Shown: positions 1 through 43,755 of the stretch, in pieces | How the letters are laid out: each line of letters starts with the position of its first letter | Position numbering within the stretch: position 1 is the first letter of the stretch | Source: Caryophanales bacterium UBA6768 | GTDB lineage: Bacteria; Bacillota; Bacilli; Bacillales_D; Amphibacillaceae | Assembly: GCA_002453315.1 (NCBI GenBank) | Contig: DKGO01000064.1 | Coordinates: forward strand, 1-43,755 | Direction: 5' to 3' | DNA: 43,755 bases | Position numbers and translations under genes: made by a program | Notes under the pieces: generated by a model | What the model saw: only the letters and a program-made list of their open reading frames with translations | The model's database searches: none | What the model was told of the DNA's origin: nothing

Positions 1-394
1 GGCTTCAGCTAACTTGGTAAAGGACATCACTTTACGAAGTGGATCTTTAGCTCAAGCTTTCCCACAGAAGTCTCGTACTTTTTATCAATAATACTAACAT
101 TTCAACATTAAACTTTAACAGAGTCTTTTAATAAAATACTTGATTTGCCTTTATCATAGCGCATGAACGTTAAATTTAGGTTAAGAGGTAGTCCAAATAA
201 TCGTTTATGAGAAATTAAAACACTTTCAGAACTTATTTAATGGGTTCAGTCTTGGAGTACAAAAAGATAATTAACATTATAACTTTATACAAGGTGCATT
301 ATGGAAGGAAAATTGATACAAGAGCCCTTTATATAAAAAATTATTGTGTAAATGAGGTGGCTGAAGTAATGTAGACTTTGTAGTTGTGCTTAAT
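1..394. other. Gene-free left edge
   Basis: No convincing coding region, RNA or repeat was recognised in this AT-rich stretch. It lies downstream of the minus-strand winged-helix gene and is cut by the window edge, so remnants of a neighbouring element cannot be excluded. Confidence 0.4.
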
Positions 395-1174
395 TTACCT
401 GTATAGGCCATCCCGTTGCCCATATAATATATTGTCCCATGCTAAACGTCGGTCTATTTCCGCTGTCAATCGCTCCCACACACAATATAAATAACCAAGT
501 AAATTCTTCACCTTGCGCATTTTGTATAAACGAATAACATTGTAGAAGGCGTCAACATATTCTTCCTCATAATCTTCGATTAAAATGGTTGGGTTAATTT
601 TCCTTTTTGCCCGTAATAAAATGCCATACACTTCAAACATTGTTTTTCCATCAAAAAATGGGGACAAGGCCTGATAGATTGGATGGGGGATTGAATTTTT
701 GAGTCCGCGTTTGACGAAGTCCACCGTCTCATATGTATTATTATCTAATTCATTAATAGTTTTATTAGTAGTTTCTTTCCTGTGACTTCCGCTTGTGACA
801 GTTGCCCGTGACTTATTAGTGTGTTTGATTTGATGTGGCTGAATGACAATGATATTTGCACCACGACTATGGTCACCTTTATTTCTGCGTGTTTCATATT
901 GTTTGATAATACCAGCCTCCTCCAGTCGATGGCATGAACGAATTGCCGTCCGCCGTGATTTAAATCCAGCCTCGTTTGCTATTTTTCTCTTACTAAGGAA
1001 GCATACACCAACATATTTACAGGCATATTTGCTGATAACTTCTAGGATTCGTTTGTCGGTTTCAAGCAATGAAAATTTCTGCCGATATTTGTTCAAACAG
1101 TCGTTCATTTCTTTGATTGAGTCAAATGTACTAAGATTCTGTAATTCAGCCTTGTCAAATGATAAAAAAGTCAT
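395..1174 (-). CDS. Winged-helix DNA-binding protein, plasmid/element type
   Basis: A 259-residue protein with a helix-turn-helix region at about residues 55-100. The segment KRKIANEAGFKSRRTAIRSC followed by a 'RLEEAGII' wing looks like the first helices of a winged-helix domain, as in replication-associated or transposon-borne regulators. The C-terminal half is basic and helical without a motif I recognise. The ATG at 1174 follows a clear GGAGG. No partner gene is obvious on its left; the GH18 gene on its right is transcribed away from it. Proteins of this layout are usually annotated only as helix-turn-helix proteins, so DNA binding is an inference from the domain and the target is unknown. 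Confidence 0.6.
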   Translation of the reverse strand: MTFLSFDKAELQNLSTFDSIKEMNDCLNKYRQKFSLLETDKRILEVISKYACKYVGVCFLSKRKIANEAGFKSRRTAIRSCHRLEEAGIIKQYETRRNKGDHSRGANIIVIQPHQIKHTNKSRATVTSGSHRKETTNKTINELDNNTYETVDFVKRGLKNSIPHPIYQALSPFFDGKTMFEVYGILLRAKRKINPTILIEDYEEEYVDAFYNVIRLYKMRKVKNLLGYLYCVWERLTAEIDRRLAWDNILYGQRDGLYR

Positions 1175-1420
1175 TCATCCATCCTCCTATGAAAAGTATC
1201 TTTACATTACTATCGAAAGAAATGGATGGATGGTGGTACTTGATAAGGGTTTTGTCTGAATTACCGATGCAAGGAAAAACCCAGGTTAGGATTCCGATAT
1301 GTGAAGTTGCTTCACCTTCTAAAATATTAACTTTTTCCCTATATAACCCCTTGGGTAAAGACACATTTTGTTAATTGTGACATATGATGAGTTAATGAAA
1401 ATGTTTAGAGGAGTGTTCTA

Positions 1421-2833
1421 ATGTTCATACATGTCGTTAGCTCGGGTGAAACGCTTTGGCTAATTGCAAACAGATACGCTGTAAATATCAATTTAATCAG
1501 CCAAATAAATGGGCTACCAAATCCGAATCAACTATTGGTTGGTCAGGCGTTAATTATCCCTACCCCTGGAACCTTTCACACGGTTAGAAGTGGTGAATCT
1601 TTATGGTCTATTTCGCAACTATATAGTGTTCCGATTGATTCCATTATACAAGCCAATCAAATAACGAACCCTAATATTCTTTATCCAGGCAACAGAATAT
1701 TTATTCCACCCATTACACACGTTGTGCAGCCTGGGGAGACACTTCAACAAATTTCCGAGCGCTATAATACTACAGCTCAAGCAATTCTTAGTGAAAATCA
1801 TATTGAAAACCCAAACATGATTTTCCCTGGATTACTCTTAACTATTCCAAGAGAAAAACCTACAACTGAAGTAAATGCTTATACGTATCAAACGAGTGAA
1901 GATGCGGTTAATACACTGAATGAAATTGGTCATCTATTAACTTATTTTAGTCCATTTGCTTATATGATTAGGGAAGACGGGACATTACAAGCCTTAGATG
2001 ATACAGAAATGATAGATGCAGCAATTGCACAAGATGCCATGCCGATGCTTTCCATCACCAATTTCACCTCTACTTCCGCGGGATCAAATTTAGCTCACAT
2101 CATATTGGATAGTGTGGAATTAAGTGAAAAGGTAATTAACAATGCGATTCAAGTAATGGATGAAAAAGGCTATCAAGCATTGAACATTGATTTTGAGAAT
2201 GTATTACCAGAAGATCGTGAAAACTATAATCGTTTCCTACAATTAGCTGTTGACCGTCTACACCCAAGGGGTTATTTAGTGTCAACAGCACTTGCGCCAA
2301 AAACGAGTGCAACCCAAAGTGGTTTATTATATGAAGCACATGATTATGAGGCACATGGTAGAATAGCAGATTTCGTTGTACTTATGACATATGAATGGGG
2401 TTATCGACTTGGACCACCGCAAGCTATCTCTCCAGTTAATCAAGTCAGAAGGGTTGTAGAATATGCTTTGTCAGTCATTCCGGCAGAAAAAATATTTTTA
2501 GGTTTCCAGATTTACGCACGGGATTGGCTCATCCCGCATGTTCAGGGCCAAGAAGCTGAAACATTTAGTCCCCAAGAAGCAATCAGAAGGGCGGTAAAAT
2601 TTGGAGCAGAGATTCAGTATGATGTGACGGCACAATCACCATTTTTCCGCTATGTTGATGAGCAAGGCCGTAGTCATGAAGTGTGGTTTGAAGATGCTAG
2701 AAGTGCACAGGCTAAGTTTGATTTAGTCAAAGAATTTGGCCTTCGGGGTGTCAGCTATTGGGCACTTGGCTATCCATTTCCGCAAAACTGGGAATTGTTG
2801 CAAGATAACTTTAATGTGAAAAAGTTGCTATAG
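1421..2833 (+). CDS. LysM-GH18 spore-cortex-type N-acetylglucosaminidase (SleL/YaaH-like)
   Basis: A 470-residue protein with three LysM repeats at about residues 2-47, 52-97 and 101-146 (each HVV/TVxxGExLWxI...NPNxLxxGxxLxIP), followed by a glycosyl hydrolase 18 barrel. The catalytic motif is LNIDFENV, with the acid Glu at about residue 259. SleL/YaaH of Bacillus have two LysM repeats and hydrolyse cortex peptidoglycan at germination; the third LysM makes this one slightly longer. There is no signal peptide, as in the spore enzymes. The ATG follows AGAGGAGTG. It stands alone, with an intrinsic terminator downstream. Spore location is inferred from the family; the sequence shows no clear sigma-E or sigma-G promoter. 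Confidence 0.85.
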   Translation: MFIHVVSSGETLWLIANRYAVNINLISQINGLPNPNQLLVGQALIIPTPGTFHTVRSGESLWSISQLYSVPIDSIIQANQITNPNILYPGNRIFIPPITHVVQPGETLQQISERYNTTAQAILSENHIENPNMIFPGLLLTIPREKPTTEVNAYTYQTSEDAVNTLNEIGHLLTYFSPFAYMIREDGTLQALDDTEMIDAAIAQDAMPMLSITNFTSTSAGSNLAHIILDSVELSEKVINNAIQVMDEKGYQALNIDFENVLPEDRENYNRFLQLAVDRLHPRGYLVSTALAPKTSATQSGLLYEAHDYEAHGRIADFVVLMTYEWGYRLGPPQAISPVNQVRRVVEYALSVIPAEKIFLGFQIYARDWLIPHVQGQEAETFSPQEAIRRAVKFGAEIQYDVTAQSPFFRYVDEQGRSHEVWFEDARSAQAKFDLVKEFGLRGVSYWALGYPFPQNWELLQDNFNVKKLL

Positions 2834-2961
2834 AAAATGTTTAGCTTCTTCAATTTCCTGTGAAAATATTCTATTTCAACCAGTGATGTAACGTTAAATA
2901 ACTAGGTAAATGTGGGGTAGCCCGACTTTTAAGGGGAAAAAATAAAATAATCATTTAAATG

Positions 2962-2992
2962 ACATACCAATATCCGAAACTAATTGGTATGT
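2962..2992 (+). terminator. Intrinsic terminator after GH18 gene
   Basis: Perfect 10-bp arms ACATACCAAT and ATTGGTATGT with an 11-base loop, followed by a T-rich run. It sits about 130 bp past the GH18 stop codon and would end that transcript. Confidence 0.7.
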
Positions 2993-3074
2993 TATTTTTT
3001 GATAAAATGTCAATAATTTTATAAATTACGTTACTCTACGGTGATTAATACTTATTCTCTTATACATATGTCCC

Positions 3075-4007
3075 TTAATTAATATCATTGTTTTGATTGA
3101 AAAGTCTAGTACCTCTGCCTTGCGATATTTTTTCCATGATTAAATCAGTGACTTCGCTTATATTTGTTTCTCTAATATCAATATAACCCGTTGTTGGTAA
3201 AAGACCTGGGATTTCTGTATCATCCAGTCTTAAGGGCAAAATATATTCATGTTTTTCTTTAAAATCTTTCGCCTGTGCTATTTTCCGTTCTAGGTTCGGC
3301 CAATGTTCGTTAGCGTAATTTTCTGAAACCACCATCAAACAATATTTTGCCCTTTTCCCGTATATCTCGCCAAAATAAGTATACAAATCTTTTCCCCACA
3401 ATTTCCCCCTCTCGAAATTATCATAAAAGACTTTCTTACCTAGTTTAGCTAGTTCCTCTGCTATTTCTTTTGCTATTTTCCTATCCTTGCCTGCAAATGA
3501 AATTGCTATATCATAATACTTTTTATTGGAAGGCGACAATTCCCATTTTATATCATCATTCTTAACCCATAAATGTTCACTATAAATACCAACTATGTGG
3601 GACAATGTATTAAATGGAGTATGCAATCTAACTTCTGTAAATGTTGAATTATCATATAAAGGGAATTCAGTATCGTGAATGTCAAGGACAGATAAAATAA
3701 TATCCCATTCGTTTATTTCTGAACGAGTATCCTGCTCGGCATATTTCATGCATTTATTTATTTACAGATTTCGATAATTACTCCATTCTTCCACTGAATA
3801 ATTAATAACAAAGTAATCATCGTTATGTTCTAATTCACTAAGATTGTCCAAGTGCTTTTCCAGAAATTCAATCGCTAATATAGTGTTTCCGCCATATTTG
3901 TCAATAAGTTCCTTAAACTCAGGACACATCTTGATTAATGGTAATAATAAGTCCGATGATGCAAAAAAAGGTATATTTAGTTCATAAAAAAGTTCTTCAG
4001 CCTCCAT
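3075..4007 (-). pseudogene. TIR-domain protein interrupted by one in-frame TAA
   Basis: Two open segments (3762-4007 and 3075-3749) lie in the same frame with a single TAA at 3762-3764 between them. Read through, they give one protein of about 310 residues that runs smoothly across the stop (EEWSNYRNL, stop, INKCMKYAEQ). The C-terminal 130 residues are a TIR domain (TIR_2 type): it opens YDIAISFAGKDRKIA, and a conserved Glu in ANEHWPNLERKIA is at the place of the catalytic Glu of NADase TIRs. The N-terminal ~170 residues match no domain I can name. The downstream ATG at 3749 has no ribosome binding site, so independent translation looks unlikely. Known bacterial TIR proteins often act in anti-phage defence; that role here is inference. 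A sequencing error remains possible. Confidence 0.7.
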
Positions 4008-4273
4008 CAAAATATTTAAAGATTTACTGTTAATACAAAAACTTTTTTTGGTTATATAATTATATTAGGTCATCTTTTACACCTGCAATAATAGACTCCA
4101 AGCTATCCCCTCTCTCCAAAATTAGTTTCTATAACAATTATAACAGGAATATTTTGCAAATTGCATAAGAATTTTATTACTAAGGCAAAACCTCACTCAC
4201 ATATAAGATAAAATAAACAGTACCACTTAATTTTGTAGACGTAATCTTTATACTATAGTGGTTTAGTCGTTTA

Positions 4274-4341
4274 TTATCCTTTATAAGCAATATTTTCTAA
4301 CATATTTAGGTAGTCATCATAATTTTCCTTTTTATAAAACT
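4274..4341 (-). pseudogene. Short coding remnant (C-terminal tail)
   Basis: A minus-strand stretch reads FYKKENYDDYLNMLENIAYK and then G and stop, with codon use like a real gene end. It begins where the left copy of the direct repeat (4342) starts, so it may be the tail of a gene cut by that repeat. The rest of 4008-4452 shows no gene. Confidence 0.3.
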
Positions 4342-4409
4342 GGGTCAGACGCACGTGTAATTTCCAATTACACCATGGAAGATGAAAATCTTTGATTTAC
4401 AGGGTAGAC
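4342..4409 (+). repeat. REP-like direct repeat, left copy
   Basis: About 70 bp nearly repeated at 6384-6456 in the same orientation: the first 35 bases differ at two positions and the remainder is more diverged. It contains a perfect hairpin, GTGTAATT-TCC-AATTACAC (4354-4372), preceded by GGGTCAGACGCAC. Hairpins next to a GGGTCAG-type tag recall REP/IS200-type (HUH Y1) palindromic ends, but no transposase is present. Confidence 0.6.
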
Positions 4410-4452
4410 ATTAATGTTCTTAAGCCTTTTACGTTTTATTATTTGCTATATA

Positions 4453-6195
4453 TTAATCAAATATTGCACCATCAATTAAAAACTTCAAATATAATTGTTT
4501 GTTTCTTAATAAGGAATTGTCTTTCAATATTTCAGTAGTGGCTTCAGTATTCTGCTTAATCATTGCAAAAACTTCATCAAAACTATTTGATGATGTCCTG
4601 TCAACAGCAAAAATCGCTCCATTTACTGTATACTTTAAATATGAATTCAAGTGTCTAACCAGTAATTCCAAATTTTGATTTTCATGATATGCTGAATGAA
4701 CAATAGAATTCCGAACCCGATACATCCTTTGCAAATGCCAGCTAACCCTTTGGGAGTGGTTTTTTATTTTTTTGCTGACATTATCTGGTTTACTAAGCAG
4801 TTTGATTAATTGTTTTAATCTATAATTTAAAAGAGTGTTAATATCTTCACACTCCCGTATAATTTTACCTATTTTATCACTATCTAAGATATTTGTAATA
4901 AACTTTTCTATATCCTTACGATTGTTTCCAGTAAAATTAAAATATTCTTCAATTGGGATCCTACATCTTTTACAATCAGCGAGAAAGTATCTAACTAAAT
5001 TATAAATATAACCATTTGAAACAGAAGAAGATACATTGCTTTCAATTTTGTTGAAATCACCTTCATCATCATCATATTTTTCGGTTTTAGCAAAAGATTC
5101 CAAGGCAACCCAAATGCTTAGAAAACATGATTCTGCGGAGGGAGACTCCTCTGCTTGCCTACTGTATCTAAAAACCCTTTGCATATAAAATTGAAGATTT
5201 GAAGGGAGCCGATTGGCGTATTTTAGTGGTTTTTCTAAAGGGACAGGGGCTAAAATACTTTTAAATTCGGGCAAATTGATATTTGGTTTGTATTCGTTTG
5301 TTTCGGATGAAATAATAATTGCTTTATCTACTAGGGGTATTTTAAATCCGTAAAATCTTAAGATATCTTCCTTATGAACTATCCTTTGTACATACCCCCT
5401 AATTGCTGAGTTCCATTCATAAGCCTCTACCATATCTACAAAATAATTAGCCTGAATAGATATTCTTTCTGATAGATCATAAATTGAACCAAATTCATTA
5501 AGTATTTGCTACCCATTTGTAATATTTAATCCGATCAACTCCGATACACGACGGAACTCATCACCCATTTCATTTCTTATTCTGATTATACAAGAAAATT
5601 GTTCTTTCTTTTTCAGGAATCCTGATAATAAATTTCTCAAATATCCTTCTTTATATAATTTATCTTTACTAACACTTGTGTATAAGGTATTAGTAGACCA
5701 TCCCCTATGTATTAATTCACTTATCAGGCAATTCAGTAGATTGTCAATCAATTCAAAATTATCCCTATCTAATTCTTTACCTAAATCCGTTACAAGCCAT
5801 TTTATATAACGCCTGTCTATATGCTTTATAATATAATTTAGTTGTAAAGATAATTTGTTTATCTCCTTAATTTGATTAGGGGTGTTTTTAAGTGACTTCT
5901 TTAAAATTTCAAAATACTGTGGACTATGTTTTTTAATCACAGGATCTTTAAAGAGAATTTCTCTTGTTTCATTTACAATACTTCTTAGGTGCCATTTTTT
6001 TGTGTCTCTGCTTATAACGGCTTTACACGTTCTGTATAACTCATTTAAAATAATATGTAAATTCATTGCATTTACATGATGATTATCATATGTAGAATGG
6101 TCAAGTAATTCCCACCATCGTTGAACAAAAAAGATTTTCCCCTTATTCAATTTTTCCTTGGGATCTACTGATTTATTATTATATTTTATATCCAT
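4453..6195 (-). pseudogene. HEPN-like (Rx4H) protein interrupted by one in-frame TAG
   Basis: Open segments 5509-6195 (228 codons) and 4453-5433 are in one frame. After the TAG at 5509-5511 the reading continues open for 25 codons (QILNEFGSIYDLSERIS...) before the ATG at 5433, so the natural product would be about 580 residues. Near the C-terminus (about residue 500) is RVRNSIVHSAYH, an Rx4H motif (RNSIVH) typical of HEPN ribonucleases; upstream is SCFLSIWVALESF, like the first helix region of Apea-type HEPN proteins. The N-terminal half is helical and unrecognised. The ATG at 6195 follows GGGGTGGAG. HEPN proteins next to TIR proteins suggest a defence locus, by inference only. As read, the stop leaves the HEPN part without a ribosome binding site. 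Confidence 0.65.
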
Positions 6196-6383
6196 TTCTC
6201 CACCCCGTAATTAAAAAAGTTGACATTCAAAAATATATATATATAATATGTATTGCTAGCAATATGATTGCATATACTAATACTGAGTTCAATGGAGTTC
6301 CATTACGGATTCGAGAACAGTGTTCCGACCTAATGTGCAACTCCTTTATATTTTCCAACCCATTTCCTTTCAAACTTGAATTG

Positions 6384-6456
6384 GGGTCAGACGCACATAT
6401 AATTTCCAATTACACCATAACCATAAAGGATGAAATTCTTCGACTTTCGGGATAGA
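6384..6456 (+). repeat. REP-like direct repeat, right copy
   Basis: Second copy of the 4342-4409 repeat. The hairpin here is weakened by two substitutions in the left arm (ATATAATT against AATTACAC). Together the two copies bracket the HEPN-like gene. Confidence 0.6.
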
Positions 6457-6525
6457 CTCGCATTATTTAATCTTGGTTTGATGATATTGTTGAATACAAT
6501 TTTCTGCTGAAGGCGTAAACTTAAG

Positions 6526-6672
6526 TATCATTTCAATGAAATCCGTTATAACCTCGATACTAGCAATGGGCTTGTAGAGCGGTTAAAATCATTTTTGACA
6601 AAGATACGTATTAAGGGAGAGTTGAGTTGTCTTGTATTAAGAATTCCAAAGCATTTTTTCAACAAGTTTTAA
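6526..6672 (+). pseudogene. Unidentified coding remnant
   Basis: An open stretch without a start reads YHFNEIRYNLDTSNGLVERL and then on to a TAA at 6670. The composition looks protein-like, possibly the end of a transposase or regulator, but I cannot place it. The remainder of 6196-7246 contains only this and the two remnants listed next. Confidence 0.25.
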
Positions 6673-6718
6673 AAGGGTTGCCATAACCGCATCCTTATTT
6701 TCTACGGGGTAAAAGGAT

Positions 6719-6870
6719 TTATAGTCCTGGATTATACTTTTTTATAGCAAATAGAATATCTGTTAATTTCTCTTTAAATAATTTTGTCTGTCCTGTACCT
6801 CCAAGTCCCTTACATATTCTAAAGACTTACTTTTATCAAAATTAATCACTTGACCTTCCTTCAACAACAT
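6719..6870 (-). pseudogene. Frameshifted N-terminus of a protein-kinase-like gene
   Basis: An ATG at 6870 behind AAAGGTGG opens MLLKEGQVINFDKSKSLEYV. A one-base shift after about 20 codons then continues as KGLGGTGQTKLFKEKLTD..FAIKKY before a TAA. The glycine-rich loop GLGGTGQT followed by a Lys in FAIKKY resembles subdomains I and II of Ser/Thr protein kinases. Only about 50 residues remain, so this is a dead fragment. The kinase assignment rests on those two motifs. Confidence 0.35.
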
Positions 6871-7246
6871 AAACTTCCACCTTTCAGATATAAAAAATGT
6901 AAGCCATCATAAAGAGTTGTACCCAAAAAATTGGAAGTGACTGACATCTGCTATTAAAATCCATAAATACTTTTGCTCATTGAAAAAATCAAAATATTTA
7001 CATGCTTCTTCATCGAATATCCCCACTGTCAATATACCCTCTTTTCTAAGTTAGGGCTCAAAAGTAATAGTTTACAAGTTGCATCTATTATATCATAAGT
7101 AATCCATTTTATGGATTCGGGTTTTTCAATAAATGTTGTATTTGGGATAAAAGTTTGCTGATTTCTTTTTCAATATTAAAAAATATTATGTATCTATTAG
7201 AACAGTATTTTTGGTATATTAGTAGTATATAAGAGGCACCCAAGGG

Positions 7247-7378
7247 GGAACTGAAATTTTAAAAATAGGTTTGGCTGATTCCTATTTGGAAACAGGTTTC
7301 AAAGGTTCGAGCACGGGACCCTCTATATTAAAACAAACTGTGGATAAATTAATTGAATTATACAACAGTTGGAAGTAG
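7247..7378 (+). pseudogene. C-terminal tail of a gene cut beside the serine recombinase
   Basis: An open frame without a start codon reads GTEILKIGLADSYLETGF and continues for about 25 more codons to a TAG at 7376. It looks like a genuine protein C-terminus. It ends about 90 bp from the 3' end of the converging large serine recombinase, so it may be the 3' half of a gene split by integration of that recombinase's element. The matching 5' half was not found in the window. Confidence 0.35.
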
Positions 7379-7390
7379 TCCAAAGGCGTT

Positions 7391-7425
7391 ATTCTCTTCA
7401 AAAATGGATAAAGTCTGAAGAGAAT
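7391..7425. repeat. 10-bp inverted repeat at the recombinase 3' side
   Basis: Perfect arms ATTCTCTTCA and TGAAGAGAAT separated by 15 bases, between the gene tail ending at 7378 and the recombinase stop at 7467. There is no T-run, so it is not a typical terminator; it could be a recombinase binding site or element end. Confidence 0.4.
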
Positions 7426-7466
7426 GGCGGGAAATATATAAGTTCTAAATTAAAAAAGTCATTTAC

Positions 7467-9065
7467 TTATGATACGGTTCTCTGTACTGCACTCACTGGG
7501 AAACTATCGTCTAAAAAAAGAGGTGGCGGAGGGGAAGGAATATTTCCTTCCTCAAACCACAACGTTATTGACTTAATTGATTCTCTATCTTTATTCATTT
7601 CAATTTTTTTGATAAGAGAGCGTAATAATACTTTACGAGTTGGATTGTCCGCAATTTCGTATAGTTTGTCAAAGTCCTTTAATGCTGTCAAAATTAACTC
7701 CTTATCGATATCCATAGTAGGTGAATTGTTTTTAATATAGACATTATATTCTTCAATCCTCTTTTCCAGTTCCTCTCTTTCACCAACTGTTTGAAATAAC
7801 ATTAGGTTGTAGTTTTTCTCTTTATCTTTGTTGTTTTCTTTAATGGCTTGTCTTGCACGTTTTAAAAGATCCGCTTCTTCTTCTAATTTTCTCCTTAATT
7901 CCTCGTTCATGAATTTTAACTCATTGTTATAAAATTGTATCTCTTCGGTTCGGTCTTGTTCAAGGTTATTGCAAATACCTTCAACTAGGTTTGGAGAAGC
8001 AATTAACATTTTAATTTTTTTAAGTACCTTTGCTTCAATTTCTTCCTTGACTACTAAATTTGATTTACATGCTGCAAGACCTCTTTGATGGAAATTTTGA
8101 CATTGATAATATAAGTAATACGAATCGTCAGACTTCTTGGTTTTAGACATTACCATACCTTTTCCACATTGTGGACATTTTAAAATACCAGACAAAACAA
8201 ATTCACCTTTGAAATTACTAGTTGATCTAGAATACTTTTTCTGTTCTTCAGCAATTTCTTGAACTCTTCTCCATAAAGTGCTATCTATAATTGCCTCATG
8301 TTTACCTGGTATTAATGTAACGTCTTCCTGTCTTCCACTTCTTCTTTTTTCGCTCCAATTTCTATGTAGCCCCCATCTTATAAACCCTGTGTACGTGGGA
8401 TTTTCAAGTATGGTTTTAATGCTATTAATTCCAAAAGGATTTCCCTTTTTAGTTTTAAACCCCTTTGCATTAATATGGTTTACGATACTTTTATAGCCAT
8501 GACCCAATGCTCTTAACTCAAATATTTCTTTTACAATATTACTTTCATGTTCATTAACAATTAAAGTTCCATCTGCATTGTCATACCCTAAAATTCTACC
8601 TCCATTCCATTTTCCCTTCTCAGCCCTTTTTTGCATACCACTATTAACTCTTTCAATAATTTGAGTTCTTTCATATTCAGCAAATGTTCCCAACAATGAA
8701 ATAAACATGTGACCATTCGGTGTAGAACTGTCAATATCACAGGTACTTACTAGCAACTTTTTATCAAATGGGTCTAAATAATTATTAATTAAACTAAGGA
8801 CTTGTTCGTTATTTCTTGAAAGCCTATCTACTTTCCATACAGCAATTACATCAAACTTGCTTAAGTTTCTAATTAATCTCTGGATATTAGGTCGATCGAA
8901 GTTTTTCCCAGAATATCCATCATCAATAAATACCTCTACATTAGAATCGGAATATCCTTTACTATTTAGGTAAGTTTTTAGTTGCTCTACTTGGCTATCT
9001 AATGAGAATCCCATTGTTTGTTCTTCAGTTGAAACACGAGCGTAAATAGCAGCATTTTTATTCAT
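7467..9065 (-). CDS. Large serine recombinase
   Basis: A 532-residue site-specific recombinase. The resolvase domain starts IYARVSTEEQ with the nucleophile Ser at residue 12, and continues with DDGYSGKNFDRP and WKVDRLSRN. Next is a recombinase domain (GRILGYDN...NPTYTGFIRWG), a zinc ribbon (CPQCGKGM, then two more Cys in YYQCQNFHQRGLAACKS), and a long coiled coil at about 375-440. The length fits integrases of phages and SpoIVCA/TnpX-type elements. The ATG at 9065 follows GGGAGG. The IS4-family element sits directly upstream of that site, so the gene has lost its original promoter. The tail ends in SPPPPLFLDDSFPVSAVQR, which is unusual and may be sequence fused on at the integration site. Confidence 0.9.
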   Translation of the reverse strand: MNKNAAIYARVSTEEQTMGFSLDSQVEQLKTYLNSKGYSDSNVEVFIDDGYSGKNFDRPNIQRLIRNLSKFDVIAVWKVDRLSRNNEQVLSLINNYLDPFDKKLLVSTCDIDSSTPNGHMFISLLGTFAEYERTQIIERVNSGMQKRAEKGKWNGGRILGYDNADGTLIVNEHESNIVKEIFELRALGHGYKSIVNHINAKGFKTKKGNPFGINSIKTILENPTYTGFIRWGLHRNWSEKRRSGRQEDVTLIPGKHEAIIDSTLWRRVQEIAEEQKKYSRSTSNFKGEFVLSGILKCPQCGKGMVMSKTKKSDDSYYLYYQCQNFHQRGLAACKSNLVVKEEIEAKVLKKIKMLIASPNLVEGICNNLEQDRTEEIQFYNNELKFMNEELRRKLEEEADLLKRARQAIKENNKDKEKNYNLMLFQTVGEREELEKRIEEYNVYIKNNSPTMDIDKELILTALKDFDKLYEIADNPTRKVLLRSLIKKIEMNKDRESIKSITLWFEEGNIPSPPPPLFLDDSFPVSAVQRTVS

Positions 9066-9075
9066 TATAAAATCC

Positions 9076-9084
9076 TCCCTTTAT
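9076..9084. repeat. IS4 target-site duplication, left
   Basis: TCCCTTTAT, identical to 10487-10495. It overlaps the ribosome binding site region of the serine recombinase. Confidence 0.9.
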
Positions 9085-10486
9085 CACTAGCGTTGCATAA
9101 ATATAGTTTAATTATTCAGTAAATATACTTTTCCTAATTACGACAAAAAGTTAAAGCTTTAATAAAAGGTGTCCTGTCCATTTGGAAAAAATATACAGTT
9201 ATACTTTTAGCGGCAACAACTTTATATGTACTTACGGACTCGCTCTATTGTCGAATCTGCGTATCCAAATATAAGCAGGTTTCCAGAGTGATGCTTTTAA
9301 CCAACGACTAATTCGGAGTAAGGATTTCTTACTTTTCATCTCTAGTTGGATTAGAACATTTAGACAATAAGTGATGAGTGCAAGATAGATTTGGTTTTGA
9401 ATTGCTATTTCACTCATGCCATAAAAGTGTTTGATTTTCACATGCTGTTTGAGCCACTTGAAAAATAACTCAATAGCCCAACGCTGACGGTAAATATCAC
9501 TTATTTCATCAGCATCTAAATCAAATCGATTCGTAATTAAACGCAGAATGTTTCCTTTCGTATCTTCAACTTCAAGTAGGCGAAATACATTCTCTGTACG
9601 ATTTTGAGGCGAACCGATGAAAACCATCTTATCGGATAAAACAGTAGAATTCTCTGGTAAGGAAAAAGTTTCTACTTCACGAATGACGGCATTTTTCTTC
9701 AGTCTTGATACAAAGAAAAAAGCGTCATCTGTCATTCGATCAAAACGTTCATAATCAACATATCCGCGATCAAATACGTACATGGCTTCCTTATCATCTA
9801 CTAGGATTTCCAGTTGATTTCTGTCATGTTCTTTGGCTGTTGTAATTACTGCTTTATCTGGATATACTGTTTCTTTATTCATAAACACAAGTCGCAAATG
9901 TAACTTAACGCCTGCTATTGTTTTACGAAATTTTGCCCACTTATGATTCGTTAAGTTTAATGGAAGCGTACTAGAATCAATGATTTTAAGTGGCATATAC
10001 TTCCCGTTTTTAAAGTGAATTCCTTTTATTTGGTACACAAGTTCTAAGAATAATCGGGAAAGGATACCTGGATTCACTTCATTATTTTTCCTGGATAGCT
10101 GAGATTTACTAATTGATTCAAATCCTAAGACTTTTTGGAGACCATCATCAATTAGTGCATCGCTCATTGCCTCTAAACTTTCAAATCCTTGTAATTGAGC
10201 AAGTAACATTAGCTTTATGTAGCTATCTGTTGTGAGCTTTTTCGTATAGTAATCCTGTTTACTTTCTTTAACTTGTTCAAAAAGTATTTTTGTATTTATA
10301 GGGGTTATCCATTTACCAAATGATGTTTTTAGTGTATTCTTGTCCATATGCGTATCCTTTACTATTGGATTTGGACAGGGAATCACCTGTACTTCCATTG
10401 TAAAGGATTTTTTGTTTTATAAACAATTACTTTTTGAACATACTTAGTATTTTGAACTATCAAGATTAATTAATGCAACGCTAGTG
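9085..10486 (-). mobile_element. Complete IS4-family insertion sequence
   Basis: About 1.40 kb bounded by 16-bp inverted repeats: CACTAGCGTTGCATAA at 9085 and its near-perfect complement TTATGC-type end TAATGCAACGCTAGTG at 10471-10486 (one mismatch). It is flanked by a 9-bp direct duplication (TCCCTTTAT). It carries one intact transposase gene. The intact ends and duplication point to a recent, probably still active insertion. It separates the serine recombinase from a recombinase fragment and small gene that were originally next to it. Confidence 0.92.
9232..10398 (-). CDS. IS4-family transposase
   Basis: A 388-residue DDE transposase. The triad can be read as Asp in KIIDSSTLPL, Asp in YVFDRGYVDYERF, and Glu in the YREK-like block YRQRWAIELFFKWLKQ. 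The length and spacing fit the IS4 family. The ATG at 10398 begins MEVQVIPCPNPIV. The gene is undamaged and fills most of the element. It catalyses cut-and-paste movement of the surrounding 1.4-kb element. Confidence 0.93.
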   Translation of the reverse strand: MEVQVIPCPNPIVKDTHMDKNTLKTSFGKWITPINTKILFEQVKESKQDYYTKKLTTDSYIKLMLLAQLQGFESLEAMSDALIDDGLQKVLGFESISKSQLSRKNNEVNPGILSRLFLELVYQIKGIHFKNGKYMPLKIIDSSTLPLNLTNHKWAKFRKTIAGVKLHLRLVFMNKETVYPDKAVITTAKEHDRNQLEILVDDKEAMYVFDRGYVDYERFDRMTDDAFFFVSRLKKNAVIREVETFSLPENSTVLSDKMVFIGSPQNRTENVFRLLEVEDTKGNILRLITNRFDLDADEISDIYRQRWAIELFFKWLKQHVKIKHFYGMSEIAIQNQIYLALITYCLNVLIQLEMKSKKSLLRISRWLKASLWKPAYIWIRRFDNRASP

Positions 10487-10495
10487 TCCCTTTAT
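10487..10495. repeat. IS4 target-site duplication, right
   Basis: TCCCTTTAT, the partner of 9076-9084. Confidence 0.9.
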
Positions 10496-10497
10496 AT

Positions 10498-10866
10498 TTA
10501 AATTATTTTTATCTGATTCCAAATTTCATTTGGTACAATTCCATCATGATGAAACGGTAGAATAACTTCTTTATAATCCTTTGTTGATATAGTTTATAAA
10601 TGGCCAGCATAAAAAATGTTATGAAGTATTGATTTAACCTTGATAGGAGTAAATTTGTAAGGGTGGCTTGGGAAATTTTCACTGTTATTTATTTCTTTGC
10701 TAACTTTATGGTAAGACTTATATAAAAGAAACAGTCTGTATATTTCTCTTATCAGCATTGCCTCATCTTCAGGAGCAATAATAGAAACGCTCCTAGTGAC
10801 TGAATAACCAAATGGAACATTGATTGATTTTTGATTATTGGTAATTCCTTTTAAAATACCACTCAT
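10498..10866 (-). pseudogene. Serine recombinase fragment (recombinase domain only, with a stop)
   Basis: Starting at the ATG at 10866 behind GGAGGGG, the frame reads MSGILKGITNNQKSINVPFG and then the recombinase-domain pattern EDEAMLIREIYRLFLLYKSY...SILHNIFYAGHL. A TAA at 10594 interrupts it; beyond it the same frame continues ISTKDYKEVILPFHHDGIVP and NEIWNQIKII to a second stop at 10498. The catalytic resolvase domain is missing, and so is the zinc ribbon. It resembles the middle of a large serine recombinase. Without the IS4 element it would lie about 27 bp upstream of the intact recombinase, as in elements with tandem recombinases. The ribosome binding site before a catalytic-domain-free start is odd. 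Confidence 0.6.
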
Positions 10867-10920
10867 GATACCCCTCCATTTTTGTTTTGTATTAGTTAGG
10901 GGTGGCAATAAAGCCACCTT

Positions 10921-11043
10921 TTATTTCATCTTCTTCTCTGCATACAATTTCACAAGTTTCGCTAGCGTTTCAATTAGTTCTTGTCTTTTAATTTCCTCAG
11001 TTGTAGGTAAAACTAATTCTTTGGATTTTGATAATAAACTCAA
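10921..11043 (-). CDS. Small protein upstream of recombinase genes
   Basis: A 40-residue open frame starting at TTG 11043, eight bases after GGAGGT. It reads MSLLSKSKELVLPTTEEIKR and then a helical, Lys-rich tail ending EKKMK. The strong ribosome binding site and position directly before the recombinase fragment suggest a real gene of the same operon. Short proteins of this type precede large serine recombinases in some Firmicute elements; a role as accessory factor is a guess. Confidence 0.5.
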   Translation of the reverse strand: MSLLSKSKELVLPTTEEIKRQELIETLAKLVKLYAEKKMK

Positions 11044-11601
11044 AACACTACACCTCCAGTAATTCCTCTGGGTAAAGTGTTTTTGTAATCAGTATTTTAA
11101 TGGAGTATTAGAACGATGAAATTCTTCTAATACAAAGGTTTTGATGTTGTTTTTTTATGTAACTTCACTAGAGTGTTATTTTTAAAATTTTTGTTGAATG
11201 ATGTTATATCAATTAAAAAAGTGAAATCGCTTGTTACTATAAAAATGTTTTTGGTATTAGTTAACCATAATTACCTTTATTGAAAAAACCTCATTATTGC
11301 CGGATTTAACTTAAAAGAAGCGAATTTTAAGGAAAATAATTAAATGCTGCGAATAATCTCTTTTATTCGGTTTTATTCGGCAATATATTAAATTCGATAA
11401 TAGTTAAACTTACTAGTTACTCTACCTTTAAAGTTAAAACTGGTACATTATTCAATACCAAAATGGTATTTTATTTTGTTCCATAACCCTTATTCCCCTT
11501 TATTATCCAGTCATCATAATTAATAAAAGCGATGAACCATTATAATAGTTATTAATAATTAAAAAGATTAGTAGATATTATAAGTGTTATTAAAACTACC
11601 C
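11044..11601. other. Gene-free AT-rich stretch
   Basis: About 560 bases with no supported gene. I see only a short inverted pair (TATTGCCG near 11294 and CGGCAATA near 11389) and a repeated TTTTATTCGG word near 11371-11390. No promoter or RNA was recognised. Confidence 0.4.
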
Positions 11602-11931
11602 CTAAATTACTTTTACTGGTTTAGGTCCTTTGACAACACCACTTGGAGTTAATAACTCAAGAAAAGTAATGTACTCATTCCTAACAAACTCATTTTTCCC
11701 TAAAGACGTTATATCGTTCATTACTACTTTCCCTACCTTTCCTTCTAATGCCATTGTGAGTAGCACATGACGATTACACTTTATTCCAGAATGATCAACT
11801 ACAATGTAAACCCATTTGTTTAGACCATCATGGTAATCGCAAAAATCTTGCAGACGTTCACCATGTTTAATATCTTGTTCCGAAAGATTGTTCCCACTTG
11901 GCTCATAAACATAAACTATTACATTTCCCAT
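11602..11931 (-). CDS. Resolvase-fold protein lacking the catalytic residues
   Basis: A 109-residue protein that follows the pattern of a serine-recombinase N-terminal domain: a first strand VIVYVYEPSG (in place of YxRVST), LQDFCDYHDG, then YIVVDHSGIKCNRHVLLTMALEGKV (in place of D.G.SG..RP.L..ml), and VVMNDITSLGKNEF (in place of DRLSR). The Ser and Arg residues needed for strand exchange are absent or changed. It ends right after the fold, with no DNA-binding domain. The ATG at 11931 follows GGAGGGTG. It may be a non-catalytic partner or regulator of a recombinase; this is inference from fold pattern alone. Confidence 0.5.
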   Translation of the reverse strand: MGNVIVYVYEPSGNNLSEQDIKHGERLQDFCDYHDGLNKWVYIVVDHSGIKCNRHVLLTMALEGKVGKVVMNDITSLGKNEFVRNEYITFLELLTPSGVVKGPKPVKVI

Positions 11932-12029
11932 TAGACACCCTCCTAGGCATTCCCATTTATGTAATAAATCCCTGTAAATAAATATTCCTCATGTTGCTTA
12001 TAATCTGTTCTAAATAAAATTGTGTTAAT

Positions 12030-12479
12030 TTAATCTGTCACTCTGTATCCTCTATTTCTTAAAATTTCAATTAGACCATGTTCCATTTTAATAAAATGCA
12101 TATGTGCTTTTTCGCGTAATTCATCTGCTTCACTTTCAAAGTAATTATTTTGATTAACCCATTCCAAACTTTTAATGAAAACTTTAATGTAATTCGCGCT
12201 AATTTCATTTTTATTACAAAAGTTACAAATTTTCCTCAGAGTAATCCCCTTTCTTCCCCAAAATCTAGACTCATCTACGTAGAGATGATTTTCATATTCA
12301 AAAAAGTAATTAATAGTTTCTCCAGCACTTTTTATATAAATTATTTCTTCATTCTTAAAATCGTTTTGTTTCCATAAAGAATATAAATACCAACCTAATG
12401 GCTTTAGTCCACAAGCAGATATACCCTCTTCGTTACGAAACATTTCATTTAGCACTTCTAACTCTGTTGATGTCCACAC
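12030..12479 (-). CDS. Unknown protein (149 aa)
   Basis: Starts at GTG 12479 seven bases after AGGAGGGG and reads MWTSTELEVLNEMFRNEEGI. I do not recognise a family. It is rich in aromatic and acidic residues, without signal peptide or membrane segment, and has a Cys pair in ICNFCNK. It lies 12 bp after the 121-aa gene on the same strand and about 100 bp before the resolvase-fold gene, so the three probably form an operon transcribed away from the XRE regulator. Confidence 0.55.
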   Translation of the reverse strand: MWTSTELEVLNEMFRNEEGISACGLKPLGWYLYSLWKQNDFKNEEIIYIKSAGETINYFFEYENHLYVDESRFWGRKGITLRKICNFCNKNEISANYIKVFIKSLEWVNQNNYFESEADELREKAHMHFIKMEHGLIEILRNRGYRVTD

Positions 12480-12491
12480 CCGAATCCCCTC

Positions 12492-12857
12492 CTAAAAGTT
12501 ATATTCTTCATAATCGATTGCAAATTCTCTAATATAATCACTGAACCAAATCAATTCTTCCTTCTTTATTCTCCAAATAATTAACTTTGATAAATTGAAA
12601 AAATGGCTAAAGTCATCATTAAACAAGAATATTAAATCAATTCTCTTATTTTTATTGTTAACTTTATAGATTTTTTTCCATAAATCGGTTGGTTTATTAT
12701 TTGTCGTTACTCCTGCTTCATATAATTCATTTGATATACCATGAATCCCATTTTTTAATTGTCTTCCACACCCTAAAAGTACTAATCCTTCTGAAGTAGG
12801 ACCATCTTTTGCGGATATTTCATTGAGATTTAAAAAATTACTCTTTTTAATGTTCAA
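12492..12857 (-). CDS. Uncharacterised small protein with LLGCG motif
   Basis: A 121-residue protein; the TTG at 12857 is chosen because GGAGGG lies seven bases upstream. A conserved-looking block EGLVLLGCGRQLKNGIHGIS followed by ELYEAGV resembles small proteins on plasmids and conjugative elements that carry an LLLGCGGD...GINEMLxxxGI pattern and a later K-L-x-x-W-R stretch, here KLIIWRIKK. Their function is unknown to me. It is the first gene of the minus-strand group and its promoter region is shared with the XRE regulator. Confidence 0.5.
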   Translation of the reverse strand: MNIKKSNFLNLNEISAKDGPTSEGLVLLGCGRQLKNGIHGISNELYEAGVTTNNKPTDLWKKIYKVNNKNKRIDLIFLFNDDFSHFFNLSKLIIWRIKKEELIWFSDYIREFAIDYEEYNF

Positions 12858-12906
12858 AGTTTTACCCTCCTGCACTTACCCAAATAGGATAATTAAAATA
12901 AATTTT

Positions 12907-13021
12907 ATCCCCTTTTGGTAATTGATTATATATAGGATATCGCATTAATTATTTTTTGTAAATACCTAAAAGGGATATTTTTAAAAAAACTTTGCCTATT
13001 TAGGGTGAATGAGGGTATAAT
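12907..13021. promoter_or_regulatory. Divergent promoter with candidate XRE operators
   Basis: An imperfect inverted repeat has arms ATCCCCTTTTGGTAATT (12907-12923) and AATACCTAAAAGGGA (12961-12975). A third related site GCCTATTTAGGGT is at about 12994. The plus-strand promoter has a TATAAT at 13016. These sit between the XRE gene and the divergent minus-strand operon, where autoregulation would be expected. Confidence 0.5.
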
Positions 13022-13054
13022 ATATTTAATATAATCTATTTACGGAGGGATAAA

Positions 13055-13768
13055 ATGAGTACAGATAGAGTAATGATTGGGGATCGTTTAAAAAAACTAA
13101 TAGAAGAAAATGGTATGGATATTTCCAAAGGCTCATTAATGGAGAGTTATGGATTTAATAAATCAAACATAGATAAATATTTAAACAACTATAGAAGACC
13201 AAACTTAGAAGATATAATTAAATTGGCTGTTATATTTAATACATCCGTTGATTACTTAGTTCAAAATAGTGATTATATTTTAGATACTTGGGATCCAGCC
13301 TTCATAGATGAATTTATTGATTATGCCTCTGAAAAAATGGAAAATCACTTTAAAGATAGACAAAGAATAACTTTACCTAATAGCGATAAAATTTACTCAA
13401 TTTTATTTGGGTTAACCCATTTTCTGATATCTGGAGAGAAAACATTTGAAGATTTTTCACAGAATGAAAAAGAAAGACAAAAGCAAATTATTGACTACAT
13501 TATTAATATTTATTACGGGTTAATAAGAATGAGTAAACAAGATAATTTTAATATTAATGAATTCAAAGGCATATTAGGTGGGATTTCTGACTTTATTGAT
13601 GGGGAATATAGTTTTAAACACACATCTATTATAGATTTTTTAGAGAAGAAAGAAGATATTACGGAATCCGAAAAAATTGAAATTATAAAATCATATATTC
13701 ATTTAAATATGGCTAATAGTCAAAAGGCACTCAATTTATTGGAAGACTTAACCGAGTTAAAAAAGTAA
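13055..13768 (+). CDS. XRE-family transcriptional regulator
   Basis: A 237-residue protein with an N-terminal Cro/CI-type helix-turn-helix at about residues 8-65 (IGDRLKKLIEENG...SNIDKYLNNYRRPNLEDIIKLAVIFNTSVDYLV). The remaining 170 residues are helical and acidic and have no recognised domain; they may mediate dimerisation or signal sensing. ATG 13055 follows GGAGGG. It is divergent from the 12.0-12.9 kb operon across a region with repeated operator-like sites. The same 15-bp word lies before the TnpI-like recombinase, so it probably represses both. Confidence 0.8.
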   Translation: MSTDRVMIGDRLKKLIEENGMDISKGSLMESYGFNKSNIDKYLNNYRRPNLEDIIKLAVIFNTSVDYLVQNSDYILDTWDPAFIDEFIDYASEKMENHFKDRQRITLPNSDKIYSILFGLTHFLISGEKTFEDFSQNEKERQKQIIDYIINIYYGLIRMSKQDNFNINEFKGILGGISDFIDGEYSFKHTSIIDFLEKKEDITESEKIEIIKSYIHLNMANSQKALNLLEDLTELKK

Positions 13769-13775
13769 TTTAGTA

Positions 13776-13796
13776 GGGCTGAAGTAATTTCAGCCC
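13776..13796 (+). terminator. Intrinsic terminator after XRE gene
   Basis: GGGCTGAA and TTCAGCCC arms with a 5-base loop, then ATTTTAATGTTTTC. It lies eight bases past the stop codon and separates the XRE gene from the converging recombinase gene. Confidence 0.7.
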
Positions 13797-13846
13797 ATTT
13801 TAATGTTTTCAAAATAAAAACGCCCATAATATAGGGCGTATTAGAC

Positions 13847-14758
13847 CTAGAATTCTGTTATCCTTAAAGCACTATGCAATTCTTGGATTGACGGGGTAAC
13901 GTATATTCGTGTGGTTTCAATACTGCTATGTCCAGCAAGTTCAGCGATGGATTGAATATTTACACCTTGTTCTGCTAACTGTTTGCAATAAGTGTGGCGC
14001 AGTGAATGGGGAGTTATTTGTATTCCTAGTTGATCGCTGTAGTTCTTAAATATATGCTGTATGGCTCTTGGAGACATACGATTACTTTTACTACTTACTA
14101 GCAAATATTCTGATTCCTTATCCCGCTCTTTTAACCACGTATCAATTGCTCCCTTTGTATTGTCTGTTAAAGGCACAATTCTGTGTTTATTTCCTTTACC
14201 TTTCAGATTGATAATATTTCTTTGAAAGTCCACATCGAAAACCTTAACATTACACATTTCCTGTACACGAAGCCCTAAATTTACTGCTAAATACACAATT
14301 GTTTGATGAAGCATTCCTTTTGTAAAACTTTGTTTTTTTGTCAGTTCAATTGCATGTAGCAGTTTTCCTACTTCTCTTCTGGTTAGCCAGCGAATATTGT
14401 TCTGCTTCTGTATTTTGTTTAATTTAATGTCTTTGGAAATATTGATACTTGTTGAGCCAACAGTGATTAAAAACTCTGACCATCGTATTAATGAAACTAA
14501 TCTGCGATTTACTGTTGCAGGAGCAAAAGTGGGAACTGACTTAAGTTGACTAGCATAATCTTTTAGGTCTGTTGAAGTTAGAGAAGAAATTAAGTAGGGA
14601 GGTTCGGTTCTTTGTTTAATCCATGAATGAAAATGATTGATATCCTGAGAGTAACTTTTGATAGTGTTTAAACTCTTCTCTTTTTCCAAAAGATAACTTT
14701 TAAACTCTTCGATTGACTGCTGTATTGTGACTGGACTATTATTAATAAGTTTTTCCAT
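13847..14758 (-). CDS. TnpI-like tyrosine recombinase
   Basis: A 303-residue tyrosine recombinase. A SAM-like core-binding domain occupies about residues 10-100. The catalytic residues are Arg164 (LGLRVQEM), Lys in LKGKGNKHR, His251 and Arg254 (HSLRHTY), His277 (AGHSSIETTRIY) and the nucleophile Tyr286. It resembles XerC/XerD in length and the TnpI cointegrate resolvases of Tn4430 and Tn5401. The upstream DNA carries four copies of a 12-bp motif arranged as in their IRS sites, which favours TnpI. ATG 14758 follows GAGGAGG. No Tn3-type transposase is adjacent, so this would be an orphan resolution module. An alternative is an integrase of a small element. Confidence 0.85.
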   Translation of the reverse strand: MEKLINNSPVTIQQSIEEFKSYLLEKEKSLNTIKSYSQDINHFHSWIKQRTEPPYLISSLTSTDLKDYASQLKSVPTFAPATVNRRLVSLIRWSEFLITVGSTSINISKDIKLNKIQKQNNIRWLTRREVGKLLHAIELTKKQSFTKGMLHQTIVYLAVNLGLRVQEMCNVKVFDVDFQRNIINLKGKGNKHRIVPLTDNTKGAIDTWLKERDKESEYLLVSSKSNRMSPRAIQHIFKNYSDQLGIQITPHSLRHTYCKQLAEQGVNIQSIAELAGHSSIETTRIYVTPSIQELHSALRITEF

Positions 14759-14778
14759 AACTTTATCCTCCTCACAAT

Positions 14779-14876
14779 ATTATGCGACAAAAATAGCATT
14801 TCCTTTTTAGGTATTATACGACAATAAATATGTTGAAATTAAGCAATATTGTCGTATAAAACATATTATGTGACAA
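14779..14876. other. Four-motif recombination site (IRS-like)
   Basis: The motif ATTATRYGACAA occurs at 14779-14790 and 14813-14824 (both direct), inverted at 14849-14860, and direct at 14865-14876. The last two form a core with 11-bp arms TTGTCGTATAA and TTATGTGACAA around a 6-bp spacer AACATA, the geometry of a tyrosine-recombinase crossover site. The first two act as direct-repeat accessory sites, exactly the DR/DR/IR/IR plan of the TnpI-IRS of Tn4430 family transposons. It overlaps the recombinase gene's promoter region, so binding may also control expression. Confidence 0.75.
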
Positions 14877-14912
14877 CAAATTGATAAGGCCAAAAATCTT
14901 TTATAAAAAAGA

Positions 14913-14938
14913 GGCGGGAGAAAGGATGAAAGCCCGCC
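14913..14938 (-). terminator. Terminator for the 15-kb minus-strand genes
   Basis: GGCGGG and CCCGCC arms around a 14-base loop; on the minus strand it is followed by TCTTTTTTATA. It is about 48 bp after the stop of the 14986 gene. Confidence 0.6.
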
Positions 14939-14985
14939 ATTACAAAACCCTAAATTTATATAAATCCCTCTTGTCATTTGAAGGA

Positions 14986-15309
14986 TTATATCACAGAAAT
15001 AAATTCACCAATTTCAATTTTTTCATCAGAGTGCAAATCTTGTTTTAAAAAGGTAAATTCCATAACATATTGCTTACAAACATCTGCCAGTTCCTTTAAA
15101 TCTTCCCAACCATTTAATTCATGAAGATCATAAATCACAACACGGTCATACATCCAATCGCATTTCATCTCCAATACTTGTTCCAGCAGCCGAATATCTG
15201 CTAGTTGTATCAGGTCAACTTCTTTACCATCGCCACGAGTGAGTATTCTTATAACAGTCAGTTTATAATCAGGGTTAGCAATATCTAATGTTATTCCCAA
15301 TGACCTCAT
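14986..15309 (-). CDS. Unknown small protein (107 aa)
   Basis: I do not recognise it. ATG 15309 is preferred over a GTG nine bases upstream because GGAGGT lies seven bases before the ATG. The protein starts MRSLGITLDIANPDYKLTVI, is acidic, soluble and of mixed alpha/beta pattern. It ends an apparent minus-strand group of three small genes (16192 down to 14986) with its own terminator. Confidence 0.55.
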   Translation of the reverse strand: MRSLGITLDIANPDYKLTVIRILTRGDGKEVDLIQLADIRLLEQVLEMKCDWMYDRVVIYDLHELNGWEDLKELADVCKQYVMEFTFLKQDLHSDEKIEIGEFISVI

Positions 15310-15356
15310 ACAAAGCACCTCCAGAATGATTAATGGAAAGAATTATTGTTTTGTTT

Positions 15357-15686
15357 TTAGCAGTCGTTAAAGTAATCAATACTTTTTATTGTAAATAAAA
15401 CAGAAAGAAGAGTTGCCAATCCACAAAGTAATGCAACTTGAATTCCAAATCCAAAATAGAAGGCAAGAAATATTATTGTAATAACCAAAGTGGCCCAAAT
15501 AATAGGCATATAATAACGTTCTAATACTTTATAATAGAATATTCCAACCATAACAAATAAGGACATATAATAAAGGACATAGTCTATCATTTTGATATCA
15601 GTAAAAATAAAAACTGGAATGAAGAAAACCACCATAGTTAAAGCCCCAACTAAATATAAGACTGCTATTATTTTTAAGTCCTTCAT
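15357..15686 (-). CDS. Small membrane protein (109 aa, about four TM segments)
   Basis: Starts at ATG 15686 after GGAGGG and reads MKDLKIIAVLYLVGALTMVV. Four hydrophobic segments at about residues 6-28, 35-52, 60-78 and 80-97 predict a four-helix integral membrane protein with short loops. There is no family motif I know and no metal-binding residues stand out. It lies between two soluble unknown genes on the same strand. Confidence 0.55.
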   Translation of the reverse strand: MKDLKIIAVLYLVGALTMVVFFIPVFIFTDIKMIDYVLYYMSLFVMVGIFYYKVLERYYMPIIWATLVITIIFLAFYFGFGIQVALLCGLATLLSVLFTIKSIDYFNDC

Positions 15687-15787
15687 TATCGAAACCCTCC
15701 TATACATAATTATAACGCGTATTTATTGTATTGGCAGCGTGCAATAGCAAACTATTATCCCATAAGCAGCAAATTGAAATAGAAAAA

Positions 15788-15811
15788 GAGATAGAATTTG
15801 ATCTATCCCTC
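15788..15811 (-). terminator. Terminator after the 119-aa gene
   Basis: On the minus strand GGGATAGATCAAATTCTATC forms a hairpin with a small loop and is followed by TCTTTTTCT, about 20 bp past the stop codon at 15833. Confidence 0.55.
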
Positions 15812-15832
15812 ATTAGGTGTTAATGGTGCTGT

Positions 15833-16192
15833 TTATTTACCACGCTGTATCATTAATGCCTCTAAAATGAAATCATGTTCTTCCTCATTCATATAAATTA
15901 CTTGTCCGCTTTCCAAGATAATCTGGATGGGAAAATCTTTTTCTTTCTTATCAATTTCAATCTCAACAAACTCTTTTTCTAATGTTGCTAAGATAATGTT
16001 GTTCAGACTTTCTATATAAAAATTTTGTAGTATAAGATTAAATTCCCTTTTTCCTAAGATGTAATGATAAAATGTATTATTATCAATAAACAAAAACAAG
16101 ATAACTCTGTCATTATCCCGCTCAAATAATACACCTTCTGCGGATTCAAATTGATCATTGATATTTATTAATTCTTCTACTGTAAATTCCAT
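15833..16192 (-). CDS. Unknown small acidic protein (119 aa)
   Basis: ATG 16192 lies nine bases after AAGGAGG; an upstream TTG is too close to that site. The protein starts MEFTVEELININDQFESAEG. It is strongly acidic and beta-rich, with no membrane segment and no recognised domain. The terminator just downstream means it is a separate transcript from the membrane protein gene. Confidence 0.5.
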   Translation of the reverse strand: MEFTVEELININDQFESAEGVLFERDNDRVILFLFIDNNTFYHYILGKREFNLILQNFYIESLNNIILATLEKEFVEIEIDKKEKDFPIQIILESGQVIYMNEEEHDFILEALMIQRGK

Positions 16193-16695
16193 TGTTACCA
16201 ACCTCCTTTCTATATGGACACTTCTCTAATAGGAGGGGGAATACCTTGTTAAAAACACTAGAATGAGTTCAATCCAATATTAAATATAACCTTTTGGTTG
16301 GAGTGAAAATGATGACACTTTATTATGTGAGAGAAGGCGGGAGAGGGGAAGAATATGTAGACTTCAACGAACCTAATTAATTAAAATTAACCAACATCTA
16401 AATTCTTATTTAAATTGCTTTTAGGCAAGAACTGTTGAAAAAATTTTATTGTATCGCATCATTATTATAAATTTTAATACATTGTTACTTAATACAAATA
16501 TAAATAGATAACTAGTTATCTAAAACAAGGTTTACCTGTTATGTTGCTATGTTCGAGAATGATAAAAGAACATTAATTATAATTACTTATTTATGTACAG
16601 AGTTTCCACTGAAATGAAATCACAATTGATGAAATTGTGAAAAAATGCAAGGCTTGAGCCTTTTATGTATTTAAATTGGATGTAAAAAAATTGTT
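16193..16695. other. Intergenic stretch with one 23-codon open frame
   Basis: About 500 bases without a supported gene. A plus-strand frame at 16309-16380 (MMTLYYVREGGRGEEYVDFN and three more residues) follows TTGGAGTG and could be a tiny gene or a truncated N-terminus. No other structure was recognised. Confidence 0.35.
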
Positions 16696-16726
16696 AAAGC
16701 TGGTTCAACCTATTTGAACCAGCTTT
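16696..16726 (-). terminator. Terminator of the csoR-copA-copZ operon
   Basis: Perfect 13-bp arms AAAGCTGGTTCAA and TTGAACCAGCTTT with a 5-base loop. On the minus strand it is followed by AACAATTTTTTT. It lies nine bases past the copZ stop. Confidence 0.85.
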
Positions 16727-16734
16727 AAAAGGGA

Positions 16735-16944
16735 TTATCCTGCTACATCGTAGCCTTGATTTTCAATCGTACCACGTATTTCTTCTACTGTTACTTGTGA
16801 ATCATTATAAGTAACATCAACTTTACCGTCATCTAGATTTACCTCAACAGAAGTAATCCCATTTAATTGCTCCAATGCCCCTTTAACTGACGACACACAA
16901 TGTCCACAACTCATTCCTTTTACACGTAAAGTAGTTTTCATCAT
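16735..16944 (-). CDS. copZ: CopZ copper chaperone
   Basis: A 69-residue single HMA domain with the Cu(I)-binding motif GMSCGHC near residue 10 and the usual beta-alpha-beta-beta-alpha-beta length. CopZ carries cytosolic Cu(I) to CopA and to CsoR. It is 28 bp after copA on the same strand, as in Bacillus subtilis copZA in reverse order. ATG 16944 follows AAAGGGG. It ends the operon. Confidence 0.95.
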   Translation of the reverse strand: MMKTTLRVKGMSCGHCVSSVKGALEQLNGITSVEVNLDDGKVDVTYNDSQVTVEEIRGTIENQGYDVAG

Positions 16945-16971
16945 CTTATTCCCCTTTCAAGAATAAACTTA

Positions 16972-19356
16972 TTATATTCTCACTCGTTTCAACCGAAGTG
17001 AGTTCGTTACAACACTAACAGAACTGAAAGCCATTGCTGCTCCTGCAATCCATGGTGCTAATAGACCAATTGCTGCAATTGGGATTCCTGCGCTATTATA
17101 GGCAAAAGCCCAAAATAAATTTTGTCGGATATTTTTAATGGTTGCATGACTTATTTTGATTGCTTTTGGAATTAGGAGTAGTTCTCCGCCAAGAATGGTG
17201 ACATCAGCTGCTTCAATAGCTACTTCGGTACCTGTTCCTATCGCAATTCCAATATCCGCAATTGCTAAGGCAGGTGCATCATTAATACCGTCTCCAACCA
17301 TAGCGACTTTTTTCCCCTGTTCCTGAATTCCCCTTACTTTATCAGCCTTTTCTTCAGGTAGAACTTGAGAAATTACATGATCAATACCTACCTGCTTAGC
17401 AATTGCACTAGCAGTTCTTTCATTGTCACCAGTTAGCATAACAACATCTAAGCCATCATTTTTCAGCTGTTTAATCGCTTCGGCAGCAGTTTCCTTAATC
17501 GTATCAGCCACAGCAACAATTCCTTTGTATTCTCCATCTATTGCAATTATCATTGCTGTTTTACCTTCTATCTCATACGTAGTTAGCTCTTTTTCAACTT
17601 CACTAATATTTATATTGTTATCATTCATTAATTTCCTTGTACCTACAAGAACATTCTTATTTGAAATAACTGCTTGAATACCATGACCAGGAATAGCAGA
17701 GAAGTTATCGACTTCCAGTAGCTCTAGGCCTTTTTCAGTAGCATAAACCACAATCGCTTCCGCCAAAGGGTGTTCGGAACCTTTCTCGGCACTAGCTAAC
17801 AATTGCAAAATCTCATCATCACCTGTAAAATCAGTTACTTCTGGTTTACCTTTTGTAATTGTTCCCGTTTTATCGAGAACAATTGTATTTAATTGGTGCG
17901 TTCGTTCTAGATGCTCACCTCCTTTAAATAGGATACCGTTTTCAGCTGCTTTTCCTGTTCCAACCATTATTGATGTTGGTGTGGCTAACCCTAATGCACA
18001 TGGACAGGCGATAACCAGAACAGCAATAGATGCAACTAAAGCAGGCTCAAGATTGCCTGGGGTTACTACTGTTATCCAAATAATAAAAGTTAAGATAGCT
18101 ATTCCAACAACAATTGGAACAAAGTATCCTGAAATTACATCGGCTAAACGTTGTATCGGCGCTTTTGACCCTTGAGCGTCTTCAACGGCTTGAACGATAG
18201 ATGCAAGGGCAGTATCTTTACCAACCTTTGTAGCTTCCATTTCAATGGTTCCATTTTTATTAATGGTTGCACCAATAATAGTAGATTGAATATCTTTTTC
18301 TACTGGTATTGACTCACCTGTAATCATTGATTCATCGACAGATGTTCTCCCTTTCACGACAATACCATCGACGGGTATTTTTTCACCAGGTTTTACGATC
18401 AAACGATCCTCGACAACTACCTCTTCAATCGGAATCATTGTTTCTTTACCTTCTCTAATTACCCGAGCCTCTTTTGCTTGTAAGTTAAGAAGCTTTGAAA
18501 TAGCAAGTGTTGTTTTGCTCTTGGCATTAGTCTCTAGGTATTTTCCGAATAATATTAAAGTAATTAATATCGCACTCGTTTCAAAATAAAGATGAGGGAT
18601 ATATCCTGCGTTACCAATTGTTTGAATTGCTTCGTATAAACTATAAAAATAAGCAGCACTTGTCCCGAGTGCAACTAATACATCCATATTGGCGCTTCCA
18701 CTACGCAAGTTTTTATATGCTCCATCATAAAATTGCCATCCAACGATAAATTGTACTGGAGTTGCCAAAGCAAATTGGAACCAAGGATTCATTAAAATAT
18801 TAGGTACACTTATTCCTAACAAATGATCCAACATTGTTACTAGCAATGGTGCAGATAATAAAGCAGAGATAATCAATTTTATTTGCATCTGTTTTATTTG
18901 CTTTTCTTTTCGTGATTGTTTTTCTTCTTTATTTGCTTTTTCCTTTGCATCATAACCTAATTTCTGGATAACCTCGACAATTTGAGCTTCTCCAATCAAC
19001 CCAGGATTATATTCAATTACAGCCGTTTCATTTGTAAGATTAACAGCCGCACGCTTTATGCCTTCTTGTTTATTCAATACTTTGTCAATCCGTGATGAAC
19101 ATGCTGCACATGTCATGCCTAATACATCGAATTCAGCCTTCTCTGTTTGAACACCATATCCTATTTTTTCTATTTTAGAAGTGATGTCATTTACAGTAGT
19201 AGCTTCTGGATCAAAGTGGATACTTGCTTTTTCTGTCGTTAAATTAACTTGTGCCTCGACACCATCTATTTTATTTAAAACCTTTTCCACTCTCGACGAG
19301 CAGGCAGCACAAGTCATTCCAGTTATGCCAACTGTTATATGTTTTGCTTCACTCAT
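16972..19356 (-). CDS. copA: CopA Cu(I)-exporting P1B-type ATPase
   Basis: About 794 residues from the ATG at 19356, chosen because GGGGGGATT lies just upstream; an ATG farther upstream overlaps csoR. Two N-terminal HMA domains each carry [10 protein letters not shown]. Eight membrane segments follow, with the transport motif [11 protein letters not shown], the TGES actuator motif, phosphorylation motif DKTGTITKG, the SEHPLAEA motif of P1B pumps and [10 protein letters not shown]. It pumps Cu(I) out of the cytosol. The gene follows csoR, so it is expected to be induced by copper through CsoR. All key residues are present. Confidence 0.96.
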
Positions 19357-19370
19357 GTTTAATCCCCCCA

Positions 19371-19673
19371 TCATTTGGAAAAATGCTTCATTACTTCTAT
19401 TAATTCTTCAATGGCATCATTTCCTTCACCAGATTTTACAGCATGACTCACACAATGCTTCATATGGCGCTCTGCAACAGTGAATCCTACTTTTTTCAAC
19501 GCTGCATTAATTGCACTGATCTGTACTAAAATATCTATACAATATCGGTCTTCTTCAACCATTTTTTGAATCCCACGTACCTGACCTTCAATTCGCTTCA
19601 AACGATTAATAACTGCTTGTTTCTCAGTATTAGTTCGTGGAGTTATAGGATGGTCATGAAGATATTTATCCAT
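19371..19673 (-). CDS. csoR: CsoR copper-sensing repressor
   Basis: A 100-residue protein of the CsoR/RcnR family (DUF156): [20 protein letters not shown], then the Cu(I) ligands Cys in DRYCIDIL and His and Cys in RHMKHCVSH (x-C-H-C pattern of CsoR). The start is set at ATG 19673, nine bases after GAAAGGA; ATGs upstream lack a site. It heads the csoR-copA-copZ operon and has an operator-like sequence just upstream. Apo-CsoR binds DNA and Cu(I) releases it. Confidence 0.94.
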
Positions 19674-19705
19674 TTCGTTCATCCTTTCATTCATCATGTT
19701 TATAC

Positions 19706-19724
19706 TATACCCCCCTAATGTATA
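19706..19724. promoter_or_regulatory. CsoR operator candidate before csoR
   Basis: TATACCCCCCTAATGTATA is a GC-tract pseudo-palindrome with TATAC/GTATA ends, like known CsoR sites. A sister site with the same ends and the same 19-bp length lies before copB. Confidence 0.7.
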
Positions 19725-19903
19725 TATGTCAATAAAAAAGTCTCCACTCTAATTTTTAGATCTGAAACAGTTGATAGTCGAAAACTTCCTTTATATTATT
19801 TTTTCCATTAATGCAATAATTACTACTATTATTGTCTATTTGATTCAATAATTTTATGTAATTTCGATAGATTTTGATTATTTTTCGTTTCATCCTTAAA
19901 ACA

Positions 19904-19927
19904 AAAAGCACCCGAATTGGTGCTTTT
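19904..19927 (-). terminator. Terminator after cueP
   Basis: AAAAGCACC and GGTGCTTTT arms with a short loop, followed on the minus strand by a T-rich run. It begins four bases past the cueP stop. Confidence 0.75.
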
Positions 19928-19930
19928 GTT

Positions 19931-20455
19931 CTAAGTTAACTGCATTGTTGTAATGCAAGTTCCGTCTTGTTCAAAGGTTGAAAACTCTGAATCCACTTTT
20001 TTTCCATTATGATTAATGATTATATTATACGTTTTATTTCGTGGCAGCCATAAATCAATAAATCCATTTTCCTCTGTTTTTAATGTATCTTCCAGCACCA
20101 CATTGCCTTCCATGTCTTCAATATAAACATCAAATTCTTCCTCTACCATTTCACCTTGACAACCTGTAAGACTGTGGTTAGTACAAGGATGGGTTTCATT
20201 GATGTAAGGTGCGATGGAAACAAAAAATTCATCCTCAGGCAATGGATAGACAGTCTCGCTTTCATCATTTTTTGTAACGATTAATTCCTCTGATGTGATA
20301 GAGGCCGTTTCATTTTTTGTGTCACCTATACTATAATCATGAACTAATTCCTTGAGGTCTTCTGTATTAATTTCCTCGGATATACTATCATTGCTATTAC
20401 AAGCAACTAATGAAATAGATGCCAATAACACTAACAAACTTAGTTTAAATTTCAA
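19931..20455 (-). CDS. cueP: CueP-family copper-binding lipoprotein
   Basis: A 174-residue protein with a lipoprotein signal (lipobox LVAC, lipid Cys at about residue 19) and an acidic linker. The CueP domain is readable: EFFVSIAPYINETHPC, SLTGCQGEMV, NGFIDLWLPRNKTYNI and DGTCITTMQL. CueP of Salmonella is a periplasmic Cu(I)-binding protein; here the lipid anchor would hold the domain outside the cell membrane. The three mature Cys are in HPC, TGCQG and GTCIT. It is monocistronic, with its own terminator, just downstream of the csoR promoter region. Confidence 0.88.
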   Translation of the reverse strand: MKFKLSLLVLLASISLVACNSNDSISEEINTEDLKELVHDYSIGDTKNETASITSEELIVTKNDESETVYPLPEDEFFVSIAPYINETHPCTNHSLTGCQGEMVEEEFDVYIEDMEGNVVLEDTLKTEENGFIDLWLPRNKTYNIIINHNGKKVDSEFSTFEQDGTCITTMQLT

Positions 20456-20605
20456 TTATACCCACTCCACTGTTAATTCTATATTCCATTATACCACTTC
20501 TATTCTTTCCGAATACACTGTTCCTACATTAGACACAATATCTTCATTTTTGAGCAAAACTTTATGAAAATATAATTGCTTATTTTTTTGCTTCAAATAA
20601 CCTTA

Positions 20606-20908
20606 TTATTCGAATGGTATTAAAATAATATTTCTGTTTACCTCGTCAATAAAAACTTTGAAGCGTTTTATTCCTTTTAGATTAAAATGATTACGCACTT
20701 CAGTAGGGATATAAATTTGCCCCTTTCTACCTATTGTGCTTGTAATTTCAGTAGTATATTGATCACATGCTTTTATCATAATAGAGTTATTTTTGATACA
20801 TATTTTCGCTATGTTTCCTGGCTTTATATTCATTTTGCTTCTCCAAGTGGAAGGAATTCTGAATAAAATACGCTTAGACATTTCCACTGTTATTCCAGTT
20901 GGTACCAT
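20606..20908 (-). CDS. AbrB/SpoVT-like swapped-hairpin protein
   Basis: A 100-residue protein with what look like two tandem AbrB/MazE beta-hairpin domains: residues ~5-45 (KRILFRIPSTWRSKMNIKPG) and ~55-100 (STIGRKGQIYIPTEVRNHFN and KRFKVFIDEVNRNIILIPF). Such proteins bind DNA as transition-state regulators or antitoxins. The ATG at 20908 lies four bases after the stop of the carboxypeptidase gene, behind GGGG, so the two are one operon. No toxin gene is adjacent, so an antitoxin role is not supported. Confidence 0.65.
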   Translation of the reverse strand: MVPTGITVEMSKRILFRIPSTWRSKMNIKPGNIAKICIKNNSIMIKACDQYTTEITSTIGRKGQIYIPTEVRNHFNLKGIKRFKVFIDEVNRNIILIPFE

Positions 20909-20912
20909 CAAT

Positions 20913-22115
20913 CTACCCCTTTTTCTCCAATTTTAAATTTAATTTTCTTGATTTATGATAAAAAAATGTAGCTATAAAGACGAATACAAGAGAGTAAATT
21001 GCAACTTTTGTAAAATGATTCTCCAATAGTGAGTTTGTCTCTACATCCTTTTTCTCTTTCTTAACAACCTCTCTTTCAGTATTCGTCTTACTAGCCTCCT
21101 TTTTGATTATTTCTAAAGGGAAAGATGTAATAACTATGTCGTTCTGATTAACAATCTCTAATGTCCCATCGACTTTTACCTTCTTTTTCACCTGATCATC
21201 CAGAGAATGGGTAAAATATATTTTTTTAGTTGTCTTATACTCTTGTTTATCAAATTTAAATGTGGTTCCCTTGGCAATGCTAGATGTTTGAAAATTTTCA
21301 AATGCATAGTCTAATAGATTTATAGTGTCGCTATATACTTCTGACTTTAAATTGCTATTCAAAGTAATTACAATCAAACTTAAATTTTCCCTTTCTGCCG
21401 TTGTCGCTAAAGTAAATCCTGATTGGTTTACAAATCCAGTTTTTCCACCAGTGATACCTTCATAAGGAATTTGTCTCATTAATTTATGATGTGTTATAAG
21501 TGTGGTATCCCAGGACTTTCCATCCCAATCTAATTGTTTCGTACCAAAAATTTCTCTAAATAAATTATTATTCATTGCATATTGAGTTATCTTTGCCAAG
21601 TCGGCTGCGGTAGTTACATGTTTAGGGTTAAAAAGACCGTGTGGATTTTTAAAGTGTGTATCCCTTATTCCAATTACGTTTTTTAAATACTTGTTTATGT
21701 CAGCCGAAAACTGTTCCACACTTCCACTTAAGTGTTCTGCAATAGCAACACCTGCATCATTACCAGAATTAATTAACAAACCTTGGATAAGCTTTTTTAA
21801 AGTAACCTGTTCCCCTTCTTCTAAGTACACCTTTGATCCTCCCGTATCTCTTGCTTTTTTACTAACCGTTACCAATTCTTCGATGTTACCCTTTTCTATT
21901 GCATATATTGCTGTTGCAATTTTAGTTAGACTTGCAGGATACATTTTAGTATGGGAATCTTTTTCATAAAGTACTTTTCCAGTTTTGGCATCTATAACAA
22001 TTGCTGATTCACTATTTAAGATTGGAGGCGATGTATTTGGGTGTCCAAAAGTTTGGTTGACAAATATCATATTTACGACAACTATTATGATAAAAAATAA
22101 TAAAGGTCTTTTCAC
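20913..22115 (-). CDS. D-alanyl-D-alanine carboxypeptidase (DacF/PBP5-like)
   Basis: A 400-residue low-molecular-weight penicillin-binding protein. It has a signal peptide (residues ~1-24), SxxK motif SLTK in MYPASLTKIATA, SxN in LLINSGNDAGVA, and KTG in GGKTGFV. A C-terminal hydrophobic segment (VAIYSLVFVFIATFFYH) would anchor it to the membrane instead of an amphipathic helix. It trims the terminal D-Ala from peptidoglycan stems. The AbrB-like gene follows at once. Its presence inside a copper island is unexplained; homologs include sporulation DacF. Confidence 0.88.
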   Translation of the reverse strand: MKRPLLFFIIIVVVNMIFVNQTFGHPNTSPPILNSESAIVIDAKTGKVLYEKDSHTKMYPASLTKIATAIYAIEKGNIEELVTVSKKARDTGGSKVYLEEGEQVTLKKLIQGLLINSGNDAGVAIAEHLSGSVEQFSADINKYLKNVIGIRDTHFKNPHGLFNPKHVTTAADLAKITQYAMNNNLFREIFGTKQLDWDGKSWDTTLITHHKLMRQIPYEGITGGKTGFVNQSGFTLATTAERENLSLIVITLNSNLKSEVYSDTINLLDYAFENFQTSSIAKGTTFKFDKQEYKTTKKIYFTHSLDDQVKKKVKVDGTLEIVNQNDIVITSFPLEIIKKEASKTNTEREVVKKEKKDVETNSLLENHFTKVAIYSLVFVFIATFFYHKSRKLNLKLEKKG

Positions 22116-22384
22116 ATTTTCACCTATTTCAACAATATGTATTACCTTGATGAATCATAGGATGTAGACTGTCCCATCCTTAAATCAAGTTCATTATTGA
22201 TTTCAATAATTCCATTTATACTTTAAATTCCTTTTGTGCAGAAATTATGGAGTTTAAACTCCTGTAACAATACTGTTAATTGTTTGTAATAATATTCATG
22301 AATAGAAAGTACCGCATTAATCATACTTTGCTTTTTTACATACATACAATTAAATAATGGACAAGGTTGAAAGGGGCTAGAATA

Positions 22385-22945
22385 ATGGGGATGTCATTGT
22401 ATTTAATGCTATTTAGCATTGCATTACTTTCAATAATTGTGGTTGGTAAAACTGTATACTACAGAAAGAAAATAGCTTGTATGTCTGGAATGATGATTGC
22501 CATGACTTTAGGAATGAGTGTTGGTTTAACTATAGGGGTGATATTTGGGATTTTGTTTTCAGGCAATTTTTTTATTGCAACAGTACTGGGTATGTTAGTT
22601 GGAATGATTGTGGGCTTTTTGGCTGGCGTACCCGTAAGTATTATGGCAATACTAGACGGAATGCTCTCCGGGCTTATGGGTGGGATGATGGGGGTTATGC
22701 TTGGAGAAATGATTACGGTAGAATATCGTGATGCAATTGCGAAAATAATGTTTTTTTTATTCCTCGGCACATTATTAATCCTTCTTCGTTTGATTAATCA
22801 AGAGGTTAATAAAACAACAAATATTTATAGCAATCTATTAATTTCAGTCATTCTTTTTGGATTTTTCTTTATTGCATTTGAACTATTTGATCCTGTGTTT
22901 ATTAATACTGATGCTCCTATACAAAACCATTCGGGGCATAATTAA
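22385..22945 (+). CDS. Met-rich polytopic membrane protein
   Basis: A 186-residue protein with about six hydrophobic segments. Met and Gly cluster in the membrane: MSGMMIAMTLGMSVG at ~30-45, then GMLVGMIVG, and GMLSGLMGGMMGVMLGEM at ~100-117. The C-terminus ends in NHSGHN. It starts at ATG 22385 behind AAAGGGG. I know no function. Met-rich membrane helices and terminal His are typical of Cu(I) handling, and its neighbours are copper genes, so a role in copper transport or sensing is a reasonable inference. A terminator follows. Confidence 0.7.
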   Translation: MGMSLYLMLFSIALLSIIVVGKTVYYRKKIACMSGMMIAMTLGMSVGLTIGVIFGILFSGNFFIATVLGMLVGMIVGFLAGVPVSIMAILDGMLSGLMGGMMGVMLGEMITVEYRDAIAKIMFFLFLGTLLILLRLINQEVNKTTNIYSNLLISVILFGFFFIAFELFDPVFINTDAPIQNHSGHN

Positions 22946-22975
22946 GTATAAAACTATTTGTAGAAAATAAAAATA

Positions 22976-23001
22976 GACACTGTTTAATGCAAAACAGCGT
23001 C
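22976..23001 (+). terminator. Terminator after Met-rich membrane gene
   Basis: GAC.CTGTTT and AAACAG.GTC arms (one bulged mismatch pair) with a short loop, followed by GTTTTATT. It may serve both the plus-strand gene and the converging 23053 gene. Confidence 0.55.
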
Positions 23002-23052
23002 GTTTTATTAAAAGATATTAAACTTAAAAACCTAATTACTAAGCACTTTCCT

Positions 23053-23577
23053 TTAATCTAAAATATGTTCGTAATGCCGAAATGTGTTGAACTGTTCTTG
23101 GATAGATGCATGTGGCGTATATGTCCAACCCATTCTAGTGATGAATTCACTGTAAATTTCAAGCATTTCATATTGCTGTATTGCCATGTTTACATGCATA
23201 TTTCTTACATATGGGTCTTGCATCATTAACGCAGAAACGTAATTATTATTAGACATATTTTTTGCAGTGGTATGACCATCCAAAGAGATCCATTTATCTT
23301 GGAAGTTATTGTTTTCCTCCTTTTCTATCCGCATATAAAAGTTTCTAAAATACTCATTTATTGGAGTAAGTTCAAGATGTTCATTTAGATATGGATTTAT
23401 CAAAGCCAACATGACACGAACATGATCCCGCATCACACTCGTGTGTGAAACGATAATCTCTTTCAATGTAGCATTAGTTACTTTAGTTTGATACAATTCC
23501 AGTTTATTAATTACACCCTCGTGAGCAATTAAGTGATCAGCCATTAATCCAAGATCTACAGCTGGCAAAGAATTCAT
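23053..23577 (-). CDS. CotF/ferritin-like helical protein, paralog A
   Basis: A 174-residue protein predicted to be a four-helix bundle. It shares with the divergent 23887 gene the start AVDLGLMADHLIAHEGVINK, a middle block SLDGHTTAKNMSNNNY, and the end MAIQQYEMLEIYSEFITRMG followed by W. Such a layout, ending in MGW and a short tail, resembles spore-coat CotF-type ferritin-like proteins. His and Met are frequent (about 8 His and 14 Met). The ATG at 23577 follows AAGAGG. Function is unknown; copper binding or spore-coat localisation are both possible. Confidence 0.6.
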   Translation of the reverse strand: MNSLPAVDLGLMADHLIAHEGVINKLELYQTKVTNATLKEIIVSHTSVMRDHVRVMLALINPYLNEHLELTPINEYFRNFYMRIEKEENNNFQDKWISLDGHTTAKNMSNNNYVSALMMQDPYVRNMHVNMAIQQYEMLEIYSEFITRMGWTYTPHASIQEQFNTFRHYEHILD

Positions 23578-23886
23578 ATAAGATAACACCTCTTATAAAT
23601 AGGTCAATTCTTTATACTGTATGAAATTATTTATAATTAGTGACCCATCTAAGGAAACAATGGGGAATTTTATAAATATGCAGGAAGATCGCACTCCTAA
23701 ATTAGATTTAATACAACATTTTGGATAATAATAGGCAAGTTTTTCTTTGAATATTTTCAATACTATTTACATTCATCGGGAGGGGGACTTTGCAAGTTTA
23801 CATCAACAATATATCCAAAAAAATAAAATAAGTTCCATTTTTTTGGACAATATAAGAGAAACTGCTTTTGAGGAGGAATATCAATA

Positions 23887-24429
23887 ATGATAAAAACGGT
23901 AGATGTTGGGTTAATGGCAAACCATTTATCTGCACATAAATCAATAATTAAACGATTAGAATTGTATACAACTTATATTCAAAACACACAAATATTATCG
24001 ATTATAAACCAACAAATCATGATGATGAAAAATCACGTACAAGTCATGAATCAATTGTTAGATCCAAAACAGTCAACTGTAAATTTACCCCCAATCCCAA
24101 GCAATTCTGGTACTTTCTCTAACCAAATTGCATCTAATTATGAAATAAGTGAAAAAGATATTTCAATTGATGCCCATTTTACTGCTAGTGCTATGGCGAA
24201 AGAAAATTTTAATTCATCAGAAAACATGAAAAATAAACAAGTAAAAAAATTACATTCACCAATGGCACTGCAACAGGCAACTATTGCTGAAATGTATGAG
24301 GATTTAATGAGTCAGATGGGGTGGATGAATCAGCCCAATGCATCTGTTACGGAACAGACTTCCGTAATCACGCATTTAAATACAATTCCACACCCTGAAA
24401 TAACAAATAATCAACAACCTAGACATTGA
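23887..24429 (+). CDS. CotF/ferritin-like helical protein, paralog B
   Basis: A 180-residue paralog of the 23053 gene: VDVGLMANHLSAHKSIIKRL, QQIMMMKNHVQVMNQLL, DISIDAHFTASAMAKENF and MALQQATIAEMYEDLMSQMG. It is Met- and His-rich in the helices, with a flexible tail. ATG 23887 follows GAGGAGG. It heads a plus-strand operon with the MFS, His-rich and Csp genes (gaps of 30, 18 and 72 bp). Its position first in a copper-protein operon suggests metal binding or storage, but no ferroxidase-type E-ExxH set is visible. The duplicate is about 300 bp away on the other strand. Confidence 0.62.
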   Translation: MIKTVDVGLMANHLSAHKSIIKRLELYTTYIQNTQILSIINQQIMMMKNHVQVMNQLLDPKQSTVNLPPIPSNSGTFSNQIASNYEISEKDISIDAHFTASAMAKENFNSSENMKNKQVKKLHSPMALQQATIAEMYEDLMSQMGWMNQPNASVTEQTSVITHLNTIPHPEITNNQQPRH

Positions 24430-24459
24430 AAAGGATGAGAAATAAAAGGGGTACCTAAA

Positions 24460-25779
24460 TTGATACAAAACTTAAAAACAATGGATAGGACAATGTTAGT
24501 TTTACTGATAGGCGTACTTTTAACTCATCTAGGTACATACATGGTTATTCCGATCCTACCAATCATGTTTTCGGAAACGATAGGATTGAGTTTAGGCACG
24601 GTCGGAATGTTGTTAGCAACTTACTCCATATCCTTTCAATTCGGGAGTATGTTTGGGGGCTTTTTAGCGGACAGAATTGGAAGACGGATCGTTATTGGTG
24701 GTGGTGCCTTAATTGGGGCTGTCGGATTTGCTGGTTTAGGTCTATTCACTATCTTTATACCTGTCTTACTAACTACAGCTACTGCGGGTTTCGGAAATGG
24801 TTTGAATGCTCCTTCCACCAAAGCAGCAATAGCAGCACTTGCTTCAAAGGAAAATCAAACAACTGCATTTTCTTTTAGGGGTGTTGCTGCCAATATTGGA
24901 ACAGCTATAGCTGGCTTAACTGTATTTTTCCTTGTTGTAGGTTCACCAACAATTATTTTTTGGATTGCGGGCACCATTTATATCGGTGTCGCTCTGAAAA
25001 GCTGGTTCCTATTACCAAAAAATTGTGGTGATGCTTCCTGTCCAGAAATACCAAAAGGTGCTTATTTGGAAGTGTTTAAAAACAAACCTTTTGTAGTTTT
25101 TGGTCTAATCAGCATTCCAATATGGGCATTATATGCACAATTAGCCTTAGCTTTACCCATCCGTGCAACAGATGTACTGGCAGAACCTAGTAATGTTGCT
25201 TTAATATGGACCATTAATAGTGGAATTGTTATTCTTCTACAAAATTTGATTGCTAAACAGGTTATTAGTCGAATTCATCCATTTGTTGCTCTTTCTATTG
25301 GACTTATTTTCATTGGTGGTGGAATAGGAACGCTATTTTGGGCAAGTTCGTTTTTTGGTCTTATTATAAGTGGATCCATCTTTGTGTTAGGAGAAATGTT
25401 AATTTTACCAACCATTGATAGTACCATCTCACAATTATCGAAAGCTGGATTGATCGGCTTGTTCTTCGGATTAGCTAACGTGCTATCTGGATTAGGAGAG
25501 GCTGCTGGTAACTTTGTTGGAGGCAGACTTCTTGAATTAGGCAAAGAAATATCATACTTGCCTTGGCTGATTTACGCCATATCTGGTGTTGTAATAGGTT
25601 TAATTGTTATGGTACTAATAAAATGGAAACCTATGCAACATTCTTTAAAACAGGCAGCTCAACAAAAGAATAAGCCCGAAAAAGCACCACGAGTTAATCC
25701 TGGACCGTCTAACCACTTATCCCATCCCTTTCATAGCTGGGAAGAAGAAGTATTTTTCCGTAAAAAACAACGCACTTAA
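24460..25779 (+). CDS. MFS transporter in copper operon
   Basis: A 439-residue major-facilitator protein with about 12 membrane segments. Motif A is clear between segments 2 and 3 (GGFLADRIGRRIVIGG), and segment 5 has a Gly-rich antiporter-like stretch (FGNGLNAPSTKAA). It resembles drug/cation antiporters of the 12-TM class. The start is TTG 24460, eight bases after AAAGGGG; the first ATG is at 24481. The C-terminal tail is cytosolic and basic. Substrate is unknown. Being between a CotF-like gene and copper-binding genes it may move copper or a copper complex, by inference. Confidence 0.85.
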   Translation: MIQNLKTMDRTMLVLLIGVLLTHLGTYMVIPILPIMFSETIGLSLGTVGMLLATYSISFQFGSMFGGFLADRIGRRIVIGGGALIGAVGFAGLGLFTIFIPVLLTTATAGFGNGLNAPSTKAAIAALASKENQTTAFSFRGVAANIGTAIAGLTVFFLVVGSPTIIFWIAGTIYIGVALKSWFLLPKNCGDASCPEIPKGAYLEVFKNKPFVVFGLISIPIWALYAQLALALPIRATDVLAEPSNVALIWTINSGIVILLQNLIAKQVISRIHPFVALSIGLIFIGGGIGTLFWASSFFGLIISGSIFVLGEMLILPTIDSTISQLSKAGLIGLFFGLANVLSGLGEAAGNFVGGRLLELGKEISYLPWLIYAISGVVIGLIVMVLIKWKPMQHSLKQAAQQKNKPEKAPRVNPGPSNHLSHPFHSWEEEVFFRKKQRT

Positions 25780-25797
25780 ATAAAGAGGAGAGATAGT

Positions 25798-26502
25798 ATG
25801 GAGCAACACCATCATTCGCAACATCAAAACCGACTGCAAAACCATAATTTAAATAATGAAATTAACGTTTCCGTTTCTTATAAAGACAATTTGATAACTA
25901 TTTATATAGAAAATATAGACGACATCAAAACACCAATAAAATTAGTTAAAAATCATGAAAAATTTATGCATTTAATTATAGTCAGTGAAGACCTTAATGA
26001 TTTTTTTCATTTGCATCCAGAAAAAGTAGATGCAAATCATTTTGAACAAGAAATTAATTTAAGTAACGAAAAGAAATACAAAGCATTCGTTGATATTATT
26101 GTAGAGGGGAAAGACTACGTCATAAAACCCATAGCTGTCAACAGCAGTAATAAAAATGAACAAAAATCACCGCTAAAACTTGATACATTAAATAAAAAGG
26201 AAATTCAAGGATATTACATTGAAATGGAACATGGGCATTTTATGGTGAACAAAACAATCGAATTAAAATTTAAAATAAAAAATGCTATACCTGATCCTTA
26301 TTTAGGCGCATTGGGTCATGTTGTAATTATTGATGAACAGGCAGAAAAATTTATTCATGTTCATCCAAAATCAAATATTGATACCATATTTGAAGCAAAA
26401 TTTAAAAAGGCTGGCATCTATAAACTATGGGCCGAATTTAAATTTGGGCAAGATATTATTGCCTTCCCGTATGTTTTTTCGGTTACAGAAACACTTCATT
26501 AA
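25798..26502 (+). CDS. His-rich cytosolic two-domain beta protein
   Basis: A 234-residue soluble protein without a signal peptide. The N-terminus is His-rich (MEQHHHSQHQNRLQNHN). Two similar beta-sandwich-like units follow: about 20-110 (FMHLIIVSEDLNDFFHLHPE, then KKYKAFVDII) and about 140-230 (LGHVVIIDEQAEKFIHVHPK, then FKKAGIYKLWAEF). The repeated 'HLHP/HVHP' plus 'KY/KLW' pattern is found in proteins that accompany copper pumps, but the function is not established. ATG 25798 follows GAGGAG. The His clusters suggest metal binding in the cytosol. Confidence 0.65.
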   Translation: MEQHHHSQHQNRLQNHNLNNEINVSVSYKDNLITIYIENIDDIKTPIKLVKNHEKFMHLIIVSEDLNDFFHLHPEKVDANHFEQEINLSNEKKYKAFVDIIVEGKDYVIKPIAVNSSNKNEQKSPLKLDTLNKKEIQGYYIEMEHGHFMVNKTIELKFKIKNAIPDPYLGALGHVVIIDEQAEKFIHVHPKSNIDTIFEAKFKKAGIYKLWAEFKFGQDIIAFPYVFSVTETLH

Positions 26503-26574
26503 TTTTTTATGCATAATCACATTCAATTTGAGAACACTACGATTGTTAAATATAATTAAAGGAGTGTCGGTTTG

Positions 26575-26919
26575 ATGGGAGTACTTTCTAGTTCACCATC
26601 CAATATGGATCAATGTATTGAAGAATGTTTAAGGTGTGCACGTGCCTGTGAAGAATGTCATACAGCATGCCTGCAGGAACCAGATGTTCAAGCACGTATT
26701 ACATGTATGCAGCATTTAAATGACTGTGCTGAAATTTGTTTTCAAGCCGCAGCTCTTATGGCTAGAAACAGCCAAAGTGCCAAGAATTTCTGTAACCTTT
26801 GTGCCACCATGTGTGAAGCTTGCGCTACTGAATGTGACAAATTTCAGGATACACATTGTAAAGAGTGCGCTAATATTTGTCGCTCTTGTGCAGAAATATG
26901 CAGACAGATGGCTTCATAA
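26575..26919 (+). CDS. Four-helix-bundle copper storage protein (Csp)
   Basis: A 114-residue protein with 19 Cys arranged along four helices: CIEECLRCARACEECHTAC, then CMQHLNDCAEIC, CNLCATMCEACATEC, and CKECANICRSCAEIC. This matches the DUF326/Csp family, whose cytosolic members (Csp3) bind many Cu(I) ions per monomer inside the bundle. There is no signal peptide, so it is the cytosolic Csp3 type. ATG 26575 follows AAAGGAG. It is the last gene of the operon and has a strong terminator. It would act as a Cu(I) buffer or store. Confidence 0.93.
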   Translation: MGVLSSSPSNMDQCIEECLRCARACEECHTACLQEPDVQARITCMQHLNDCAEICFQAAALMARNSQSAKNFCNLCATMCEACATECDKFQDTHCKECANICRSCAEICRQMAS

Positions 26920-26930
26920 AATCATACTAA

Positions 26931-26966
26931 AGAAAAAGCTTTGATTGCAGAGTCAAAGCTTTTTCT
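26931..26966 (+). terminator. Bidirectional terminator after csp
   Basis: Perfect 14-bp arms AGAAAAAGCTTTGA and TCAAAGCTTTTTCT with an 8-base loop. A/T runs on both sides would allow it to work in both directions. Confidence 0.85.
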
Positions 26967-27057
26967 AAGGTAAAAGATGTTCAATCAATTCCATAAACAG
27001 GTCCTCAGATCCTTCACGCAGTTTGTCATGTTTATAAAACACTTGGAATAAATCGAA
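26965..27057 (-). pseudogene. C-terminal coding remnant
   Basis: A minus-strand frame without a start reads DLFQVFYKHDKLREGSEDLF and MELIEHLLP to a TAG at 26965. It looks like the end of a helical regulator, truncated upstream by a stop at 27058. Too short to identify. Confidence 0.3.
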
Positions 27058-27151
27058 CTAGCTATGATTTAAATTGGAAATCGTTCAAAAGCGTTTTTGT
27101 TTGTCAAGCTGGTGATTTTGAACCAAATGTCATATAAATGTTAAATCGCTT

Positions 27152-27990
27152 TTATATTTTCTTATGTTTATTCATGACATTCTTATCATTATACTTTTCT
27201 TTCACTACCTTACGACGATACACAATTAATACCATTGCTCCAACTATTAATAAAACTGAAATGAATTGGGCAACTCGTAATTGTCCTAAGTACAAACTAT
27301 CTGTTCGCATACCTTCAATCATAAATCGTCCGATTGAATATAACATGATATAACTTATAAACACTTCTCCTCGTAATGGATTGTATCTACGGAAAATCAA
27401 TAGCAAAATAAAGATTACTAGATTCCAAAAGGATTCATATAAAAATGTAGGATGTACATTACACCATCAATAGTCATTTGATTCATAATAAAATTCGGTA
27501 GGTATTGATGAAAGTTATTATATGCAGCCTCTGATATTACGCCCCCGTGAGCCTCTTGATTCATAAAATTTCCCCAACGTCCTATCGCCTGACCAAGAAT
27601 CAAGCTAGGCGCTACAATATCAGCTATTTGCCAAAAGGATACTTTTTTAATATGCGTATAAACAATTGCTGTTAATACGGAACCGATTAAAGCGCCATGA
27701 ATAGCAATACCACCATTCCAGACTGCAAATACTTCCCACCAAGGTTTATTTGCATATTGTTCCCATTCAAAAACAACATAGTAAACTCGTGCAAAAACAA
27801 TGGCAATTGGCACTGCAAATACAATTAGGTCAATGATCAAGTCTTTTTTTAAACCAAGTCGATTAGCTTCTTTCGTAGCTAAAAATAGTCCAATAATAAC
27901 CCCAGTGATAATAATGACACCGTACCAATAGATGGTGAAAGGTCCGAATTGTAAAAACACAGGATCCAATGCAGGGTTGCTATTCGTCAA
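27152..27990 (-). pseudogene. lgt: Prolipoprotein diacylglyceryl transferase with a one-base frameshift
   Basis: The first part (start TTG 27990 behind GGAAGAGGAG) gives [19 protein letters not shown], then the Lgt signature [16 protein letters not shown]. Near 27462 one base is missing: the frame should continue [15 protein letters not shown] into the second open segment ([40 protein letters not shown]). Restored, it is about 280 residues with seven membrane segments, the normal Lgt length. Lgt attaches diacylglycerol to lipoprotein Cys residues. It neighbours two lipoprotein genes (cupredoxin and CueP), so a dedicated copy for these is plausible. Either a pseudogene or a sequencing error in a short A/T context. 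Confidence 0.8.
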
Positions 27991-28409
27991 AAGAACCACT
28001 CCTCTTCCTTTAATCATCCTACTAACTAATATTTTCCTCATGCTTATTTTTCTAAATATCACCAATTCCTTTAGTAGCAATGAATTACTAAGATTATAAA
28101 TTTCAAATTTTAAATCAGAGTTTTATAAAGCCTGCTACAATTGAAAGCACATGATAAAAATGATGGATTAATAGTATCCTCAATAACTTTAGCGATATTA
28201 TGTGCAGTTTTTATCCACTTTGATTAAAAAATTTTTAAAATATGTTTATGTGTTACTAAATAAAATCAATATTTCCATTTGATTGCTTACTTAACTGTCC
28301 CATAATTGCCTTATTTTCTGCACAATTAGTTGACATTTAATTAATACAATTACTTTTAAGTAGTTATTACAACTATCAATTAAGGGATATCAAATAGGAG
28401 GGGAATTTA
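27991..28409. other. Intergenic stretch before the cupredoxin gene
   Basis: About 400 bases between the divergent lgt and cupredoxin genes. It contains the lgt ribosome binding site and the GGAGGGG site of the cupredoxin gene. No CsoR-like operator or further gene was recognised. Confidence 0.4.
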
Positions 28410-28820
28410 TTGAAAAAAAGTATATTAGCAACAATATTATTAGGTTTGATTCTAGTGCTTGCGGCATGTGGTGGAGGTAATAGCGATAGTGACATGAATA
28501 CCGAAGTAGATAATTCAACTGAGGAGACAGGTACCAATTCTTCAGAAGATTCTACTGCTAATAATGATATTGAAATTAAAGCAACAAACTTTGAATTTGA
28601 CCAGGCTGAATATACTGTAAAAGCTGGAGAAGAGGTTAAGATAAGCCTAGTAAATGAAGAAGGATCACATGGAATTGCTATTGATGATCTGGATGTGAAA
28701 ATAGATGGTGACGGTGATGCTACTTTTACACCAGAAGAACCAGGAGAATACACAATATATTGCAGCATTCCTTGTGGACAGGGCCATAGTGATATGGTTT
28801 CCACTTTGATAGTGCAATAG
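28410..28820 (+). CDS. CuA-type cupredoxin lipoprotein
   Basis: A 136-residue lipoprotein starting at TTG 28410 after GGAGGGG. The lipobox is LAAC, then an acidic Ser/Thr linker (residues ~22-52) and a cupredoxin domain. The copper-site loop CSIPCGQGHSDM has the complete dinuclear CuA pattern of cytochrome oxidase subunit II (C-x3-C-x3-H-x2-M), with the first His in EGSHGIAID. As a stand-alone extracytoplasmic domain it could bind or oxidise Cu, or shuttle electrons. It is flanked by lgt and ends with its own terminator. Confidence 0.88.
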   Translation: MKKSILATILLGLILVLAACGGGNSDSDMNTEVDNSTEETGTNSSEDSTANNDIEIKATNFEFDQAEYTVKAGEEVKISLVNEEGSHGIAIDDLDVKIDGDGDATFTPEEPGEYTIYCSIPCGQGHSDMVSTLIVQ

Positions 28821-28876
28821 ATTGGGTTTAAATCTTGTTAATTGAACAATTTACACCTACTATTTAACTGATATAT

Positions 28877-28910
28877 AAAGGCTTGGGTAAATTTTTGTAT
28901 CCAAGCCTTT
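28877..28910 (+). terminator. Terminator after cupredoxin gene
   Basis: AAAGGCTTGG and CCAAGCCTTT perfect arms with a 14-base loop, followed by TTGG. It ends the cupredoxin transcript. Confidence 0.75.
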
Positions 28911-28971
28911 TTGGTATATCATTTTCATACAGAAGTAAATTGTCTACTATTGGGAGGGTGCTGAATATAAC

Positions 28972-29886
28972 ATGATCCAAAATCAATTGGAAGAATTAGA
29001 ATGTATGAAAAAGTGTGATCCTGACGCTCTTATTGCTGAATTGGTAAACAATCAACAAAAAATTAAAACAAATTATGAATTATATTACAATAAAAAACAA
29101 GATAAATCATGGAGAGAACACTATTATTGTAATGTTCCTACTATAAGTACTGACCCTCTTCAATTGTTTTATGATTATCATAATCTTGTTAAAAACACAC
29201 ATCAGTATAAGCACCCCTACTACATTAGCAAAGATCAGTATTTATATACCTGGGTCGATCTTCAACCGAATGGACAACTGAAAAGTATTTATTCTGGTAA
29301 ATTAAAAGATCCCCAAAAATTGATGAAGGAAGATTTTGAAATAGTAGAAAAGCGCTTTATACGTTACAGAAATCTTATCAAAATTCAAAGGTTTACAGAT
29401 AAACATATTAAAAGTCAAATACGTAGAATTTCAAACCATCATAAATTTAATACAGAGCATGTTGTGCCTCAGTCATGGTTTCGGGCAAAAGAGCCAATGA
29501 AAGGAGATTTACACCATCTCTTTGCTTGTGAACCAGAATGTAACAGCCTGCGTTCCAATTATCCGTATTATGAGTACAGTCTTGAACAAAATCCAATAAA
29601 TCTCCGTAATAATTGTGGTAAACATGAATTGAATCGATTTGAACCAGCATATGGAAAGGGAATTGTAGCTCGGGCGACACTTTACTTTTTGTTGAGGTAT
29701 CCTAAGAAAATAACAAGGAAATTCCAAAAAAATATCGATATCCCATTGCTTTTTCGCTGGCATGGGCAATTTAAAGTATCAGATTATGAAAAACATCGAA
29801 ACAAAGCTATTTTTGAAATTCAAGGAAATAGAAATCCGTTTATTGACTTCCCAGAATTCATGGCCAATATCTCATTTCCCGATTGA
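28972..29886 (+). CDS. Endonuclease I family nuclease
   Basis: A 304-residue protein with the endonuclease I / Bacillus Bsn fold: NTEHVVPQSWF (catalytic His), GDLHHLFACEPECNSLRSNY, then FEPAYGKGIVARATLYFLLR, and EKHRNKAIFEIQGNRNPFID. Family members are secreted, non-specific DNA/RNA nucleases, but this protein has no signal peptide and begins MIQNQLEELECMKKCDPDAL, so it would be cytosolic or leave by another route. ATG 28972 follows GGGAGGG. Its link to copper resistance is unclear; a spore or host-defence role is possible. Confidence 0.85.
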   Translation: MIQNQLEELECMKKCDPDALIAELVNNQQKIKTNYELYYNKKQDKSWREHYYCNVPTISTDPLQLFYDYHNLVKNTHQYKHPYYISKDQYLYTWVDLQPNGQLKSIYSGKLKDPQKLMKEDFEIVEKRFIRYRNLIKIQRFTDKHIKSQIRRISNHHKFNTEHVVPQSWFRAKEPMKGDLHHLFACEPECNSLRSNYPYYEYSLEQNPINLRNNCGKHELNRFEPAYGKGIVARATLYFLLRYPKKITRKFQKNIDIPLLFRWHGQFKVSDYEKHRNKAIFEIQGNRNPFIDFPEFMANISFPD

Positions 29887-29916
29887 TTTTTAAATATATT
29901 TTATTGTAAAAATAAA

Positions 29917-29946
29917 CCCTAGGTATATGATAAATCATACCTAGGG
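29917..29946 (-). terminator. Terminator between convergent genes
   Basis: CCCTAGGTAT and ATACCTAGGG perfect arms. Read on the minus strand it is followed by TTTATTTTTAC, so it would end the copB transcript, and it may also block the nuclease transcript. Confidence 0.65.
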
Positions 29947-30025
29947 CGAATTGTGAATATTATTTAGTACTTTCTGTTTATCCGTTCATTTTCAACCGTT
30001 GTAAAAAAGATAGTTTTTCTTAATT

Positions 30026-30424
30026 TTAAATTGCAGTTTTGACATATCCATCCTTAGTATATGGTGAAATTTCAACCGTTTCACCTGGGGTTAAACAACG
30101 ATGTTTCATCATATTATGTGGCATGATAAACTCAATTTCTTCTCCATTTTCCAACAATACTTTTTGATTACAACGACTAAGACCTTCTTCATCTTTTTCA
30201 CAGTTTTCGTCTGTTAAAACTTCTCCTTGAAGTTTTTCTTCAATTTCTCCTTGAATTAACTTAACGATGTATTCCCCTTTTTTACCGTTATGTTGCCAAT
30301 TAAAACTTTCGGGGGAAAATGCTTCTGGTTCAGGTATATTTTCTCCCACATTGTTGTTCCATAGATTAAATCCCAATAATAGTCCCGCTGCAATAATTAT
30401 AATAAATATTATCTTATCTATCAT
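30026..30424 (-). CDS. Membrane-anchored protein of the copB operon
   Basis: A 132-residue protein with one N-terminal membrane segment (residues ~4-20) and an extracytoplasmic domain. The domain contains two Cys regions (DENCEKDEEGLSRCNQKVLL) and a metal-ligand-rich segment EFIMPHNMMKHRCLTPGETV. I know no function. The ATG at 30424 follows AAAGG. It is 28 bp after copB, so it is co-expressed. The MPHNMMKHRC cluster suggests binding of exported copper at the outer face. Confidence 0.6.
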   Translation of the reverse strand: MIDKIIFIIIIAAGLLLGFNLWNNNVGENIPEPEAFSPESFNWQHNGKKGEYIVKLIQGEIEEKLQGEVLTDENCEKDEEGLSRCNQKVLLENGEEIEFIMPHNMMKHRCLTPGETVEISPYTKDGYVKTAI

Positions 30425-30452
30425 AGATTTCACACCTTTAAAAATTTCGCTT

Positions 30453-32561
30453 TTACGCTTTTAATAATTTCGCATTAATTGCAACAATTATCGTACTTAG
30501 GCTCATAAGAACAGCTCCAACTGCTGGACTTAAAACTATTCCAATTGGAGCTAAAATCCCTGCCGCTAATGGAATAGCAAAAATATTGTATCCAGTTGCC
30601 CACCATAAGTTTTGAACCATTTTTCGATATGTTTTTTTGGAAAGATCCATTAGATCGACAACATCTTTTGGGTTACTCTTAACTAGTACTACATCGGCTG
30701 TCTCCATAGCTACATCTGTTCCAGCTCCGATTGCAATTCCTAGGTCAGCTGTCGCTAATGCTGGAGCATCGTTTACTCCATCACCAGTCATTGCAACCTT
30801 CCATCCTTTGGCTTGAATTTGCTTCACCTGATTTGCCTTATCATCTGGTAACACTTCTGCATACACTTCATCTATATCCAATTGTTTTGCCACCCAATGG
30901 GCCACTTTTTCGTTATCTCCTGTAAGCATGATGGAATGAACGCCTTTTTCCTTTAACTCGGAAATTGCTTCTTTTGCAGACTCACGAATGATATCTGCAA
31001 GTGCAATCATACCAATTAGTTCATCATCTAATAATACAAATATTACCGTCTTACCTACTTCAGACAATTTGTTAAATTTCTGTTTATCATAATCCATATT
31101 TTTACTTTTAACAAAACCAGGGCTTACTGCATTTACTTTTTTCCCCTCTATTATTCCTTCAATCCCTTTACCAGTTATTGAATTAAATTCTGAGATAGGC
31201 TTAAGATTAATACCTCTGTCTAGTGCTGACTTTACTATACCCGCAGCAATTGGGTGTTCTGAATTTTGTTCCAAGCTTGCACCCCAAACAAGGACTTCCT
31301 CTTCACCAAATCCTTCACTTGGTATGATATCTGTTATACCGAATTTCCCTTCTGTTAGTGTACCTGTTTTATCAAAAACAACTGCATTTAGATTTCGTGC
31401 GTTTTCAAAATTAGCTCGATTACGAATTAATAACCCTTTATTAGCCGATAAAGCAGTAGACACTGCAATGACAAGAGGAGCCGCTAAACCTAAGGCATGT
31501 GGACAGGTAATAACCATTACTGTTACCATTCGTTCTAATGCTACATAGAGAGGATAGCCAAGTGCAAGCCATATAAATAATGTTGCAAATCCTGCTGTTA
31601 AGGCAAGATAAAATAGCCACTTGGCTGCACGGTTTGTTAAATCTTGTGTTTTTGATTTCGATTCCTGTGCTTCTTTTACCAAGGTAATAACTTGAGATAA
31701 GTAGGATGCTTCTCCTGTTTTTTTAACTTGTATAATGAGAGATCCTTCATTATTTACTGACCCACCTATCACTTCTTCTTCTTTACCCTTTTCCACTGGG
31801 ACAGATTCACCAGTCAGCATTGATTCATCTACGGTTGATTTACCGTCAAGGATTTGTCCGTCAACAGGTATTTTTTCTCCAGGTTTAACGAGCACCCTAT
31901 CCCCATTGGTAAGTTGTGAAATAGGGACATCATGAACTTCATCGTTGTCATCTAGTTTATGAGCTTCATTAGGCATCAGTTTTACAAGTTTTTCTAATGC
32001 ATTAGAGGCCCCCATTACTGATCGCATTTCAATCCAATGTCCTAATAACATAATATCTACTAAAGTGGCCAATTCCCAAAATAAATTGTGCCCTTCCCAA
32101 CCAAATACGACAAGAGCACTATAAACGTATGCGATTGTAATGGCTAGACCAATAAGTGTCATCATTCCAGGATTCTTATCTTTTAATTCACTAATACCGC
32201 CAGTAATAAATGGCCAGCCACCATAGAAAAAGACGAAGGAGGAAAGTACGAATAAAATATATTGGTCATTCGCAAATCGCCAGTCAACCCCCATAAAATC
32301 TTGAATCATTGGTGATAGAGCGAGAATTGGAATAGTAACAATTAAAGATATAAAAAATCGTTTCTTAAAATCTTCTACCATATCACCATGATCATGATGA
32401 CCGTGATGACCATGTTCTTCATGAGTATGACCGTGTCCTTCGTGCTTATGATGATCATGTGCTTCATGATTTCCTTCATGTTTATGTACATGCTTTGGGT
32501 CTTGGTGTTTATGATGTCCATGTTCACTATGCATGTTTTTTTCGTTTTCATGTTTTTCCAT
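30453..32561 (-). CDS. copB: CopB copper P1B-type ATPase
   Basis: A 702-residue pump. The first ~70 residues are extremely His-rich ([20 protein letters not shown] and more), replacing HMA domains. The transport motif is [10 protein letters not shown], the CPH type of CopB pumps; with [17 protein letters not shown] and [12 protein letters not shown] all intact. CopB members export Cu(I)/Cu(II) or Ag(I). The start is ATG 32561 behind GAGGG; an ATG nine bases upstream is less well placed. A CsoR-type operator lies in the upstream region, so it probably shares control with copA. Confidence 0.95.
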
Positions 32562-32638
32562 TGATATCACCCTCTAAAATTAATTTATCTCGTATCCGTA
32601 TTTTGAACAATACATCCCTTTCTTATTTCATTACATAC

Positions 32639-32657
32639 TATACCCCTATATGGTATA
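32639..32657. promoter_or_regulatory. CsoR operator candidate before copB
   Basis: TATACCCCTATATGGTATA has TATACC/GGTATA arms and the same length as the site before csoR (19706-19724). It lies about 80 bp upstream of the copB start codon. Confidence 0.65.
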
Positions 32658-32677
32658 AATTAAACCGATTTAAACTA

Positions 32678-32715
32678 AAATGTAGAGCTACCATCACTTT
32701 GATAGTTCTACATTT
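32678..32715 (-). terminator. Hairpin after the 78-aa secreted protein gene
   Basis: AAATGTAGAGCTA and TAGTTCTACATTT form a 13-bp stem with one wobble pair. It is about 50 bp past the stop of the 32764 gene on the minus strand and a second short palindrome (TAAACTAA/TTAGTTTA) lies between. It may end that transcript before copB's own promoter. Confidence 0.5.
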
Positions 32716-32763
32716 ATTTAAACTAATGTTAGGGGGATTAGTTTAATATATTTAATACCATAC

Positions 32764-33000
32764 TTAAATTTGGTTATTCATCGGAACTTTTTCATTATTT
32801 TCATTAACACTACCGTGACAATCCTGATACATTTGCTCCATTTGCTGTTCATTCATTTCTGGGTGCATTTCTTTCATATGTGGTAGCATTTCCTCAAAAC
32901 TCCAGTCATTTTCAGAGCCACCACCATGTGCAAAGACTACATTTCCCAAGCCTAAAACCAAAATAGATGTTATAGAAATAGATACAATCTTTTTCTTCAT
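32764..33000 (-). CDS. Small secreted Met/His-rich protein
   Basis: A 78-residue protein with a signal peptide (MKKKIVSISITSILVLGLGN...FAHGGG). The mature part is short and Met/His-rich: EEMLPHMKEMHPEMNEQQME and YQDCHGS, with one Cys. ATG 33000 follows GAAGGGAGG. The family is unnamed to me; similar short proteins occur near copper pumps. With Met, His and Cys ligands outside the membrane it is a candidate copper scavenger or CopB partner. Confidence 0.6.
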   Translation of the reverse strand: MKKKIVSISITSILVLGLGNVVFAHGGGSENDWSFEEMLPHMKEMHPEMNEQQMEQMYQDCHGSVNENNEKVPMNNQI

Positions 33001-33237
33001 CGGTTGTACCTCCCTTCAATTACCATAATAAAGGCAAAGTTTCAAGATTTTATCAAGAAATTGTTACAAATAGAGGGGGAACGTGATGTTTATTAATTAA
33101 AATGCAATCTTATTGTATGCGGAAACTCAATGAAATTGAACTTACCAAAAAATTTGCATTTCTACTATCATTAAATCTGGACAGGAAGTCAAAATATATA
33201 AGATAAAAGGTTAAATTATCTACAATTCACATAATGT

Positions 33238-34836
33238 TTAACCTGCACAGCAAGACAACTTTGAAACATCTTTATCTAATGTAAGTGCTGCTAATTTCAA
33301 CCCTTCCACCATTGTTAAATATGGGGCAAGACTTTCCCTGAGATCTTCTGCTGTTAAACCACACTTCACTGCTAACGTCGCCGCATAGATAACTTCTCCT
33401 GCATTTTCAGCCACAACATGAACCCCTAACACTTTTAATGAATTTGCATCCACAATTAATTTAAAAACTCCTGTCGTCTCTCGATTAACAATAGCTCTTG
33501 GTACAGCATCTAATAGTAAAACAGATGTTTTAACCTCAATCCCTTTTTCTTTCGCTTGTTGCTCTGTTAAACCAACCGTAGCAACAGATGGGGTAGTAAA
33601 TGTAACGCCTGGGACAGCATCTAAATTCATCTTTCGATTTTGTCCTCCAATTGCATTTTGTGCTGCAATTCCCCCCTGATATGACGCAACATAAACAAAT
33701 TGAGGGCTAAGCGTTACATCACCAGAAGCATAGATGCGTGTATTGGATGTTTTGCAGTATTCATCAATGACAATTTCACCACGAGAACCAACTTTAACGC
33801 CTGCTTCATGTAGATTCAATGACTCTGTATTAGGTTTTCTCCCTGTTGCAACAAGTAATTGTTCTGATTCAACAATTTGTTTTTTACCCTCTATCTCGAC
33901 ATGAACCTTTTTAACTTCCCCATCTTGCTCTATTCGCTCATAGGATACTCCCGTAAGTAAATTAATCCCTTGTTCTGTTAAGGCTTTAGTAATTGCTTCT
34001 GAGATTTCAGGATCATACTCCTTTAATAAACGCTGACCTCTTTGCATCAATGTTACTTCTGTACCTAAGTTATGAAATAGTTGTCCCAATTCCAATCCAA
34101 TATAGCCAGAACCAATAACTGTGAGACGTTTCGGAACCTTTTTTAATTCAAGTAATGTGGTACTTGTTAAATTGTCTACTTCATCTAATCCAGGGATTTT
34201 AGGAACAGATGGTGAAGCACCAGTTGCAATTAAGAAGCGTTTGGCAGATAACTGTTCGCCATTCACTTCAATTGTCTTTTCATCCACAAACTTTACCTCG
34301 CCTTTTATTAATTCAAAACCATACTCGTCAATTAAATCTACATACTTACTGTTCCTTAGATCACTGACCAACTCATTTTTTTGCTTGATCAATGGTGCTA
34401 AATCAACATCACTTGCCGAAGTTTGTAATCCCATAAATGGATTGTTTTTTGCCAAATGATTGATTTCCCCTGCTCTTAACAGGGTCTTTGATGGAACACA
34501 GCCAATATTCACGCATGTCCCGCCAACTATTCCACGTTCAATCATCGCCACTTTTGCTCCGTAATTTACTGCTTCAATAGCAGATGAAAAAGCAGAGGCT
34601 CCCGAACCAATGATGATGTAATCATAGTCACCCTCATCACCCAATTGTATTTCCCCTTGTATTTGGATTTTTTCTAAGTCCCCTGGTTGGTACTTCGTAT
34701 TAGCAATTGCTTTTTTTGCTGTTTTAGGTTCAACACCATTTGGCAACTTAAATAAAGCTTCTCCCTTTTGAAAATTAGCCTCAATATTTTTTGCACCTAT
34801 ATTTTCAAGAGGGGGTAGCGTCAGGAAAATGCGCAT
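33238..34836 (-). CDS. merA: Mercuric reductase with truncated N-terminal domain (first copy)
   Basis: The 532-residue frame contains a full flavin-disulfide reductase: [19 protein letters not shown], the active-site Cys pair [18 protein letters not shown] site and C-terminal vicinal Cys (KLSCCAG). MerA reduces Hg(II) to Hg(0). Bacillus MerA normally begins with one or two HMA domains. Here only the end of one HMA remains ([20 protein letters not shown]); its Cys pair is gone. The first 11 codons, ATG included, come from the Tn3-family inverted repeat at 34812-34849 and no ribosome binding site precedes them. Expression is doubtful, although the catalytic core is intact. No merR or transport genes accompany it. 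Confidence 0.85.
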
Positions 34837-34849
34837 TTACAACGTTAAG
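34812..34849 (+). repeat. Tn3-family 38-bp terminal inverted repeat, copy 1
   Basis: Starts GGGGTAGCGTCAGG and ends AACGTTAAG, the GGGG...TAAG form of Tn3-family ends and very like those of Bacillus mercury transposons (TnMERI1 type). The outer end faces left and abuts merA codons. A second copy in the same orientation is at 38121-38158. No opposite-facing partner was found in the window. Confidence 0.75.
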
Positions 34850-34868
34850 CAAATTACAGCATAAAAAG

Positions 34869-34899
34869 ACCGATTTCCTTACAAACGCTGAAAATCGGT
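34869..34899 (+). terminator. Hairpin next to Tn end, copy 1
   Basis: ACCGATTT and AAATCGGT arms followed by TTTTTTTGG, preceded by AAAAAG. Similar AAAAG-CC-ATTTC hairpins follow the second Tn end and occur at 37891 and 39623. Confidence 0.55.
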
Positions 34900-34914
34900 T
34901 TTTTTGGGTTTATG

Positions 34915-34999
34915 ATAGTGATAGGTAAGCTTTTGAAGTTATCGCCAGCTTTTCCCCCACTTCACACCGTACAGGCGGGTTTCCCAGCATACGGCGTTC
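34915..34999 (-). mobile_element. Group II (IIC-like) intron 3' end remnant
   Basis: On the minus strand a domain V-like hairpin begins ACGCCGTATGCTGGG, has a GAAA-type loop and closes GTACGGTGTG; the CGC triad is the form seen in group IIC introns. It is followed by a domain VI-like segment (GAAGTGGGGGAAAAGCTGG to CGATAACTTC) and the end AGCTTACCTATCACTAT. No reverse-transcriptase gene is present, so only the 3' portion survives. The region 35000-35145 may hold more of the deleted intron. Confidence 0.55.
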
Positions 35000-35107
35000 T
35001 AACTAATCCAATTCATTCAATAATTTTTATGTATATGCAAAGACGAAATGTAGAATCAGATAGCCTCGTTCAAACATTGCTTGGGCAATTTATTGACTTC
35101 TACAAGT

Positions 35108-35141
35108 TGGGGTGGTGTCAGCTTCGCTGGTACTACCCCTA
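35108..35141. repeat. GC-rich hairpin downstream of arsC
   Basis: GGGGTGGT..CAGC and GCTGG..ACTACCCC form a stem with two mismatches and a TTC loop, about 20 bp past the arsC stop. It lacks a T-run. It may be the ars terminator, an intron segment, or the 5' exon at which a group IIC intron inserts. Confidence 0.4.
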
Positions 35142-35162
35142 TTAGTTTATGCAAGGTGCTTC

Positions 35163-35564
35163 TTATTTCCCTGTTTCACCAAATTGCTTAATCCGTTCAC
35201 CAATTTCGTCACGAACACGTTGGAACTCGGACCACTCTTTACCGGCTGGGTCATCGAATCCCCAATGTTCACGCTTTACATGTGGTGGTGTCATCGGGCA
35301 TTTGTCAGCTGCATCTCCACATAATGTAACTACCAAATCGGCATTATTTAAGATTTCAGGATCAATAATATCCGATGTTTGATTGGAAATATCAATACCA
35401 GCTTCTTTCATAGCCTTTACAGCATTCGGGTTTAATCCATGTGCTTCTATTCCAGCACTGTATACGCCCCAACCATCACCTAAATATTTCTTTGCCCAAC
35501 CTTCAGCCATTTGGCTTCTGCAAGAGTTTCCAGTACATAAAAAGTAAATTATTTTTTTAGACAT
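35163..35564 (-). CDS. arsC: ArsC arsenate reductase (thioredoxin-coupled)
   Basis: A 133-residue low-molecular-weight phosphatase-fold arsenate reductase. The P-loop [14 protein letters not shown] holds Cys10 and Cys15; the two shuttle Cys are in [13 protein letters not shown] (Cys82 and Cys89 spacing of B. subtilis ArsC). It reduces arsenate to arsenite with thioredoxin, for export by ArsB. ATG 35564 follows AAAGGAG. It is last in arsR-arsI-arsB-arsC, 15 bp after arsB. Confidence 0.96.
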
Positions 35565-35579
35565 GATGTATATCTCCTT

Positions 35580-36875
35580 TTAGTTAATTAATAAAGAAAA
35601 GTATAGACCTAGTAAGGTAATAAATAGAATTGGAATCGTTAAAACAATACCTGTTTTGAAATATGTTCCCCATGAAATTTTTACTCCCTTTAGAGATAAA
35701 ACATGGAGCCATACTAAGGTCGCTAACGATCCGATTGGAGTAATTTTCGGACCTAAGTCAGACCCAATAACATTTGCGTAAATGAGAGCTTCCCTGATCG
35801 TACCAGATGTGTTGGTTTCAGCAATAGCTAATGCATCGATCATGACAGTTGGCATATTATTCATCAAAGATGATAAGAAAGCTGCTATAAAGCCCATACT
35901 TATCGTTGCAACAAATAAACCTTGTTCAGCAGTTTTTTGAATGACACTAGCTAACGATTCAGTTAGCCAAGCATTTCCTAAACCATATACGACCACATAC
36001 ATCCCAATCGAGAAAAATACAATATTCCACGGTGCACCTTTTACAACTGTTTTTGTATTAACTGCATTACTCTTTCTTGCCATCAATAAAAAGAAGATTG
36101 CAATGACCCCTGCAACAAGTGAAACAGGGATATGAGTCAATTCGCTAGAAAAGTAACCAATCAGTAATATCCCAAGAACATACCAAGAAAGTCGAAACAT
36201 TTTAAAGTCCTTAATTACTTCTACGGGTTTTCTTAATTTAGATAAATCATACGTATTTGGAATACTTTTTCTGAAATAAAGTAATAAGACCGTAATCGTT
36301 GCTACTATTGAGAAAAGGTTAGGAATAATCATTCTTGAAGCATACTCTACAAATCCAATGTTAAAGAAATCGGCAGATACAATATTAACTAAGTTACTTA
36401 CTACGAATGGTAAAGAAGTTGTATCTGCAATAAATCCACTTGCCATGATAAATGGAAAGATCATCTTTTCTTTAAATTCCAAGTTACGAACCATCGCTAA
36501 AACAATTGGTGTCAAAATTAAGGCAGCTCCATCATTTGCAAATAGTGCAGCGACGATTGCCCCTAAAATGCTAATATAGACAAACATTTTAATTCCATTT
36601 CCCTTAGCAGCTCTGGCCATATGTAGTGCTGCCCATTCAAATAACCCGATCTCATCTAAAATCAGTGAAATAAGAATGATTGCTACAAATGATAATGTCG
36701 CATTCCACGTAATTCCGATAACTTCAAGTACATCATTAAATCCTACTACACCTAATAATAAAGCTACGATAGCCCCACCACATGCACTCCAACCAATATT
36801 TAAACCTTTTGGCTGCCAGATAACGAGAATAAGTGTTGCTAAAAAAATTATTGTTGCTAATATTCCTGTAATCAC
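35580..36875 (-). CDS. arsB: ArsB arsenite efflux permease
   Basis: A 431-residue membrane protein of the ArsB family, about 12 membrane segments; recognisable stretches are [37 protein letters not shown] and [19 protein letters not shown]. It exports As(OH)3/Sb(OH)3 using proton motive force. The start is GTG 36875, nine bases behind GGAGG. No arsA ATPase is present, as in B. subtilis. Confidence 0.95.
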
Positions 36876-36921
36876 TAAATTTAACCTCCATCACTCACAC
36901 GATGTAAACATTTCCTTCTTA

Positions 36922-37359
36922 TTAGCAGCAAAAATTACTGGTATCTCCCTTAGGAGCCACACAACAAGAAGTAGATTCTATTTTATGGACATCACTATCA
37001 GCTTTTGTAAAGAAAAACTCCCACTCATTTCCGTCTGGATCTGTTACCCAAAATTTATCTTGTACGGCATAACAACACGTTGTATCTATCTCATCATGTG
37101 CAAAAAAACCTTCTTTTTCGAGTCTTTCCTTATGAGCTGTAATTTCTTCGCTCGTTTCAACTTGAAAACCAAAATGATTGACCTGATTCCCATTCACTTC
37201 ATCACGAACATTTAGTGTAAAGTTAAGTCCAGGACTCTCTAGTAAAAACTTTGCATAATCAGCTTTTACTTTAACTGGTGAAACACCAAATACCTTTTGA
37301 TAAAACTCCATAGACTTCTCTAAATTCGTAACGTTAATTCCAACATGAGCATACTTCAT
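36922..37359 (-). CDS. arsI: ArsI-type C-As lyase (glyoxalase-fold)
   Basis: A 145-residue vicinal-oxygen-chelate protein: AHVGINVTNLEKSMEFYQKV, NHFGFQVETSEE, then the vicinal Cys pair IDTTCCYAVQDKFWVTDPDG with the metal ligand Glu in GNEWEFFF. ArsI enzymes use Fe(II) and the Cys pair to cleave the C-As bond of trivalent methyl- and aromatic arsenicals. Two further Cys pairs at the C-terminus (STSCCVAP, SNFCC) are common in this family. It is second in the operon, in the place of yqcK of the B. subtilis skin element. ATG 37359 follows GGGGGG. Confidence 0.9.
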   Translation of the reverse strand: MKYAHVGINVTNLEKSMEFYQKVFGVSPVKVKADYAKFLLESPGLNFTLNVRDEVNGNQVNHFGFQVETSEEITAHKERLEKEGFFAHDEIDTTCCYAVQDKFWVTDPDGNEWEFFFTKADSDVHKIESTSCCVAPKGDTSNFCC

Positions 37360-37422
37360 AATAATTCCCCCCTAAGTTATATATAATTAATCAAAAATAT
37401 TTGATTTAAAAGATAAAAAAAT

Positions 37423-37737
37423 TTAGCAGCAGCTACCTTTTCCAGTTTTTCTAAATACACAACAAAGTTCTTCAGATAATAAATTGTTTACTTCCTCGTC
37501 ATTCAAATCATAATAACTCCAAGTTCCTTTTGTTTCCTTTGTTATTAAGTTTGCATCTAATAAAATTTTAAGGTGATAAGAAAGTTTTGATTGGGTCATT
37601 CCGAAAATTTCTGTTAAATCGCATACACATGTTTGCCCTTTTTGACAAAGTTCATACATGATTTCTAATCGTTTCTGATCGGCTAGAGCTTTAAATTTCT
37701 TTTCATATTGCTCGAACTGATTTGTCATTACAGTCAT
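37423..37737 (-). CDS. arsR: ArsR arsenic-responsive repressor
   Basis: About 104 residues from ATG 37737, chosen for its nine-base spacing from AAAGGA. It is a winged-helix ArsR/SmtB protein with ALADQKRLEIMYELCQKGQT followed by the As(III) site CVCDL, recognition helix TQSKLSYHLKILLDANLI, and C-terminal Cys (ELCCVF, GSCC). Arsenite binding to the Cys releases DNA. Two identical operator words lie at its start and about 60 bp upstream, so it represses the whole ars operon. Confidence 0.93.
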   Translation of the reverse strand: MTVMTNQFEQYEKKFKALADQKRLEIMYELCQKGQTCVCDLTEIFGMTQSKLSYHLKILLDANLITKETKGTWSYYDLNDEEVNNLLSEELCCVFRKTGKGSCC

Positions 37738-37753
37738 ATACATTTTTCCTTTC

Positions 37754-37769
37754 ATCAAATTTTTTTGAT
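37754..37769. promoter_or_regulatory. ArsR operator, proximal
   Basis: ATCAAATTTTTTTGAT, the ATCAAAT-n-TTGAT dyad of Gram-positive ArsR sites. It lies at the 5' end of the transcript, just before the arsR start. Confidence 0.7.
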
Positions 37770-37806
37770 GTTTAAAGTATATACAACATCAATCTGAATA
37801 TGCAAC

Positions 37807-37834
37807 TAATAAATCAAATTTTTTTGATTTATTA
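37807..37834. promoter_or_regulatory. ArsR operator, distal
   Basis: Contains the same 16-bp word as the proximal site (37813-37828) and extends it to 12-bp perfect arms, TAATAAATCAAA and TTTGATTTATTA. It covers the expected -35 region of the ars promoter. Confidence 0.75.
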
Positions 37835-37890
37835 TACTAACGAGATAGTACCAACATTCACGAAATGTTGGCGATCCCCCAATACTAAAA

Positions 37891-37928
37891 AGCCCAACTT
37901 CTCCGAAAATTTATAGAGAAATTGGGCT
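37891..37928. terminator. Hairpin of the AAAAGCCCAA family
   Basis: AGCCCAACTTCTC and GAGAAATTGGGCT arms (one mismatch) followed by ATTTC. It belongs to the same word family as the hairpins at 34869, 38174 and 39623. A separate hairpin CCAACATT/AATGTTGG lies at 37851-37871. Confidence 0.5.
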
Positions 37929-38018
37929 ATTTCATCACTTCATTAAGGTTCTCTTTTAGTTGAACAACATAATCAACCATTCCTTTCTACATGACCTTAC
38001 AAAAAATTTGTGTAGAAG

Positions 38019-38120
38019 TTATGTAGAAACCGGCATCCTTATATAAAATGTTGTTCCTATATTTTTTTTGCTTTCGACGGAAATTGTGCCGTGATGTGCT
38101 TCCACCAGCTTTTTGGTAAT
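38019..38120 (-). pseudogene. C-terminal remnant of a sensor histidine kinase
   Basis: The minus strand from 38120 reads ITKKLVEAHHGTISVESKKN, IGTTFYIRMPVST and stop. This is the end of a HATPase_c domain (G2-box region, usually 'GLAI(S/T)KKIVEAHGG.I.VES..G.GT.F...LP'). The reading starts at the very base where the second Tn3-family end begins, so the gene was cut by that insertion. Nothing downstream of the cut survives in the window. Confidence 0.65.
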
Positions 38121-38158
38121 TAGGTAGCGTCAGGAAAATACGGATATACAACGTTAAG
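38121..38158 (+). repeat. Tn3-family 38-bp terminal repeat, copy 2
   Basis: Same orientation as 34812-34849 and mostly identical (GGTAGCGTCAGGAAAAT, AACGTTAAG). The outermost GG is changed to TA and a few internal bases differ, so it may no longer function. The following 20 bases and hairpin also match copy 1. Confidence 0.7.
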
Positions 38159-38173
38159 GAAATTACAATAATA

Positions 38174-38214
38174 AAAAGCCCAATTTCTCAGTATTAAAAT
38201 TGAGAATTTGGACT
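38174..38214 (+). terminator. Hairpin next to Tn end, copy 2
   Basis: AGCCCAATTTCTCA and TGAGAATTTGGACT arms with a 10-base loop, followed by TTTTTTTG. It is at the same distance from its Tn end as the hairpin at 34869. Confidence 0.6.
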
Positions 38215-38354
38215 TTTTTTGTTACTTTAGAAAAGCGTCTGATTGTGGAAGATCTTAATGTAAAAGGATCAATATTGAAGTACTCTGTTTCTTACTATAC
38301 TTAAGCGACCCGTTAGTGGCAAAAGGTAAGGTGAAAAAGCTACTAAAAAGAAGA

Positions 38355-39534
38355 TTAACCAGCACAACAAGATAATTTTGAAACATCTTTATCAAACGTA
38401 AGGGCAGCTAGTTTTAACCCTTCTGCCATTGTTAAATATGGGACAAGGGTTTCGCGAATATCATCTATGGTTAAACCGAATTTGACAGCTAATGTGGCTG
38501 CATAAATTACGTCTCCTGAATTTTCTGCCACCACATGAGCCCCTAAAACTTTCATTGTTTTCGTGTCTGCCACTAATTTAAACACGCCTGTTGTTTCCCG
38601 ATTAACCAATGCCCTCGGAACGGCATTTAACGGTAAAACGGATGTTTTAACCTCATAGCCTTTTTCTTTTGCCTGTTGCTCTGTTAAACCTACCGTTGCA
38701 ATTGCCGGGGCCGTAAACGTAACCCCTGGAACCACATCTAAATTTAGCTTTTTGCTCAGTCCTCCGATAGCATTTCCTGCCGCAACTGCTCCTTGATAAG
38801 CTGCCACATATACAAATTGAGGACCAAGTGTGACATCTCCTGCTGCATAGATACGCGAATTCGTTGTTTTCGAATAGTCATCAATCATGATTTCACCACG
38901 AGACCCTACCTCAACACCTGCTGCCTGTATATTCAGCGTTTCTGTGTTCGGAGTTCTGCCTGTCGCGATAAGTAGCTGTTCTGCTTCAATGATTCGCTTT
39001 TTTCCATTTAGCTTTTTTAATTTCTCCATCTTGTTCAATTCGTTCAAAGGATGCTCCTGTTACTAGATTAATACCTTGTTCTGTTAAGGCTTGCATAATG
39101 GCTTCTGAAATTTCTGGGTCATATTCTTTTAACAGACGTGAGCTTCTTTGCATCAATGTTACTTCTGAACCTAAATGATGGAATAGTTGTCCTAATTCCA
39201 TTCCGATATATCCAGAACCAATAACCGTAAGGCGTTTTGGTACTTTATGTAATTCAAGTAACGTCGTGCTTGTTAAATAATCTACATCTTCTAATCCACG
39301 AATATTTGGCACAGAAGGTAAATAACCTGTTGCAATTAAAAATCGTTTGGCTGATAACTGCATCCCATTCACTTCAACAGTTTTTTCATCCACGAATCTT
39401 GCTTCTCCTTTTATTAATTCAAAGCCGTAGTCATCAATCAAATCTACATATTTTGAGTTTCGAAGATCATTCACCAGCTCGTTTTTTTGCTTAATCAGTG
39501 GTGCTAAATCAACTTTGCCGGCTGAGGTGTTCAA
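38355..39534 (-). pseudogene. merA: Broken second mercuric reductase
   Basis: Two overlapping frames together give the last ~390 residues of MerA. The first (from 39534) begins [20 protein letters not shown] and runs to IEQDGEIKK. There about 11 bases are missing compared with the 33238 copy, and the second frame resumes [18 protein letters not shown] and continues to KLSCCAG. The FAD-binding N-terminus and the active-site Cys pair are absent because the gene is cut at about 39535 by an IS21-like end. It cannot make active enzyme. The protein differs at many positions from the first copy, so it is not a recent duplicate. Confidence 0.88.
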
Positions 39535-39536
39535 TC

Positions 39537-39583
39537 TGTCACTTTAGGCGTTATTTTGCACCTATTTTAATCGTTATTTTGCA
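39537..39583. mobile_element. IS21-like insertion-sequence end (remnant)
   Basis: Begins TGTCACTTTAGG directly at the merA break and carries two copies of CGTTATTTTGCA (39549-39560 and 39572-39583). Multiple subterminal TTTTGCA repeats behind a TG start are typical of IS21-family ends. The rest of the element, including istA/istB, is missing. Confidence 0.5.
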
Positions 39584-39622
39584 TTATAAGTTAATAAGGT
39601 TAGAGTCAGGAGGTATATTTAA

Positions 39623-39662
39623 AAGTCCAATTTCTCAGTTCTAAAATTAAGAAATTGGACTT
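39623..39662 (-). terminator. Terminator after cadD
   Basis: AAGTCCAATTTCT and AGAAATTGGACTT perfect 13-bp arms; on the minus strand a TTTAAAT run follows. A looser outer pairing (TTAG.AGTCA at 39599 with TGACTCCTAA at 39670) extends it to about 80 bp. It is related to the hairpins beside the Tn ends. Confidence 0.6.
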
Positions 39663-39737
39663 CTATCGTGACTCCTAAAAAGCGGTCTTATATGTCAAGC
39701 GAGCGCTGATTCTTATTAGAGAAAAGCGTTTCGATTG

Positions 39738-40352
39738 TTAAAGAAATGAGAATAAAGCGTTAAATGTACCATTTTCAAACAATATATAAATCCCTAACCC
39801 AATGAATACAATAGGTACAATCCAACGTTCATATTTCTCAATTTTTTCTGATACAAAATCCAAGGAAGCTAAGCGATAGCTGACATAACATAAAACAGCA
39901 ACCATAATCAAAAAGACAATAACAGCAATAAAGATTTCAGACATATTTAATGTCGTGAAGTATGGTATATAAATCGAAAAGTCATCCGCGCTGGAAGCTA
40001 ATACGATGAAAGTCATCGTCAGAAATAACTGATTAAATTTTCCAGAGGAGAATAAAGATAAAATACTACTTTCATCTTCATCCTCTTCTCCTTTAATCCA
40101 TATTTTCACACCTAAGTAAAGTGGTAAAAGTCCAAGTAGTCCGATAACCCATTGCTGAGGAATTAAATTTACAACCCCCTGTGCAACTAAAAGACTTGCT
40201 CCTATAACAATTGCAGTCCCTATATATTGTCCTATCCAAATATGTTTTACCTGACCTATTTTTACTTGCGAAAACAAAAGAATTAATATAACGAGATAAT
40301 CAATTCCTGTTGCTACATATACCGCAGCTGCTGTAAATATCGTTGCGATCAT
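39738..40352 (-). CDS. cadD: CadD-family cadmium resistance transporter
   Basis: A 204-residue membrane protein with about five or six segments. It starts MIATIFTAAAVYVATGIDYL and contains LTMTFIVLASSADDFSIYIP, typical of the CadD/LysE-like cadmium family of staphylococcal plasmids. It probably exports Cd(II). It is 98 bp after cadA on the same strand, with a hairpin in the gap. ATG 40352 follows GGAG. Normally cadD pairs with cadX; here cadC and cadA precede it. Confidence 0.88.
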   Translation of the reverse strand: MIATIFTAAAVYVATGIDYLVILILLFSQVKIGQVKHIWIGQYIGTAIVIGASLLVAQGVVNLIPQQWVIGLLGLLPLYLGVKIWIKGEEDEDESSILSLFSSGKFNQLFLTMTFIVLASSADDFSIYIPYFTTLNMSEIFIAVIVFLIMVAVLCYVSYRLASLDFVSEKIEKYERWIVPIVFIGLGIYILFENGTFNALFSFL

Positions 40353-40378
40353 TTTTCCATCTCCAATATTTTAGGGAT

Positions 40379-40406
40379 AGGACTTTTCTTCAAATTGAAA
40401 AGCCCT
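40379..40406 (-). other. Intercistronic hairpin between cadA and cadD
   Basis: AGGACTTTTC and GAAAAGCCCT arms with one mismatch and no T-run after them. It could protect or attenuate the cadA-cadD message. Confidence 0.4.
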
Positions 40407-40450
40407 TCCTTAAATTGCGCACAGCATAACCTTATGATTCTGATTTATAC

Positions 40451-42868
40451 CTATTTATCCTTCATTCTCATCAGTCGCAAACTATTTAATGCTACCAAAA
40501 TAGTTGCTCCCATATCGGAAAGAATCGCAATCCAAAGGGTTAACCATCCCGGGATAACTAATAGTAAGGCAATTATTTTAATTCCGATAGCAAAAGTGAT
40601 GTTAGCTTTAATGATATTTAAAGTTTTTCGACTGAGTCTTACTGCAAATGGAAGCTTACTTAAATCATCTCCCATTAATGCAATATCAGCTGTTTCAATT
40701 GCAGTATCCGTTCCAGCACCGCTCATTGCAATTCCAACAGTAGATGCAGCAAGCGCCGGAGCATCATTAACGCCATCGCCAATCATAGCTACATTATCAT
40801 GATCCGATTGCATTTTTTTAATATAATCCAATTTATCTTGAGGCATTAATTCTGCCTGAATATCAGATACTCCAACATGCTCTCCTATTGCCTTTGCAGT
40901 ACCCTGATTATCACCAGTTAGCATTATCGTTTGTTTGATCCCTAACTGATGTAGCTTTTGAATCACATCTTTGCTCGTTTCACGAACTTCATCAGCAACA
41001 GCAATCACGCCAAGGATAGTTTGTTCCGTTCCAATAATCATGGCTGTTTTCCCTTGATTTTGTAGAATTTTCACATTGTTTTCAAACTCAAGGCTAAAAT
41101 CGGAAACATTTAATTCCTTAAAAAGCCTTGGACTACCAATATAGTAAATAGTTCCGTTCACAATCCCTTTTATACCTCGCCCAGTAATCGAAGTGAATTC
41201 TTCCACTTTTACATTAGAATAAGGGATATTATCTTGCTCTGCCTTTTTCATTATTGCTGAAGCAAGTGGATGTTGTGATCGATATTCTAAAGCTGTAATG
41301 ATGGAAAATAGCTCTTTTTCTTCCATTTGATTATTTAATACTTTAAAATCCGTTACCACAGGTACACCTTTTGTCAGTGTTCCTGTTTTGTCAAATGCAA
41401 TTGCCTTAATGGCTCCTAATTCCTCTAGATAGACACCGCCTTTAATCAACACACCTTTTTTAGCTGCATTCCCAATTGCCGAGACAATCGAGATTGGAGT
41501 AGAAATAACTAATGCACAAGGACATCCAACTACAAGAACTGCTAACCCCTGATAAACCCACGTTTCCCAGCTTCCATCAAATAATAAAGGTGGAACGACT
41601 GCAACCAAGGCTGCAATAATCATAATGATCGGAGTGTAATATTTCGCGAATTTATCTACGAATGCTTGGGCTGGAGCACGCTCTCCTTGTGCTTCTTCAA
41701 CAAGATGAATGATTTTGGCAATGGTTGTATCTTCTACGAGTTTGGTTATTTTTACTTCAAGCAGACCTTCTTCATTTAGTGTGCCTGCAAATACTTCATC
41801 GTCAACTGTTTTTGCAACAGGAACGGACTCACCTGTAATAGCTGCTTGGTTAATTGCGGAATATCCATTAACAACGACACCATCCATAGCAATCTTTTGT
41901 CCGGGTTTCACGATCATGATGTCACCAACAGCGATATCGTCTACATGAATCATTAGTTCTTGCCCATTCCGTCTTACAAGCGCTTCTTTTGGTGCAATAT
42001 CCATTAGTAAACGAATCGATTGTCTTGCTCTGTCCATAGAGAAGCGTTCAAGTGCTTCACTGATTGCAAAGAGAATAACAACAATAGATGCCTCTGCCCA
42101 TTCACCAATAATGGCAGCTCCAATAACGGCAACGGTCATCAGGGTTTTCATGTCGAAATCAAAGCGTATCAAATTTTGAAAACCTACTTTAAATAATGAA
42201 TATCCGCCAATTACAATCGAACCTACAAATAACATGGAAGTTACGAGGTTATCTTCTCCATTTACAAAACGAGAAAGGTAACCAAAAGCAATTAGTAATG
42301 CGGCAAACAGCAATGTACTATGTTTTTTATAAAATGGTGTTTTCTCTTCTTTATGAGCCTTAGTGTCATCTTTAACCCTTTGTATCGTTTGATTCGCTAA
42401 TTTTTCAGGAGATACTTTTAGATTCTCGAAGGCACCTGCTTTTTCAAGTTCTTCAACTGATGCATTTCCATATACATCAATTTTAGAAGCGCCAAAGTTT
42501 ACTTTTGCATCCTCAACTCCAGCTATTTGTTTTACATTTTTTTCAAACTTCCCCGCACAATTTGCACATGAAAATCCTTCCACACGGTAAACGTTTTTAT
42601 CTTTAATTACCATAGGTTCTACCCGTCTTTTAGGTTTCTCTTTTGCCACTTTAAGATTTTCAAAAGCACCAGCCTTTTCTAGTTCTTCAACGGTTGCACT
42701 GCCGAAGACATCAATTTTAGAAGCTCCAAAATTTACTTTTGCGTCCTGAACGCCTGGAATCTTTTTAACATTTTTCTCAAACTTTCCTGCACAATTTGCA
42801 CATGAAAATCCTTGGACCCGATAGACGTTCATTTCTTCTTCCATTAGTTTTACCTTTTGTTCAGACAT
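40451..42868 (-). CDS. cadA: CadA Cd/Zn/Pb P1B-type ATPase with duplicated HMA
   Basis: An 805-residue pump. Two near-identical HMA units, each [31 protein letters not shown], occupy about residues 10-75 and 90-150; many CadA proteins have one. Motifs [31 protein letters not shown] and [10 protein letters not shown] are intact. It exports Cd(II), Zn(II) and Pb(II). The ATG overlaps the cadC stop by eight bases (translational coupling). Regulation is by CadC at the two operators upstream. Confidence 0.96.
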
Positions 42869-43229
42869 TGACCTTCACTTCTTTCTTATGTGCTAGGGCG
42901 ATCATCATTATTTGCCTGATATGTTCATCATCTAACGAATAGAAAGCAAGTTTTCCTTCTTTTCTAAAGTTGACAACCCCTTGCTTATAAAGCGTACGTA
43001 AATGATGAGATGCATTTGCTATCGTAACACCTAAGATATTTGCTATATCACAAACACATAATTCTTCATCCTGGCACAGAGCATAGGTAATCTTTGCTCT
43101 ATTTTCATCAGCAATAGCCTTTAACATTTGGCTAACACCAGAAATATCAACTGTTTGTAAATCCCCTTGTATTCGATTAACTTTTTCTTCGTCATAACAA
43201 AAAATTTCACAAGTATCTTTCTTTTTCAT
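42861..43229 (-). CDS. cadC: CadC cadmium-responsive repressor
   Basis: A 122-residue ArsR/SmtB protein. It has the CadC Cd-site Cys: Cys7 and Cys11 in the N-terminal arm ([11 protein letters not shown]) and CVC in EELCVCD. The recognition helix is [20 protein letters not shown]. It represses cadCA until Cd, Pb or Zn binds. ATG 43229 follows GGGGTG. Two matching operator dyads lie upstream. Confidence 0.95.
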
Positions 43230-43246
43230 ATTATCACCCCATCTTC

Positions 43247-43311
43247 ATTCAAATATTTATTTGAATATATTATAACCATTTTCAATTCATCATTCAAGCA
43301 TATATTTGAAT
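43247..43311. promoter_or_regulatory. Two CadC operators around the cad promoter
   Basis: ATTCAAATATTTATTTGAAT at 43247-43266 is a near-perfect dyad, and ATTCAAGCATATATTTGAAT at 43292-43311 is a second one. They match the TCAAATAAATATTTGA-type operator of staphylococcal CadC. The 45-bp spacing places them on either side of the promoter. Confidence 0.8.
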
Positions 43312-43344
43312 TAAAATAAAAGAATAAGTAGGGCATGAAATTCC

Positions 43345-43372
43345 AGTCTCAAAAATGAATGTTTTTGAGACT
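43345..43372 (+). terminator. Strong hairpin upstream of cadC
   Basis: AGTCTCAAAAA and TTTTTGAGACT perfect arms with a 6-base loop, followed by TTTTTC. No plus-strand gene ends here, so it may be left from a lost gene or insulate the resolvase from cad transcription. Confidence 0.6.
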
Positions 43373-43448
43373 TTTTTCTACCACGACTAAATAGAATATA
43401 TTTATAGGAAATTTTGTCTTTAAAGATTGCTCAATATCTATGTATCAT

Positions 43449-43489
43449 ATACCACCTTTTGTGATATAATTTTACTGAAAAGGTGGTAT
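43449..43489. promoter_or_regulatory. Resolvase promoter inside a 12-bp inverted repeat
   Basis: Perfect arms ATACCACCTTTT (43449-43460) and AAAAGGTGGTAT (43478-43489) surround TATAAT at 43465-43470 with an upstream TGTG. The right arm also holds the ribosome binding site AAGGTGG. Since transcription would start at about 43477, it acts more likely as a DNA operator or recombination half-site than as an RNA hairpin. Confidence 0.55.
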
Positions 43490-43496
43490 TTTTTTA

Positions 43497-43741
43497 TGAG
43501 TCAGTATATTTATGGATATGCTCGAGTGAGTACTCGTCAACAAGATTTAGCACGTCAATTGGATTTATTAGAAAAATATAACTGTAATGAAATTCTGACA
43601 GAAAAAATGACAGGAACAAAATCAAACCGGCCAGAGCTAAATCGTTTAAAAGACAAGATAAGACCAGGGGATATCGTTGTTGTAGAAAGTTTTTCAAGAT
43701 TAGGTAGAAGCACGAAAGATTTAATTGATTTAGTTAATTAG
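43497..43741 (+). pseudogene. Resolvase/invertase N-terminal domain (partial)
   Basis: From ATG 43497 it reads SQYIYGYARVSTRQQDLARQ, then LTEKMTGTKSNRPELNRL and VVVESFSRLGRSTKDLIDLV, the catalytic domain of a small serine resolvase (nucleophile Ser in YARVST). Complete TnpR/Bin-type resolvases have 180-200 residues; here a TAG stops it after 81. One base shift there would resume LGFTEH, so a frameshift near 43738 is likely, but the window ends. It could be tnpR of the Tn3-family transposon whose 38-bp ends lie at 34812 and 38121. Confidence 0.7.
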
Positions 43742-43755
43742 GGTTTACTGAACAT

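What the first reader, a model, noticed from the sequence alone, without database searches (positions are those of the whole stretch)
23053..26919. Candidate new copper-handling cluster: CotF-like pair, MFS, His-rich protein and Csp
A plus-strand operon joins a Met/His-rich CotF-like helical protein, an MFS transporter, a His-rich cytosolic protein with repeated HLHP/HVHP units, and a 19-Cys Csp3-type store. A paralog of the first gene is divergent. Only Csp has an established copper role. Such a set could take up, buffer and store copper in the cytosol, possibly for spore coat multicopper enzymes, rather than simply export it.
Basis: partly seen in the sequence, partly recalled or inferred. 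Interest (0 to 1): 0.75.

Follow-up and report, generated by a model that had tools for sequence, protein, structure and literature searches.

The report
Copper-linked spore-coat helix-bundle proteins
In a metal-resistance island of a spore-forming bacterium, a known copper-storage protein sits with two spore-coat-like proteins whose most conserved residues are nearly all copper-liking ones (methionine and histidine), one of them apparently switched on late in spore formation; this points to an undescribed way of handling copper while spores are made.

Summary
The genes are real and lie in a Bacillaceae copper island (CsoR family, CopA, CueP, second copper ATPase, cupredoxin). Csp is a Csp3: its 19 Cys all align with those of B. 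subtilis Csp3. The CotF-like pair is a four-helix-bundle family: seven of eight invariant residues are Met/His in 62 sequences and again in 47 of 47 fresh ones; in 10 canonical long CotF proteins only H17 is kept throughout. Copper genes lie near 26/62 CotF1 and 12/16 CotF2 genes, against 2/40 random windows and 1/20 canonical CotF loci. CotF1 genes carry a sigma-K promoter pattern (held-out 26/43 strict; control genes 4/482); CotF2 genes do not (0/17). The His-rich protein is a two-domain beta-sandwich with seven near-invariant His. Neighbouring pairs of the operon recur; the exact four-gene order was seen only in the window. Best reading: a cytosolic copper buffer and store with a late-sporulation arm. 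Copper uptake by the MFS protein is unsupported. No metal binding, copper response or expression was measured.

The parts
23053..23577 (-). CotF1: CotF-like four-helix-bundle protein (174 aa from ATG 23577; ORF opens at GTG 23589), divergent from the operon
23615..23641 (-). sigma-K-type promoter pattern AC-N16-CATACAGTA, 37 bases before the CotF1 ATG
   Evidence: same pattern before CotF1 relatives, 26/43 held-out strict
23887..24429 (+). CotF2: paralogue of CotF1, first gene of the operon; core Met/His M10 H13 H17 H50 M114 H123 M126
24460..25779 (+). MFS transporter, MdtH/NorA-like, substrate unknown
25798..26502 (+). His-rich cytosolic protein: two beta-sandwich domains, each with H-x12-HxHP (H58/H71/H73 and H174/H187/H189)
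26572..26919 (+). Csp3-type cytosolic copper storage protein (likely start ATG 26575), 19 Cys
19371..19697 (-). CsoR/RicR-family copper-type repressor (neighbouring copper unit)
16972..19374 (-). CopA-type copper P-type ATPase with HMA domains
19931..20455 (-). CueP-family copper protein
22367..22945 (+). Met/Gly-rich membrane protein; related proteins lie beside CotF1 in other copper loci
28410..28820 (+). cupredoxin lipoprotein
30453..32570 (-). second copper-translocating-type P-type ATPase (TIGR01511 622.6 bits, cut-off 397), called CopB here

Best explanation
CotF1 and CotF2 belong to a copper-associated branch of the spore-coat/ferritin-like four-helix-bundle proteins whose core is lined with conserved Met and His, where Csp lines the same kind of bundle with Cys. 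CotF2, the MFS protein, the His-rich protein and Csp3 would form a cytosolic copper buffer and store beside the export arm of the island: Csp3 holds Cu(I) on thiolates, the His-rich protein holds copper on two three-His sites and hands it on, CotF2 holds Cu(I) on Met/His. CotF1 would be made in the mother cell by sigma-K, as Csp3 and the laccase CotA are in B. subtilis, and would carry or retain copper during coat assembly, either to fill coat multicopper oxidases or to keep copper from the forespore. Shown: gene content, family conservation, fold prediction, promoter pattern, neighbourhood statistics. Inferred: metal identity, binding, transfer, coat location, every role of the MFS protein.
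For: Invariant residues M10 H13 H17 H50 N107 M114 H123 M126 in 62/62 sequences and 47/47 fresh ones; in 10 canonical CotF proteins H17 10/10, M10 1/10 (7 gapped there), the other six 0/10. Four-helix model, pLDDT 86.2, best fold match a spore coat protein. On helices A, B and D the conserved Met/His lie within 61 degrees of the hydrophobic face. Copper genes within 6.5 kb: CotF1 26/62, CotF2 12/16, random windows 2/40, canonical CotF 1/20; arsenic/cadmium/mercury markers 8/62, 0/16, 0/40, 0/20. Sigma-K pattern before CotF1: first set 13/20 strict and 18/20 relaxed against 6/513 and 7/513 control genes; held-out 26/43 and 36/43 against 4/482 and 7/482; canonical CotF 1/20. Recurring gene pairs: CotF2-HisR-Csp in L188, L189, L190; multicopper oxidase-CotF2 in L071 and L187 (Pfam); CotF1 then Csp, same strand, in L088 and L233. 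PMC9484137 (abstract, Discussion) reports Csp3 and CotA under sigma-K and Csp3-dependent CotA activity.
Against: No metal binding was measured. 36/62 CotF1 genes have no copper marker within 6.5 kb, and most of the more distant CotF1 genes lack one (score under 140: 2/16), so the family may serve more than copper or another metal. CotF2 has no sigma-K pattern (0/17) and no CsoR-type box was found before the operon, so its control is unknown. On helix C the hydrophobic moment is weak and M103, M114 lie off it. The exact four-gene order was seen only in the window. One canonical CotF gene also lies beside CopZ-CopA-CsoR (L127). Many loci are close relatives; at 60% identity CotF1 falls to 37 clusters with 24 strict, 32 relaxed and 14 copper-linked, CotF2 to 9 with 5 copper-linked.
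Confidence: 0.58

Rival explanations
1. A plain copper-detoxification cluster: CotF2, MFS, His-rich protein and Csp only lower free copper in growing cells; the sporulation link of CotF1 is inherited from its coat ancestry and has nothing to do with copper.
For: Copper export genes fill the island; CotF2, MFS, HisR and Csp genes show no sigma-K pattern (0/9, 0/6, 0/4, 0/9).
Against: Canonical CotF genes carry the pattern in only 1/20, so it is not simply inherited; CotF1 itself recurs in copper loci (26/62) and stands before Csp in L088 and L233.
Confidence: 0.25
2. The CotF family binds another cofactor in its Met/His core, such as haem (as cytochrome b562 and bacterioferritin use Met/His; recalled) or iron, and is only drawn into metal islands.
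For: Ferritin-like fold matches, among them bacterioferritins and Dps; over half of the CotF1 genes lie away from copper markers.
Against: No Glu column reaches 90% conservation in the family alignment, so the usual diiron ligands are missing; neighbours are copper markers far more often than arsenic, cadmium or mercury ones for CotF2 (12/16 vs 0/16).
Confidence: 0.12
3. Hitchhiking: unrelated genes collected in a mobile metal island without joint function.
For: Integrase, recombinases and a transposase lie in the window at 7467-14758; arsenic, cadmium and mercury genes follow the copper ones.
Against: Short same-strand spacing in the window, and the same neighbours in other genomes: CotF2-MFS in L051, L073, L077, L078; CotF2-HisR in L001, L188-L190; Csp-MFS-HisR on plasmid pBpOF4-01.
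Confidence: 0.05

Closest known systems
Csp3 cytosolic copper storage proteins (B. subtilis Csp3/YhjQ)
   Same: The window's Csp: DUF326, cytosolic, 19 of 19 Cys aligned with BsCsp3. A Csp gene beside a four-helix coat-type gene recalls csp3-yhjR, which PMC9484137 describes as a sigma-K operon with an inner coat protein.
   Different: In the window Csp is last in an operon with CotF2, MFS and the His-rich protein and shows no sigma-K pattern of its own; the partner is a CotF-type protein. YhjR's family was not checked here.
Coat_F / DUF3231 spore coat family (structure 2rbd, BH2358)
   Same: Same fold; H17 shared with canonical members.
   Different: Six of the seven invariant Met/His are absent from, or in one case rare in, 10 canonical relatives; copper-gene neighbourhood; sigma-K pattern in most CotF1 genes against 1/20 canonical ones.
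CopM / DUF305 copper proteins
   Same: Helical-bundle copper-resistance proteins; DUF305 3bt5 is Foldseek rank 3 and CopM 5ffd rank 34.
   Different: E-values 0.22 and 0.96 only; no DUF305 sequence match; CopM is known here from a search listing (PMC4335983).
CcoA-type MFS copper importers
   Same: MFS fold, copper neighbourhood.
   Different: Only one Met column (M312) is invariant and none other reaches 90%; nearest named families are MdtH and NorA.

Membership tests
Csp3 | DUF326 Cys-rich repeats | tested here: met
   38.8 bits, cut-off 20.4
Csp3 | Cys positions of the Cu(I) core | tested here: met
   19/19 aligned with BsCsp3 5fig (alignment, counted)
Csp3 | no Tat signal (cytosolic, unlike Csp1) | tested here: met
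   114-115 aa; match to Csp3 begins at residue 13; the Csp1 model hits only 31.5 bits, cut-off 100
Csp3 | binds many Cu(I) | not testable with these tools
   bench assay needed
Coat_F (PF07875) | score over Pfam cut-off | tested here: inconclusive
   CotF1 18.3 vs 25.7 bits; three relatives pass: G483 31.7, G381 30.0, G437 28.3
Coat_F (PF07875) | CotF-type four-helix fold | tested here: met
Coat_F (PF07875) | located in the spore coat | not testable with these tools
   only a sigma-K promoter pattern, and only for CotF1
diiron ferritins | conserved Glu/His iron ligands | tested here: not met
   no Glu among columns conserved at 90% or more in 62 sequences
DUF305/CopM | DUF305 sequence match | tested here: not met
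   no DUF305 at E up to 0.1
DUF305/CopM | same fold | tested here: inconclusive
   Foldseek ranks 3 and 34 at E 0.22 and 0.96
CcoA copper importers | conserved Met pairs in membrane helices (motif recalled) | tested here: not met
   M312 is the only Met column at 90% or more in 24 sequences
sigma-K regulon | AC-N16/17-CATANNNTA before the gene (letters recalled; two-block layout and a 14-16 base gap in PMC517825, passages) | tested here: met
   CotF1 only: window plus 12 of the other 19; 26/43 held-out; CotF2 0/17

The most novel reading that the evidence does not exclude
CotF1 and CotF2 are a second class of four-helix-bundle copper protein, lined with Met and His instead of Cys, and CotF1 is the coat-side partner that loads or locks copper into the spore late in sporulation, making the spore a deliberate copper sink or copper supply.
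Probability: 0.35. Interest if true: 0.85.

Novelty: new variant of a known kind. Interest (0 to 1): 0.66.

Why it matters
PMC9484137 leaves open where the copper for the spore laccase comes from without Csp3 and whether a coat partner helps. A Met/His-lined coat-type protein, under sigma-K and often beside copper genes, is a concrete candidate that laboratory sporulation genetics can test. It would also extend cytosolic copper storage beyond thiolate bundles and give a role to protein families that carry no name (CotF1, CotF2, the HxHP beta-sandwich protein, found on 203 plasmid records, 100 of them Staphylococcus).

Tried and rejected

Row choices: the neighbourhood counts leave the window out; the promoter counts include it (1 of 20 CotF1, 1 of 9 CotF2). 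The sigma-K pattern was noticed by eye on 14 of the 20 first CotF1 genes, so the 43 are the fair test. Papers: PMC9484137 (abstract, Discussion, passages), PMC517825 (passages), the rest from search listings only. Absence of a CotF-copper paper rests in an open-access library.
Full report
What is there. The window is a metal-resistance island of a Bacillaceae-type genome or plasmid; no whole genome is held for it. Around the finding lie a CsoR/RicR-family repressor, a CopA-type ATPase, CueP, a Met/Gly-rich membrane protein, a cupredoxin lipoprotein, a broken lgt and a second copper-type ATPase, followed by mercury, arsenic and cadmium genes. The five reading frames of the finding are as described.

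Csp. It is a Csp3: DUF326, best solved relatives are Csp3 structures with BsCsp3 first, E 1.9e-18, and all 19 Cys coincide with the 19 Cys of BsCsp3.

CotF1 and CotF2. Sequence models place them only weakly. The AlphaFold model of CotF2 (mean pLDDT 86.2; helices 4-30, 34-58, 89-113, 117-143) matches the spore coat protein 2rbd best. Across 62 relatives down to 28% identity the invariant columns are M10, H13, H17, H50, N107, M114, H123 and M126. They recur in 47 of 47 sequences not in that alignment (51 genes, 4 identical to earlier rows). In 10 canonical long Coat_F proteins from the same genomes, H17 is kept in 10, M10 in 1 (7 have a gap there), the other six in none (the alignment of such distant proteins is uncertain). 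The conserved Met/His of helices A, B and D point to the hydrophobic side (within 61 degrees); helix C is unclear. Together this looks like a Met/His-lined bundle core, the counterpart of the Cys-lined core of Csp. That it binds copper is inference.

Neighbourhood test. All fetched loci were searched with the same references and score limits. Copper markers lie within 6.5 kb of 26 of 62 CotF1 and 12 of 16 CotF2 genes, against 2 of 40 arbitrary windows of the same or related genomes (both only cupredoxins; Fisher p 1.8e-5 and 2.5e-7) and 1 of 20 canonical CotF loci; arsenic, cadmium or mercury markers in 8/62, 0/16, 0/40 and 0/20. The loci are not independent: at 60% identity there are 37 CotF1 and 9 CotF2 clusters, 14 and 5 of them copper-linked. 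The copper link is denser among CotF1 genes close to the window's (18/27 with score 140 or more, 2/16 below). The family is patchy: 17 of 348 genomes of one order, 40 of 159 of one family, 8 of 22 of another.

Operon pieces. CotF2-MFS: L051, L073, L077, L078. CotF2-MFS-HisR: L078. CotF2-HisR: L001, L188, L189, L190, the last three followed by Csp. Csp-MFS-HisR: plasmid pBpOF4-01 (L002). Multicopper oxidase directly before CotF2: L071, L187. CotF1 then Csp on one strand: L088, L233. In the protein listings at least 12 contig lengths occur both among His-rich and among MFS hits (each capped at 120 rows). The full order CotF2-MFS-HisR-Csp was seen only in the window.

Sigma-K. Before the CotF1 start at 23577 lies AC-N16-CATACAGTA (23641-23615, minus strand). 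The pattern AC-N16/17-CATANNNTA within 130 bases occurs in 13 of 20 first-set CotF1 genes (relaxed last base 18), against 6 (7) of 513 control genes. It was noticed by eye on 14 of those 20. In 43 further CotF1 genes it occurs in 26 (36), against 4 (7) of 482 control genes (p 1.4e-28 and 1.4e-41), 4 (5) of 414 genes in arbitrary windows and 1 of 20 canonical CotF genes. CotF2 genes: 0 of 17. Among copper-gene relatives in these loci the relaxed pattern is rare (Csp 0/9, HisR 0/4, MFS 0/6, CopB 0/6, CsoR 1/5, DacA 1/5). The consensus letters are recalled; PMC517825 (passages) gives the two-block layout and 14-16 base gap between a 5-base and a 10-base element. So CotF1 very probably is a late mother-cell gene; expression itself was not measured.

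His-rich protein. A model of pLDDT 89.6 shows two beta-sandwich domains. Seven His (53, 58, 71, 73, 174, 187, 189) are conserved in 120/120 or 119/120 of the listed homologues (120 listed of 538); the two halves share H-x12-HxHP. 57 of the 120 have an N-terminal membrane-like stretch, the window's has none. A relative follows CsoR-CopA-CopZ on a Staphylococcus plasmid (L005; one record of 100 looked at) and lies in copper clusters of Exiguobacterium and Mesobacillus plasmids. A copper-binding role is likely by context, not shown.

MFS. MdtH 90.5 bits, cut-off 469; NorA the nearest solved structure. The clade nearest the window has a C-terminal HPFxxW tail (53/75 close, 0/45 distant). Nothing tells import from export.

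Mechanism. A buffer and store beside an export arm, with a late-sporulation branch through CotF1. PMC9484137 (abstract and Discussion read) shows that B. subtilis Csp3 supplies the coat laccase CotA, that both are under sigma-K and that csp3 seems to share an operon with a coat protein gene, yhjR. The window's set is reminiscent of that pair, with a CotF-type protein in the coat role.

Novelty. Csp3 is known. The CotF fold is known. A copper-linked, Met/His-lined branch of it with its own sigma-K pattern was not found in print in the searches, which cover open-access papers only.

Noticed in passing
window 27152-27406 and 27418-28080 (-): Both frames match lgt, the second half in another frame (LGT 169.4 and 57.1 bits): the copper-island lgt looks broken.
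   Followed up: partly
window 38355-39534 (-): A pyridine nucleotide-disulphide oxidoreductase split over two frames.
   Followed up: no
window 22367-22945; L002 3272-4108: The Met/Gly-rich membrane protein has a relative on pBpOF4-01 annotated as a cupredoxin-domain protein, as if the two parts were fused there.
   Followed up: no
window 32641: A CsoR-like box TACCCCTATATGGTA lies about 70 bases before the second copper ATPase.
   Followed up: no
L190, before the CotF2 at 6324-6899 (-): Remnant of a CotF1-like reading frame directly upstream of CotF2 (read).
   Followed up: no
L127: A canonical CotF gene lies beside CopZ-CopA-CsoR: the one control locus with copper genes.
   Followed up: no
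plasmid record NZ_CP137483.1: Listed as Citrobacter portucalensis but matches at the same coordinates (6309-6911) as Staphylococcus capitis plasmid records NZ_CP092859.1 and, without identical coordinates, many others; possibly a mislabelled record.
   Followed up: no
L051 6285-6719 (-): A DUF2383 ferritin-like protein follows CotF2-MFS.
   Followed up: no
window 3075-3749 (-): TIR-domain protein near the recombinases of the island.
   Followed up: no
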